This document shows, piece by piece, positions 1 through 64,000 of a DNA stretch of 64,000 nt. The notes under the pieces are model-generated. The model worked only from the letters and a program-made list of their open reading frames with translations. It had not been told where the DNA came from and made no database searches. The DNA is taken from assembly GCA_028641055.1 (NCBI GenBank), contig CM054062.1:233318376-233382375 (forward strand), given 5' to 3'. The DNA is from Alopecurus myosuroides (lineage: Eukaryota > Streptophyta > Magnoliopsida > Poales > Poaceae). The first letter of the stretch is position 1, and each line of letters starts with the position of its first letter. Made by a program: the position numbers and the translations under genes.

Positions 1-715
1 TCCTTTCCCATTTTTAACTTTTGAGTTATCACAAGGTTATTGAGTATATTCTCACTTCCTACAAGGTTAGTTGGAGCACAAGTGATACGGGCATCTACTG
101 GTTAGCACGCTAGGACAATAAACCACAATGTATAATGTCTAAGACCTGCGAGCCGCATGTTGTGGCTGAGGCTTCTAAATGGGCCGGTTTCTATCCAGTT
201 TGAGTCCAATTAGGTTAGGAGTCAGTTTGGGTCTGTCCAACCGACTAGGGGTTGGTCTCTTATATAAAGAGAGCCAAGGGCTAGGGTTTGAGGGAGGTTG
301 AAAATTATGTAGAACTAAAAGTTCCAGGTTACCACCGTCCCTAGGGGATCGGCGTGTAGGTGGCGTCTCGGACGTTTGTCAGTTATCTTTGCAAATAAAG
401 GTGCGAGTGTTCTTGGATCTGCCAAGGGGGTTCGTGCGTGGCTAGGGGGCTCTTGGATCTGCCTAGATTTGTCGAGCTTGGGGTGAAATAAAGGTACGAG
501 TGTTCTTGGATCTGCCAAGTGGGTTCGTGCGTGGCTAGGGGGGCTCTTGGATCTGCCTAGAGTTGTCGAGCTTGGCGTGAGGCGTGGTGTTCGTCACCGT
601 GTTTCTCGCCTAAATCTATCCATGTTCTTCAGGTTGCGTCTATTGTTCACGTAATTGGGAGGATAGTTATCATTGGTGGTTCTTGCGGGGAAAGATTGGG
701 CAAACATCTACATCA
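1..715 (+). mobile_element. LTR fragment of element H, 3' end
   Basis: This stretch reads as the right-hand part of an LTR in plus orientation. A TATA box (TATATAAAGA, 261-270) is followed by a transcribed-type leader, and the sequence stops at an ACATCTACATCA end at about 715, where a copia gag on the other strand begins. The left end lies outside the window, so I cannot tell a solo LTR from the end of a complete element. No coding region is convincing here. The boundary is inferred from the point where gag homology of element F starts. Confidence 0.45.
393..580 (+). repeat. 93-bp tandem duplication in the H LTR
   Basis: Two copies, starting AAATAAAGGTGCGAG at 393 and AAATAAAGGTACGAG at 486, differ at only a few positions. 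Within each copy the phrase CTCTTGGATCTGCC is itself partly repeated. The duplication lies downstream of the TATA box, in the likely R-U5 part. Confidence 0.85.
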
Positions 716-2843
716 ACAAGGGTTTCTTGAAGGAGCAACAAAAATAGTAGAGGAAATAGAGGCAACTTGCTTATTAGATTGTTGAGCTAGAAGTTTATCA
801 CGAGACTTATTGAGTTTTCCATGAATATCCTCAAGAGACACGAACTCCTTTTAAAGTTTTTCATGTTCCTCAACAAGTCTATTGTGAGAAATTCCCAACT
901 CAAGTTTGTCATGTTCATAGGTTTTAGCAGGAGAAAGAGATGATTCATTTTCTCTCCTAACTTGACGTAGGCAAAGAGCATAGGTTTCTTCTAAGCTACA
1001 AAGCTTCTACTCAGGAGAATCTCTACGAGATAGTTCCTCCTCAAAGGCCTTGGCAAGACCTTATCTTCACTTGGAAGAGCACCACCATGACTTTCCAAAG
1101 TCAAGATGATCTCTTCCTTTTCGTCAACAAGAGCATTGGCCGCATAAAGTTGCTCTAGAAGAGTATCTACATTGATTCTATTTTCATCTTCAAGATTGGC
1201 CAACCATAAGTCCAAATCTTTAGTCTCATTGTTTTAATCAGTAACATTTTCTACACAATTCAATAAGTAGGGAGGAGTATAAATGATGGGCTTTGGAGAT
1301 GTAGTTACCGATGAGGTTTTTTCCATAAGACATGTAGATCGGATTGGCGGATTTTTGCTGAGAGATTCAAATAAGGAGGACGGCGAAGAGGATGATGTAG
1401 CTATGGCGATGTGTGCCGCACCTGCAACTTCATCTTCATATACGGAGATGTATGTCTCCAAGATGAGGCCTTCTTGAACATATAGGGCCATTGGTGCTCT
1501 TATTGCAAAGTTCTTGTTGGTAGGTGGATTGGTCTTGTCCTTACGAACAAGCTTCCAATCATTCTATTCTTTTAGCTCAAAATGAAAATCTTTGACAAAG
1601 TGGTTTGGACTTCCACAATTGTATCATGTTCTTGGTTGCTCCCCCTTGGGCCTAAAGACTTTGTTTTTTGGAGGCCTAGGACCACTCGCCTTCCTTGCGT
1701 CTCTTCTCTTCCAATAGCCATGAGCGGACAGAGAAATGCCTTTATGAAGTCCCTTGTAAATATCATCATCACTATCATCATCACATTCTTCACCTTCCTC
1801 AACCTAAGATACTGCCTTAGACTTTAGAGCAAGATTGGGGGTTTTGCTCATTCCTCTTGAGGGGGAAAGGGCATCATCTGCACTCTTGTGGGTTAGAGAG
1901 ATAGCAATGAACTCACTAAGCACACCAATGAACTGAGGGACTTGTAGTCCGATCTTGTTTGAATGTTGGTTGCGAGATTCTTCTCAAAGCGGGTAATGGC
2001 TTTGACAAACTTCCATTTGACCTATTCTTCACTAATCTCATCTTTTCCAACTGTTTCTCAATTCATTGTCAAGAGTGGTGAGTCTTCTATATAGATGTTT
2101 GGGAGATTCATCTTCATGCATGACAAAGGTTTTGGCCTTGTCAAGAGCAACATCATATTTGGAAGACTTGATACTATTGTTGCCTTGAAACAAGGTATTG
2201 AGACTATCCCAAGCCTCCTTGGCGGTGGTAGATTCACGAATGTGAGTAACATGCTCTCGAGGTGGAACCTTTTGGATGATGTGAAGAGAGGTCTTGTTGA
2301 GTTGAGACTCGACGTCCTCTCTTGGAGTCAAATTGCTTGGGTCATGAGGATGAATCCATGTGTAATACTTCTCCATAGATAGGTGCAAGAACCTGAAATA
2401 TAAGACTCCATATAAAACCTCCAATTTGCTAATTCATTAGTGTTAAGCATGGGAGGTGGTACAACATTAAGAATGTGTGGCATGGAAACAATAGGATGTA
2501 TCGAGTCATAGTTGGGTGGTGGTGGAACCCTTGAGTTAAACCCTCGGCCATTAGCCTCCGAAGACTTGGAGTCCAAGTTACCTATCGCCCCACTCTCCAT
2601 TGCCGTGGCTTTTGATTGGAGAATGTTTTCCTCTACCGTATCGGAGTCATCGAGGATATTCTCGGATTCTCCAACCACGTGAGTAGAGGCGGAAGGTGAT
2701 TCTTTGTCCTTAGACTTACCCGTCAAATCTCGGAGAAGCTCCTTCATCTGGGCGAATTCTGACTTGAAGCTAGAGGTAACATTGGCAAATTCAGTTTGGA
2801 GGGTTCCAACAGTTGACTCAAATGTACCTATAGAATCGGGCAA
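716..2843 (-). pseudogene. Decayed copia gag of element F
   Basis: Gag-type protein of a copia retrotransposon, which would form the capsid of the virus-like particle. It is read on the minus strand from ATG at 2841-2843. The first segment (to 2328) has a coiled-coil-like and acidic start; the second (2424-2038) carries a UBN2-type gag core with motifs such as TTAKEAWDSLNTLFQGN and LYRRLTTLDNELR. A frameshift near 2330-2420 separates them. Further pieces at 1802-1572, 1491-1234, 1215-991 and 981-787 continue the gag tail in shifting frames with several stops. No protease, integrase or RT is present; the copy is cut at about 716 by the H LTR. It cannot make a functional protein. Confidence 0.7.
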
Positions 2844-2917
2844 AATCTACGGGGACAGTTGAACATCCAACGTGACCATACTCTCTTAGGAGGTTAAGAC
2901 TTTATATAAGAGACGAG

Positions 2918-2929
2918 GCTCTGATACCA
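2918..2929 (-). other. Primer-binding site of element F (tRNA-iMet)
   Basis: The minus strand reads TGGTATCAGAGC, the complement of the 3' end of plant initiator tRNA-Met and the standard PBS of many copia elements. It lies directly inside the 5' LTR and upstream of gag, which fixes the element's orientation. Confidence 0.88.
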
Positions 2930-2931
2930 AT

Positions 2932-3860
2932 TGAAGGTACAAGTATGGACACTACGGGGGTGCATAGGTGACTACCATTTTTTCATTCGTTTCTTTTATA
3001 TTTGGCTAAACAAGATTTATCACAAGGTTGACTAGATGTCCAACTAGATGGACAACCTATGTGATACGATACAAAGTACGCAATGGAAGCAATATGTAAA
3101 GCACAAAGTAAACAAGGAGACAAGGATATGTTTCCCGTAGTTTCTTCCCAAGGGAAGTACGTCTACGTTGAAGAGGTGAGGAGCCACCTAGTCACTCCAA
3201 TAGTATGGGTGTGCACACTTTATTATCCATGAGCCTCTCCGGTGAGGAAGATGTCCGTTTCCACTATGAGGTCGACTTGAAGGCGTAGACCAAACCTTTA
3301 CACAAGGTTGAGGAAACTCCACGACTTAATTGGAGGCTCTCAAAAATCCGAAGCTTCTTAAATCGAGGTGGAAGCAACAAGCACTAGGGTTTTATATAGG
3401 GTTACGAGGTACCCAAGAGATCTCAAGATCCACTAGGATTTGATGCGTGAATTTGCAATTACTTTGGCGGAATCATGGATCTAGGTCTCCTCTATCACTC
3501 CATGAAGTTTCAGCGTGATTGGGTGGTTGGAGTGGGAGACTTAGGAGGATGAAGCTTGCGTTAATGGAGGCTAGAGAGTTTGAGGAAGCTTGGCATTAAA
3601 TGGGGAATAAGACCCCTTTAAATACTATCTCCGAAAACTGGCCGTTAGAGAATCAGTACCGTAGGGGCCGGTACTACCGCCTTCCCGTTCGAAATCGGAG
3701 ATGGGAGTTGTCTTCTATATTCCGCACGACACGGTACTACCGAGCCTGGTACCTTCGCCGGTACCGCTTGTGGTAAGCCCGGAACCAGTGGCTAGAAGTG
3801 TAAAGCGGTAGATGGCTCTGTATGTGTCCCGAAACCACCGGGACCCGGTACTACCGCAAC
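2932..3860 (-). mobile_element. 5' LTR of element F
   Basis: The sequence from TGAAGG at 2932 to about 3860 is the 5' LTR of the minus-strand copia F. Evidence is the PBS just inside it and a TATA-like TATTTAAAGG on the minus strand near 3620-3630, with a U3 rich in GGTACTACCG motifs between 3650 and 3858. The outer boundary is uncertain because it abuts element G-left directly; a terminal CA is possible at 3857-3858. No partner LTR is in the window. Confidence 0.5.
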
Positions 3861-3865
3861 CTTCC

Positions 3866-4314
3866 TCAGCCTTTATAAGGGGAGGTTCCCCTTCTCCCAA
3901 AGTAACCCAGTTTCTCTCCCTCGTCTCAACTATGGTTCCGCTATTGGAGCTGCATACGAGTAGAGTTTTTTCTCCACCATACGCACGCCGCCGTGCTGTC
4001 GAATCTTTGGTCCAAATCTCCAACTTCCGCTGTTTTGCTGGAGCAGAGTTCGGGAGTTATCGTCTACACCGTACGTGTCTAGAGCTATGAGGTGCCGCCG
4101 TTTGTGGCACTTGTCACCGGTACGACTACACGACATTGAGATCGGCTACGTCTTCTTCTCAACAACGCTTCTGCGGGAGCGTAATCCCCGTGTTTCGGTC
4201 TTCAAGGGTATGGATATCGATTCCCTTCATTACTTTATATCTTCAGAGTAGTAGATTTTGGCTATATTGGTTATCGTTGTTAGAAATTCTTTGTTTTTGC
4301 ATCGAAACCCAACA
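3866..4314 (+). mobile_element. LTR fragment of copia G-left
   Basis: From CTCAGCCTTTATAAGGGG to CCCAACA this matches, in inverted orientation, the LTR at 7897-8361 plus the first bases after 23760. It includes the TATA box (TTTATAAGG) and the R-U5 part and ends one base before a tRNA-iMet PBS. The U3 that the G-right LTR carries is missing: homology stops about 8 bp before the TATA box, where the GGTACTACCG-rich sequence assigned to F begins. Confidence 0.65.
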
Positions 4315-4315
4315 G

Positions 4316-4327
4316 TGGTATCAGATC
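4316..4327 (+). other. Primer-binding site of G-left
   Basis: TGGTATCAGATC follows the LTR terminus CCCAACA by one base. It matches the initiator tRNA-Met PBS except at its last bases. This gives plus orientation to the left arm. Confidence 0.8.
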
Positions 4328-5795
4328 CGATCTATGCATAGATATAGAAGTATGGTTAGGAATCATGTTGAATGTGGGAATCGATCTTGTAATTGTTACC
4401 CACTAGCGTGCACTTGTTTATGTCGTCGGCATTGTTTTGATGAAGCGGCCCAGACCGACGTTATGCGTACACTTACGCGATACTGGTTCCGCAGTTGACA
4501 TATGACTTGTACCATATATGCGGCTGGCGGCTGTCTGTGTGTCTCTTGGCATTTTCATAGAGGGGTGAAAGTTATATGTAACAGACAATTACTTGATTGG
4601 TGTTGTGGTTGCAGGTTCGTAAATAAGAAACGGTTCTTTCACGAAAGCCCCATAATCCACGTAAAACATGCAAAATATAAAGTAGATGCGCCTAATTTTA
4701 TTTTGCAGGGGCATGTGATATTGTCATGGTAAGTTTTATGAATTGTTCAAAATGTTGTCGTGGAGACTCAAGGACAACATCACGTCGCATTACATTTTTG
4801 ATGTTGTGTCTGCATCTTATATTGTTTGTATTAGATATACTACGGTAGCTATATAAGATGATTTTCAAATCAATTCCAGTATTAGTGTTCTCCCTTTAGC
4901 ATGCACCACCAAGAAAGTTCTCCATTATGAAGCAGGCCGTTACGATTGTGTGCTACTCATTTCGGCGTTCGCATAAAGTGGGTGTAAGCCACGTTGCACT
5001 TCAATCACGTTAAAGGTTAATTTGGCGAGCCTAGCATGTATAGACATGCCCACGGAATACAAGTGACTGAAAGGCATGAGCCACATGTATTATGTGATTG
5101 ATATTATGATGTCTACCTTTGAAGGCTATAGGTCGTGACGATCGTGTGGTATAGTGGATCATGACCGTGTAATCGCTAAAACGAAGTGAGAGATGTTCGT
5201 TTAAGTGGGAGTTCGTATAGTTTATTTTATTTAAGTCATGAACCCAAATTATGAACATAATCTGAATGTTTTTTGTAAATACCATTTGTAGAAGTCTCGT
5301 CCCACCTTCAATCTAGGCCCGTTCCTTGAGAAAGAAAAGATTAAGACCAATGGGTCGAACTTTGTGTCCTCGTTTCGCACCCTGAGAATTCTCCTCGCTC
5401 CCCACAATATGGCATATGCTCTTGGGGACGCAGTAGGTGATAAGCCCACAGATACCACTTCTAAGGACGAACAGAATGTCTATCAGTCCAAGGTGGACGA
5501 TTCCTCCTTTGCCGAGAGTGGCTTGCTTTATGCCATGGAGACTGACCTGCAGAAAAGCTTTGAGAACATGAGTGCTTATATGAGATAATAACTGATCTCA
5601 ACGATGTTTTTGCACCACAAGCCAACCCCGAGAGGTATGAAGCCTCAAAATTGATCTTCTCCGCGAAGATGGAAGAGCATAGGAGTGTGAGCGAGCACGT
5701 GGTCAAGATGTGTGGCTAGTTCAACGCATGAATGCTCTGGATTGCAAAATTCCAGCCGAATTGGCGATTGATAGTGTTCGGCAGTCGCTGCACTA
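4328..5795 (+). pseudogene. 5' leader and truncated copia gag of G-left
   Basis: After the PBS comes a leader of about 1 kb without a convincing ORF, then the start of a copia gag around 5336-5795. Recognisable pieces are FRTLRILLAPHNMAYALG and KVDDSSFAESGLLYAME, matching the UBN2-type gag of the inverted arm at 6839-6573. Stops follow ENMSAYMR at 5586, and the frame is lost afterwards. The copy breaks off at GTCGCTGC (about 5795), where the other arm begins in opposite orientation. The rest of gag and all of pol are missing. Confidence 0.7.
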
Positions 5796-6935
5796 AGTAT
5801 AAACAATTTTCAATATACCACTTAAATGAATAATTGTCTAGCAAGCAAGACCCACTTATAATGTTCATACTTAGTTCATGCACAAAATAACATTTGTTCA
5901 GAATCAAAACTAGTCCCGACGGTAGATGAAGATGGAGAGTGCCGACAACCACCACTTGAACTCCGTAGTCGTTCCCAATACGCATTGTCACCTCTTCCTT
6001 TGCGAGGGGTCGTTCGTTCCGCAACTCATTCCGAGAGCTATAGATGTGAGCAACAGAACAGATATCAAATACTTAGGTGTTACTCCGGGCGCTAGTAAGG
6101 TAAATATCTATAACATGTATATCACATATACCTTTCTCTTTACTGGCCTTCTTATCCTCTAAGTATTTGGTGCAGTTGCGCTTCCGGTGACCGTCACCCT
6201 TGCAGTAGAAGCATACAACGCCTGGTTTGAGGCCATATTTGGATGCCTTGGAGTTGGCAATAGTCTTGCCATTCTTTTTCGGCTTCCCATTCTTGCCCTT
6301 TCCCTTGGCGGTGGATTTCTTGAAATCCACGGATTTATTGACCGTCGACACCGTGTGCTCCTTCTTGACCTCCAGCTTAGCAATTTTGAGCATCACAAAC
6401 ACTTCAAACAGAGATTTTTACATCTGATGCATGTTGTAGTTCATGACTAGCTAGGGGGCAGCGACTACAACACCCTATCAATCGCTAGCACGTCTGGAAT
6501 TTTGCAATCTAGAGCGTTTAGGCGTTGAACGTAGCCAGACATGTTGGCCACATGCTCTCTCACACTGTTATGCTATTGCATCTTCGCGGAGAAGATCAAT
6601 TCTAAGGCTTCATACCTCTCGGCCTTGGCTTGTGGTGCAAAAACCGCCTTGCGATTAGTTATTATGTCATAAACACTCATCCTCTCAAAGCGCTTCTGCA
6701 GGGCAGCCTCCATGGCATAGAGCATGCCACTCTGGACAAACAAGGAATCGTTCACCTTGGACTGATAGATATTATGTTCGTCCTTAGAGGCGGCATATGC
6801 GGACTTATCACCTATTGCGGCATCAACAACATATGCCATCTTGTAGGAAGCGAGGAGAATCCTCAGGGTGCGGAATCAGGAAATGAAGTTCAACCCATTG
6901 GTCTTAAACTTCTCTTTCTAAATGAATGGGCCTAG
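5796..6935 (-). pseudogene. Truncated copia gag/protease-start of G-right
   Basis: On the minus strand this arm reads gag from about 6935 downwards: the UBN2-type core (MAYVVDAAIGDKSAYAAS at 6839), then a CCHC zinc knuckle CFYCKGDGHRKRNC near 6170-6215 inside a 109-residue open piece (6402-6073), then the start of the protease/GAG-pre-integrase region (LNKCYFVHELSMNIISGSC, 6024-5716). Frames are interrupted between pieces. The copy extends farther into the element than the left arm and ends at the arm junction. The CCHC knuckle normally binds the element's RNA. Nonfunctional. Confidence 0.75.
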
Positions 6936-7883
6936 GTTTAAGGTGGGGCAAGACATCTACAAATGGAATTAAAAACATTAAGACTATGTTCATAATTTGG
7001 ATTCATGTTTTAAATAAAATAAACTACACGAACTCCCGCTTAAACGAACATCCCTCACTTCGTTTTAGCGATTACACGATCCTGATCCACAATACCTCCC
7101 CCGATCGTCTCAGCCGATAGCATAGATTCAAAGGTAGACATCACAATGTCAATCACATCATCCATATGACTCATGCTTAACCTTTCAGTCACTTGTGTTC
7201 CGAGACCATGTATATACATGCTAGGCTCGCCCAATTAACCTTTAGTGTGATTGTAATGCAATGTGGCTTACACCCACTATATGTGAACGATGAAATGAGT
7301 AGCACCCGATCATCACGGTTTGCTTCATAACAGAGAACTTTCTAGGTGGTGCATACTAAAAGGACAACACTAATACTAGAATTGATTTGAGTGATCATCT
7401 TATATAGCTACCCGCAGTAAATCTAATGCAGACAATATAAGATGCACGCATACAACATAAAAAACGTAATGCGATTGTATATGGTCCTTGCACCTCCACG
7501 CCGACAGTTTGAACAATTCATATAACTTAGCATGACCGTATCACATACCACTGCAAAATAAAGTTAGATGTCTCTACTTTATATTTTGCATGTTTTACGT
7601 GGCTTATGGGTCTTTCGCTAAAGAATCATTTCTTATTTACGAGCCTGCAAACATAATGCCGATCAAGCAATTGTCGACACCCGCCGGCCTCATACATGGT
7701 ACAAGACATATGTCAGTTGCGGAACCAGTCTCACGTAAGAGTTTGTGTAAGGTCGGTCCGGGCCACTTCATGAACACAATAACGACGACATAAGTAAGTG
7801 CACGTGAGGGGGTAACAATTACAAGATCGATGCCCTCATTCAATATGATATCTAACCGTACTTCTATATCTATGCTTAGATCG
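6936..7883 (-). other. 5' leader of G-right, no gene seen
   Basis: Untranslated leader between PBS and gag of the minus-strand arm. It aligns in inverted orientation with 4328-5335. Open frames here are short and unsupported. Confidence 0.6.
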
Positions 7884-7895
7884 GCTCTAATACCA
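7884..7895 (-). other. Primer-binding site of G-right
   Basis: The minus strand reads TGGTATTAGAGC, one substitution from the initiator tRNA-Met PBS, one base inside the LTR terminus CCCAGCA. Confidence 0.82.
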
Positions 7896-7896
7896 C

Positions 7897-8287
7897 TGCT
7901 GGGTTACGATGCAGAAAAACAAAAAAATTCTAACAGCGGTAACAAATATAGCCAAGATCTACTACTATGGAGATGTAAAGTAACGGCGGGAATCGGTATT
8001 CATACTCTTGAAGACCGAAACGCGGGGATTACACTCATGCACAAGCGTTGTCGAGGAAGACGATGAAGCCAACCTCAAAGCCGTGTAGTCGTATCGGCGA
8101 CAAGTGCCACAAACAGCGTCACCTTGTAGTTCTACACACATACGGTGTAGATGACGGCTCCCCCGAACTCCGGTCCAGCGAAGCAGCGGAAGTTGGAGCT
8201 TTGGACCGAAGATCTGACAGCATGGCAGCGTGCATATGATGGAGAAAAACCTCTACTCGTGGGCGGCTGCAATAGCGGAACCACAGT

Positions 8288-8328
<41 letters not shown>

Positions 8329-8361
8329 TGGTTAATTTGGGAGAAGGGGAACCTCCCCTTA
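7897..8361 (-). mobile_element. 5' LTR of copia G-right, proximal part
   Basis: R-U5 part of a copia LTR in minus orientation, from TGCTGGGTTACG to the insertion point of element A. Its last five bases, CCTTA (8357-8361), are the target site duplication of A. The LTR resumes at 23761, giving about 1.6 kb once A is removed. It carries a (GA)17 tract absent from the left arm. Confidence 0.85.
8292..8325 (+). repeat. (GA)17 microsatellite
   Basis: Thirty-four bases of uninterrupted GA in the G-right LTR; the corresponding position of G-left has only a short CTCTCCCTC stretch, so the tract expanded after the copies diverged. Confidence 0.95.
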
Positions 8362-9270
8362 TGTCGCGGTGGTGTCACGGCAGATGCCATAGGATGGCTA
8401 AAGATGTGGGAACGATGGACGCTGGAGGTGTCCGGGGAGGGATCACGCGACGAGTAGCCGCGTGAGGTAAGATCCACACAACTCAAACAACACGATGTAC
8501 CCAGGTTCAGGGCCCTCGTGAGGAGGTAAAACCCCTACTCCTGCCTTTCTCTATGTATTAGGATGTCTCTCCGAGTAGCCACAGTACAAATGGTAACGCT
8601 ACCGAGTAGCCTTTCTCTCCTCTCCGAGTAGGGCTAGGTCAAGAACTTAGGGTTTCTAGGGTTCACTATGAGCCTGTGTGTACGTGAGAGCATGCCTCGC
8701 GCAGGAGGCGGCGGGGCACCTTATATACACGGTGCCCAGCCGGATACGTCCAAATCTAGACAAGTGTCGACATAGTGTGCACATCGTCCTTTCTCCGAGT
8801 ACCCGCTGACAGCTTTGGTTCCTAACCTTGGCTGCTTCTGTAAAGTCGTTGGGCAAAACTAGGGGACAGACTGGTATCACTGTACCTAGGCACAGAGTAG
8901 GCCCCCCTTATCCTGCCACGGCCTGCTTCCAAGCTGTCACTGTCAGGCAGGCCGTCCCCACGTGAACAGTAGTTCGAATGCTGCCAAGTACGGACCCAGG
9001 ATACGCGGGATCCTGTGTCAGAACGGCTCCTTTGACTTTCTGGCCCGAGTAGGTTCCCGCCAATGGTTCCCGCCAATTGTACTCGGGCCAAACCTTCTAC
9101 TCGTCAGGGTAGAACTTGATTGATATCTCCTTCTGGTCATCTTGAGGTGAGACCGAGTAGCTGCTCAGCCGGGTAGCGAGTACCTGGTAGTCGGCTACTC
9201 GACCAAACCTCTCTTCTGTAAGCGGCCTTTACCACCTGTCTTTACCCTACTCGGGGGTATCCCCCCGACA
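8362..9270 (-). repeat. 3' LTR of element A
   Basis: 909 bp, starting TGTCGCGG and ending CCCCGACA on the plus strand. A TATA box (TATATAA on the minus strand) is at 8721-8727. Several copies of CCGAGTAG occur, for example at 8571, 8602, 8624 and 9153. The polypurine side is CTTCGGGGACTGC just inside at 9271. Confidence 0.95.
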
Positions 9271-9961
9271 GCAGTCCCCGAAGCTGGTTGAGTCTTGCGA
9301 ACTTGTTCACTAGGCTCTGCCAGCTTAAAACCAGCCTTTGCATCTCAGCCATCGAACCTCAAGATGCCGAGTAGGTCCTCCGAGTAGCTATCTGGAAAGT
9401 ACCTTGAGTTTCCTCTCTTCCGAGTAGCACTTGCTTTCTACTCTGTAACCGAGTAAAAAGACTTAGCGAAATTTCTCAGATTGAGCCTCCGCAGCACAGA
9501 GCACAATCCAGCCCTTCACGCAGCAACTGCACACGTGTCAAGCATCCACGACCTTGTCGTTTGGTTGCCCAGGACACGACCTGCCACGCGTCCAGTTTTC
9601 ACGCAATGGGCCCACCGGCCGTCATGTCCCATCAAGTGCAGTTATAGGCCACGATTCGGTGGTGGGATCCACTGTGGCCATTACGCGCGCAACCGGCGCT
9701 TGTGTGCGTTTCTAGCCGGCCACAGGATCCGCCACACGGCACAATCGATCCCACTCCCGAGACGGTAACGGTAAACTCGCGGAGGGGAAATAAATACCCC
9801 GCCGGTAGCTTTCTTTTCCCCTTCCCTCGCACTCTTCCTTCTCCGGCTCCTGCTCTTCTCCGCCGCCGTGCTCTCCGCCGCCGCGCAAGCTCTCGCGCCG
9901 CCGCGGACCCAATCCACCAGCCAACTCCACTCGCAATCCTCCACCTTCTCAACCCAGCACA
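9271..9961 (+). other. Promoter region and 5' leader of the antisense gene of A
   Basis: Between the 3' LTR and the antisense ATG there is no supported ORF. The first bases contain the polypurine tract of the sense element. Four CCGAGTAG-type octamers lie at 9367-9450. From 9780 the sequence becomes pyrimidine-rich and GC-rich, typical of a plant 5' leader. Confidence 0.5.
9791..9796 (+). promoter_or_regulatory. TATA box of the antisense gene of A
   Basis: TAAATA inside GGGGAAATAAATACCCC, about 170 bp before the ATG at 9962 and followed by a CT-rich start region. Element B has a TATAAATA at an equivalent place before its homologous gene. Inferred from position and composition only. Confidence 0.55.
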
Positions 9962-10928
9962 ATGGCCAAGTCAGGCTGGGCCAGCTCCTGCGTCACTGCG
10001 GAGGATTGCGCCTGGCTCGTCAATACCCGGCGAGTCCCTCCCGGCGTGGAGTGCCGGGCGCCGGACGGCGAAATCGTGCCGTCCCCGCGCGAAGGGGAGC
10101 GCGTCGTCTTCCTGGCGCATTTCGAGCGCGGGTTCGGGCTACCCACCTCGGATTTCATGAGGAAATTCCTCAACCACTTCGGCATCCAGATGCACCATCT
10201 GCCGCCCAACGCCGTCGTCTTCCTCGCCTACCACGCCGTGGTCTGCGAGGCCTTTCTCGGCGTCAGGCCCACGTGGGAGACGTGGCTCAGGTACTTCCAC
10301 CTGCGCCAACAATCTACCGGGAAGAAAGACTCCGCGGGCGTCGCCCGCGCCACGGACACCGGCTGCGCCATGATGGTGCAGCGGTCCGGGACGAACCACC
10401 CCCGCATCAAGGGGCTGGACTCCGTCAAGCTATGGCAGAAGACGTTCCTCTACGTCAGGAACGTTGCCGCCGCGCCAGGAGCCCCGGTGAACGACAGAAT
10501 CAATCTGCCCGTTTGGTGCAATCGCGCTCCAATCGGGATGTACTGGAAGGACAAGCCCGTCAACGACGACGACGCCATCGAGATGGAGAACCGACTCGGC
10601 TGGCTCAAGGCGGAGGGCCTCAAGAACGACGACCCGGTGGCCTGCTGGATCCAGCGCCGAGTACTGCCCTTGCAGGAGCGGTGCCATCTCATGTGTTACA
10701 TGGGAGGGCCCCGCGACTGCACCAGGACCACCACCATCGAGATCGACAACATCGACGTCCCCTGGCACGCCAGGAACATCTTGACGACAAGCCTTGGCGA
10801 CCACTGGCAATACGGGTTCGTCCCGTACAGCCGTACAAAACCGATTGAGCGGGTACGCCTTCCTTACTTTGCTCTCTGCATACATTTTCCGAGTAGATAA
10901 CTTCTCCTCCTTGCATTAGCTAGCAATT

Positions 10929-11190
10929 GCCTTGTGTTCCGAGTAGGACACTTAGCCGAATTGCATAGGCTTAATGTGCTTCATGCTTGCACGCCTTGCC
11001 GGATAGCCTACTAGAGAACAACTCTTAGGCTCAATGTGCTTCATACTTGCACGCCCTTCCGAGTAATACCTTTTGGCAAACATGCTTAGGCTTAGTATGC
11101 TTTGTGTTTGCACGCCTATCCGGGTAGAATGCTTAGTAAACTGCCTAGGCTTTGTGTGCTTTGTACCTGCACGCCTATCCGAGTAGGATT
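10929..11190 (+). repeat. 60-bp tandem repeat filling intron 1 of the antisense gene
   Basis: About four units with period near 60 bp, each containing AGGCTTAATGTGCTT-like text, TGCACGCC and one CCGAGTAG-like octamer (10939, 11059, 11120, 11179). They occupy most of the first intron (10853-11235). Confidence 0.8.
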
Positions 11191-12222
11191 CCTTCCTGGT
11201 TCTCGGCTAGTTTGTGATCCTTTTCTGCTTTTCAGGTTCTCACTCGCCAGATAATTGAGAGCTGCGAGGTCTTTGAGGGCAACTGGTTTCCTGACCGTGA
11301 GGAGGATGATGTGCCCTCCTTTGATGCTGCGGAGCAGGCCAACCCTACTCGCTCCCCCGTCCCTGACAAGCGCGACGCTCTCCGCACCTGGTCCGATGAG
11401 GATTTTGACGGTAACTACACTGTCACTCTGTTTGCTTCCGAGAAGCTCCAATCCCTCGTGTGCTGTTTCTGATTCTTTCCTCTTTTCTCTTGGATTCCCA
11501 GATGAAGTTGCCGCGGACAAGGACGACGAGGACGAAGACGAGAACGAGGGCGATGCGCCCCTAGTCGTCAAGCCCCTGTCCCTCGCCGCTCCTGAGACCC
11601 GCAAACGGGCCGGTAGCGATGCGCCAGCGCCTCCCGCCAAGCGGAAGAAGCCCGCCGAGAAGAAGGCGGTTGCGAAGAGAACCAGACGAGAGCTCAAGTG
11701 CACCACCGCGTAAGCCCTCTTCTCGGTCGTTTCCCTTCTCGCATGGTATTATTTTCCCAAATTCCTTCTGATTTCTAGCCTCCCTTTCTCTGCAGTCCTC
11801 CTATGGACGCGAATGCAGCTCTCGCGTCCGACCAAGCCAAGAAGAAACCAGTTCCTCTGGTCAACCTGGACGATGATGATGAGGACCGCGACGCCAATGC
11901 TGCTGCTGCCAATCCAGCATAAGGAGCAGCGTCAGAACCAGCAGCACATGACACCGCCGTCCACGACGAGAGACCCCCTTCTCCTCCGGCCAGCAATGCC
12001 GAGGAGAATCAAGACCAAGTGATGCAAGACAGCGCCGCCGCCGAGCGGCCTGAAGCAGAGCAAGAGCAGCCCGCCACAGGGGCTGCTGCACAAGAGAGCC
12101 TCGCTGCCGCGCAGCGAGTAGAAGACACCACCGCCACGGATGCCACTGCTTATCCATTAAGCAGCGTGCAACCGGGCGTGACCCCGAGTAGCGCCCAGCC
12201 AGGAGCTGCACAAGGCGATGGA

Positions 12223-12340
12223 ACTGCGGCGCCACCAACTGCGCAAGGCCCTACCGCACCAACTGCGCAAGGCCCTACCCCGCCAACTGCGCAAGGCCCT
12301 ACACCGCCAACTACGCAAGGCCCTACACCGCCAACCTCCT
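12223..12340 (+). repeat. 24-bp coding minisatellite in exon 4
   Basis: About four copies of GCGCAAGGCCCTACCGCACC-type units encode a repeating TAQGPTPP octapeptide in the antisense protein. Unit number is probably variable between copies of the element. Confidence 0.85.
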
Positions 12341-15168
12341 CCTCGCCGTCGAAGACCAAGGATACATCCAGCCCTCCCGCCGGGCGAGTAACCAGGCAGC
12401 GAGCCTTGGAAGCTCTGAGGGATGAGGTTGTCAGGAGGGAATCCGAGAAGGAAGCTGCTGAGAAGGCCAAGGCCGAGAAGGGAACTGCTGATAAGGAAGC
12501 TGCTGAAAAGGCCAAGGCTGAGCAGAAGAAAACCAAGGCTGAGCAGAAGAAGGCCGAGAAGCAAGATGCCGAGAAGGCAGTCGCCGAGAAGGCGCAGGCC
12601 AAGGCTGACGGGAAGAAGACTGCGGATCCCGAGAAGCAGAGGGTTGAGAAGGAGCAAGCGAAGAAACGGGCCAGAGACCAGGGTACACCCTCAAGCGGAG
12701 CGCTCATGATCCGCGAGTCCGGCCCAATTCCTGCTGCGCTCTCTGCGGACGCTCGCGCTGCTGGCCAGCCTTGCTACCCGGAGTACATGATCGAGGTTAG
12801 CCAACAGCACACAATCGGCTTCCCTCCCAAGGACAAAGCTTTAGCTATCCAGAGGGGAAGGAAAGTTGTAGCCGTGAACTCCCCTCCTCCAGATCCAAGC
12901 CAACCCCAGTCTATCAACATTGCTTCTCGTGGAGTTCAAGACAAACCAATAACCTCCAAGGGTCTTGAACAGGTTTTGGACACTGTTGGCCACATCAACG
13001 CCAGGTGGGACAGCAGGGTTCTCGGAGAGGAGAAATGGCACGGCTTGACCCTTGGCTCCATCGACCACTACCGCGTGGATTGGAACAAGGTTGATCTGGG
13101 ACACAAGCCCATGTCCGTCTCCACCGAGACCGCGACGCTCGCAGCCAAGATGTTCCTGCATCGCAAGAATGCCGAGGACATCGAGCAGTCCTATGCAGTA
13201 AGTCCTTCTTGCCTTTTCCGAGTTGAATTTTCTTCTCTTCTACTCGCCTTTCTTCTTTCTTATGATCACCCCCAGTCCCCGAGATTTGGGTCGAGTAGAC
13301 GGATACTCTCCGAGTAGCCTTCTACTCGGGTCGAATCTTCTCTGCTTTGCCTAACTCATTTTCTTCTCGGTTTTCAGGACAACGTTCTTAAGCGGACCCA
13401 CTTATACCGCATCCTTCTCTGGAACCACTCCATCGCCAGGAGGCGTATCGCCGTAATGGAAAAGGAGAAAGCAATGGCTGAGGCCGCGAGCAAAGATGCC
13501 ACCACCAGCACCCAACAGCTGGCTGAAGTGCAAGGTACGCCTTTAGCTACGCGGTTTCTGCGTTTTATGTTTACGCCCGCTTTTGCTTTCTTATGCGCTA
13601 ACCCTTCCTTCTCTGCAGAAAAACTAAAGGCCTTGGCAGATGAACATGAAAAATGCCGTAGCTTCGTGGAGAACGCCGAGGCCACCATAAAGAGACTTGA
13701 AGGTGAGTTTGCTGTCTACTCGGTGTGACCTTGAATTTGGTTCCTCTCTGCTTATTTACTGACCTCATCTATCTTTTCGCAGAAGATCATAAGTCATTTG
13801 CTGAGGCACACCAAGATTGCGTCAAGCCAGCGGAGGTGGAGAAACAGCTATCCGACCAGGCCACTACTCTGATGAAGGACCACACCACCGAGATGGAGAA
13901 GTTGCAGGTCCAGCTTCAGAAAGAACTCCAAGATGCCGTCAAGATTGGCGCCGAGAGGGACAAGGCAATCGCCGAGAAGGCCAAGGCCGAGACCACTTTC
14001 AAGGCCAAGGAAAGGGCCCTCGAGTCTGAATGTGAGACCTTGAAGAAGACCAACGCTGATCTCTTCGCTCAGATGGATAGCTTGCGTCTGATCCAGGAAA
14101 AGCACATTGGCAATGAGGAGTCCTGGAAAACCAAGCTGCAACAGCTGCGCCGCCAACTGATCGGTAAGTTTTCTCTTCATTGCATCTTTTCTTCTCGGTC
14201 TTGTTCCTTCTCGGCTTCTTCTTTCTTCTCGGTTTTTGATCTTGCCACTTGCTATTTCAGATATCTGGCCTCGTCTTGATTCTTCCTCAGCGCCTACGGT
14301 AGCCAAGGCCCGAGCAGTTCGCCTTTCGCTGGGTGAGCCGATTGACACCAGGGCTGATATCGAGGACAGCTTGCTGGTGCTCAAAGGTTACTTCGAACAG
14401 CTAGCCGGCGTCGGAACTGACCTGATGCATGCGGGCTTTGAGCTCCACCGGCTGTTCTGGCCTCATGACCCCCAGCCAAGAAACATGCGGGATCTCGCCC
14501 ACAAGCTGGAGAACGTGAAGGCCGAGCTGAAAAAATGGCGAGCCTCTGGAGCCCGTGCTGGTGCGGACGTGATGCTTCTCTGCATAGCATCTTGGTATGA
14601 AAACCTGGATATGCAGCGCATCCGCGGGAAGCGCAATGATTCCAAGTGGGAGACGGATGCCGAGAGCGTGGCCTTGCGCAAGCAGATCGCGTATGAGGTC
14701 GCAGAGTGCGCCGAGACGGAGGTCTACATCGAGGGCGTCCCCGAACCAGACACCGAGTACGAGGACGAAGAAGATGATGACGAAGACGAAGACCTTGACG
14801 GCTTCTTCGAATCTCCCAAGGGCAAGGCCGGAAAGGGAAAAGCCACCGTCGTCGCGAGTAGCGATGAAGACGAAGGGGCGCACATCGACAGCGAGCCACT
14901 CGACTTCGGCACCTCCTCAGGTGCTGCTCTCGACGACACGGTGCCCCCTCCTGGCCACGCTTCCTGCTCCTCCTCGGCTCCAGGACCCGTCTCGGTGGCC
15001 ACGGCCACTTCTGATCAGGCCGCCACCGCCCAGACGGGAGCGGATGCCACTCAAGCTAGCACCGAAGGAACAGCTGCTGCGACCGCCACTGAAGAAACTG
15101 CTGCCAAGACCGCCGCCGAGGAAACATCAGCCAAGGCCAGCGCCGAGAACACCGCCTCCTCAACTTGA

Positions 15169-15889
15169 AGCAACCTGCAATCTTTTTTCACTTGAACTCT
15201 TATCAGATCCCCGGGATGCCGGGAGCAGATGTAACAGACTACCTTTATTTTGCTTGCTACACAGTTTTTATGCCCACTCTGTTTATGTTGACATTAATCA
15301 ATTTGAACGACACTGGCTTAGTGCCGAGTTGTGTTTCCATGCGAGTCCCCGAGTAGCATTTCTTATTCACCCTGTCTTTTCATCTCTGCTCTACCTGCGA
15401 CTTGTCGCTTGTTTGGTATTCGAGTCACAAGAATCAAGTAGCAAGGCTGCAAATACTTAGCCGCTAGCAACAATCATGGTAACGCAGCCCACCACTTAGC
15501 CGAGAAGGCGAAAACAGGGAACACAAAGTAACCGACAATCTACTCGGTTCCTGCACTCTTTCTTCCTTAGTGATTTTCGTGTGTTCATTGACCTTTTGCT
15601 TGTTCTCTTGCTTGCCATGAAGCCGGGTTTCGGACAGCAGCAGAGTCGAAGAGTTGGCATATAGGTTTAAACACAGTACTCAATGCACTTATGAGTTCTG
15701 AAGTGGAGCAACCGAATAGACAAAGGAACAAGCCGAGTAAAAACACTTAGAGCAAATTTGGACGAGGGCAGTCCCCGAGAACAATTTCAGATTGCAGAGT
15801 AGAATTTCAACTCGGATAAGAGGGTACATACACATCTTTGCTTACGAATGAAAACGACGAAGTAGAGCTACATTCCAGGGACGCTTGGT
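15169..15889. other. Convergent gap between antisense gene and pol of A
   Basis: 720 bp between two converging coding regions, with CCGAGTAG-type octamers (about 15348, 15731). I see no ORF with support and no perfect AATAAA on the plus strand; both transcripts must end or overlap here. Confidence 0.5.
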
Positions 15890-17932
15890 TTACTCTCCAG
15901 CTTTATCTGCCCTGTTCGCCTGCGATGGGCGCACATCTACAAGATAGTACGCGTCATTGTGCAGCGCTTTGCTGACAATGAAAGGCCCTTCCCATGGAGG
16001 AGACAACTTGTGCATCCCGGCTGTGCGTTGCACCAGCCTAAGGACCATGTCTCCTTCTCGGAAAACCCTTGGGTTCACCTTTCGGCTATGATAGCGCCGC
16101 AGGTTTTGCTGGTAGATAGCCGAACGTGACAGAGTCAGCTCTCTTGCTTCTTCAAGCAGGTCAACGTCGTCTTCTCGAGCTTCTCTCGCCTCCACCTCAG
16201 TGTAGAGGGCTACTCGGGGGGAGTCATGCTCTAAGTCTATTGGCAACACGGCCTCAGCCCCGTATACCAAGAAGAATGGCGTGTAGCCGGTTGACCGGTT
16301 AGGGGTAGTCCTTAGACTCCACAACACCGCTGGCAACTCTTCTAGCCAACACCCAGGTGTTTTCAGCAGTGGCTCAATTAGCCTTGGCTTGATGCCTGCC
16401 AGTACCATTCCATTTGCCCTCTCAACTTGCCCATTGGAGGCAGGGTGCGCGACTGACGCAACGTCTAGTCGGATATGCTTATCTCTGCAGAATCGCACCA
16501 TTGCCCCCTCTGCAAAGTTGGTGCCATTGTCGGTGATGATACTGTGCGGGTAGCCATATCTCATGATCACATCCTTCATGAACTTCACAGCTGTGACCCC
16601 ATCACACTTCCGAATAGGTTTCACCTCGATCCACTTGGTGAACTTGTCCACCATGACCAAGATATGTGTCATATTGCCTTTAGCCGGCTTGAAAGGACCA
16701 ACCATATCCAAGCACCAAACAGCAAAGGGCCATGTGATAGGAATTGTTTTCAACTCGGAAGCTGGCATGTGAATCTTACTTGCGAACATCTGGCAGCCGG
16801 TGCACTTCCTCACAATATCTTCAGCTTGCTGCAGTGCAGTGAGCCAGTAGAAGCCATGCCGAAAAGCCTTCTTGACCAAAGCCCGAGAAGAGGCGTGATG
16901 CCCACATTCCCCTTGATGTATCTCAACCAGGATTTCTTCTCCCTCTTCTGGGCTCACACAGCGTTGCAGCACACCAGTGGCACTTCTCTTATGCAGTACC
17001 TCTCGGACTATGGTGTAGCCCTTGGACCTTCTCTGAATCTGCCTCGCAGTCACCTCATCTTCAGGTAAAGTGCCGTCCCTTAGAAAGGATAATATGGGCA
17101 TTGCCCAACTCGGCGTCTCCCGCACGGGAAACACTGGTTCGTCCGTCTCCATTGGGACAGGCTCTGGTGGTTGCACAGGAGGAGTAGGAGCACTTCTTTG
17201 CAGCCCAGACCGATTGGCGAGAACTTCTTCAATGAATGCGACAGCTTCTGGGTTGAGGGCGGCAGTCCCCGAGTAAGGAGTGGCAGTCCCCGAGTAAGGA
17301 ATGGCAGTCCCCGAGTAGGGAGTGGCAGTCCCCGAGTAGGGAATGGCAGTCCCCGAGTAGGGAATGGCAGTCCCCGAGTAAGGAATGGCAGTCTCCGAGT
17401 AGGGAACGGCAGTCCCCGAGTAGAGGACGGCAGTCCCCGGGTTCCCTGCAGCACTCTCCCAGTCAATCTCCATTGGGTCAGATTCCTCACTCGGCAGAGA
17501 AGGAACAAAGATGGATTCCGAGTTGGGGGAAGGCTTGATAGATGGCTTCCTCAAATGCTCCAAGGCAATCCCTGCCGGGATGGATTGCCGAGAAGATCCC
17601 AACTTGGATAGCTCGTCTGCGGCTTCGTTCTCTGCTCGGTGAATGTGCTGGAACTCACAGCCTTCGAAAAACCCAGTCATTGACTGCACCAGGAAGCGAT
17701 ACGATGTCATGTTGGCATCCAAAGCATCCCAGGTACCTGAGACTTGCTGCACCACTAGATCTGAATCGCCATAGCATATAATGCGCTGCACACCAACCTC
17801 CTTTGCTACTCGCAAACCATGCACCACTGCCTCGTACTCGGCTACATTGTTGGATGCCTTGAAATGAATCTGCAACACATACTTGAGCTGATCCCGCTTG
17901 GGTGATGTAAGCACAACGCCAGCACCAAGGCC
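15890..17932 (-). CDS. Pol of A, part 2: archaeal-type RNase H and integrase
   Basis: Continuation of pol after the in-frame TAA at 17935-17933. Right after the stop the frame reads GLGAGVVLTSPKRDQLKYVL, the body of the second (archaeal-type) RNase H; its acidic residues appear in FDGS (just before the stop), AEYEA, GDSDLV and ENEAADELSK. A linker with nine YSGTAxP repeats follows, then the integrase: HHCC zinc finger (HQGECGHH...KCTGCQMF), D,D,E core with LDMVGPF, ITDNGTNF and SNGQVERANG, and a C-terminal region ending KLSPPWEGPF...ADKAGE. The integrase would insert the cDNA, giving 5-bp duplications as observed. Apart from the TAA this part is open over about 680 codons. Expression needs readthrough of both stops or a different template. 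Confidence 0.9.
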   Translation of the reverse strand, partial: GLGAGVVLTSPKRDQLKYVLQIHFKASNNVAEYEAVVHGLRVAKEVGVQRIICYGDSDLVVQQVSGTWDALDANMTSYRFLVQSMTGFFEGCEFQHIHRAENEAADELSKLGSSRQSIPAGIALEHLRKPSIKPSPNSESIFVPSLPSEESDPMEIDWESAAGNPGTAVLYSGTAVPYSETAIPYSGTAIPYSGTAIPYSGTATPYSGTAIPYSGTATPYSGTAALNPEAVAFIEEVLANRSGLQRSAPTPPVQPPEPVPMETDEPVFPVRETPSWAMPILSFLRDGTLPEDEVTARQIQRRSKGYTIVREVLHKRSATGVLQRCVSPEEGEEILVEIHQGECGHHASSRALVKKAFRHGFYWLTALQQAEDIVRKCTGCQMFASKIHMPASELKTIPITWPFAVWCLDMVGPFKPAKGNMTHILVMVDKFTKWIEVKPIRKCDGVTAVKFMKDVIMRYGYPHSIITDNGTNFAEGAMVRFCRDKHIRLDVASVAHPASNGQVERANGMVLAGIKPRLIEPLLKTPGCWLEELPAVLWSLRTTPNRSTGYTPFFLVYGAEAVLPIDLEHDSPRVALYTEVEAREAREDDVDLLEEARELTLSRSAIYQQNLRRYHSRKVNPRVFREGDMVLRLVQRTAGMHKLSPPWEGPFIVSKALHNDAYYLVDVRPSQANRADKAGE
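17260..17448 (-). repeat. 21-bp minisatellite in the pol linker (YSGTAxP)
   Basis: Nine in-frame units of the type GGCAGTCCCCGAGTAAGGAAT on the plus strand, encoding YSGTAIP/YSGTAVP/YSGTATP between the second RNase H and integrase. Each unit contains CCGAGTA and CAGTCCCCGA; the latter repeats the sequence next to the 3' LTR at 9271 (GCAGTCCCCGAAG). Confidence 0.92.
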
Positions 17933-19414
17933 TTATTTCACCTTTGAGCCATCAAAGTGCATTTTCCAATAGTTGGAAACTGGAGCAGGAGGTTCATATT
18001 GCATCTCGGCCCAGTCCACAAGAAATTCCGCCAAGACCTGAGACTTGATTGCTTCTCTTCTCGTATACGCGGGAGCGTACGCGGCCAGCTCGATTGCCCA
18101 CTTGGCTACTCTGCCACTTGCCTCCTTGTTACCCATGATGTCCGAGATGGGAGCTGAGCTCACAACCGTGATGGGGTGCTCCTGGAAGTAATGTTTCAGC
18201 TTCCTGGCGCCCAGGTACACACCATATGTCATCTTCTGGTAATGTGGATAGTTTTGCTTGGAACTGGACAGCACTTCACTGAGATAATAAACTGGGCGTT
18301 GCACACTCTTGCCTTCTTCTTCTCGCTCCACCACTATCACCACGCTGACTACTCGGTTAGTCGCCGCAATGTACAGCAGCATAGGCTCCTTGGGTAGCGG
18401 ACTAGCCAAGACGGGAGCGCTAGCCAACATCGCTTTCAGCTCATTGAATGCCACGTCCGCTTGCGGAGTCCAGACAAACTTGTCGCTTTTCTTCATCAGC
18501 TGGTATAGAGGCAGAGCCTTCTCGCCCATTCGGCCCAGAAAGCGGCTCAGAGATGCCAGACAACCCGTGAACTTCTGCACATCCTTCAATGATCTCGGCA
18601 AAGACATGCTCTCAATGGCTTTTATCTTAGACGGATTGGCTTCAATGCCCCGACTAGAAACCAGAAAGCCGAGTAGCTTTCCAGCTGGTACACCAAAGGT
18701 GCACTTACTCGGATTCAGTTTCATTTTGTACCTGCGTAGGTTAGCAAAGGTTTCCTCCAAGTCGGCAAGCAGAGTATGTGTTTTATTCGTTTTGATGACA
18801 ATGTCATCTACGTACACCTGCACATTCTTGCCGAGCTGGTCATGCAAGCATTTCTGCATGCATCTCTGATAGGTTGCACCCGCATTCCTCAGGCCAAAAC
18901 ACATGACACGATAGCAATAAGCCCCGTACGGGGTAATGAAAGCAGTCTTTATTTGATCAGCAGGGTTGAGTGCAATCTGGTGGAAACCAGAGTAGGCATC
19001 TATGAAAGACAACAGTTCACAGCCGGCAGTGGAATCGATCACCTGATCGATGCGAGGTAGCGGGAAGGGATCCTTGGGGCATGCCTTGTTCAAGTCGGTG
19101 TAGTCGACGCACATGCGCCATGCAGTGGCAGCCTTGGGATCTTCCTTTTTCTTCTCGACCATGACCGGGTTGGCTAACCAGTCCGGGTGCAGCACTTCCA
19201 TGATGAAGTTACTGATCAGCAGCTTGGTGATTTGATCACCGATGGCCTTCCTTCTCTCATCCCCGAAATGGCGCAAGGCCTGCTTCACGGGCTTGGCGTC
19301 AGGACGCACATGCAAGGAGTGCTCAACCAACTCCCTCGGGACTCCTGGTAGATCTTCATTGGTCCAGGCGAAAACATCCCGATTCTCACGGAGGAAGTGG
19401 ATGAGCGCGCTTTC
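17933..19414 (-). CDS. Pol of A, part 1: reverse transcriptase and first RNase H
   Basis: Read in the same frame as the protease, directly after the UAG at 19417-19415. The first 28 codons (ESALIHFLRENRDVFAW, then GVPREL) are open and conserved with element B, so translation most likely arrives by readthrough rather than a new start; the first possible initiator is a non-ATG codon at 19330. The RT contains KKKEDPKAATAWRMCVDYTD, FPLPRIDQVIDS, CFGLRNAGATYQRCMQ and the catalytic YVDD at about 18814-18803. A degenerate first RNase H follows (PVYYLSEVLSSSKQNYPHYQK). The segment ends with FDGSKVK and TAA at 17935-17933, inside the second RNase H, where homologous frames continue; I read this TAA as a mutation. 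Confidence 0.9.
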   Translation of the reverse strand, partial: ESALIHFLRENRDVFAWTNEDLPGVPRELVEHSLHVRPDAKPVKQALRHFGDERRKAIGDQITKLLISNFIMEVLHPDWLANPVMVEKKKEDPKAATAWRMCVDYTDLNKACPKDPFPLPRIDQVIDSTAGCELLSFIDAYSGFHQIALNPADQIKTAFITPYGAYCYRVMCFGLRNAGATYQRCMQKCLHDQLGKNVQVYVDDIVIKTNKTHTLLADLEETFANLRRYKMKLNPSKCTFGVPAGKLLGFLVSSRGIEANPSKIKAIESMSLPRSLKDVQKFTGCLASLSRFLGRMGEKALPLYQLMKKSDKFVWTPQADVAFNELKAMLASAPVLASPLPKEPMLLYIAATNRVVSVVIVVEREEEGKSVQRPVYYLSEVLSSSKQNYPHYQKMTYGVYLGARKLKHYFQEHPITVVSSAPISDIMGNKEASGRVAKWAIELAAYAPAYTRREAIKSQVLAEFLVDWAEMQYEPPAPVSNYWKMHFDGSKVK

Positions 19415-19417
19415 CTA
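19415..19417 (-). promoter_or_regulatory. In-frame UAG between protease and RT of A (putative readthrough stop)
   Basis: Protease ends GLAEK, then TAG, then GAA AGC GCG CTC ATC in the same frame. Element B has the same arrangement (AAA TAG GAA GGC GAG CTC ATC), and both stay open into RT. Readthrough at such a place is established for some retroviruses and some plant LTR elements; here it is inferred from conservation of the codon, context and frame in two diverged copies. Confidence 0.7.
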
Positions 19418-20404
19418 TTTCTCGGCCAACCCGGCACCAATGATGGCCACGCGCTCCGGGAACTCGGGGTCAACCTGGACTGTCTTGGTCTCCTTGGCAG
19501 CTTGGAAAGCAGTACCATGTTGGGTACTCGGCACACCTTGTGCGCCAGCTTGTGCGGACTGAGCCATGGCCACCACCTCGTACATCTTCTTCTTCTCGGC
19601 AGCAATCACCATTGATTCCGCCAGCTGGGAGCTAGCAGAGGCACACTCCATGGACTTCTTGTAATCTCCCGAGATGGTGATGATGCCATTGGGACCGGGG
19701 ATCTTCATCTTCAGATAAGCCACATGGGTAGAGGCCATGAACTTGCTCAGAGCAGGCCTGCCGGGTAGAGCATGATATGGGCTCTGATGATCCACCACCT
19801 CAAACTGCAGGCGCTCTGTGCGGCAGTTCTCCCGAGTACCGAATAGCACATCAATCCACACTCGGCCAATCGGGTTGCATGAGATCCCGGGCACAATGCC
19901 ATGGAAAGTGGTCTTGCTGGGCAGCATCATGTTCTCGGCCAGGCCAAGCTTCTCGAGTGTGTCTTTGTACACAATGTTGATGCTGCTGCCGTTGTCGATT
20001 AGCACCTTGCTGAACCTCACATTCTTCTCGGGGCCCAGGAAGGTAGGATCCAGCACCAAGGCATAGGTACCCGGATTGGGCATCACCTTGGGGTGATCTG
20101 CCCGAGTCCACCTGATCTCCTGGTCGCACCAGTACATGTAGTGAGGGACAGCCGGAATCACTGCATTGACCTCCATGGCCCGCCTGTGCTGTGACTGCTT
20201 GTCGACTGCCTCAGAAGTGAAGATCATGTAGCTCTCATGGTGCTCTTGGTACTGGTTAGGGCCATTGCCCCCATTGTTGCCATTGTTGCCATTGTTGTTG
20301 CCCTGATAGTTGTTGTTGCCTCTGCTGTTGTTGTTGCGGTTGTAGTTGTTGTTGTTGCTGCGGTACCTCTCGTTGTTGAAGTTCCGGTTGGCTCCTAAAG
20401 CCAC
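19415..20404 (-). CDS. Gag C-terminus and aspartic protease of A
   Basis: Open frame that overlaps the end of gag by 10 nt in the -1 frame and ends at the UAG. It begins with an Asn-rich stretch (FNNERYRSNNNNYNRNNN), followed by the spacer and a retropepsin-like protease: VLIDNGSSINIV carries the catalytic aspartate in a D-N-G-S variant of the usual D-[ST]-G, then FHGIVPG and HALPGRPALSKFMA as flap and second-half motifs. It would cleave the polyprotein. There is no in-frame ATG near the start, so it is entered either by a -1 shift from gag or through repair of an indel; the frame is open upstream to at least 20440 (SLSEKRKCNQ). In element B the same region is fused in frame with gag. Confidence 0.85.
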   Translation of the reverse strand: MALGANRNFNNERYRSNNNNYNRNNNSRGNNNYQGNNNGNNGNNGGNGPNQYQEHHESYMIFTSEAVDKQSQHRRAMEVNAVIPAVPHYMYWCDQEIRWTRADHPKVMPNPGTYALVLDPTFLGPEKNVRFSKVLIDNGSSINIVYKDTLEKLGLAENMMLPSKTTFHGIVPGISCNPIGRVWIDVLFGTRENCRTERLQFEVVDHQSPYHALPGRPALSKFMASTHVAYLKMKIPGPNGIITISGDYKKSMECASASSQLAESMVIAAEKKKMYEVVAMAQSAQAGAQGVPSTQHGTAFQAAKETKTVQVDPEFPERVAIIGAGLAEK

Positions 20405-22692
20405 CTGGTTACATTTTCTCTTCTCGGATAGACTGGCGGCCGAGCTGCGGGAGCGCGAGTAGGCTGAACAGTAGCATTGGCAGCTGGCAGGGGAGGAGGA
20501 GGAGGCAAGCCATCACTCTTGATCACATCCCACCACTCGCATTGCCGAGTAGTGTGGTTCGCAGGCCTTGAGGGATGGTGAGTGTGAAAGCTGCATGGGC
20601 CATCCTTCATGTCATCAAAGACAAACTTCTTCGGCTGCTCGGAGTTCGCGCTACCCGGTTGTGCAGTGCGGAACGGTTTCTTGTTGCCTTGGCCCTGGTT
20701 CTGGTTCTGCCCGTAGGCTCCAGCAGGTTTCTGCCTTTGGCCACCACCGCCTCCGACATTCACTGCATTCACCTCCTCAGGGTCATACCGAGTATCTACT
20801 CGGCGCTTGTTGCGGAACTCATTGCGCTTACTGCTGTTGAAGTTTCTTCTCGGCTCAGAGGAGTCCATCAATGTCTGAGTGGGATCACCGAGTGCGTACT
20901 GATCCGCAATCTTGATGGTCTCGGCCAGGGTGTTCGGCATCTCCCTCTGCAATCTTTGCCAAAGCATGTTGCCATGTCGGCAACCCTGCGCAAACCAAGT
21001 GATGGCCTGTGCCTCATTCACACCCTCACAGGTGTTCCTCAAGGTGCTCCACCGAGTAAGGTACTCGCGGTCCGTCTCGTCTTCTCGCTGCCGGCAAGCC
21101 GACAACTGCTGTGGCCTATTCGGCCTCTTGTAGGTGCTGGTGAAGTTGCTGACGAAGGCGTCCGAGAAGTCCAGCCAGCAGTTAATGCTGTGCTTGGGCA
21201 AGTTGTTGAGCCAAGTGCGAGCTGGACCCTCTAGCATCTGCGGCACATATCGCACCGCCCATCTCCTGTTGCCACCCGCAATGTGGACCGCGGTGACGTA
21301 GTCATTGAGCCAATCTTCAGGCTTGGTGCTACCATTGTAGCTCTTGGTACCTCTTGCGAGCTGGAAGCCCTTCACGGATGGCTCGTTCATGATGCGCGGG
21401 CCAAAGCACTCGGGGCCAGGGGGACCCGTGCTCTCAAGCCGCGCCGACAAGCTGAGACGGTCCAGCTGGTGCCTTGCATCTCCAGGCGCCAAGACGCGCT
21501 CACCAACACGGTCATGGATGTCATAACCAGCCATCTCCATAGCCGAGTAGCCATCATCATACCTATCCACCTGCATTGCTGCGGGCTGCTCCACCGGGTT
21601 GGCGACTGGTGCCACTGGGCGCGGCTGCTGCCTCTGCCGAGTAGGCTGATCTGCAGGCTGCCGAGAAGTACCCGGACGCGCGGCTTCTCGGACACGGCTT
21701 TGAGCTTGATGGGCTTGAGAGCCTGCTCTTGCAGCGTTGTGTTCCTGCCCGGGCCGCTGCGGCACAGCAACCTGTTTCGCGGCAGTGGCCGGGTCATACA
21801 CCTGCATTTGCCTGTCTCTACCCGAGCGCCCGCTACGGCTCTTCTCGCGACTAGGATGCGGAGATGAGGCTTGATCGTTAGATCTTGCCGCATGCGAGTG
21901 AACCACCTGCGAAGCTCCAGCTCCCGGGTTGGCCTTCCGGAACTCCTCGTTCTGCCTGGCGGCCTCCAGCACCAACTCATTGAGCCTCTCCTGCTGCCTG
22001 AGACGCGCCTCTCCATCCAGGCGCGGCAACTCGGCAGCCACGGCCTGCGCAGCCCTGAGCGTCTTGGCGGGTGTGCTGTACCTTGGCCTTGTGAAGGTGT
22101 TCGCCGTGGCGGACTGCGCGGGCTCCTCCGCAACTGTCGCCATCTCGGCGCCCAGGTTGCGCCGCGTAGCACCCACTCTGCTGGGCCTCCTGGCGACTGG
22201 CGTGAAGCCATGAGCCTTGTTGTACTCGAGCTGGTCCAAACTCAGCTCAAGCCTGATCTTCTCCAACTCCGCCTGCTCGGCGAGCAGCTCCTGGCGTTGC
22301 CGCTCGAGCTGCTCCCTCGCGGCTAAGAGCTCGATGTCGGTGGGAGTGGGCATGCCGGTTCGCGCGGCAGACGCGGGGATGACCGTAGACGTGGAAGGTG
22401 GCAGGTTGCTCTCCTTCTCGTAGGGCCGGTGGTTCCTGCCACCTGCAGGCGGGTCGTCAACCTCCTCGACGACGGCCGCAGCGCCAGTAGCGGCTGCGCC
22501 AGTGTTTGCCGCCAAGCCCGTCACCATCACCTCCGCGCAGCACGCAGAGCTGCATGCAGGCCTTCCGCGAGCAGCAACCACCGCAGGAGGATCCTCCGCG
22601 TCATGCACCAGCTCGGGGTAGGCGCTGTTGGCGACGGTGGCGACGTAGACGAGATGCGAGCCGAAGGAGATCACTGAGCCGCCCTCGGGCAT
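20395..22692 (-). CDS. Gag of element A
   Basis: Capsid protein of about 765 residues from the first ATG after the PBS (22692; MPEGGSVIS). The frame is open upstream into the LTR, but only non-ATG or LTR-internal starts lie there. The N-terminal half has a strong coiled coil (LLAAREQLERQRQELLAEQA). The retrotransposon gag domain follows near residues 470-600 (ARTWLNNLPKHSINCW, FVSNFTSTYKRPNRPQQL, ETIKIADQYALGDPT). Near the C-terminus is a CX2HX9HX4C motif (CSFHTHH...HTTRQC), a CHHC-type variant of the nucleic-acid-binding knuckle. It terminates at TAG 20397-20395 with the protease one frame behind. Binding of element RNA and particle assembly are known roles of the family. Confidence 0.9.
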   Translation of the reverse strand: MPEGGSVISFGSHLVYVATVANSAYPELVHDAEDPPAVVAARGRPACSSACCAEVMVTGLAANTGAAATGAAAVVEEVDDPPAGGRNHRPYEKESNLPPSTSTVIPASAARTGMPTPTDIELLAAREQLERQRQELLAEQAELEKIRLELSLDQLEYNKAHGFTPVARRPSRVGATRRNLGAEMATVAEEPAQSATANTFTRPRYSTPAKTLRAAQAVAAELPRLDGEARLRQQERLNELVLEAARQNEEFRKANPGAGASQVVHSHAARSNDQASSPHPSREKSRSGRSGRDRQMQVYDPATAAKQVAVPQRPGQEHNAARAGSQAHQAQSRVREAARPGTSRQPADQPTRQRQQPRPVAPVANPVEQPAAMQVDRYDDGYSAMEMAGYDIHDRVGERVLAPGDARHQLDRLSLSARLESTGPPGPECFGPRIMNEPSVKGFQLARGTKSYNGSTKPEDWLNDYVTAVHIAGGNRRWAVRYVPQMLEGPARTWLNNLPKHSINCWLDFSDAFVSNFTSTYKRPNRPQQLSACRQREDETDREYLTRWSTLRNTCEGVNEAQAITWFAQGCRHGNMLWQRLQREMPNTLAETIKIADQYALGDPTQTLMDSSEPRRNFNSSKRNEFRNKRRVDTRYDPEEVNAVNVGGGGGQRQKPAGAYGQNQNQGQGNKKPFRTAQPGSANSEQPKKFVFDDMKDGPCSFHTHHPSRPANHTTRQCEWWDVIKSDGLPPPPPLPAANATVQPTRAPAARPPVYPRRENVTRWL

Positions 22693-22826
22693 GGCCGCGC
22701 CGCCGAAACAGCCGGCATTGTCGGTGACGAAGTCGAAGGAGCCGAATCTGTGGAAAAGGCCACAAACTACGCGCTCCGCTGATGAAGATCCCGTCCGAAC
22801 AGAAACTCCAACCAGCGCCGCTGGTT

Positions 22827-22844
22827 GCCCCACGGTGGGCGCCA
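22827..22844 (-). other. Primer-binding site of element A
   Basis: TGGCGCCCACCGTGGGGC on the minus strand, two bases inside the 5' LTR. The same 18 bases sit at the same spacing in element B. I do not assign the primer tRNA; it differs from the TGGCGCCGTTGCCGGGG of C and D after the first seven bases. Confidence 0.82.
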
Positions 22845-22846
22845 AC

Positions 22847-23755
22847 TGTCGCGGTGGTGTCACGGCAGATGCCATAGGATGGCTAAAGATGTGGGAACGA
22901 TGGACGCTGGAGGTGTCCGGGGAGGGATCACGCGACGAGTAGCCGCGTGAGGTAAGATCCACACAACTCAAACAACACGATGTACCCAGGTTCAGGGCCC
23001 TCGTGAGGAGGTAAAACCCCTACTCCTGCCTTTCTCTATGTATTAGGATGTCTCTCCGAGTAGCCACAGTACAAATGGTAACGCTACCGAGTAGCCTTTC
23101 TCTCCTCTCCGAGTAGGGCTAGGTCAAGAACTTAGGGTTTCTAGGGTTCACTATGAGCCTGTGTGTACGTGAGAGCATGCCTCGCGCAGGAGGCGGCGGG
23201 GCACCTTATATACACGGTGCCCAGCCGGATACGTCCAAATCTAGACAAGTGTCGACATAGTGTGCACATCGTCCTTTCTCCGAGTACCCGCTGACAGCTT
23301 TGGTTCCTAACCTTGGCTGCTTCTGTAAAGTCGTTGGGCAAAACTAGGGGACAGACTGGTATCACTGTACCTAGGCACAGAGTAGGCCCCCCTTATCCTG
23401 CCACGGCCTGCTTCCAAGCTGTCACTGTCAGGCAGGCCGTCCCCACGTGAACAGTAGTTCGAATGCTGCCAAGTACGGACCCAGGATACGCGGGATCCTG
23501 TGTCAGAACGGCTCCTTTGACTTTCTGGCCCGAGTAGGTTCCCGCCAATGGTTCCCGCCAATTGTACTCGGGCCAAACCTTCTACTCGTCGGGGTAGAAC
23601 TTGATTGATATCTCCTTCTGGTCATCTTGAGGTGAGACCGAGTAGCTGCTCAGCCGGGTAGCGAGTACCTGGTAGTCGGCTACTCGACCAAACCTCTCTT
23701 CTGTAAGCGGCCTTTACCACCTGTCTTTACCCTACTCGGGGGTATCCCCCCGACA
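22847..23755 (-). repeat. 5' LTR of element A
   Basis: 909 bp, the same length as the left copy with no indel; positions correspond at an offset of 14,485. TATA box (minus strand) at 23206-23212. The one mismatch I found is at 23591 (G versus A at 9106). Confidence 0.95.
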
Positions 23756-23760
23756 CCTTA

Positions 23761-24896
23761 TAAAGGCTGAGCGATGCCAACCCCCTTGGCTTAGCCATGT
23801 GGGACTAATACCACATGGTTTGGCCGGTCCTCCTTTTCCCCTTTTGGGGCTCCCTTTCGGGTGAGGTCCATTTAAGATGGGTTGCCTTTAAAAATTAAAT
23901 AAATAATATATTTAATTATCAATTACCTTAATTAATATTAAATACATCTATTTAATTTCTCTTTCTTCGAAACACCTTTCGTAGCCATTCGATCTCCATC
24001 GGATAAATCTCAGAACGATTTCGGTTCTCTTCTCTATTTTCTTTTCAGTGTCAAATCAAATCTAAACGCCGTCTACGCTTAAGTGTGCCACCATAAGGTT
24101 CGGGGTCACTTCAGACATGATAGACTCTTCTCTGACCAATGACCAACAATGGGATCTGGAAACCCATGATGGCTCCGGTGCGTTCCAAGATTATCTTCAT
24201 CGCTTGAACTTTAAACATCAAGTCGTCGCTCCTCACATGTGATATTTAGTGTGTCCGAGATTTGATCTCCATTATCTCCATACCTAGTTCAATCTCGTTA
24301 CTGACAAACACATTTAATCGTTCCCGTGACATTGCATCCTTGTGACCTAGTCACATGCTTGAAAGCTTAATTGATGCAATCTCACCGAGTGTGCCTACAG
24401 TATCTATCCGTCGGATTGGCAAATGTCGCTCCCGATGCATACGCCTCAATCCATCCCTTCTGAAACCTGAGAGGCACCTTTATGATCACCCTGTTATGGT
24501 GTGGCGGTTGATGTAGGCAACCTCCGGAGATAGTGATTAAATATGATCTCACGGTCAAAGGTTTGGGTACGACGTTTTCATGTTATCATAATGTTGTACT
24601 TTGTGACTAGATCTCTTTGTGATACATATATATTGGGTGTGTGCCCATTACATCATTCATCCAATGATATGACTCTGTTATTAATTTACGTAAATGTCAA
24701 TGATCAGAAAACCTTTCATCTATTGATCTCAATGGACTAGTCAAGTAGAGCCTACTAGAAACCGGATTTGTTTACGTACCACACGTGTATCAATATTTCC
24801 ACTTAATGTATTTATAGCATGGTATAAAACATATTATGAACATATTCGATAATAAAAACATCTTTATTAAATTGTCTCTAGGCCATATCTCCTTCA
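23761..24896 (-). mobile_element. 5' LTR of copia G-right, distal (U3) part
   Basis: Continuation of the LTR interrupted by A. It starts TAAAGGCTGAG, completing the TATA-box region, and ends CTCCTTCA at 24896, which on the minus strand gives TGAAGGAGATATGGCCTAGA, a typical start for grass copia LTRs. No coding sequence. Confidence 0.8.
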
Positions 24897-25059
24897 ATAT
24901 ATTAGTTTAATCCCTCGCAAGGTTCGTGCACTTTAACTCGTGTTGCGCAATGAACCCAAACACCAAGCAACATAAAAATCCACTAGTAGAACGGAGGGAT
25001 AAGCCAGAATCAATAGAAAGTAATTTCTCAAAAACCCCGAACCGTAACATTCTACAACA

Positions 25060-25235
25060 TCACTGGCTATGATAGGTTCAGGTCCTCACAACCTACAAAT
25101 TATGCCCAACGTCTATTCTACATGCTATGATGGGTCAGGTCCCCACAAACTATAAATTATGTCAGACATCTATTATACACTTTTCGCTACGATGGGTTTA
25201 GGTCTTCACAACCTACCAATTCAGTCCCATAACTT
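25060..25235. repeat. Degenerate ~60-bp triplicate
   Basis: Three successive blocks beginning GCTATGATAGGTTCAGGTCC, GCTATGATGGGTCAGGTCCC and GCTACGATGGGTTTAGGTCT, each followed by CACAAC/AACTACAAATTATG-like text and a TCTATTMTACA phrase. Period about 60 bp with clear divergence. A shorter CCCATAACTT repetition follows at 25227-25320. Confidence 0.65.
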
Positions 25236-25584
25236 AACTACCGATTCAGTCGAATCCCATAACTTCTTCACACCGTACCAATTGAGTTGAATACCATAAC
25301 TCGAATCCCATAACTTATATGACACACGGTTACACATGAATATGTTAAACAAAAATCCAATCATAATTTCACAATACTGCACAAATGTCACCACAAATAA
25401 TTGAACTCTCATGACAAGCTAGAAATTTACACGGTGGTTAATTGATTATCATTTGGTTTTCCGGAAGCAATTAAAATATATAATCCCAACCATGAATTCT
25501 ACATTTCACGGCTAAGCAATTCTATCCGTATGGTGGTTTATATCATATGGATTATTCCACTTGGTGTTAGTAGAATAAATCTAG

Positions 25585-25636
25585 CATAGCTAACTATATC
25601 TTTTTTTTTTTGAACATAATCATAGCTAACTATATC
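25585..25636 (-). mobile_element. Miniature retroposed insertion: 20 nt flanked by 16-bp direct repeats
   Basis: CATAGCTAACTATATC occurs perfectly at 25585-25600 and 25621-25636 and flanks only 20 nt, which on the minus strand read ATTATGTTC followed by eleven A. A poly(A)-ended insert within a 16-bp duplication is the known product of target-primed reverse transcription, so this looks like an extreme 5'-truncated LINE or SINE. Confidence 0.6.
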
Positions 25637-26289
25637 ACTCAATCCCTACACAAGTATTACTACAATAAAATACTAACGCATACAAGAAAATAAATGGGAT
25701 CATGATCAAAGCAGAACTTACCTTGAAAGTTGCTGGTATTCAAACAATCCTCACATGGATACTAATCGTATTCGTCACAATCTACATGTTTGCAATTAAA
25801 CACAATAAGTAATAAGACAAAACAAAGAAGTATGCAAATCATGACAATTTGATAATTGAATAAATAATGACCAATTTAGTTATGTGAAGTAATTAACTGT
25901 ATGACGCTAAAAAAATTAATCCAAGAAAAGGAATTTAATTTGCAAATAAACACTTTATTTAAGTTAATTAGGGTTTTGCAAGCTTCTGCTCGAGAAAAGG
26001 CTCGATAAATTGTGTATTCCATTTTTGTGGATAGGAGATTGAATTAAAAATAGTAGAAAAATGATTTGGCTTAATTGACTTCGTCAATTTAAAGCTATTG
26101 CAAAAATTCAAACATATAATTTAAAATAATTTGAAAATTAGCTTTGGTAATCTTTAACTTTAATTGTTGAGTTGAGTAACTCATAATTTTCTAAATCCGT
26201 AAATATCTTATTTGCAATTTTTGGACATACAGATTAATTTCTATGCATATCAAGAGATTTTCTAGAAATTTTAATTCCATTAATGATGC

Positions 26290-26880
26290 GCTCACGCAAG
26301 CTTGGCGTCATGCTTTGTTAGCAGGCGACGCAATTGGCCAGTACCTATCAGCTGGGTGATCTAATCTGGATCGTCCAATACAAATCTGACGGTTGCGAGC
26401 GGTCCCATCTGGGAGGCAGTGCTGCTCACCGTTGCCGGAGAAGAACACGATGGCGTGGACGGCGTCGCTTCCAGAAGCTCCGAGCGCCGGGGTTGACGAC
26501 TTCCCAAGGCTGTCCCCGGTGATACTCCGGCGAAATCGGCCGCTCTTCCTAGGGATCTGTTAGAACGGAATAGCGGTTATTAGATGCGGTAAATCATGGA
26601 GAAGAAAACATAGGAGAAGGTAGGGGTCCCGGCTCCGTTTGACGGCAATATCGACCTCCAATCTTCGGTTTAATGGCGGCTCTGAGAGATCTGTTTGGGG
26701 CGGAACCGTGGCAAGGGTTGAGGATGTTTGCGAAAATTTAGAACAGATGGAGGCTTTATGTATATGGAGTTACTGGCTTGGAGAACGGGGAAGATTTCTA
26801 CAGGATCGAGCGGCCTGACGCGGTGGGGGAGTTGGGCCGACATTCTGGGCTGGGTCGACTGGTGCAGCTCGGCCATTCAT
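26290..26880. other. GC-rich island, unrecognised gene-like fragment
   Basis: This stretch stands out from its AT-rich neighbours in GC content. On the minus strand it has a leader-like pyrimidine-rich part (26870-26690), possible splice-like signals (TTCTAACAG near 26560, GGTGAGC near 26430) and short open frames of 62-68 codons on both strands. None matches a family I recognise, so I do not call a gene. It may be a captured or relic promoter-first-exon fragment. Confidence 0.3.
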
Positions 26881-27501
26881 TTCTTTTGCCTTTAACTTCT
26901 TTTAATTCTTTTCGGTCACCTTTTCTAGAATTTTGATTTACCTGTCCATATTGATTCAAATAAGATACCAAAACTTTTTAGAAAATTTCCTTAGTCATAT
27001 TTACATTTATAGATTTTTTAATCAAACAAACATGCATCAGGCACTTCCACCAGCATTAAACATAATTTTCTGTTTGGGAAGTGTATTTGTGTACCGGGTC
27101 ATAACAACTGAGCCATTTGAAATGGAAACCGAATAATTATTGGGATAATGGCCTGGATGTAAGAAAAATCAGTTTAGAATGAAAAGGTAACGTCTTCGGC
27201 ATAACAAGTAAGCCATTTTAAATGTCAACCATACTCGGATGAGTATACGGTGACCCCAGTTTTGGCTCAATTTACGATTGTTGAACTATGTATATTGAAC
27301 TTTCTTGATAACCCGCTATAAGTAAATAGACATGGAACTAGTAAGTAACATTTTCTTCGGCGAGGGCTATCATAATCCGTCGCAAGATCAACTACAAAGT
27401 TAGCGGTTTCTTAGGTAAACCTTGGATTTAGTATGTATTTTTTTAGCTGGTTTGATTTAGGCGTAAAAACGGTTTATTTTGCTATTCTCAAAACATTACT
27501 A

Positions 27502-27596
27502 CTCCCTCCGCTCCAATAAAAGTATCGTTCACTTAGTATAAATTTTGTACTAGCTTATTATACAAAATAAGAGATATTTTTATGGATTGGAGGGAG
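27502..27596. mobile_element. Stowaway-type MITE 1
   Basis: 95 bp bounded by terminal inverted repeats CTCCCTCCG...GGAGGGAG and flanked by TA on both sides (27500-27501, 27597-27598). These are the defining marks of Stowaway (Tc1/mariner-derived) MITEs. Confidence 0.85.
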
Positions 27597-27755
27597 TATG
27601 ATTTGATCAAATGGATGTGAGAAAATTGGCCCAATAGGCCTAAGTTTAAATAATTTGGTAGAAAAATATGCCTAATTCGGTGAGTACGGTTAATAAAAGG
27701 GATATCTTTGCAAAGCTAAGACTATAAAAGGTGGATGTAGCTAGCTAATCTGGTA

Positions 27756-27893
27756 CCCTCGTATCGAAATATAACATGTTTTACCGTTTACTAGACAACA
27801 TTTACCCCTACATGAATCTATACTCTAAAACATGTCTAGGTACATTTTTGTCCACAAAACGCTAAAACATTTTATATTTTGATACAGAGGGAG
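27756..27893. mobile_element. Stowaway-type MITE 2
   Basis: 138 bp with imperfect terminal repeats CCCTCGTATCGAAATATAA and its counterpart ending TTTTGATACAGAGGGAG, flanked by TA (27754-27755, 27894-27895). Confidence 0.8.
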
Positions 27894-28194
27894 TACCTCT
27901 CTATTTAAAAAGGAACAACCCACATACGTCGCTCCTAGACTTAAGAGCGCGCCAGCTAGCGACGTACCCGTGAGAAGCGAGACAACACGCTCAATTGTTT
28001 TCATTTTTATTTTTCTCTTGTTCATACATAAGAGAGAAGTACATCAAAATTTAAGTGCATAGTATAAAACTCCTGAAATTAAAGTATAAAAAGATGGAAG
28101 TACAAAAAATTACAATCCGAAGTATCAAAAACACTAAAATCCGAAGTAAAAAATCAAGAAGTAGAGAAAAATTGCAAAGTACCTCACGTTCATC

Positions 28195-28354
28195 TATCAT
28201 GTACATCCCCTCCGTACCTCAGTGTATATCAGGCTGGGTGTACATCCATCCTTCAACTAGGCATACGTTGGCACTGTACTTGGGTTTACATCCTTTCCGC
28301 ATCTCGGTGTACATCGGTACTGTACCTGGGCATACATCAGCCAATACCTGGGCA
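28195..28354 (+). repeat. 23-bp minisatellite, left part
   Basis: Diverged 23-bp units of the type TGTACATCGGTACTGTACCTGGG. The array is cut at 28354 by the CACTA element and continues on the other side at 35652. Confidence 0.85.
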
Positions 28355-28359
28355 CATTA

Positions 28360-28620
28360 GTGGAAACAACCCCTCTCGTCCAGCGGGCCAGGGGGCATCC
28401 GTCCCGGTTGCAACCAAATCCGGGACAAATGTCATGCATTGGTCCCGGTTCATGCGCCCGGGGCAACAGAAACCGCCTGGGGGCATTGGTCCCGGTTCGT
28501 GGGGAGACATTGGTCCCGATCCGTGGCATGAACCGGGACCAATCCCTAGCCGCAGGCCACGTGGCACACGCACGGGCATTGGTCCCGGTTCAATCCACTA
28601 ACCGGGAGCAATGCCCCTTC
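28360..28620. repeat. Left subterminal repeats of the CACTA element
   Basis: At least six copies of CATTGGTCCCGGTTC-like motifs, direct and inverted, e.g. near 28435, 28490, 28510, 28540 and 28580. In CACTA elements such motifs are the binding sites of the element's DNA-binding protein. Confidence 0.8.
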
Positions 28621-28983
28621 CTTTTTTTTTGTTGGTGGAATTAGAGTAGCCCAGGCGGGCCAGCTCCGGCAGTGACTCGTCGAAAAAATGCGGGGACGTC
28701 GTTTGTCGCCGCGGCTGCCCCAAAACGGCGGCGTGTTGGGCCCTGGGGGGCGACACGGCTGGAGATAAAGTGTGTGTTATTTTAATTTACTATGCGCACG
28801 AGGCGTTGAAAAAGTGTTGAGCCGGCGCTCGCGCCCATATTGCACACAAACATGCATCTTGGATATATATATATAGATAAAAAAAGGCAGTACATAATGA
28901 AAAGAGTGGATCTAAACCTAAACAGAGAGCATAGATGCATGATCGATCTACATAATGGCAAGACACTGTGGATCTGATATCTG

Positions 28984-29526
28984 CTAGTCATACTCCTGCC
29001 TAGGCCTATAGTACTTCGACTCGTAGTCGTCGTAGTCGCCACCGTCGTCGTCACTATCGTCTGACGGTGCTCTGCACTCCCTCGGAGGATCACGACTCCA
29101 GGACTGGGCGTGAGGGTAGCGCAGGCGGGGGATATCGCCGGCCCTGATGTAGTCCATGACGCTCTGTAGAGTCCGGCCGTACCACCATAGCCGACGACCG
29201 GCCTCGTGAAAGTTCCCAGGAGGCAGACCGTCCTCCTCATACCTGGTGAGCGCTCTCTCACGCCGATTGATGAAGAAGGCATCCCAAGTATGCTGGTTAT
29301 CGGGATGCCAACTGGGATTCCTCCGCTGCTCCGGCGTGAGCTCGTGGTAGTAGTGGTTCGTGATGGCCGCCCGACGCGCCACACCTTGAGGAAGAGGAGG
29401 GACCGGCACTCCTCTGGCGCTCAGCATCCAACCGGCGGGAACGTTGTACCCGCACGGGCAGGGGTAGTTCGAGGCGAAAAGTGCCTCCGGCTGGATGAAT
29501 GTTAGAGTGGGTACGGTAGAAGCCAT
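28984..29526 (-). CDS. CACTA-associated protein of unknown function (180 aa)
   Basis: Open frame from ATG 29526 (MASTVPTLTFIQPEALF) to TAG 28984. The N-terminal part is hydrophobic and Pro-rich with a CPCGYNVPAGW segment; the middle has conserved-looking aromatic/basic stretches (NHYYHELTPEQRRNPSW, HTWDAFFINRRERAL, GRRLWWYGRTLQSVMDYIR) and the tail is Asp-rich (DDSDDDGGDYDDYESKYY). It is divergent to the plus-strand gene and lies between the left subterminal repeats and an internal block of the same motifs. I recognise the type as accompanying grass CACTA elements but know no function. The reading frame is intact. Confidence 0.65.
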   Translation of the reverse strand: MASTVPTLTFIQPEALFASNYPCPCGYNVPAGWMLSARGVPVPPLPQGVARRAAITNHYYHELTPEQRRNPSWHPDNQHTWDAFFINRRERALTRYEEDGLPPGNFHEAGRRLWWYGRTLQSVMDYIRAGDIPRLRYPHAQSWSRDPPRECRAPSDDSDDDGGDYDDYESKYYRPRQEYD

Positions 29527-29599
29527 GAGAGAGTAGTGAGTTTGTATATGTGTTATGCCAAAGGTGTGGCAATGCATACATATATATAGTGAAAAGAAA

Positions 29600-30485
29600 A
29601 CATATCCCTTTAGTCCCGGCCTGTTTTACCAACCGGGACGAAATGGTAAGGGTTTCGTTTGGACCAATCAGATAGAATCACACGGATCGTGTGTTTCTTT
29701 GAACCGCTTGTGAGTCGTTGGATCCGGGGTGTGTTTTCTTCGAGCTGTTGTGAGCCGTTCGATCAGGGATACGGTGTGTTTCTTTGAAGCGGTTTGTGAG
29801 TCGTTGGCTCTTAACCGTTGGATATCAAAACTCTAGCACAACACTTTGTGAGCCAGAGGACCCTATATATAGCCCACCTTAATACACGGTCAGTTCATCG
29901 ACCAAATATAAAACATCCGGATTCGGGATCATACGTCCGACCGTTCTTTTGATATGCATATATATGCACTCAATAGCCACGGTCGGGGAGTATGATGGTG
30001 ATACCGATTGTTTTGTTCTACATCCCCCTTTAAGGTTTGATACATCATTCAGTTTATCGACCGAATACAAGATTTGTGGTTTTGCCAGTGCGGCAATGGG
30101 TCTGTTAATTATGTTGCTATTAATGTAATTGTTACTAATTTTAAAACAATATAAGATATTTATTAATAGTAAAATAGTTAATAATTTGAATAGTTAGAAT
30201 AATTATTTAGATAAACAGAAAACAGATTTGAATTAGTTATGCAAATTCAAGCAATTTTCATGTTGAATTTTTTTTAAATTCGAAAGTATATAGAAGTTAT
30301 TCATGTGCATATTCAAACAATATTCAAATTTTGGCGCTAAAACTTTTGACGCGTGTGGCCCAAAAATACTTCTGGTCCCGGCCCGTGAGACCAGCCGGGA
30401 CTAAAGGGGACTTTCGTCCCGGTTGTTGCCACCAACCGGGACTAACGGGGGCTTTCGTCCCGGTTGTTGCCACCAACCGGGACGG
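29600..30485. promoter_or_regulatory. Divergent promoter region with internal CCGGGAC repeats
   Basis: Between the two divergent genes of the CACTA element, copies of the subterminal motif recur at 29610-29640 and 30370-30485 (TCGTCCCGGTTGTTGCCACC twice, direct and inverted). The middle is AT-rich without an ORF. The arrangement suggests shared control or a second binding region for the element's protein. Confidence 0.5.
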
Positions 30486-30529
30486 ATGGTCGTGGATATA
30501 TGCACGTCACCCTCCCCCCCCCCAATTTC

Positions 30530-31337
30530 AGATCACGCGCAGGGACGAACCGACGCCGCCAGGTTGCCCAATTTTCCCGTCCTCGCGCCGCCCCCTACCC
30601 CGTCGCCGCACTCCTCCGCGGCGCCGCCCCTCCGTCCCGCGCACCCGTGAGAGCCGCCCTTTGCTCCCGTCGCGCCGCCCTCCGTCCCCCGCGCCCGCCG
30701 CCGGCTCGCGAGAAGACATCCTCGAGCCCGTCGCGCCGCCCTCCGTCCCGCGAGAAGCCGCCCTCGATCCCCGTCGCGTCGCCGCCAGCCCGCACGCCCC
30801 GCCCTCGAACCCGTCGCGCCGCCGCCGGCCCCGCGCGCCCCGCCGTCGCTCCCGTCGCGCCGGCCTCCACTGCCCCGCGCCGCCGCCCGGGAGGAGGTAA
30901 GTCCTGCCTCGATCTCTCCCTAACCAGGGGCCCTTTTTGTTTTTTTTTTCCTTTATTTTTACTTAATTACTGTTTTTGTTTTTAGTTATTTACTAGTGTT
31001 AGAAACGTTAGAATCATTAGTTATGAATATTTGTTTAGGAAATGTTAGAAATTTGTTTAGGAAATGTTAGAAAGTTGACATATAGGAAATGTTAGAAAGT
31101 TGACATAGGATTTGTTTAGAGTTGACATAGGATTTGTTTAGAGTTGACATAGGAATTTTCGAAATGTTATGAATGTTAGAAAATTTAACTAAGTTAATGT
31201 TAGAAATTTAAGAATTTTTGTGTATTATCTATAAGCAATTTTGATGAAAATAATTTATCATTAGTTATTATGTATAAGCAATTTTGATGAAATGGATTGA
31301 TCATTAGTTATTATGTATAATTGATATTTTTGTATAG
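30530..31337 (+). other. GC-rich leader and 5'-UTR intron of the CACTA plus-strand gene
   Basis: 30530-30896 is very GC-rich with repeated GTCGCGCCGCCCTCCGTCCC units and no supported protein. A donor GAG|GTAAGT lies at 30896/30897 and an acceptor TTTTGTATAG ends at 31337, one base before the ATG at 31339. The intron contains about 22-bp repeats (AGTTGACATAGGATTTGTTT, AGGAAATGTTAGAAATTTG) at 31025-31160. Confidence 0.5.
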
Positions 31338-31338
31338 T

Positions 31339-34300
31339 ATGGAGCCAAGAGACGAAGATGCCGAAAATATGTTCGAGGGTTTAATCCGCGGGCCCGACGT
31401 AGAGACCGATGTGAGCCATTGGATGAACAACTCCGGTGAGGGAGATCCGGAGCTCACCCAGGGAGACGACTCCGGTGAGGGAGAAGCCGACGGCTCCGAT
31501 GGAGCCATACAAATTACAAACACCGGCTCCGAGGTGCATATATAGATATGTTAATTAATGAAGCATCCGTTGTATATATACATGTATTAACAGTCTTTAT
31601 ATTTTTAGCCATCCGGTTCAAGCATATCAACCGGAAAAAATACTAAACGAGGCGCAACAAAGAAGTTGAAAGATACAGAAAGATATAGGATCGACACGAT
31701 CGCAGTAGACGGCGCACCCGAGCTTCCCGTTGATGTTGCCCAAAAATTTGTGAAGCAATGTGGAGTGCTAGTTAGGGATCACATCCCGATCACTGTTCAT
31801 GAGTGGAATAAGCCAAAAGATCCGCGGAAACAAAGAATTTCATATTCAGCAAAATAGCCAAAGATCATCTTTTCTCGAAGATTTTGGCTAATTTCAACTT
31901 ACCCTTGCCGGAGGTGGACGAGAATGAAGCGGCTGTGAATGAGGCCGATGTTACTAAAATGAAAATTGAGATACGGGAAAAGGTCAAGGCGTGGACCCTG
32001 AAAAAGATGGCCGAGCAATTCAAAAACTGGAAGAAAAGATTGAACCTTGACTATGTTAAGAATAACAAGACTCCAGATTTCACTCAAGGGTATGAGAAAA
32101 TAAAACCCATATGGGCAGATTTCGTGAAGTACAAGCTGTCAGAGAATAAACTGGAAAGGACAAAAACAAATGAGAAAAACGCCGCCAAAAAGATATATCA
32201 CCATGTTATGGGGCAAAGTGGCTACAAGGGTTCCAGTCCCAAGTGGGAGCAATGGGAGAACGACCTGCTTAAGCTGGGGATCACTCCCGAGCCGTTCTTG
32301 TGGGTCGAGCGGACAAGGTTATGGTTCTACGGGCATGGGGGCACGTTGGACGCCGAAGGAAATGCAATCTATAACCTAACGCATAAAGAGAGTCCTCTAC
32401 CCATAGAAAAGCTGAGAACCGCAATAAAGGACGTTAAAGAGGGGAAGTTCGTGCCAGATAGAGAGAACGACGAGCTCACACGCGCCCTCGGGAATAAGGA
32501 ACACGGAGGGCGTACACGAGGCACAAAAGGCACTCCTCCGTGGAGTATTGCGTTCGACTCCACCAAAAAGTTATACCCCGATAGAAGCCGTCAACGTAGA
32601 AAGGACGCGGAGGCAGCTGAAGCAGAGAATCAGGCAAACTGGAGGCGTCAACTTGAAGAACTGATAAAGCTGACGCAGGAAGGCAGGATGTAGCAAAGAA
32701 GCAGCAGGACCAAATTAACACACTTAGCCAGCAGATAGTGTCTACCTGCGCATCAGTACACATGGTATAAGTTGAAGTCGAGGCTACCGACGCCGCACAT
32801 TCTCATCGCAAAAGCAGCGTTGCGTCCACGCAGCTACCGGGTGATGATGCACCGCCGATGATTCACCCGGTGGATGATATCACGGAGTTGACAACCTGTG
32901 AGCTCCACGTGAAGGTCGTCAATATAACATCAATGCGGCGGCCGGCTATGTCTTACCAATTGGCAACGAACCAACTCACCATAGTCTTCCGGTTCCACGG
33001 GGCTATGCTGTTGTTGGGGTTGATGAAGTTGTCAACGGATTCGAGCGGGTAAAGCTTGATTTCCCTGAAGGTGAAGACGAACAGTTGACTGAACTCGGAG
33101 AAGCCAAGAACTTGACCGTTCTATGGCTAAAGGAATGCATTGTGCTCCCAAATCAGACGGCAAAGTCATCGAGTCCTCGCCATTCTCCAGCGCAAAAGTC
33201 TCAGGCGCGGTCGTCTTCGCTATGCATGCCGTCTCAGGCGCGGTCGCCTACGCCGTGCACGTCTCCAGCGCGGTCGCCTATGCCGCCGCCCACTAAGTTT
33301 CTGCCGAAACGTAAAATATCACCAAAACGTCAACGGTCACCCCTCCCGAAGGTACCAAAGGAGGTACCCAAGTTACCTTACGACTATACTCCCGAGGAAA
33401 CCTAGAAAATCGCAAAGGACGAATACGAGGCGTGGAAATCGAAGCGGAAGGAGAAGCAAAAGGCAGATTTCCCCGACACCGAAGAAGAGATAGAATGAGC
33501 TTGGAAAATGGTGAAGACTCTTCATCAACCCGAGACGAGTCTGTCATCTGACTATGACCGCTCTATTCTGAAGTCACACCAGGAAATGGTGCGGTCGACG
33601 AAGAGTAGTAGCGCAAGCGGGAAAAGGGGAAAATCAGTTGATCAGCTCGGAGAGCAGAAAAAACAATCCACGTCCCCGCTCAAAGTGATTTCCAATACCC
33701 AGGTGGGGCCGAGCACTAATATTGTTGACGAGCAAATTGATCCGGAGTTTATAACACTGTACGCAGACAAGGCAGCTGGTGCGGGTTTGTCCATTGCTGA
33801 GTATATGCAAACAGTAGACTACTTCCCCGCAACTGAATGTGCGTACAAATACCAGTACGGGAAGCCTCTCGTCAAACCCGAGGAGATTAAGGATCTACCA
33901 ACGAAAATGCGAAGAGTGCATAGTTGGTATATGGAAGCCGTTGAGAAATCTATGGACTGGATATGTCTCAGCGTTAAGGACGAGCACTATGGGTATGGAA
34001 ATGGATTGGTTATGATTCAATTTGACGAATTGTTTCAGTTATACCAGCAGCAGGCCCTTGACAAAGCTGTCCTTAGTGCATATTGTCTGTAAGCACTTAT
34101 TTCTGTAGCTCACCTCATTCATTTGCATATTCATATATATATAGTACACTCATATATTATAATTGCAGAATGAAGATTCTCGAATGCAAAAGAGGTGGAA
34201 TCTATGATATTGGGTTCATTGATCCAAATATTGTTTATGAAAAGACTCTTCAGCTATCTGCCAAGGATACAGAAAATAATATTCTGAGGGCAATAATGTT

Positions 34301-34974
34301 TAACCAACACCGATAGGAAATACTATTTCCTTACAACTTCGGGTTAGTGTTACTCTGTTCTAAACATTCTGTTTTCCTTACTCGATGTTCACTGTATAAT
34401 TGATGAAATCTGCGTGCGCAGCTTCCACTATATTCTGCTAATCTTCCAAGTTGACAAAGGAAAAGTAATGGTAATGGACCCAAAACGTAAACCCCTAGCG
34501 ACGTGGGCTGACATGCAGGAAATGATCCAGCGGTAATTTCAATCTTTATTAATTTCAGTATTTATATATGGCACTATATCGACTAGTTTGTTTCATTTTC
34601 GGATATCAAGTAATTACTAACTCTTTTTATTCTTTTTCTTTCTCGGGTAGCGTTTGGAAGAGGTTCATAAAGAAGTCTCCCGGTGAATGGAAACCAAAGA
34701 TTACATTTGATGTTGTGCAAGTAAGTATTATCTAGATCCGCGCGCATCTCCTTGATTCTAGTGTCGATACCATTATCATGGCTGGTTGATTATTATTTTG
34801 ATTGAAACCATATTCTCGTAAAGTGCTTGCAACAAGGAGACGGGAATCACCTATGTGGATACTACGTTTGCGAGTTCATTCGTCAGACGACATGTCCCAA
34901 GGGCAGAAATTTAAAGCAACTTCGTGTACGTTAGTCGTCAATTCTTCTTATTACCATCTATTTTAGTTACTTAG

Positions 34975-35018
<44 letters not shown>

Positions 35019-35167
35019 ACCACTCTTCTTTATATTAGATCGAACGGCTTCGGGACGGTCTTCTACCAAGGGACCGCATACGAGCAATTCAGGAGGAAAT
35101 TGCGGGCTTCTTAGATGCAGAGGTCCTAAACAAAGATGGAGAGTACTATACCCCCGGTTGGAGCTGA
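31339..35167 (+). pseudogene. CACTA plus-strand gene: Transposase_24-like plus Ulp1 (C48) protease, decayed
   Basis: Reconstructed parts: 31339-31533 (acidic start MEPRDEDAEN), 31619 onward, a Transposase_24 (Ptta/En/Spm)-like region at 31860-32693 (VKAWTLKKMAEQFKNWKK, NAAKKIYHHVMGQSGYK), a region resembling DUF8039 at 32860-33150 in broken frames, then 33508-34088, 34169-34342, 34422-34532, 34651-34720, 34824-34925 and 35039-35167. The last exons form a Ulp1-type cysteine protease: FHYILLIF (His), VMVMDPKRKP (Asp), QQGDGNHLCGYYVCEFI (Gln and Cys). Defects: a 1-nt loss near 31852 (SYSAK then stop), a shift near 32685, further breaks to 33500 and TAG at about 34315. Introns are GT-AG. The catalytic residues remain, but the gene cannot yield one protein. 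Confidence 0.75.
34979..35016. repeat. (AT)n microsatellite
   Basis: About 18 AT units inside the last intron of the CACTA gene. Confidence 0.95.
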
Positions 35168-35439
35168 ATTTGATTTTGTAATAAACTCCATCGGTCATGT
35201 AATATGCTCGATATACTTTGCTTCCGTAATATAAGTGTACGTTCCTTATTCTGCTTTATATATACTTATTCACTCGTGGGATCCGGGAGCTCCGGGGAGG
35301 GTCCACCGAGGCTCCTCTCTTCTCGTGGGACCTGGGAGGTCCAAGGAGGGGCCGCCGGGAGGTATGGGGGTCGCAAAACGCAAATCGTAAAATTTCTGCG
35401 CGGTAGGGAAAAGGGCAAAAGCCCTGCCGCGGCAGAAGG

Positions 35440-35651
35440 GGCATGGGTCCCGGGTCGTATTGAGAACCGGGACTAATAGCCCTGGCCAGGTTCCAGCTCA
35501 CGGGCCACGTGGTCAGCCCCATTCGTCCCGGGTCCTGGCACAACCGGGACCAATGGGGGAGGGGTATTTGTCCCGGATGCCCTATCCCGGTTGGACAACC
35601 GGGACAAATGGGGCTTACGAACCGGGACTAATGCCCATGTTTCCACTAGTG
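35440..35651. repeat. Right subterminal repeats and terminal repeat of the CACTA element
   Basis: Direct and inverted copies of GTCCCGGTT/AACCGGGAC at about 35447-35475, 35525-35560, 35570-35610 and 35617-35632, ending in the terminal repeat CCCATGTTTCCACTAGTG. Confidence 0.85.
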
Positions 35652-35870
35652 GCATACATCCACCCTGCGCCTTGGCGTACATCCACTCTGAACCTGGGCG
35701 TACATCAGGATGCGCATACATCCGCCATGCACCTCGGTGTACATCGGTATTGTACCTGGGCGTACATCCCTCCTGCACCTCGGCGTATGTAGGCACTACA
35801 CTTACGTACATCCGACCTTCAGGAGTATATCTGTCCGAATCTTGGATGTACATCCGCCCTACATCTGAAA
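35652..35870 (+). repeat. 23-bp minisatellite, right part
   Basis: Units such as CGTACATCCACTCTGAACCTGGG and CGTACATCCCTCCTGCACCTCGG continue the array interrupted by the CACTA element. The unit TGTACATCGGTAYTGTACCTGGG occurs on both sides. Confidence 0.87.
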
Positions 35871-36423
35871 GTACAAAGGTCTCAACCAGAAGTACATATA
35901 TTTTATTTTTTGGTGAAAAGAAAACAAATCTCGAAGCCTATCAGCATGCGATCTAATTTTGAAAAACTCGACGCGAGAATGTCAACTATGAAAACCATTC
36001 ATAATTTGGATGAAAGGTCCTAAAAATATTTTGCTTTTAAAAAATGAATTTCGAAATAACTGTTCGTGACGCGCCGGAAAGAGGAATCTCATCAAAATTT
36101 TCTCGCGCAACCACTTGTCGCACATGCAAGCATCCAAGAGGGGCGCGCGGAGGAAGGCACCGACACTTGATGCACAAAGAGGACACGAGAAGTGAAAACG
36201 CGACACTTGGCGCGAGAGCACACAGTTTTCTTATAAAAGATATTTTTTGAGCGATTTCGATTGAGTGGGAAACATTTTTGAGCGAGAACGAGCCTTTGAC
36301 AAAGAAGAAGACCATGAAATATGTGTCACTGTGTCAAGTGTGTCTCAAATGCTTTATGGGTTTTTACTCTCCTATTTTCGTAGGCATGAACCGGCCCAAG
36401 CTTTTTAGATTTGAGGTCACTAT
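35871..36423. other. Unassigned flank of element J
   Basis: No family motif recognised. A 68-codon frame at 36044-36250 is open but not supported by anything else. The last bases, ACTAT (36419-36423), are the candidate target duplication of J. Confidence 0.4.
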
Positions 36424-36713
36424 TGTTGTACAACCTCTGCCGGCTGGCCGGTCCCGAGGGTGTACAGCGATGGCGATGTAGACGAAGGCGAAGATCAACA
36501 CACGAACATGGAAATAATTGACACACTATGTGGGAAAAGTAACTCTTTATTTCTCTTCTCTGTTTCTGTCTATATAGACTACGTACAATGCCTCATTATA
36601 TAAAGGAAGGGGATGAGGGGATAAGACCCAACTAACGTAAAGTGTGGACTTGACTTGGCCCAGTTGGACTAGGCAACCCACCTAGTGGGCCACCGTACGC
36701 AAGTTTTCCAACA
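36424..36713 (-). mobile_element. 3' LTR of copia element J
   Basis: 290 bp from TGTTGTACAACC to TTTTCCAACA with inverted TGTT/AACA ends. Minus-strand TATA (TATATAAT) near 36595. A polypurine tract CCCAAGGGGAGTG lies just inside. Short LTRs of this size are usual in copia elements. Confidence 0.82.
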
Positions 36714-36965
36714 CTCCCCTTGGGTATTATCCGTATAGCCATGCCTCAAAACTCCGAAAAACCCAGTGGGAAAATATGGAGAAAAAGCACATGGTATACT
36801 TTTGCTATGTTGCACGAATTGCCTCGTTAAAAACCTTATGTGAGAAACTTCATAAAAACTCACTAAACGGAAAAATAGTACAACTCACTTAACTATTAAG
36901 TCAAGTAATTAATCATCGGGGTCGAGATTTTAGTGATGATTTTGTGAAGATTCTTCCCCTGAATC

Positions 36966-37960
36966 TTACATCTCCATAAGTCTCATCATACCGATTCCAC
37001 AAACACATCTCTCGAAAGAAGATGTCAGTAATGATTTAGTTAACAAATCAGCAAGATTTTCGCACGACTTAGTATGTAAGATCCTTACTTCATTCAACTT
37101 CTGCAACTCATGTGCGTAGAAGAACTTGGGCTTGATATGCTTCATCAGATTTATCTTCACATAACCCGTATGGACTTGTGCAACACAAGCGGCATGATCT
37201 TCATAGATAATAGTGGGGGTTTGGACGGTGTTCAATCCACGTGACAGCTGGATGTGGCCGATCACCCGTCAAAGCCATACACAATCACGTGATGGTTCAT
37301 ATAGTGCTATGATTTCCGAGTGGTTCGTCAAAGTTGATACTAGGCTTTGCTTAGACGATTTCCAAGAAATAGCGGTTCCACCACAAAGGAAAACATATCC
37401 AGTCTGAGACTTGGATGTGTGCGGGTCCGATAGGTACCCAACATCAGCATAGCCTACAACTGTGAGGTCTTGATTCCTCCGGTAAAACAAGCCAAGATCT
37501 TTGGTCCCTTGCAGGTATCAGAAGATGTCCTTAACTCCTTTCCAATGTCTCTTGGTAGGTTTAGAACTGTACCTAGCAAGCAAATTGACGACGAACACAA
37601 TGTTCGGTCGTGTGCAATTCGCGAGGTACATGAGTGCGCCAACTGCACTCAAGTAGGGGAATTCTGGTCCCAGAATTTCCTCCCCCTCTTCCTTAGGCCT
37701 GAACGGGTCCTTATCCTGCTTTAAAGATCTCCCGATCATCGGGGTCTTAGAAGGGTATGCCTTATCAAATCCAAATTTTTCCAACACCTTCTGGACGTAG
37801 GCAGACTGGTGCACTAAGATCCCAGCAGGGGAATGCTCAAGTTGCAAACCTAGGCAGAACTTGGTTTTGCCTAAGTATTTCATTTCGAATTCCGAGATCA
37901 GGTAGGAACTTGCTTCCTCAATATCCTCAGGTGTACCGATTATATTCAAACCGTCAACGT
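36966..37960 (-). pseudogene. Copia pol of J: RT C-terminus and RNase H, decayed
   Basis: Minus-strand copia pol cut at 37960 by element E, just where the RT reads VDGLNIIGTPEDIEEA. Visible copia motifs: KYLGKTKFCLGLQLEH, ILVHQSAYVQKVLEKF, YLSAVGALMYLANCTRP; then after an in-frame TGA at about 37524 the RNase H part (VVGYADVGYLSDPHTSKSQT, GGTAISWKSSKQSLVSTL), another stop after DCVWL, and the C-terminal IIYEDHAACVAQVHTGYVK...LADLLTKSL. The 5' part with gag, protease and integrase is not in the window. Two nonsense codons make it nonfunctional. The candidate target duplication of E, AACGT, is at 37956-37960. Confidence 0.88.
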
Positions 37961-39470
37961 TGATGACCCACAAGTATAGGGAGTGTGTTGTAGTACTTTC
38001 GATAAATGAGAGTGTCGAACCCAACGAGGAGCAGAAGGTGTTGACAACCAGTTTCGATGAAGGAATAACTGTAAACACTAGAAGATAAATTTGTAGGTTT
38101 TTTTTTGATATTGCAGATAAATAAAGTGCGAGTAAATAAAATGCAGTAGTAATAATTGCAGGAAGTGGCCCAATCCTTTCTTCAGCGAAGGACAAGCTGG
38201 TGGGTTTACTTATGATTAACAAATGTTCTCGAGGACACAAGGGGGGTTTCTGTGAAGTGCTTTTGTTCCATGCAGCTGAATAATTTTGGTGTTTTGATAA
38301 GTGTTGTGCGGGTGAACCTATGCTAATGTACCGTCCCATCCAAGACTAATACATACTTGTGATTATACCCCTTGCAAGAATGCGCAACAACAAGAAAGTA
38401 ATTAAGAAATAAATCTAACTACAACTTTAAACTCCGGGATCCTACGCTCCCTCGTGTAATGGTTTCATAACGGGGGGTTTAGGTTTCTGTCACTCCGGCA
38501 ACCCCACAATTAGTAGCCAAATATACGATGCATTCCCCTAGGCCCATAATTGGTGAAGTATCATGTAGTCGACGTTCACATGACACCACTAGAAGAATAA
38601 CAGCACAACTTAAATATCAAACATTAAATATTATTCAACATTACTTCACTACTAACAACTTGACTTCTCCCATGTCCTCAAGAACAACACGAACTACTCA
38701 CAACACATCATATAGATCATGATCAGAGGTGATATAACGGATGATAACAATCTGGTCATAAAGTGCAAACACCATAAATCTCACAAGCATCAACTACTAA
38801 CAAGTAATCCACACCAGGATAGAGATCTAATGCAAAACAACGAAAGAGGCCCCTAATTGTTATAGCGGGATGACGGTGGATGATGAGGGTAATGGTGCTA
38901 GTGGTGATGATGATGATGACGACGATCTTGATGATGCCCGGAGTGATGACGGTGACGATGGCGGTGATTTCCCTTCTCCGGAGAGGAATTTCCCCAGCAG
39001 ATTTCTCCCTGCCAAAGAGTTTTTCTCTCTGGGGTGTTTTCCGCCCCGAGGCGGAGGCGTAATAATTCTTCAACGATGGTATGAGGCTTAGGGTTTCCTG
39101 GGAGCCAGTTACGCATAAGATATCCCCCAGAGGTGGGCCAGGGTGGCCACACCCCCAGGTGGCGCGGCCAAGGGGGGCGCCACCTCATGGTGTGGGCCCC
39201 TGGTGGCCCCCTCTGGCTCTCCTTCTGGCTGGGTTCCTCCTTTGAACTTCTAAGACACCCCCGGTGTCCCATTTCTTCTTCTGTTCTTCTGAAATATGGT
39301 ATCTCGGTGGTGTTTTTTCCATCAGATTCCTGGTCCCGGTGTTTATTCTCCAAAAATTATAAAACATGCAAAATAAGATAAAATAACATAAGGATGCATC
39401 ATAACATGAAATATATCGATGAATAACAAAAAATTATGATATAAAATAGTGATACAAAATGGACGTATCA
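37961..39470 (-). mobile_element. 3' LTR of non-autonomous element E
   Basis: 1,510 bp from TGATGACCCACAAG to GGACGTATCA, inserted into the RT of J. A purine tract follows at 39471 (minus strand GGGGAGGGGGAGGGGGGAGT). It includes the phrase GAGTGTCGAACCCAACGAGGAG, shared in type with the LTRs of D, which points to related families. Confidence 0.82.
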
Positions 39471-41289
39471 ACTCCCCCCTCCCCCTCCCCAAGAATAGAA
39501 CTCGCTTGTCCCCAAGCAAAACTGAACTCAGCAAACATGACCAAAGGTTTATGGAGTGAAGAGTCGATAAATAAAATAAGGACAAGAAGCATCACATCTA
39601 TATATGCAACAATCATTATATACAACAACTTCCTCTCATATAACCTAACTTGAAACGAGTAATGGGAGTCACAGACAAAGATGCAAAGAGAGAATCAAAA
39701 TTGGTAATGGCAAACTTCATTCTTGGTCAAAGAACATTTAATGATATCATACTTATCTTAGGTGAGGTCTTTATAAAAAGGTTTATCTTGTAGAGCTTAA
39801 CATCTTTAACTATAACAATTCTTTTACAGTGATTCATAGCTTTTCAAAATAATATTCATTCAGATAATAAAGCATGTGCTAAACAAAGAAGAATAGAAAA
39901 CACGATTGAATAAATAAACATATAGATGGTGAGATCACAACAACTCAAATTCTTGCTGGAGACAGAAAGGAATGGGTTTACTGACTCAACATAAATGTAA
40001 AAGATAGGCCCTTCACAGAGGGAAGCATGGGTCACTCATCTGCTAAAGCTTTTATTTAATAAAACAGAGGTATAAAAGTTTGACACTCCTCCCATCCATC
40101 TTACACAAACCATGGCTAACCGAATCCTCGGGTGCCTGCCAACAATCACATACTGTGGAGGAGTGTCTATATTTTAAGAGAGGTGTATGCTAGTGTCAGC
40201 GAATGGTAAATAGAAAATACAGTACGTCACAAGCCAACTAGACTTCATAAGAGCGACTCCTATATGAGGGGCGCAACTGGTGTAGAAGGTCATTGTTTAC
40301 GCGATTATGCTTTGACTGATAAATCAGGGGCAAAATAGTGAAGAGAATTTGTGTATTAGTTTTGGGGCTGGGCACCCCGTTGCCAGCGCTTCTAGCATTT
40401 GGATAAGCGGATGAATCCACTAGTCCAGGTGTTTGAAGTCCAATCAACAAGTGAGATAAAGATTCTCTATTGACGTCCTCATGAGCAAAACAAGGAACAC
40501 AAAACAGGAGTGATTTTGAAAGTTTTAAAGGCAGCACATTAGAAATTTACTTGGAGTGGCGGTCAAATACCACATGTAGGAAGGTATGGTGGACACAAAT
40601 GGCAAGGTTTTGGGGCTCAAGGTTTGGATGCACGAGAAGCATTCCCTCTCAGTACAGGGTCTTTGGCTAGCAAGGCTGGGTAGCAAGCATAAGAGTTGAG
40701 GGAAAACAAACAAATATACATATGATAAAACCAATCATGCAATCTTCATTGAAAGCCCAAGCGATCTTAACTTGTGAATACTAAGTTTACGATCTAATAG
40801 GCAAATTCCTCTTTCTTATGCTAGCATCTCAAATTATTATTTCTTCTGACCCAAGCTAAGTTTGCTAAAACCAACTAGGTTAACTTGATGATCTCTAAAG
40901 TGATACCAAATACTAATAACAAGCTCAACCATATGACAGAAATTGAAAACTAAAATCATGTGTGCAGAAAGTAAATGATGAAACTTCTCATTAATATTTC
41001 AAACCGGAACCTCACACCAACGGACACAACGATAACCAACTAAGGAGAGATACTTCCATACTGCACACCATCCTATATGATAACCCCTCTACTCATGATA
41101 TGACTCTACTGAAAAAGTAAAAAATATGAAAGATAGTGATGTGATACCGCGGCACTCCCCCAAGCTTGGAACAAGCCGAGGAGATGCCAAAACCAATGAC
41201 GAATCAATTCTTCGGTGGTGGTGAGTCCTTCTCGATGAGCTTATCAATCGTTTTCTTCAGATCTTCAATCGCGAACATAAGCATACCCA
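39471..41289 (-). other. Internal non-coding region of element E
   Basis: About 1.8 kb without supported ORFs on either strand. A CCCCCAAGCTTGG box at 41157-41169 resembles the purine-tract motif of C and D. Element E continues after element B at 51668-51815, where a GC-rich leader-like sequence runs until C cuts it. Confidence 0.5.
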
Positions 41290-41739
41290 TCACCTCCGTA
41301 TAGCGATCAGTACAATTTGCATGCCTGTCGGACTGTGAATCCCAGCCACCAAGATTTCCCCCCACTCTTCCTTCGGTTGAGAGCTTCCTTCATCTGCACG
41401 GTTAGAATGATCCATCTCCCAGCCAGAAGGCAACCTTGACTCGGGTACCCTCATATATTGATATTCATGAATTAAAGTATGGAAAGGTCTCTTAATACTT
41501 GAAAGTGGAATATCCAGGGATAAAAAGTGACGTCGGGCCAGCCATCCAGTATTAGTCCTCACCGTGGGCTTGGAAGGTTTTGCAACCACTCCAATGCTTG
41601 CGACGGTGGCGCGTGGATGCACACATGAGTTCTCTTCTACATATCCTTAATCTCCACTCTCGATCTCCTCCTCCTGCTCCAGGTATTGGACATCATCTTC
41701 CTTCGGTCCCTTCCCCTTGTTGTCGTTGGCGGAGACCAT
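41290..41739 (-). pseudogene. Short gag-like ORF of element E, interrupted
   Basis: Frame from ATG 41739 (MVSANDNKGKGPKEDDVQ) with an in-frame TAA at 41649-41647 after 30 codons, continuing open as VEENSCVHPRATVASIGVV, RRHFLSLDIPLSSIKRPFHT and SGWEMDHSNRADEGSSQ to 41290. Acidic N-terminus, no zinc knuckle, protease or RT. I do not recognise a function; the position, directly inside the 5' leader of a large LTR element, makes it the element's only protein. Without the TAA it would be about 149 residues. Confidence 0.5.
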
Positions 41740-41799
41740 GATGCTTCTAAATCAAAAATAGATCCTGGCAGAAACAGCCCGAAACAGAAACACAACGAG

Positions 41800-42366
41800 T
41801 GTCGAGACATCGTAGTAGTTTTCATAGACTGGGGTGCCATGAGACTACGGTAGAGACGTGGGGTAACGGGATAGCGTAGTAACACGGAACACGGGATTTT
41901 ACCCAGGTTCGGTACGTCGCGACAGTACGGCGTACCTACTCCTGCACTTCTCACTAATTGGGACTAAAGCCCGTATAACAGGGTTACAGTGTGAGGGAAT
42001 AGATCTAGCTACTCGACGAGGATGAACTTCTCGGCGAGTTGCGTCGAGCTTAAGCTTGTGAAACTTGAACCTAGAACCTTATGTAATCTATCTCCCGTCC
42101 GGCTTTATATAATAGCCGGATTAGGGCTTACAGAACAAGAAACCTAGAAGACTACGTTTAACTTGTAACTTGGAAAGTAAGGAATCCATCTTCTCCTCCA
42201 AGCCAGATCACGTGGGCCGTGATCCGGGTTCTTCTAGAATCCGGCTTCTGCGCGTCGGACTACTGGGCCGCCCAATGGACCTAAGCCCATTACCATGTAG
42301 GCCACCCTGGTAGTCCGGCTCTTTTGTCTACCATCTTCTATACCCCTATTCAGTATATATCCGACA
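41800..42366 (-). repeat. 3' LTR of element B
   Basis: 567 bp. The minus-strand TATA box (42105-42111) sits in a perfect palindrome, CCGGCT-TTATATAAT-AGCCGG. The purine tract CCTGGGGGCTAC lies just inside at 42367. Confidence 0.94.
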
Positions 42367-42903
42367 GTAGCCCCCAGGAAGGATCAAAACTCTGATACTC
42401 CGCCTTTCGTCAAATACATTTTGTCCGGGAAAACTTGATTCAGCAGTCTTGATTCTTTCTTCTTTCCTTTTGAAGGAGATGGTAACATAAAACTCGGAAC
42501 TATGAAAATCCGGCTCTTCTTCTCGCGATCCTTCGCGGAAAAGGAACTTATGACATCAGCGCTTTAATCATGCTGACGCAAGCGCCGCTTGGTTTCACGC
42601 GGGAAACCCTGCAACGTATCTCTGACAGATTCTCACGAGAAACGAGGAGATAGCCATCATTCCTCTGTCGTTTCGTTTCCCGGATTTTCCGGCGAGCGAC
42701 ACGCGTCGAACATCCAACGGTCAAAAGAGCCGTTGGCACGTATCTAAACGGATATCTGGCTATAAATAGCCATCATCGTCCTCCTACGAAACTTTCCTCA
42801 CTCCCACACTGCCCACGCCATTGACGCAAACGCGAGCTCGAGAGCAAGACCTTGCCCCGACGAACTCTTCGCACGCCGGAGCGCTCACTCGCCACCGAAG
42901 AAG
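42367..42903 (+). other. Promoter region and leader of the antisense gene of B
   Basis: No ORF with support. Contains the purine tract of the sense element at its left edge and the TATA box of the antisense gene at 42761. Confidence 0.5.
42761..42768 (+). promoter_or_regulatory. TATA box of the antisense gene of B
   Basis: TATAAATA in GGCTATAAATAGCC, a canonical plant TATA element 143 bp before the ATG at 42904; element A has TAAATA at a similar distance. Confidence 0.7.
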
Positions 42904-45840
42904 ATGGCCTCTCCGTCGTCCTCACCGGCCCGCGCCTCCATCGACGAACTTTTGGGCGACCTAGATCCACAGCTAGGGTCGCCCAAGCATGCCGGCGGCG
43001 AGCCGGAAAAGATCACGGCATCCACTGCGGACGGAGGAAGCACTTCCGTTGCCGCGGACGTCACAGCATCGAGCGCCACGATAACCCCGCCGTTTGCACC
43101 TGAAACGGCGGAGGAAAAAATCGAGCTCCTTGGCGAAAAACTCGCCGCCGCGAAGGCCGCCGCCGCCGCCGCCGCCGGAGCGGATGAGGAAGAGGAAACT
43201 GCAGGCAACTGGAGTGCCTGCAGTATTCCCCCGGCCCTCCTTCCAAACTTGGAGAAGGAGGGCTTGGTTCTTAAAAAGAAGTGGCGACTCCCGGAAGAGG
43301 AGACCGAACCCATGCCACAAGAGGGCGAAAGGGTGCTTCTTACCTCCCACCTTCTACGAGGTATGGGGCTCCCACCTTCCTCTTTCTTCCTCCAGGTTCT
43401 GTCACATTACAGCATCCAACCTCACAACCTTCCTCCTAATTCCATTCTGTACATGGCCAGCTTCCAGGCCTTGTTCGAAGGTTACCTAGGAATAGAGCCT
43501 AGGTTAGATTTTTGGCTGTATTGTTTTGGGGTCAAGCGTAACTCTTCGGAGGGCGCACTCCCAAATTGCGGGACCATTTCCTTTACTCTTCGGAGATTCC
43601 GAGAGGATTGGTTCCCCAAAATCAAAACCTCAGAATCCGTCAAATTTTGGACGGGTTCTTTTTTCTATCATCCCGACGTGCCTTTTCCTAAAAAGGCCGT
43701 CGGGGTTCCACCTTTTGTGAACTCCGCCGCCGTTCCCCAGGATAACTGGGTAACAGAAGCAGTCCAAGTTCTGCCGCCAGATCTGCTAAAGATCAAGCGG
43801 CGCATCGCCAAGCTCACCTCCATGGATCCGCCTCTAACCGGCATGGACACAGTTCTATGCTGGCTGACTAGGCGGATCCAGCCACTAGCCAACCACAGCG
43901 GCCGTTTCCTGTGTGAATACACGGGAGTCAACGATCCGATGCGGACATCCGCCAAGGATTGGCCCGCAAAGGAACTTAGGCGGCGCATCAACCAGTTGGT
44001 CGCATCGCGCGACCAATACACAGAGAGTCGGCCAATGTACACGGCCGAAAATCCGGTTCCCAAGGTAATTTTTCAGTCATTTGGGTAGAGTTCTATTTTA
44101 TCTCGGATTTCCTAGCTTCTGATTTTGGTTTTTGCTTGTTCGACAGTTCGAGGATCTTTCAGACTCGGACTTGGTGTCTGAGGCTGAGCTGGACGCGCTG
44201 CGCACCGCCGCTACAGGTGGACGCAAGCGCAAGAAGATAATTTCCTCGGATGAAATTATCGATCTTGACGGAATCCCCGTCACCACTTCCAGGTTATTTT
44301 CTTCTGGGTTTTTCTTTTATGGGATCTTTTTCATCCATCTTTGGTGTTTTAACCTTTTCCGGGTTTTTGTTTTTAGCCTGCCCCCCTCCAGCCTGAAGCC
44401 GAAGAAGCTGAAGAAACTCAAGGTTTCTTCCAGCCGAGGCAGCCAACCTTCTCCTGCCGTCGCCCCGGATACGCCAAGCACGAGGGCGAAAGAGCCTACT
44501 ACAGCCCCCACCACCAAGCCCCCGGAGCCCAGCCAGCCCATTGTGTCCGACCCGGACACGAGGGAAAGGGCGGCCCCAGAGGTGGAAAAATTAACTCGGA
44601 CTTTTGACGAGGAAATTCCCACCTTTGACAAGGATTTTAAAGCTATCAATGACGGCTTGGACGCAGCCGGAAATCTCTTCGCGGAATACACGAAAGAATT
44701 CAAAGAAAACTTAGCAGGTTTGCAGCGCATGAGCCAGGTATATAACTCTAGCCCCCAAGCATTAATTAAAATGCGTGCTTTTTGCTTTGATGCTTTTTGT
44801 ACTCATTCTTCTCCTTGCCATGTTTCAGCAAACCTCGGAAGCCATCAACAGGGAAGTTTTCCGGAAGCTTACCATCAAGAATAAAGAAGTTAGAAGTCTT
44901 CTCTCTATTCTTGAAGAAAGGGAAGCAGAGCTGGAATCAGCTAAACTCACATTGTCGGAAACACAAGGTGAACATTTTCCTTTTGAAATTTCCGATTCAA
45001 TCATTTGCTTAAGTTTTTTCCGAGAAGCTAACTAACTCAGATTTTTTCCTTGCTTTTCAGCTGCATTAGCTGAAGCTAAACAAGCAGCAGAAGATTCTGG
45101 CAATGCCGAAATTCTCCGCAAGGAGAATGTTGAGCTTCACAAGAACCTTGTGAAAGCTCAACAAGACTTGGAAGCCAGCAACCTGGCCCTTGGAGTTTCC
45201 AATTCCAAGGCTTCCGAGCAGGCGGAGAAGGACAAATCCACCATCCGGGATTTGACCGATGCTCTAAACCTTCGCCTGGAGGAAGTTTCCGAGATCGACA
45301 AGCTCATTGGTAAATTTCTAACTTATGTACCATTTTTCCATGTTTTACTTTCTCTGGTTTTCTGTCTAACCCTTTTGGGTGTTTTATTGGAAAAAACCAG
45401 GAGATACCCCAGATGGCACTCGGGCTGCAGGCATCCGAGCTTTCGGGGAAACATGGAATTCGATTAAGGCTGCTGGGACGCAGCTCATAGAGAAGTTCCT
45501 TCCCGATAAATCTGGGGAATACTCGGAGGTTGAAAAACTTCCGGGTGCCATCATGGCGGTGGCGGAGTCCAAGGAGTCCTTTCTCCGCTCCGCTGCACGG
45601 GGTGGTGCGCGTATGGCTCTAGGCCTTATGCGCATGCACTACCCTAGTGCCAAATCCTGGCGTGTGGCCACCGGTGTCCCTCAGGGATACACGGATGCGC
45701 AACGAAACACCATTTTTGGTGAAGTTAAGGGCCACGCCACCCAGATTGCCGCCATGGTAAATGTCTCCGTCCACTATCCAGAAGAGGAAGCTCCTCCAAT
45801 CCCCGATGAAGAAAGCAGCGAGGAGGAGTCGGATTCTTGA
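42904..45840 (+). CDS. Antisense 6-exon gene of element B (PF04195-like), intact
   Basis: Exons: 42904-44064, 44147-44292, 44377-44737, 44829-44967, 45061-45309, 45401-45840; introns all GT-AG with phases 0,2,0,1,1, joining into 831 codons without a stop. ATG context is GAAGATGG. After an Ala/Ser-rich, acidic start, residues ~120-200 match the N-terminal domain of the gene in A (QEGERVLLTSHLLRGMGLP, HNLPPNSILYMASFQALFE), resembling PF04195. Exon 2 is acidic with a GGRKRKK basic cluster; exon 3 is Pro/Thr-rich; exons 4-5 form a coiled coil (LLSILEEREAELESAKL); exon 6 has a conserved C-terminal domain and an acidic end (EESSEEESDS). Likely nuclear by inference. It is transcribed against pol. 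Its open frame contrasts with the broken pol of the same element. No known biochemical function. Confidence 0.85.
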
Positions 45841-46457
45841 AAGGTTACCTGGAACCTGGATAGAAAAAGTAGACAATAGGAGCATTACTGTTCTTTCATT
45901 TGTAATCCAAAATGTGATGCTTCTTTTGTATGAATGAAAATTCCGTCGTTTGCAGTTTAAACTATGAAATTACTTTGCAAGTTATTTTGGATTTTACCAT
46001 TCCTTTATCTTCTAAGTTCTCTGGTGTATATGCTTTAACTGTCCTTAGTGTTTGAAATGGCTCAAATAGCATTATAAATCGTTATGCCGAGTAACTGGGG
46101 ACGAACCAATCAGTTTTGAAACTCGGAAACATGAATCATGCTAAAGGCATTTTTACTAACTAGTTCCAGTAACCCAGCATACGCACAATCAGATAAGACT
46201 TAGAGAAACAAGGAAAGTTTTAAGTGAAACTTGGGCACGCAGGCAATTCAAGTTTCCTTTAGCCGTTAAAAGGCTGAAAAATCATTCAGTTATGTAACGC
46301 CGAGTACGCAAGCACAATTCGGGTTAACGTTGAGAAATTTGTAAGATCATTGGGAAATAGATGAGGCGAAAACACTTTGCACTTATAAGAAATATGGATG
46401 ACAGCATTCCGACAACTTTATTTCATGATCTCAAAAGATGTTTACATAAAAATTGAA
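45841..46457. other. Convergent gap between antisense gene and RT of B
   Basis: About 600 bp without ORF. AATGAAAA near 45933 could serve as a poly(A) signal for the antisense gene. RNase H and integrase, present at the equivalent place in A, have been lost. Confidence 0.5.
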
Positions 46458-47437
46458 CTAAGTACGGAAAGGTACATAACTTTCTATACGTTCCCAGGCT
46501 TCCGCAATCCACTTGACTTTGTCGAAATTTTTCAGCAGCTTGAAGAGTGGTAGGGTTTTATCCCCCAGCCGACTAATAAACCTGCTAACGGCTGCAGCGG
46601 AACCCGTCAATCTTTGGACATCTTTTACACATGTAGGCTTTGAGATATTCAAGATTGCCTTGATCTTTTCCGGGTTAACTTCTATTCCTCTGTGAGAAAC
46701 GATGAAACCCAGAAGTTTTCCTGAGGGAACCCCGAATACGCACTTAGATGGATTCAACTTCATCTTGTAAGTACGCAAGTTTTCGAAGGTTTCTTGCAAA
46801 TCCTCAAGGAGTGTATCTTTTTCCTTGGTTACGACAGCGATATCGTCCACGTAAACATGGACGTTTCTGCCAATTTGACTATGCAAACAGCGTTGCATGC
46901 AACGCTGGTAGGTTGCACCTGCGTTCTTCAGGCCAAAAGGCATGGTTACGTAATAGTACGTCCCATACGGGTTATAAAAGAAGTCTTGATTTGATCTTCC
47001 TTTTTCATGCGTATTTGGTGGTACCCGGAGTATGCATCCAAAAAGCATAAAAGCTCAGAGCCTGCAGTGGCGTCTATTATTTGATCGATTCGCGGCAACG
47101 CAAACCTATCTTTCGGACACAACTTGTTCAATCCTGTGTAATCTATACACATTCTAAGAGCAGTGGTGTCTTTCTTTGGCACTAATACCGGATTTTCGGA
47201 CCAATCAGTATGGATTACTTCCTTGATAAAATCCGCTGCTAAAAGCCGGATAATTTCCTTGCCAATAGCCTTCCGTCTTCTTCCGTCAAATCGACGGAGA
47301 CCTTGTTTGACGGGTTTTGATCCGGGAATAACCTTGAGTTGGTGCTCAGCAAGTTCCCTGGGTACGCCTGGCATGTCAGCTGGACACCAGGCGAAAATAT
47401 CCCAGTTCTCACGGAGGAACTTGATGAGCTCGCCTTC
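46458..47437 (-). pseudogene. RT of element B, frameshifted and truncated
   Basis: Begins in frame after the UAG at 47440-47438 with EGELIKFLRENWDIFAW, then MCIDYTGLNKLCPKDRF and LPRIDQIIDATAGSELLC. One base is missing around 46969-46971, where the first frame runs into RMGRTIT. The second frame continues YGTYYYVTMPFGLKNAGAT, YVDDIAVVTKEKD and LNPSKCVFGVPSGKLLGF. It stops after FDKVKWIAEAW at 46458, before RNase H. The polymerase motif YVDD is present but the gene cannot make an active enzyme. Confidence 0.88.
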
Positions 47438-47440
47438 CTA
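47438..47440 (-). promoter_or_regulatory. In-frame UAG between protease and RT of B (putative readthrough stop)
   Basis: Protease ends GTGMTDK, then TAG, then GAA GGC GAG CTC ATC in frame with RT. Position, codon and following bases match element A (19417-19415). Confidence 0.7.
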
Positions 47441-50400
47441 TTTGTCGGTCATCCCAGTCCCTACTACGACAAATTTTGTCGGATCTTTGGGATCTAGGAT
47501 TACCTGTCTTGTATTCTCGGACGCCTTGAAGCTATCTGTTGGCTTCCGAGTTTCTTTTCCTGCCGGCATTTCTTTCGGCGATACCTCCTTGGCTACTTCC
47601 TTCAGTTCCTCCCTTGCTATGACTCTCTGAGCGCAAAGGGCGTTTTCTTTCTCCAACTCGTTTGCCAGCTTGAAATCACCGGCAATGGTGATTACTCCTC
47701 CTTTGGGTCCTGGCATCTTCAGCTTGTTGTAGATATAGCAAGATCTTGCCATAAATTTGGCGAAAGCCGGACGTCCGAGTATTGCGTGATACACGCTTTC
47801 GAACGGCACTACTTCGAAGGATACTTTTTCCTGCCGGAAGTGATCTTTATCTCCGAAGGTGACATCTAGGGAAATTTCTCCTAGGGATCGTGCTTGCCTG
47901 CCAGGAACAATGCCGTGGAAGCGTATATTGCTGTAGTTGAGCTGGGACTCGGAGATCTTCAAGTGCTTTAGTGTATCCAGGTACATTATGTTGATGCTGG
48001 ATCCTCCGTCCATCAGCACTCTTCTTAGCCTAGTGTTTTGAACAATAGGGCTTACAACAAGAGCTTGTGTGCCGGGTTCAGGGATATTTCCGGGATGATC
48101 TGACTGATCCCAGGTTATCGGAGTGTTGGAGTACTTCAAGAATTTCGGGGTCGCAGGAACAACCGCGTTTATTTCTCGAAGTGTTCTTTTGGCCACCTTT
48201 GCTGACGGGGTTGCCAGGAAAGTTAGCATTGCTTCTCCGTCAACTCTCGGAAATTTGGGTTCGCCTTTTCGCTGCTGTTCCTGGATTTTGTCATCAGTGT
48301 CCGATTCACTGTCTTCTTTTTCAGCTTCTGGCTTTTGTTTGGCAGGTTTCCTCTTGGAACCCTTCCCTTTATTTCCGGATCCTGCATTGCCTTTCATATG
48401 CTTGTTTAGCCGGCATTGCGCGTTTGTGTGGGTTGGTTTCCCAAACTGAGAGTGGTGGACGCAGGGTTCCGACTTAATTCTCTCCCATTCTTCGGGAGTG
48501 TAATTGATTGGATCTGGACTGCGGCCTTTCCACTTGTTCACCTTTTCTCCTCCAAAGGCTATGTTAACCTCCTTGGGCTTTGTTGTTGACTCCGGAGTTC
48601 CTTTTTTATCAGAACGAGGTGTTTTCTTGGCCAGTATCAGTGACTCAATATTGCCTCCTCTTGCTCTGATATCGTCTTCGGCTGCAGCATGCTCATTAGC
48701 GGTTGTAAGCATAGATCCGAGATCTTTGTGCTTTTTAGAACCAACCATGAACGGTACAAGTCCGGGTTTTAGGCCATTGACGAAAGCATGCATTGCTTGT
48801 ACGTCAGTTACTCCAGAGCAACTATTCTTCATCGCAGTCCATCTGGAGATGAAATCCACGTATGGTTCGTCTTCAAATTGGGTGCAACGGTTCAGCTGGT
48901 TTATGCTATTTGGACGTTTGTATGTTCCCCGAAAATGCTGAGTAAATACTCTCGCCATATCATCCCAACTGTCGACAGTTCTTGATGGTAAACCATTGAT
49001 CCAATCTCTGGCTCCGTCTAGGAACATTAGGGGAAGAAACTTGACAGCTTCCAGGTCTGTCCCGTTGTTGATTTGGACGGTTGTGTAATAATCTGAGAGC
49101 CAGGTATCCGGGTTTGTACTGCCGGTATACTTTTGGTAGGTTGGACCAACTTTGGCGAAGCCAGAATGCAGGGTTATCCTTCGGATCCTGTCAGTAAAAC
49201 ACTTAGGACCAAAGTATAGATCATCCTTTTCTGCTCTATCAATATGTGCAGAATATCTCCCGGCTGAATGGACAGAAGGGGATCTGCTCCTTTCTTTTCC
49301 ATTGTTGCGCGGACGCGCTTTTCCGGGGTTATCTCTATCTCTTCCGTTGTCACGCCCCCTGGGATTAGGTGGACTCCTGCTCCTGTACCTTTCCTTATCT
49401 TTAGGCGGTGTCCGAGATCTTTCACGTCTGTGAGGTGTATCATATCTTCCAGCTTTTTCAGCTGGGTTTCTCGGAGGTGGCATTATTTTGCCGTCATTCC
49501 GGTGTTTGTCTTCCCGATCGTGTGGTTTATATCCATCTTTCGGGAGATGAGGTCCGGTTCTAGACGCTGCGTCCCGGTTGTCGGGGTTTTTCTTGTCTTT
49601 TCTCGGATCCTCTTTTTTATCCGAATCTCCGGGTTCTTCCGGTCCAGGTGCTCCAGCAGCGCAAGTAACCGTTTTGCAGAGGGCGGAATTATCATGCAGC
49701 CTCCCTGACCGCTCTTGGCCTCGCTGTTGCTGCTGTAATGCTTTTCCTAGGAAAGCATACACCCCTTGGAGTTTTTCCCCGTTGGAGTACAGATCATTGT
49801 TTAGGATGGCGAACGCTGCTTCCGCGTTTTCCGCTGCGGTTTTGTATATTGGTTCGCCCTTGGCATCTTTGCCGTTTAACTGCTTTTGCCAAGATGGGTT
49901 ATAGAACCTTTCTTTCGGCGGCAGTTCTTCCGGTTTTGCAATTCCGGGTAACCTAGTAGGTTTTAAGGCAGATCTATGCTTTCTCTCGTACTCCTCTATT
50001 TCTTCCTTCATGACTTTGATGTCATTATGGGTTTGTTGGAGATGTTGCCGAGATCTAAGCAGTTGTTGCTGTTGCCGTTGGAAAGCTTGTCTCCTGGCTT
50101 CCAGCATCTCAGGGGGTTCATTGGGTCCCACTGGAGTTTGTAATAGCTCTTGCTCTTCCAGTTCTGTCATTGGCGGAGCAGTTATTTCCTTAGATTTCTT
50201 TTCCGCGGGCTTTGTGCCACTAATATCTCCAACTTCCAGGTTTTCATCAGCGAGATCAGCTGACTTTTTCTTCCGGAGTTTGTACTGGAGTTTTTTAGAA
50301 GCACGGTGCTTTTTCTTGGAAGAAGGAGGTTTTTTGACAGGTTCATCTTCTGTCATCTCCTTGACATTAGGGAATATCGGAGAAGTTTCTCCGTCTTCTC

Positions 50401-50878
50401 TCTCTTCCACTGGCGGAGGAGTTTTAGGGCTTTCCTGGCTATCGGCACCCGTTGTATCAGCTGGTTTTGTCATTAGCACTTCATGGAATCCCTCTTGAAA
50501 GGACTTAACTTTTCTTACGAAGGCATCATCGTCTTCGTCTTCGGAGTCGAAATTATCCGATCCGGTTTCCGACTCCAATCTCGCCTCAATGGCGGCAAGC
50601 ACGGACTCTGCTTCCGAGTTCATCGTCTGGTTGACGGATGTCGGATCTTCCGTCTCTGTGACGGGTATTGGTTCTTCTGTCTCTATGACGGGTAGGTTGT
50701 TATCCGCCTCTTGCACGGGATTTCCGTCATCCGTGTTTTCAGCGATTTCGGATTGCACCATGCCGATAAAGTGGGTATCACTGTTTTGTCGGCGATCTGA
50801 GCAAAATCCGGCATCATAGTCGTCTTCGACTGGGTATAGGGCGGGTGGGATAAATTTGCTTCCACCGCAAAACCCCAT
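47438..50878 (-). CDS. Gag-protease of element B
   Basis: Single frame of about 1,146 residues from the first ATG after the PBS (50878; MGFCGGSKFIPP); the frame is open upstream to 51067 only from non-ATG codons. N-terminal part acidic and coiled-coil-rich (LEARRQAFQRQQQQLLRS); an Arg/Ser/Asp-rich region follows (HRRERSRTPPKDKERYRSRS). Gag domain: ARDWINGLPSRTVDSWDD, TQHFRGTYKRPNSINQLN. A CX2HX7HX4C motif (CVHHSQFGKPTHTNAQC) parallels A. Protease: VLMDGGSSINIMYLDTL with D-G-G-S at the catalytic site, FHGIVPGRQARSLG, HAILGRPAFAKFMA. Gag and protease are fused in one frame, unlike A. The frame is intact up to the UAG, so B could still supply particles. Confidence 0.92.
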   Translation of the reverse strand: MGFCGGSKFIPPALYPVEDDYDAGFCSDRRQNSDTHFIGMVQSEIAENTDDGNPVQEADNNLPVIETEEPIPVTETEDPTSVNQTMNSEAESVLAAIEARLESETGSDNFDSEDEDDDAFVRKVKSFQEGFHEVLMTKPADTTGADSQESPKTPPPVEEREDGETSPIFPNVKEMTEDEPVKKPPSSKKKHRASKKLQYKLRKKKSADLADENLEVGDISGTKPAEKKSKEITAPPMTELEEQELLQTPVGPNEPPEMLEARRQAFQRQQQQLLRSRQHLQQTHNDIKVMKEEIEEYERKHRSALKPTRLPGIAKPEELPPKERFYNPSWQKQLNGKDAKGEPIYKTAAENAEAAFAILNNDLYSNGEKLQGVYAFLGKALQQQQRGQERSGRLHDNSALCKTVTCAAGAPGPEEPGDSDKKEDPRKDKKNPDNRDAASRTGPHLPKDGYKPHDREDKHRNDGKIMPPPRNPAEKAGRYDTPHRRERSRTPPKDKERYRSRSPPNPRGRDNGRDRDNPGKARPRNNGKERSRSPSVHSAGRYSAHIDRAEKDDLYFGPKCFTDRIRRITLHSGFAKVGPTYQKYTGSTNPDTWLSDYYTTVQINNGTDLEAVKFLPLMFLDGARDWINGLPSRTVDSWDDMARVFTQHFRGTYKRPNSINQLNRCTQFEDEPYVDFISRWTAMKNSCSGVTDVQAMHAFVNGLKPGLVPFMVGSKKHKDLGSMLTTANEHAAAEDDIRARGGNIESLILAKKTPRSDKKGTPESTTKPKEVNIAFGGEKVNKWKGRSPDPINYTPEEWERIKSEPCVHHSQFGKPTHTNAQCRLNKHMKGNAGSGNKGKGSKRKPAKQKPEAEKEDSESDTDDKIQEQQRKGEPKFPRVDGEAMLTFLATPSAKVAKRTLREINAVVPATPKFLKYSNTPITWDQSDHPGNIPEPGTQALVVSPIVQNTRLRRVLMDGGSSINIMYLDTLKHLKISESQLNYSNIRFHGIVPGRQARSLGEISLDVTFGDKDHFRQEKVSFEVVPFESVYHAILGRPAFAKFMARSCYIYNKLKMPGPKGGVITIAGDFKLANELEKENALCAQRVIAREELKEVAKEVSPKEMPAGKETRKPTDSFKASENTRQVILDPKDPTKFVVVGTGMTDK

Positions 50879-51081
50879 TGCCTCTGCAGTTAGTCCGATA
50901 AAGATGTTAGCAGATCCAATCGGTAACACGCAGGCACTTACCAGGTGGTTTTGCGCCGGTATGTAGGATCCGTTGTCGAGGAAGCGCCCGACGTCGTCGT
51001 CGAATTCCAAGCTTCCGACAGTGATCGATCTTCCAATTCCGCCGAGTATCCCAGATCGGAATTTCACGCCTTACGTCGTTT

Positions 51082-51099
51082 GCCCCACGGTGGGCGCCA
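51082..51099 (-). other. Primer-binding site of element B
   Basis: TGGCGCCCACCGTGGGGC on the minus strand, two bases inside the 5' LTR, identical to A in sequence and spacing although the LTRs differ. Confidence 0.82.
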
Positions 51100-51101
51100 A
51101 C

Positions 51102-51667
51102 TGTCGAGACATCGTAGTAGTTTTCATAGACTGGGGTGCCATGAGACTACGGTAGAGACGTGGGGTAACGGGATAGCGTAGTAACACGGAACACGGGATT
51201 TTACCCAGGTTCGGTACGTCGCGACAGTACGGCGTACCTACTCCTGCACTTCTCACTAATTGGGACTAAAGCCCGTATAACAGGGTTACAGTGTGAGGGA
51301 ATAGATCTAGCTACTCGACGAGGATGAACTTCTCGGCGAGTTGCGTCGAGCTTAAGCTAGTGAAACTTGAACCTAGAACCTTATGTAATCTATCTCCCGT
51401 CCGGCTTTATATAATAGCCGGATTAGGGCTTACAGACAAGAAACCTAGAAGACTACGTTTAACTTGTAACTTGGAAAGTAAGGAATCCATCTTCTCCTCC
51501 AAGCCAGATCACGTGGGCCGTGATCCGGGTTCTTCTAGAATCCGGCTTCTGCGCGTCGGACTACTGGGCCGCCCAATGGACCTAAGCCCATTACCATGTA
51601 GGCCACCCTGGTAGTCCGGCTCTTTTGTCTACCATCTTCTATACCCCTATTCAGTATATATCCGACA
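51102..51667 (-). repeat. 5' LTR of element B
   Basis: 566 bp, differing from the left LTR by one deleted base (ACAGACAAG versus ACAGAACAAG) and one substitution that I could see. Confidence 0.94.
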
Positions 51668-51815
51668 ACGAGAAAACGATATACGGACCTCGGGGGATCC
51701 GGGGGATTATATAGAGAAAAGTTTCATAACGAAAGGAAAGTCCAGGTCTAAAACAAGTCAGAGAGGGGCTCTGGGGCGCCCACACCATAGGCTGGCGCAG
51801 CCAGGGGTGGGCCCG
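51668..51815 (-). other. Element E, 5' leader segment
   Basis: Resumption of E after B, beginning with the duplicated ACGAG. GC-rich leader sequence without ORF, cut at 51815 by the 5' LTR of C. The 5' LTR of E must lie beyond the window or be lost. Confidence 0.55.
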
Positions 51816-53220
51816 TGATACGTCATAAACGTATACCAAATTTCTGATGTTCCATGTTGTTTTCATGTTGTTTCCCACATGTTTTCCTTACACTTTATGT
51901 CAATTTTACACGTTTTCCGGGACTAACCTATTAACAAGATGCCACAGAGCCAGTTCCCTATTTTCTGTTGTTTTTAGTTTCAAAAAAGTTGTTCTGAAAA
52001 TATTCTCAGAATTGGAAAATTTGAAAGAGAGAAGTCCTAAAAGTCCCGGAAGCTTCCAGAAGTCTCGAAGAGCCCCGGAGGGGGGCCACAGGGTGGCCAC
52101 ACCATGGGGTGGCGTGGGTCCCCCTGGTCGCGCCACCTAGGGGCATGGTCCCCCTGGCCACCCCCCGCATCGCCCTTTCGCCCATATATACTCCCGATGC
52201 ATAAACCCTAGGGGAATTGACCTTTTCCGCAAAATACATCTGTAGCTCTGCCGCCGCCGCCGACAAGTTTCGGGGGACAAATCTCTATTCTGGCACCCTG
52301 CCGGGATGGGGAAGTGCCCCCGGAAGCCATCTCCTTCGACTCCACCGCCATCTCCATCGTCGTTGTTGTCTCCTATGATGAGGAGGGAGTAGTTTTCCCC
52401 CGGGGCTGAGGTCTCTACCGGTAGCTATGCGGGTCATCTCTCTCTCCCATGGTGTGATCTTTATGTGATCACGAGCTTTGTAATCTAGTTGAATATGTAG
52501 ATTGATCTTCATCTGTTATGCTACTCAAGTGGTTTTGTTATCTCCGTAAACACTTTGATCACGGGGTAAAGGTGACAGTGTGTGCTCCGTGTGGTTTAGC
52601 CTGATATTTATATCTTGTGCTGGAAGATGAACCTATGAAATTGTGGCGTTTGTTTAGTACTAATTTATGGCGCTCGTAGTGACATTGGGTTGCCCTAGAG
52701 AGGGAATATAGACTTGAGGAGTGTTGTTAAAGCCCTACGCGATGATTAGTGTTCATTATTCGATCGGAGAGTGGTTCGGAGTAGCATAGTGAAGAGATGA
52801 CATTTATGCATTCAATTATGTGATCATTGTTGAGAGTGTCCACTAGTGAAAGAAGGAGCCCTAGGCCTTATTTCCAAGCACTGAAACACCATTTTCCGCC
52901 TGTTCTGCTGCATGTCTGTTTGCTGCCATTTTTATTTCAGATTGTTATTATCGCTTATTATTATCCATATTACTTGCTACTCTCTCTTCTCCGAACTAGT
53001 GCACCTATATACCTGACAACTATATTGGGTGTGTTGGGACACAAGAGACTTCTTGTATCTTGATTGCAGGGTTGCTTGAGAGGGATATCTTTGACCTCTA
53101 CCTCACTGAGTTCGATATACCTTGGGTGATCCACTTAAGGGAAGCTTGCTGCTGTTTTACAAACCTCTGCACTTGGAGGCCCAACACTGTCTACAAGAAT
53201 AGAAGCGTACGTAGACATCA
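51816..53220 (+). mobile_element. 5' LTR of non-autonomous element C
   Basis: 1,405 bp from TGATACGTCATAAACG to GTAGACATCA, matching the copy starting at 56821 over its length up to the point where D interrupts that copy. A PBS follows 10 bases inside. Confidence 0.88.
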
Positions 53221-53230
53221 AGCTCTTTTC

Positions 53231-53247
53231 TAGCGCCGTTGCCGGGG
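53231..53247 (+). other. Primer-binding site of element C (tRNA-Asp)
   Basis: TAGCGCCGTTGCCGGGG; with one mismatch it is complementary to the 3' end of plant tRNA-Asp (CCCCGGCAACGGCGCCA), a common primer of grass gypsy elements. Confidence 0.8.
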
Positions 53248-53357
53248 AGGTAAGGTAAAAGGTACTCACATCCTCTGTGAGTGCTCGAAGTTATTTCCTT
53301 TAGATTCTGCAATTAAATATTTTTGTTTCTTGTTTTTATTTTCACTAGTTAGGCTTA

Positions 53358-54197
53358 ATGGAAAACAACAAAAATATGAGAGGGCTTTATAATCTTTATC
53401 TTGAGTTAGGACATGAAGTGTTTGAAGAGAAAATTAAAAAACCTATGGAACTTTATTTGCATGCTAATAGCAATGTTATTAGTATGAATGCTTTGAACAC
53501 GATTATTTCTAATGCTATGGAAAAGTCTAAGCTTGGGGAAGCTCGTTTTGATGAATATGATATTTTTAGTCCCTCAAGTTTTGAGGTGGAAATTTTCCTT
53601 GATGATACTTTGCCTCCAATATATGATGATTATAATGATTGTGGTATTCTAGTTCCACCTGTTTACAATGATGAATATGATATTTTCAGTCCACCTACAA
53701 TAGAGGAAAATATTAATTATGATTACAGTATGCCTCCTATATTTAATGATTATCGTGATGAGAATAATAATCATAGCTATTTTGTTAAATTTTCTCCCAC
53801 TATTATTAATGAGAATGACTATGCTTATGCGGAGAGTAATAATTCTTTTATGCATGTGGCTCATGATAAGAATGTTTCTTGTGATAGTTATATTGTTAAT
53901 TTTATTCATGATGCTACTGAAAGTTATTATGAGAGATGGAAACATAGTCTTAAACATCTCAACAATATCAAGTTTCCCCTCTTTATGTTGAAAATTTTGA
54001 AGTTGCACTTGTTTTGCTTTCTTATGCTTGTTGCTTTGTGTTTTCATGATTTGTTTTTCTACAAGATTCTTTTTCATAGGATGTGGGTTAGAATTAAATG
54101 TGTTTTATGTTTTCTTCTTGATGCTCTATTTTGCTTCAACAAATATTTCTTATGTGAGCATCTTCTCAAATTATCATGCCCAGCTAAAAGGCTTTAA
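53358..54197 (+). CDS. 279-aa protein of non-autonomous element C
   Basis: Intact frame from ATG 53358 (MENNKNMRGLYNLYLELG). The N-terminal two thirds are acidic, with repeats of the type FDEYDIFSPSSFE and YDDYNDCGIL, each about 40 residues apart. Then comes a conserved core (FMHVAHDKNVSCDSYI, DATESYYERWKHSLKHLN) and a C-terminal hydrophobic section with one or two possible membrane spans (LFCFLMLVALCFHDLFFY). Element D carries a diverged copy in the same place and orientation relative to its PBS. There is no zinc knuckle, protease, RT or integrase. The function is unknown; conservation between two elements suggests selection or shared recent origin. Confidence 0.7.
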   Translation: MENNKNMRGLYNLYLELGHEVFEEKIKKPMELYLHANSNVISMNALNTIISNAMEKSKLGEARFDEYDIFSPSSFEVEIFLDDTLPPIYDDYNDCGILVPPVYNDEYDIFSPPTIEENINYDYSMPPIFNDYRDENNNHSYFVKFSPTIINENDYAYAESNNSFMHVAHDKNVSCDSYIVNFIHDATESYYERWKHSLKHLNNIKFPLFMLKILKLHLFCFLMLVALCFHDLFFYKILFHRMWVRIKCVLCFLLDALFCFNKYFLCEHLLKLSCPAKRL

Positions 54198-56804
54198 AGA
54201 AAAGCACTTCTTGGGAGATAACCCATGTTTTTATTTTTGCATTGTTTTTCTCTTTTTATTCGAGTCAAGGGGTTCCATACTACCGTAGCAACTCCTTTGT
54301 ATCTTTATTTTCACGTTTTAGTAGTGCCAAGTAAAGTTTCTGACGAAAGTTGGAGTTGGTTTTCGGATTTGTGCGCAGAAAACAGATTTCTGCTGTCCAC
54401 CGTAAAACATCGTATAAAATCCTGGAAGATCAGAATGATCTGAATTTTTTTGTGCTTATTTCCCAGCTAATTCTGAAACTTTTCTTAGTTGACCACGTTT
54501 TGATTTGAACAACATAAGATTTTTGAAAAAAAAATCATCTTTACCTGTTGTTCTGATTTGACAGATTTCTGCTAATAATTGCATTTGCCTCTTAATCTCT
54601 TTCTTTTGGTGTTATTTTGAGAAAAAGAGTTTTAAAAAAAAGTTGTGACGGTAGCTAATGTGTTTATGAGTGTTAGTATTGTGTTGAAACTGAGCCATGT
54701 GAATTTATTATTTCGATTGCACTAACGTTGTTAATGAAGATTGTGAGAAGTTTGGTGTGAAGGAAGTTTTCAAGGGTCAAGAGAAGAGGATGATATGATG
54801 TGATCAAGAAGAGTGGAAAGCCTAAGCTTGGGGATGCCCCGGAGGTACATCCCAGAAAATTCCAAGAATACTTAAGCATCTAAGCTTGGGGATGCCCAAG
54901 GCATCCCCTTCTTCATCAACAATTTATCAGGTCACTTCTAGTGAAACTATATTTTTATTCAGTCACATCTTATGTGCTTTACTTGGAGCGTCTTTTTTTT
55001 GTTTTCAGTTTGATTAGTTTTCTTTGTTGTAATAAATGGTTGGATCTTATCATACTTGTGTGGGAGAGAGACACACTCCATTTTTATTGCTTAGAACACT
55101 CTAGTTTTCATTCTTATTGTTCTATGAGTGTTCACTTTTTGCTAAACTGCGTTTAGCCTTTGTTTTCATGCATCTCTTATTCAGAGCTGTTAGTTTTAAT
55201 AGTGTTATGTGAGTACTCTCATGTTTGCTTGCTGTAGCATGTAGAGAATTTTTGTTAAAACATATTTTGTATGGTGCTTGTTGGGAAAAGAAACTGCTGC
55301 TTGATGTAAAATTTATAACAATGCTAGTAGAAGCTTGTATAGATTGTGGCTAGAACTTTTTCATGCCATGCTAAATGTTATTTTAGTTTTAAAGCCTTGC
55401 GATTATTGAGTAGCATGAATAGCCTTAAGTAGCTGAGAGAATTTAATATGTCTTGAAAGATTCATGAGTTGTTCTTGTCATAGTAAAGCATCAATATATG
55501 GTAATCTCTTTCGAATGATTTATTTGGTTGACTTGGCGCATGCTCACACCATGTTTATGACTACAAACCAGTCGCGAATAGCCTCCATGACCACTTAGTT
55601 TTTGAACTTGTGATACTTCTTATGTTTTAATTAATGATGCTTATGTCGCTATGCATTTATGGCTCTTATGCTCTCTTGATTTGTCGCTCCCAGTCTTTTG
55701 CTAGCCTCCACCTGTACTGAGTATGAGCTCTACTCGTGCATCCAAACTCCCTTAAATAAAAGTTTTTCCCGTTGTGTACACAATACCTACCTACATGTGG
55801 TATTTAACTTCCATTCCAAGTAAATTGCTCATGTGTTACCTTTAAAACCTTCAAAATTATTCCTACTTTGTGTTCTTGTTTTTGCTCATGAGGACATCAA
55901 TAGAGAATCTTTATCTCACTTGTTGATTGGATTTCACACCATGGACTAGTGGCTTCATCCGCTTATCCAAATGATAGAAGAGCTGGCAGCGGGGTGCCCA
56001 GCCCCAAATTAATACAAACAAATTCTCTTCACTATTTGTGCCCCTAATCACATCAGTCAAAGCATAATTGTGTAAACAAAAGAGAAAGAGGGATGACCTT
56101 CTACACCAGTTGTGTCCTTCACCATGGGATCCGCTCTTGTGAATCCAGTTGGCTTGTGATGTAATGTATTGTCTGTTTACCATTCGTTGACACTAGCATA
56201 CACCTCTCCTAAAATATAGACATTCCTCCACAAATGTCAAACTTTTAATACTTCTGTTTAATAAAATAAAAAGCTCTAGCACATGAGTGTTCCCTGCTTC
56301 CCTCTGCGTAGGGCCTTTATTTTACTTTTATGTTGAATCTCCATCTTCTAACTTTATGCACAGTTGAGAGAGCATTTTCGCCATTCTGAGTTTTATGTGC
56401 ATTTTCCCATAAACATCAATAATTACTTCATGATGTGATATTATTTGTTCCTAAATTATTTGTTCTATTCTTCCTCATGAACTTTGAAAGTGTCCTGGCA
56501 TTTATGTTTTGTCCCACTCTTAAGGACTAGCGAGATACCACTTTGCCATGCTTTCTCCATACCTGAAACAAACGTTTATCTTTCTTTGCATTATTATCCA
56601 TGATCCTTCATTTAAGATACTCTTCGTGATGCAAAGTAATTGCTATGCTTTATTATTAAAGTTTTATTTATCATGACTGTGTTTAAAGTTTTATGATCTC
56701 AGCGTGCATATGCTTTTACATTAGATTGACCAGGTTTATGTTAGTAGCATGTCACCTCAGAAATTATTATTTCATCGTTTACCTACTCGAGGACGAGTAG
56801 AAAC
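54198..56804 (+). other. Internal non-coding region of element C
   Basis: 2.6 kb without supported genes. TAAGCTTGGGGATGCC occurs at 54823 and 54881, and TAAGCTTGGGGATGC again as the polypurine tract at 56805-56819. A stretch at 55870-56290 resembles, inverted, the internal part of E near 40070-40460 (TGTGTTCTTGTTTTTGCTCATGAGG, CAGCGGGGTGCCCAGCCCC type phrases), so C and E share parts of their interiors. Confidence 0.55.
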
Positions 56805-56820
56805 TAAGCTTGGGGATGCT

Positions 56821-58040
56821 TGATACGTCATAAATGTATCCCTAATTTCTGATGTGCCATGTTGTTTTCATGTTGTTTCCCACATGTTTTCCTTACACTT
56901 TATGTCAATTTTACTAACCTATTAACAAGATGCCACAGAGCCAGTTCCCTGTTTTCTGCTGTTTTTACTTTCAGAAAAGTTGTTCTAGAAATATTCTCGG
57001 AATTGGAAAATTCGAAAGCCAGAAGTCCTAAAAGTCCCGGAAGCTTCCAGAAGTCCCGAAGAGCCCCGGAGGGGGCCACAGGGTGGCCACACCATGGGGT
57101 AGCATGGGTCCCCCCTGGCCGCTCCACCTAGGGGTGTGGGCCCCCTGGACACCCCCCGGCATCGCCCTTTCGCCCATATATACTCCCCGATGCATAAACC
57201 CTAGGGGAATTGACCTTTTCCGCAAAATACATCCGTAGCTTCGCCACCGCCGCCGACAAGTTTCAGGGGACAAATCTCTGTCCTGGCACCCTGCCGGGAC
57301 GGGGAAGTGCCTCCGGAAGCCATCTCCTTCGACTCCACCGCCATTTCCATCGTTGTTGTTGTCTCCTATGATGAGGAGGGAGTAGTTCTCCCCCGAGGCT
57401 GAGGGCTCTACCGGTAGCTATGTGGTTCATCTCTCTCTCCCATGGTGTGATCTTTATGTGAACATGAGCTTTGTAATCTAGTTGAATATGTAGATTGATC
57501 TTCATCTGTTATGCTACTCAAGTGGTTTTTTTTATCTCCGTAAACACTTTGATCACGGGGTAAAGGTGACATTGTGTTCTCTGTGTGGTTTAGCATGATA
57601 TTTCTATCTTGTGTTGGAAGATGAACCTATGATATTGTGGCGTTTCTTTAGTACTAATTTATGGCGCTCGTAGTGACATTGGGGTGCCCTAGAGAGGGAA
57701 TATAGACTTGAGGAGTGTTGTTAAAGCCCTACGCAATGATTAGTGTTCATTATTCGACCGGAGAGTGGTTCGGAGTAGCATAGTGAAGAAATGATATTTA
57801 TGCATTCAATTATGTGATCATTGTTGAGAGTGTCCACTAGTGAAAGTAGGATCCCAAGGTCTTATTTCCAAGCACTAAAACACCGTTTCCTGCCTGTTCT
57901 GCTGCATGTCTGCTTGCTGCCATTTTTATTTCAATTTGTTATTATCACTTATTATTATCCATATTACTTGCATTTTACTCTCTCTTCGCCGAATTAGTGC
58001 ACCTATATACCTGACAAGCATATTGGGTGTGTTGGGGACA
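56821..58040 (+). mobile_element. 3' LTR of element C, interrupted by D
   Basis: Starts TGATACGTCATAAATG directly after the purine tract and follows the 5' LTR to GTTGGGGACA, where D is inserted. The last five bases, GGACA (58036-58040), are the expected target duplication of D. Several small indels relative to the 5' LTR show that C is older than A or B. Confidence 0.87.
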
Positions 58041-59464
58041 TGATGACTCCCAAGTGCAGGAGATCAATTGTAGTACCTTTCAATAATTATTTGAGTGTCG
58101 AACCCACGAGGAGCTGAAGGTAAGCTATCTATTCTCTAAAGCCCTATAACCCTCTTATATGGCTGTTTATGCAAAGCAATAAGTTTGACTAAAAGGAACT
58201 AACTAATTAAAAGCAAGTGATGTGGAGTGTGGTTTGTCTAGTAACTAGTGAAGCAAGTTTAAAATGCAAGTAATCCTAAAGCAAGTTTCTAAAGCAAGTT
58301 TCTAAGCAAGTTTCACAAGTAGCAAGCAGCAAATATCTCAAGTATCTCAAGGGAGCAAGTGTTCTAGCAATAGGTGTTTCGTTCGTGTGGCTGTCACAAT
58401 TAGTGAAGCACATGTTTTAGTCTTAGTTGTTTCTTTTAGGAAGGAGCCATGAATAGGTATAGTCAAGTAAATGATCTACAACCCCTTATGATGGATCATG
58501 TGGCCAAGTAAATGACTGCACAAGATTGATTAAGACATAAAGTCCCACCATAGCCTTACGTTCTAAGGTCCCCTATATATATCCCCCAATAACTTAACTT
58601 TGTGGCTCGGTCTCAGGTTACTGTCACTCCCAAGTCACCACCACTCCATTATGCTACCGGTGATCACCTTACATGAATTCCCCAACATATGCGTGCACTC
58701 ATATATTGCACATAAAGAAAATCATAGAAGATAACAAACTTGTATGCAACCAATCAACGAACTATTTCACCATTGCCAAGAACAATTCACTACTCAAACA
58801 TAGACGGGGAGACACAATACATCAAGGGAATATAGTATTGCATCATACATCGTGTTTGCCAAGAGATTACAGTGGAGAGATGGAGCTGATCTTGCTGTAG
58901 ATGTTGATGATGAACACGCCGGAGGGGGGTGGAGCCTTCCGGGGGTGATCCCGGCGGCGTTTCCCCCCTCCGATCTTCTCCGGCGGCAGCCTTCTGTCTC
59001 CCTGTTTCGTGATTTCGTCTCTCGGTGCCGCCCCCTTCTCGAAAAGGCCAGGGGACCCTTTATATAGTCGTTTTTAGGTCACGAGACACTCGGGAGAACA
59101 AAGATCGACGGCATCGGAGCCACGCGGGCAAAAAGGGGGCCCCACACGCGGCCAAGGAATCTAGCCGCGTGGAGGGTCATCTTTTCCACCTGGTTGGCCT
59201 TTTGGCCCTATACTTTGTCCCATGGTCTTCGTCTCGAAAATTCTGAACCGTGCTCTTTGGCCTTGCCCTTTTTGGAGTCCCGAAGCTCCCGGAAAGTCTG
59301 AAACACTAAAAAGTACGTTTTTTGGAAAAACAGGGTTAGAACCAAAAGAAGGGGGTTGTTCAGAAAATCCCCCAAATCATTATAAAACATGAATATAAGT
59401 TGCTAATGTGTAGTAAAAACAAGTAATAACATGCAAAGTTCATGTATGCATTTTACATGCATCA
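58041..59464 (-). mobile_element. 3' LTR of non-autonomous element D
   Basis: 1,424 bp from TGATGACTCCCAAGTGC to TACATGCATCA; the same sequence begins again at 63507. A purine tract (minus strand TTAAGCTTGGGGATGTT) follows at 59465. Confidence 0.87.
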
Positions 59465-62400
59465 ACATCCCCAAGCTTAACCCATACTCGTCCTCGAGTA
59501 TGAAGGTGATAAAACTAACATGGACTTTGCATTTTAAAACAATCATGGGATATCATAGAAGATTATTCATGCTACATATAATCAAATGATTCATAATGTA
59601 GATGAGTAGCAACATACAATTCATGTTATAAGAAATATCAAATATGCAAGAAAAGATGCTTCATGAAAGTTCACAAAGTGTATAATGAAATAAAAGCACT
59701 ATGGACCAAATGCATACACAAAATGAAAAATAAAATCCTATATTGGTCAAAGAATAGCATAATGGAAAATAGAAAATATGGTGGACACTTTGGAGAAAAT
59801 TGAGTAGAGGTAAAACATGATCAAGTCTTATTTAGCCTCTAAATTATTCAACTAAAATTACTAATTGAAATGTGGCATCCATTGGTCTAAGACTCTCATT
59901 GCCCCTTTATCACTAGCATCTTAAATTGTGAATGTTGAAGTAATGTGATTAACAAGGTGTTGGTTGAATGCCTCATGCCCCGTGAGTGTGAAAACCTACT
60001 CCATGATTACTCAACTTAAGATTCCTAATAAGCTTTGTACAATCATAATAAGTATTAATGACATCATAGAGAACCGCAAAGAGGTACCTCTTGCCCCATG
60101 ACATGGAAACCAGCCCATGTCACAATGACAAGATGAACAAACGGAGTAGACTCATCATCCCTTTTTATTTCATTCACTATATACATAGCTTATTATTTTA
60201 TTGTAGGATGTGTTTGTTGAGCCCACTCTAGCTGTAAGTAAATTTCCACCATGATCAAGCATGGCTTGGGTTAGCGGCCCAATGCGTTTCTCTAGTCATA
60301 AATATACTTACTCATCAAAACTTACTATTCCTCTATTTCATTTCGGCATGGCAGGAGTCCAAAAACAAAAGTACATGATATCAACCAAATGTAAATTTTT
60401 GTGCAATGTTGAAAGCTTTCCAGTGATACACGTTTATAGCTATCTCCCAACCAAACACTTGTCAAACGCAAAACTTTTAGCTCCCGTTATTGGGTCATGT
60501 TTATTGAGTGCAATGAAAAGTAAAGGTGTGCATTCAAAAGTTCGTGAGAGTCCTATCCCAAATTCAGCTCATGACAATTAATAAAGTGAATATCTTAATT
60601 TAGAACATAAATAACACTATAACATGGTGAACATACTCGTAATAGCTCTGAAGCTAATAGGTAGATATGGTGGACTCACTGGAAATACTTGGCTAAAGGG
60701 TGTTGGAAACAAGTTTATACTTGTTGGAATTTTTACTTTTTTGGCTAGCAAGAGGGAGATAGAGTACCAGCTAATATGCATGCATTAGTGTCCATAGAAC
60801 TACTCATTTCATGACAAACTAAGTAAACTAACAATTAACATAAAAAACATGAATAAGAGATAGCTCATGACAACACTATTGCAAATTTCTACACCTAAAA
60901 CAGCATATAAATCATGCAACCATAAGTAGCTTTTATAATAACTAAAGCATCCCTTTCCCAATAAATATAACAGCATCCAACTTAATTCAACCCATTATTA
61001 TAGTAGCTGATTCTCATAAAGATAATTGTGGTGGTGGTCTCACAAATAAACTAAAAAAAAAACTAGACGCTTCAAGTTTCTGCGATAAATGCTTTGCTTA
61101 GAAAAACAGAAAGTAGACGTGTGCTAACCAAAAGAGTGTTGGTCCAGGGGGGTGTTCACCACATCCCCAAGCTTGTGGTTTTCACCACTCTTGGATCTCT
61201 CTTGGCGCAGCTCCTCTATTCCCTGTGAAAAAACTTTACAAAACATGTTTCTCCCATTCTTTTTTCTGTGGGGTGAGATTAGCAAGGACAAACAAAACGT
61301 ATGCATGCTGCGTAAAATTCCAAAACAAATGCTCCAGAAGATAGACAATAAGGTTCATAATGTTTTATGTTCACTCTCTAGCTCGAAAAGATCAAGGAAA
61401 TTCAAGTCCCAAACCCAAAGAGTGCATCCAACAAAAGAAGGTAAAATCTGTCCAGAAAAGCAATAGTAGCAAAACGAACGTTTTCCCTAAGCTAGACTCA
61501 TTAAAAAATTAATCAAGTTTTTTTGCTTACAGAGTACGAAAAGTTGCAGAACATACTAAAAAATTAGCTCAATCCGACTTACAGATAAAAAAATGAAAAA
61601 TCGTACGGTGAGCAGAATCGTGCTGAAACAGAAATTCCAAGCACTAGGATAGCAACTTTTAAATCCAAATGGGTGAAACTTGACACTTTATTGAAAACAC
61701 CAGAAACTAAACTAAAGACTAAGTCTCTTGTTACAACAAGAGGACACTAGGAAAAACCAATTAAGAACAACCGGGTTGCCTCCCGTAAAGCGCTTTATTG
61801 ATAGCCGTATAGCTAGGCTTTTCTTACTTAACATCATGATGGTTGGAGTGAGGTGGCTCGGCATCCCCAAGCTTGGATTCTTGTACTTATTTGATACATG
61901 TAGGGTGAGCCCAGGGGTACATCCCTAAGCTTGATTGGTTGTCCCTCTTGATCTTTGTTCATCTCACTCAACTCTTCCTCCTGAAAAATTCTTCTTACAC
62001 AAATCTCAACATAAAACTTGATTAGAGGGGTTAGTGCCTCCATAAATAAAATCCACATAGGTACATCAAAGACACATCATGAGTTGATTCTAAATATTAA
62101 CTACTGTTACTACAGTTGTGCATTTCTCCTTGATCAAAAGAACCACACAAAACACAAGTAATGAGAGCAATACAAAATAAAGACATAATCTGCCAAAAAC
62201 TGAACAACCCGTAAAGAGTGAATTTTTAGAGGCACTTAAGTTGCTCAAATAAGAAAACTTAAAACTAATGAAATATGTAGTGATAACTAAATGTTGCTGT
62301 CGTAAATTACCAGGTCAAAATTCCACTTCTGTGATTTTAAACATTTTTTGCAGTGAAGTTCAGGAATCTGTTTTCTGGACAGCTAATTACTATTGTTTAA

Positions 62401-62701
62401 TCCTATCTCTCATATAAGATTATTCTTGCCATTTATGATGAGAAATAAGACAGAAATGTGATGTTACAGTAGTGAACTAATATTTTTATTGTTTTTAGCT
62501 TTGGAAAAAGTTTTAATGATAGAGACTTTGCAATGGTTTCATTGGCATGAACAACACATGTTCAAGGTCGACCCCAACTTCTCCATTACTCATCCTTCTC
62601 ATTTACTTTCCCAAAAAAATTATAAAATGAAAATCTTAAACTAAATGATAGATAACAGTAGGTAAAGGTATTTTACATGTTGAAAAGACATAAATGTGTG
62701 C
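59465..62701 (-). other. Internal non-coding region of element D
   Basis: 3.2 kb, AT-rich, with no supported gene. CATCCCCAAGCTT boxes, the reverse of the purine tract, recur at 59467, 61162 and 61862. Confidence 0.55.
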
Positions 62702-63440
62702 TCAAACCGAATAGGAAATTAAAGCATAAGGAACACACCAAAAAATATTAAACAATTTATTTTTAAGTCTAACCCTTTTCCTATGCATTGGCATTTTGTA
62801 ATGAAACAAATAAAAGAAGCACATAATAGCAAGCATAGAAAGGTAGATCAAGTGCAACTTCAATACTTTCATCATAAAGAGGGGAAACTTAATATTGTTG
62901 AAATATGTGTAACCATGTTTCCCTCTCTCATAATAATTTTCAGTAGCATCATGAATAGATTCAACAATATGAATATCACATAAAAAATTCTTATCATGAG
63001 CCACATGCATAAAAGAATCACTACTCTCCACATAAGTAAAATCCTCAGTAGTGATAGTGGGAGTTAAACATTCATAATTTTCATTGCAATCATCATATAT
63101 AGGAGGCATAGTATCATCAAAGTGAATTTTCTCCTCCAAGCTTGGGGAACTAGAAATATCATGCTCATCAAAACCAACTTACCCAAGCTTAAAACTTTCC
63201 ATAGAATCAACAAGTATATCATTTTTATCCTCAATAGTAGGGGGACTAAAAATATCATATTCATCAAGACAAACTTCCCCAGGCTCAAGGTTTTCCTTAG
63301 CAATAAAGGTGTTCAAAGAATTAGTACTACCACAAATATGATTGTTGTGCAAATAATTTTTCAATTTCTCCTCAAACACTTCATGTCCTAATTCAAGGTA
63401 GATATTATACAGTTCTAAAATTGTTTGGTTGTTATGTTAG
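62702..63440 (-). pseudogene. Protein of element D, homologous to that of C, broken
   Basis: On the minus strand the frame reads LYNIYLELGHEVFEEKLKNY, VCLDEYDIFSPPTIEDKND and SMESFKLG, then an in-frame TAA at 63181-63179, then continues in the same frame VGFDEHDISSSPSLEEK, SFMHVAHDKNFLCDIHIV, DATENYYERGKHGYTYFN and a hydrophobic end to 62702. It aligns along its length with the 279-aa protein of C. The initiator ATG seems lost (a TAA lies just before the conserved start). Nonfunctional copy. Confidence 0.68.
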
Positions 63441-63479
63441 TATGCAATGCAAACAAGAATAAAAGCTTAGCACAACGCT

Positions 63480-63496
63480 CCCCGGCAACGGCGCCA
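63480..63496 (-). other. Primer-binding site of element D (tRNA-Asp)
   Basis: TGGCGCCGTTGCCGGGG on the minus strand, ten bases inside the LTR; it matches the 3' end of plant tRNA-Asp perfectly. Confidence 0.88.
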
Positions 63497-63506
63497 GAAA
63501 AGTGCT

Positions 63507-64000
63507 TGATGACTCCCAAGTGCAGGAGATCAATTGTAGTACCTTTCGATAAGTATTTGAGTGTCGAACCCACGAGGAGCTGAAGGTAAGCTATCTATTC
63601 TCTAAAGCCCTATAACCCTCTTATATGGCTGTTTATGCAAAGCAATAAGTTTGACTAAAAGGAACTAACTAATTAAAAGCAAGTGACGTGGAGTGTGGTT
63701 TGTCTAGTAACTAGTGAAGCAAGTTTAAAATGCAAGTAATCCTAAAGCAAGTTTCTAAGCAAGTTTCACAAGTAGCAAGCAACAAATATCTCAAGTATCT
63801 CAAGGGAGCAAGTGTTCTAGCAATAGGTGTTTCGTTCGTGTGGTTGTCAAAATTAGTGAAGCACATGTTTTAGTCTTAGTTGTTTCTTCTAGGAAGGAGC
63901 CATGAATAGGTATAGTCAAGTAAATTATCTACAACCCCTTATGATGGATCATGTGGCCAAGTAAATGACTGCACAAGATTGATTAAGACATAAAGTCCCA
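63507..64000 (-). mobile_element. 5' LTR of element D, cut by window end
   Basis: Starts TGATGACTCCCAAGTGC and follows the left LTR with few differences (for example one AAAGCAAGTTTCT repeat unit fewer near 63740). Continues beyond the window. Confidence 0.9.

What the first reader, a model, noticed from the sequence alone, without database searches (positions are those of the whole stretch)
42904..45840. Intact spliced gene on the antisense strand of a retrotransposon whose pol is dead
Element B keeps a six-exon, 831-codon gene (all introns GT-AG, phases 0,2,0,1,1, own TATA box) running against gag-pol, while its RT is frameshifted and RNase H and integrase are gone. Introns cannot be kept in a gene copied only through its own sense-strand RNA unless they are on the opposite strand: sense genomic RNA carries the reverse complement of these introns, which the spliceosome does not remove. 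So antisense placement is what lets an intron-bearing gene travel in a retroelement. The intact frame suggests selection on this gene rather than on pol.
Basis: partly seen in the sequence, partly recalled or inferred. Interest (0 to 1): 0.9.

Follow-up and report, generated by a model that had tools for sequence, protein, structure and literature searches.

The report
Spliced antisense gene in grass retrotransposon
A grass retrotransposon carries, on the strand opposite to its own genes, a gene with five introns that selection has kept intact across relatives; antisense genes are known in this lineage, but their conserved introns were not described in the papers that could be read.

Summary
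42904-45840 (+) is a six-exon, 831-codon gene (GT-AG introns, phases 0,2,0,1,1, TATA box, PF04195 domain) antisense to gag-pol in a young LTR element (41800-51667). By its measurements the element fits 'Alopecurus myosuroides 2' of Vicient 2025, a recently active Retand cluster listed without RNase H and integrase and with an antisense TRP28 ORF. Across copies all six exons vary mostly at third codon positions, introns do not; dN/dS between subfamilies is about 0.2 and introns diverge like synonymous sites. Genome-wide, the unspliced exon1-intron1 junction matches 1,599 places; the spliced exon1-exon2 and exon5-exon6 junctions match none, as expected if only sense RNA is copied. Introns 1-3 recur in a family 48-58% identical in exon 1; intron 1 also shows in unspliced database ORFs and Lolium gene models. 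No RNA evidence was available; transcription and splicing are inferred. Known kind; the conserved multi-intron structure is the new part.

The parts
41795..41799 (.). target-site duplication ACGAG, left
41800..42366 (-). 3' LTR of element B (the element reads on the minus strand)
   Evidence: 565 of 567 columns identical to the other LTR
42758..42771 (+). TATA box of the antisense gene, GGCTATAAATAGCC
   Evidence: identical in 24 of 24 copies compared
42904..44064 (+). exon 1 of the antisense gene (start codon at 42904)
   Evidence: third-codon-position bias
43336..43536 (+). PF04195 (Transposase_28, TRP28) domain inside exon 1
   Evidence: E 2.4e-16, residues 145-211
44065..44146 (+). intron 1, phase 0, GT-AG
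44147..44292 (+). exon 2
44293..44376 (+). intron 2, phase 2, GT-AG
44377..44737 (+). exon 3
44738..44828 (+). intron 3, phase 0, GT-AG
44829..44967 (+). exon 4 (139 nt)
   Evidence: the same 139-nt length in distant relatives L040 and L041
44968..45060 (+). intron 4, phase 1, GT-AG
45061..45309 (+). exon 5
45310..45400 (+). intron 5, phase 1, GT-AG
45401..45840 (+). exon 6 with stop codon
46458..47437 (-). RT core, split over two frames in this copy; RNase H and integrase absent after it
47438..47440 (-). in-frame TAG between protease and RT, invariant in 19 of 19 copies
47438..51070 (-). gag-protease open frame (1210 codons, stop to stop), PF03732 gag
   Evidence: the protease assignment is by position and recall
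51080..51101 (-). primer-binding-site-like sequence beside the 5' LTR; the same 22 letters lie beside element A's LTR
   Evidence: which tRNA it matches was not tested
51102..51667 (-). 5' LTR of element B
51668..51672 (.). target-site duplication ACGAG, right
9962..15168 (+). comparison: eight-exon antisense PF04195 gene of element A (LTRs 8362-9270 and 22847-23755), phases 0,1,2,0,1,1,1, one in-frame stop in exon 4

Best explanation
Element B is a young copy of a non-autonomous Retand-like (Ty3/gypsy) retrotransposon family with an accessory gene between pol and the 3' LTR, read from its own TATA promoter against gag-pol. The gene's precursor RNA is spliced (six exons) to an mRNA for an 831-residue PF04195 protein. 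The sense genomic RNA carries the reverse complement of the introns, which the spliceosome does not see, so reverse transcription copies the introns faithfully, while the antisense mRNA is not copied back. Shown here: gene structure, coding constraint, intron evolution at about the synonymous rate, conserved intron positions, no intron-less match at the two junctions scanned genome-wide. Inferred: transcription, splicing, and that the protein is a nuclear regulator of the element's cycle (by analogy with Grande GENE23). The missing RNase H and integrase are presumably supplied in trans by an autonomous relative, which was not found here.
For: Intact spliced frame with all splice dinucleotides GT-AG in 9 of 21 copies; 99 of 102 assessable introns GT-AG; in those 9, exon length differences are 0 or 3 nt while intron lengths differ by any number. 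Variants at codon positions 1/2/3: exon 1 39/28/80, exon 2 7/5/15, exon 3 16/13/40, exon 4 10/2/17, exon 5 16/2/27, exon 6 15/10/20; no consistent bias in the introns. Shared-variant dN/dS-like 0.20 (bootstrap 0.14-0.29), no shared stop. B against L018, L019, L030, L031, L032: dN/dS 0.19-0.22, dS 0.160-0.233, intron K 0.165-0.212. Junction counts: 1,599 unspliced and 0 spliced at intron 1, 0 spliced at intron 5. In a family 48-58% identical in exon 1, intron 1 is at the same residue and phase in 6 of 6 loci, intron 2 in 5 of 6, intron 3 in 4 of 6. V (a GTN codon) follows exon 1 in 16 of 40 database homologues, every unspliced one that aligns cleanly across; 8 Lolium multiflorum models splice there. 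Introns 48% T, exons 20%.
Against: No RNA data: transcription and splicing are unproven. 12 of 21 copies are broken, truncated or have a changed splice site. The copies are the best matches to part of exon 1 and so lean to young ones. The close pair B-L011 gives dN/dS 0.35 on few changes. The genes are mosaics of subfamilies, so some selection may have acted in autonomous relatives. Reverse frame 1 also gives 0.29, as its register shares the third positions. The automatic intron test failed for introns 4 and 5 in 6 of 6 relatives. No fold match tells the function.
Confidence: 0.82

Rival explanations
1. The antisense transcript itself, not the protein, is the functional product: it pairs with genomic RNA and tunes the element through dsRNA and siRNA.
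For: Proposed in Vicient and Casacuberta 2020 (PMC7264820, parts 1-2 of 3 read). A TATA box is conserved.
Against: An RNA role does not predict third-codon-position bias in six separate exons, exon indels in threes among intact copies, or dN/dS near 0.2. It may act in addition.
Confidence: 0.08
2. The gene is a passenger: constraint was set in autonomous relatives and B-type elements merely carry a copy, with no benefit in the non-autonomous lineage.
For: Gene segments are mosaic between subfamilies. The RNase H-integrase stretch is absent from 20 of 20 copies that hold RT, B included, and no match to it was found in the sister-subfamily loci L034-L036.
Against: No stop in the gene is shared among copies. 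gag-PR is also constrained within this family.
Confidence: 0.25
3. A host gene captured recently, with its introns, by a single copy.
For: Intron-bearing, host-like gene with a TATA box.
Against: 1,599 genomic places carry its junction 1; all 21 copies read carry the gene or its start in the same place; Vicient 2025 reports TRP28 in 97% of clusters and no similarity outside TEs.
Confidence: 0.02

Closest known systems
Retand cluster 'Alopecurus myosuroides 2' (and 3b) in Vicient 2025, PMC11963269
   Same: LTR 564 bp against 567/566 here; internal region 8,734 bp against 8,735; pol-3'LTR 4,102 bp against about 4,091; gag and protease listed as present, RNase H and integrase as absent, antisense TRP28 ORF present; recently active.
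   Different: The paper calls ORFs with ORF Finder; 'intron' occurs 0 times in its held main text, and parts 1-3 of 5 describe neither a six-exon gene nor selection on it. Its cluster sequences were not compared.
maize Grande gene23 (antisense, nuclear protein, own promoter)
   Same: Antisense gene between pol and the 3' LTR with its own promoter, as summarised in PMC7264820.
   Different: The original paper was not held; whether gene23 has introns was not learned. No sequence comparison was made.
Ogre elements (introns in the sense transcript)
   Same: Plant LTR element with functional introns (passage in PMC12786077).
   Different: There splicing of the element's own transcript makes subgenomic RNAs; here the introns lie on the antisense strand and read CT..AC in genomic RNA.
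Element A in this window (8362-23755)
   Same: Antisense PF04195 gene with seven GT-AG introns; part of exon 1 31% identical to B over 232 residues; the end of exon 1 falls in the same alignment column as B's; B's phase series 0,2,0,1,1 is contained in A's 0,1,2,0,1,1,1.
   Different: Eight exons; RNase H and integrase regions present; one in-frame stop in the antisense gene; pairwise alignments did not place B's introns on A's in any of three modes.

Membership tests
Retand lineage (Ty3/gypsy, Tat) | RT placed with Retand by phylogeny | not tested
   No tree was built; RT of the sister-subfamily loci is 60.5-61.4% identical to element A's RT.
Retand lineage (Ty3/gypsy, Tat) | antisense ORF with TRP28 (PF04195) between pol and the 3' LTR | tested here: met
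   E 2.4e-16, plus strand, between RT and the 3' LTR
Retand lineage (Ty3/gypsy, Tat) | additional RNase H domain between RNase H and integrase | tested here: inconclusive
   B lacks the whole stretch; element A has RVT_3 (PF13456) between RT_RNaseH and rve
Non-autonomous cluster 'A. myosuroides 2' | LTR, internal and pol-3'LTR lengths | tested here: met
   567/566, 8,735 and about 4,091 bp against 564, 8,734 and 4,102; the cluster's own sequences were not compared, and the species is inferred
Non-autonomous cluster 'A. myosuroides 2' | no RNase H and no integrase | tested here: met
   in 20 of 20 copies that hold RT, B included, the match ends at residue 319 of element A's RT-RNase H and no integrase matches; positive control on element A met
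Spliced protein-coding gene | coding constraint confined to the exons, in the spliced frame | tested here: met
Spliced protein-coding gene | spliced mRNA observed | not testable with these tools
DNA transposon transposase (the Pfam name Transposase_28) | transposase fold or catalytic residues | tested here: inconclusive

The most novel reading that the evidence does not exclude
The antisense TRP28 gene of Retand elements is an ancient intron-bearing gene that entered the element as DNA, before grass Retand families diverged, and whose introns have been held in place ever since by antisense orientation: a general route by which a retroelement keeps a nuclear-type, spliced gene. The introns may be kept because splicing marks the accessory mRNA for export and translation and keeps it distinct from the genomic RNA.
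Probability: 0.4. Interest if true: 0.68.

Novelty: new variant of a known kind. Interest (0 to 1): 0.52.

Why it matters
LTR elements replicate through RNA that the spliceosome can act on, so sense-strand introns tend to be purged. A conserved multi-intron gene on the antisense strand, with about 1,600 intron-containing matches at junction 1 and no spliced match at the two junctions scanned, is a natural counterpart of the reverse-orientation trick used in laboratory retrotransposition reporters and intron-bearing vectors (recalled). It also implies that ORF-finder surveys understate these accessory proteins: here exon 1, the longest, holds 1,161 of 2,496 coding bases. Correct gene models are needed before asking what TRP28 proteins do.

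Tried and rejected
Rejected: 'RT is dead in this family' (open to its end in 14 of 19 copies). Rejected: recent capture of a host gene by one copy. Not claimed: intron homology between B and element A beyond the end of exon 1; none of three pairwise alignment modes put B's introns on A's, so only the phase series and the exon 1 end in the multiple alignment are reported.

Led nowhere: PDB sequence search (best E 0.013, taken as chance), Foldseek, VIA-align 2. The whole-protein search found one homologue, perhaps because only the 7,987 candidates sharing most words were scored; a search by region found two; the exon 1 query of element A found 38. An autonomous partner was not found: three sister-subfamily loci also showed no RNase H beyond RT and no integrase. 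Copies of element A were never obtained. The original papers on Grande gene23, Retand and extra ORFs were not held. The spliced junctions 2, 3 and 4 were not scanned genome-wide (junction 3 asked, unanswered), nor the unspliced junction 5 (not completed). The tblastn step returned nothing and was not used; only the letters it printed were.

Full report
WHAT IS THERE. Exon 1 carries PF04195 (E 2.4e-16). The gene lies antisense in an LTR element whose LTRs (41800-42366, 51102-51667) differ by one substitution and one indel and are flanked by ACGAG on both sides, so this insertion is very recent (about 0.07 Myr at 1.3e-8 per site per year, a recalled rate). A gag-protease frame and an RT core are on the minus strand. 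Searched with element A's proteins, B and the 19 of 20 other copies that hold RT match up to residue 319 of the 493-residue RT-RNase H piece and nowhere in the RNase H-integrase piece; element A itself, as control, matches over both (L020 holds no RT).

WHICH FAMILY. The genome has 3.57 Gb in 3,227 contigs; C1-C7 are 352-782 Mb. Vicient 2025 (PMC11963269; parts 1-3 of 5 read, passages) lists clusters in Alopecurus myosuroides; its 'Alopecurus myosuroides 2' has LTR 564, internal 8,734, pol-3'LTR 4,102, no RNase H, no integrase, TRP28 yes. B has 567/566, 8,735 and about 4,091. Species and cluster are inferred from these numbers, not from sequence. That paper states that 97% of clusters have antisense TRP28 ORFs. 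So the antisense gene and the missing RNase H-integrase are known; introns are not mentioned in its held main text.

IS IT A REAL GENE. Of 40 best genomic matches to part of exon 1 (39 besides the window), the first 20 others were fetched and compared with the window copy, 21 in all. Nine of 21 have an intact spliced frame with all dinucleotides GT-AG: B, L010, L011, L013, L014, L019, L024, L025, L027. L021 has an intact frame but a changed intron 1 acceptor. L020 is truncated. The other ten have stops or frame shifts. Of 102 assessable introns 99 are GT-AG; the exceptions are in L009, L021 and L023. With L020 left out, 20 copies give shared variants of 84 synonymous, 54 nonsynonymous, 0 stops (dN/dS-like 0.20), and singletons of 105, 113 and 6 (0.34); Fisher p 0.022 for the difference in N to S. 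Introns carry 0.159 shared variants per site, close to synonymous sites (0.141) and far from nonsynonymous sites (0.029). Each exon shows third-position bias in the frame set by splicing; the introns show no consistent one. For shared variants the wrong forward frames give 1.09 and 1.99; reverse frames give 1.28, 0.29 and 1.63, the low one being the register that shares third positions. Against sister-subfamily loci L030-L032, dN/dS is 0.19-0.20 with dS 0.18-0.23 and intron divergence 0.19-0.21; L018 gives 0.19, L019 0.22, the close L011 0.35 on 47 changes, and L031 against L030 0.24 (the last 60 nt of the gene were left out there). L030-L032 have open frames over the part read.

ARE THE INTRONS CONSERVED. 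A family 48-58% identical to B in exon 1 (L037-L042, the six loci fetched of 90 matches) has intron 1 at the same residue and phase in 6 of 6, intron 2 in 5 of 6, intron 3 in 4 of 6 (L039 only across a 381-nt gap with a weak match beyond it); the automatic test failed for introns 4 and 5 in all six. A closer look at three of them shows exon 4 of exactly 139 nt followed by a GT in phase 1 in L040 and L041; L042 has 138 nt and stops. Of 40 homologous proteins from public data (A and B set apart), 16 have valine right after exon 1, the residue that a GT splice site reads as in phase 0; 8 Lolium multiflorum gene models read EAKDRFP from that point; 1 is off by one residue (P0019); 4 do not align there (P0021, P0036, P0038, and P0030, which reads AKDRFP after a gap); 11 do not reach it. 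Element A in the same window has an eight-exon antisense PF04195 gene with phases 0,1,2,0,1,1,1 and one in-frame stop.

HOW INTRONS SURVIVE. On the sense strand the introns begin CT and end AC, so they should not be spliced out of genomic RNA (established splice-site rule). A genome-wide scan, up to 2 mismatches, found 1,599 places with the exon1-intron1 junction (786 forward, 813 reverse, control 0), 0 with the exon1-exon2 junction and 0 with exon5-exon6. For junction 5 no genome-wide unspliced count could be had. A spliced copy with more than 2 mismatches in the 24 bases would be missed. Among 42 held loci, some of which overlap and not all of which are B-like, none has any of the five spliced junctions and 24-32 have the unspliced ones (up to 3 mismatches). 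The antisense mRNA is therefore not detectably reverse-transcribed and inserted.

Of 19 copies, B and L022 are frame-shifted in RT, with different lengths; 14 have RT open to its end, and 3 have it in register with an internal stop, one of those stops shared by L015 and L021. The gag-PR frame has no stop in 12 of 19, two of these read only in part. Shared variants in gag-PR: 94 synonymous, 19 nonsynonymous, 0 stops (0.06, 19 copies); in RT: 55, 31 and 1 (0.16, 17 copies, B and L022 left out). The antisense gene (0.20) is not singled out by selection.

MECHANISM. TATA box (identical in 24 of 24 copies compared), spliced antisense mRNA, 831-residue protein with an N-terminal PF04195 domain of unmatched fold (model of residues 100-387, pLDDT 73.5) and, by eye only, a coiled-coil-like C-terminal half and basic stretches. 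By analogy with Grande GENE23 (nuclear, own promoter; PMC7264820, parts 1-2 of 3) the likeliest role is a nuclear accessory factor helping expression or transposition; this step is inference (about 0.4). Why a non-autonomous family keeps gag, protease, RT and this gene under constraint is open: cis-preference, or re-supply by recombination, for which the mosaic genes are evidence.

LIMITS. No RNA data; copies sampled from the best matches; species inferred; key older papers not readable. 'Not described' rests on the ten paper searches and on what was seen of the papers: parts of PMC11963269 and PMC7264820, passages of PMC6317226, PMC12786077, PMC6431247 and PMC11655881, listings of the rest.

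Absence of RNase H and integrase was tested in all copies; colinearity is now stated as 13 of 20 whole copies.

Noticed in passing
window 47438-47440 (-) and 19415-19417 (-): An in-frame TAG separates protease and RT in both element B (invariant in 19 of 19 copies, with an identical 24-base context) and the distantly related element A, which shares AAATAGGAA; this looks like programmed stop-codon readthrough.
   Followed up: partly
window 9962-15168 (+): Element A (LTRs 99.89% identical over 909 columns, TSD CCTTA) carries its own eight-exon antisense PF04195 gene with one in-frame stop.
   Followed up: partly
L024 and L025: Two neighbouring copies lie end to end and share an LTR (LTR-internal-LTR-internal-LTR), judging from their coordinates.
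   Followed up: no
L018, L019, L020, L011, L012 against window 42700-46000: Antisense genes are mosaics: blocks of 94-99% identity to B alternate with blocks of 76-92%, suggesting template switching between subfamilies.
   Followed up: partly
L041 around positions 3415-3553: A gap bounded by GT and AG splits the region matching B's exon 3 near residue 524, a possible extra intron absent from B: intron gain or loss inside an antisense gene.
   Followed up: no
window 51816-58036 and 58041-64000: Two further LTR-like direct-repeat pairs follow element B (51816-53038/56821-58036, 92%; 58041-58547/63507-64000, 96%, cut by the window's end); their internal open frames were not identified.
   Followed up: no
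window 3875-8362: A large inverted repeat (arms about 1.9 kb, 81% identical) ends at 8362, where element A's left LTR begins.
   Followed up: no
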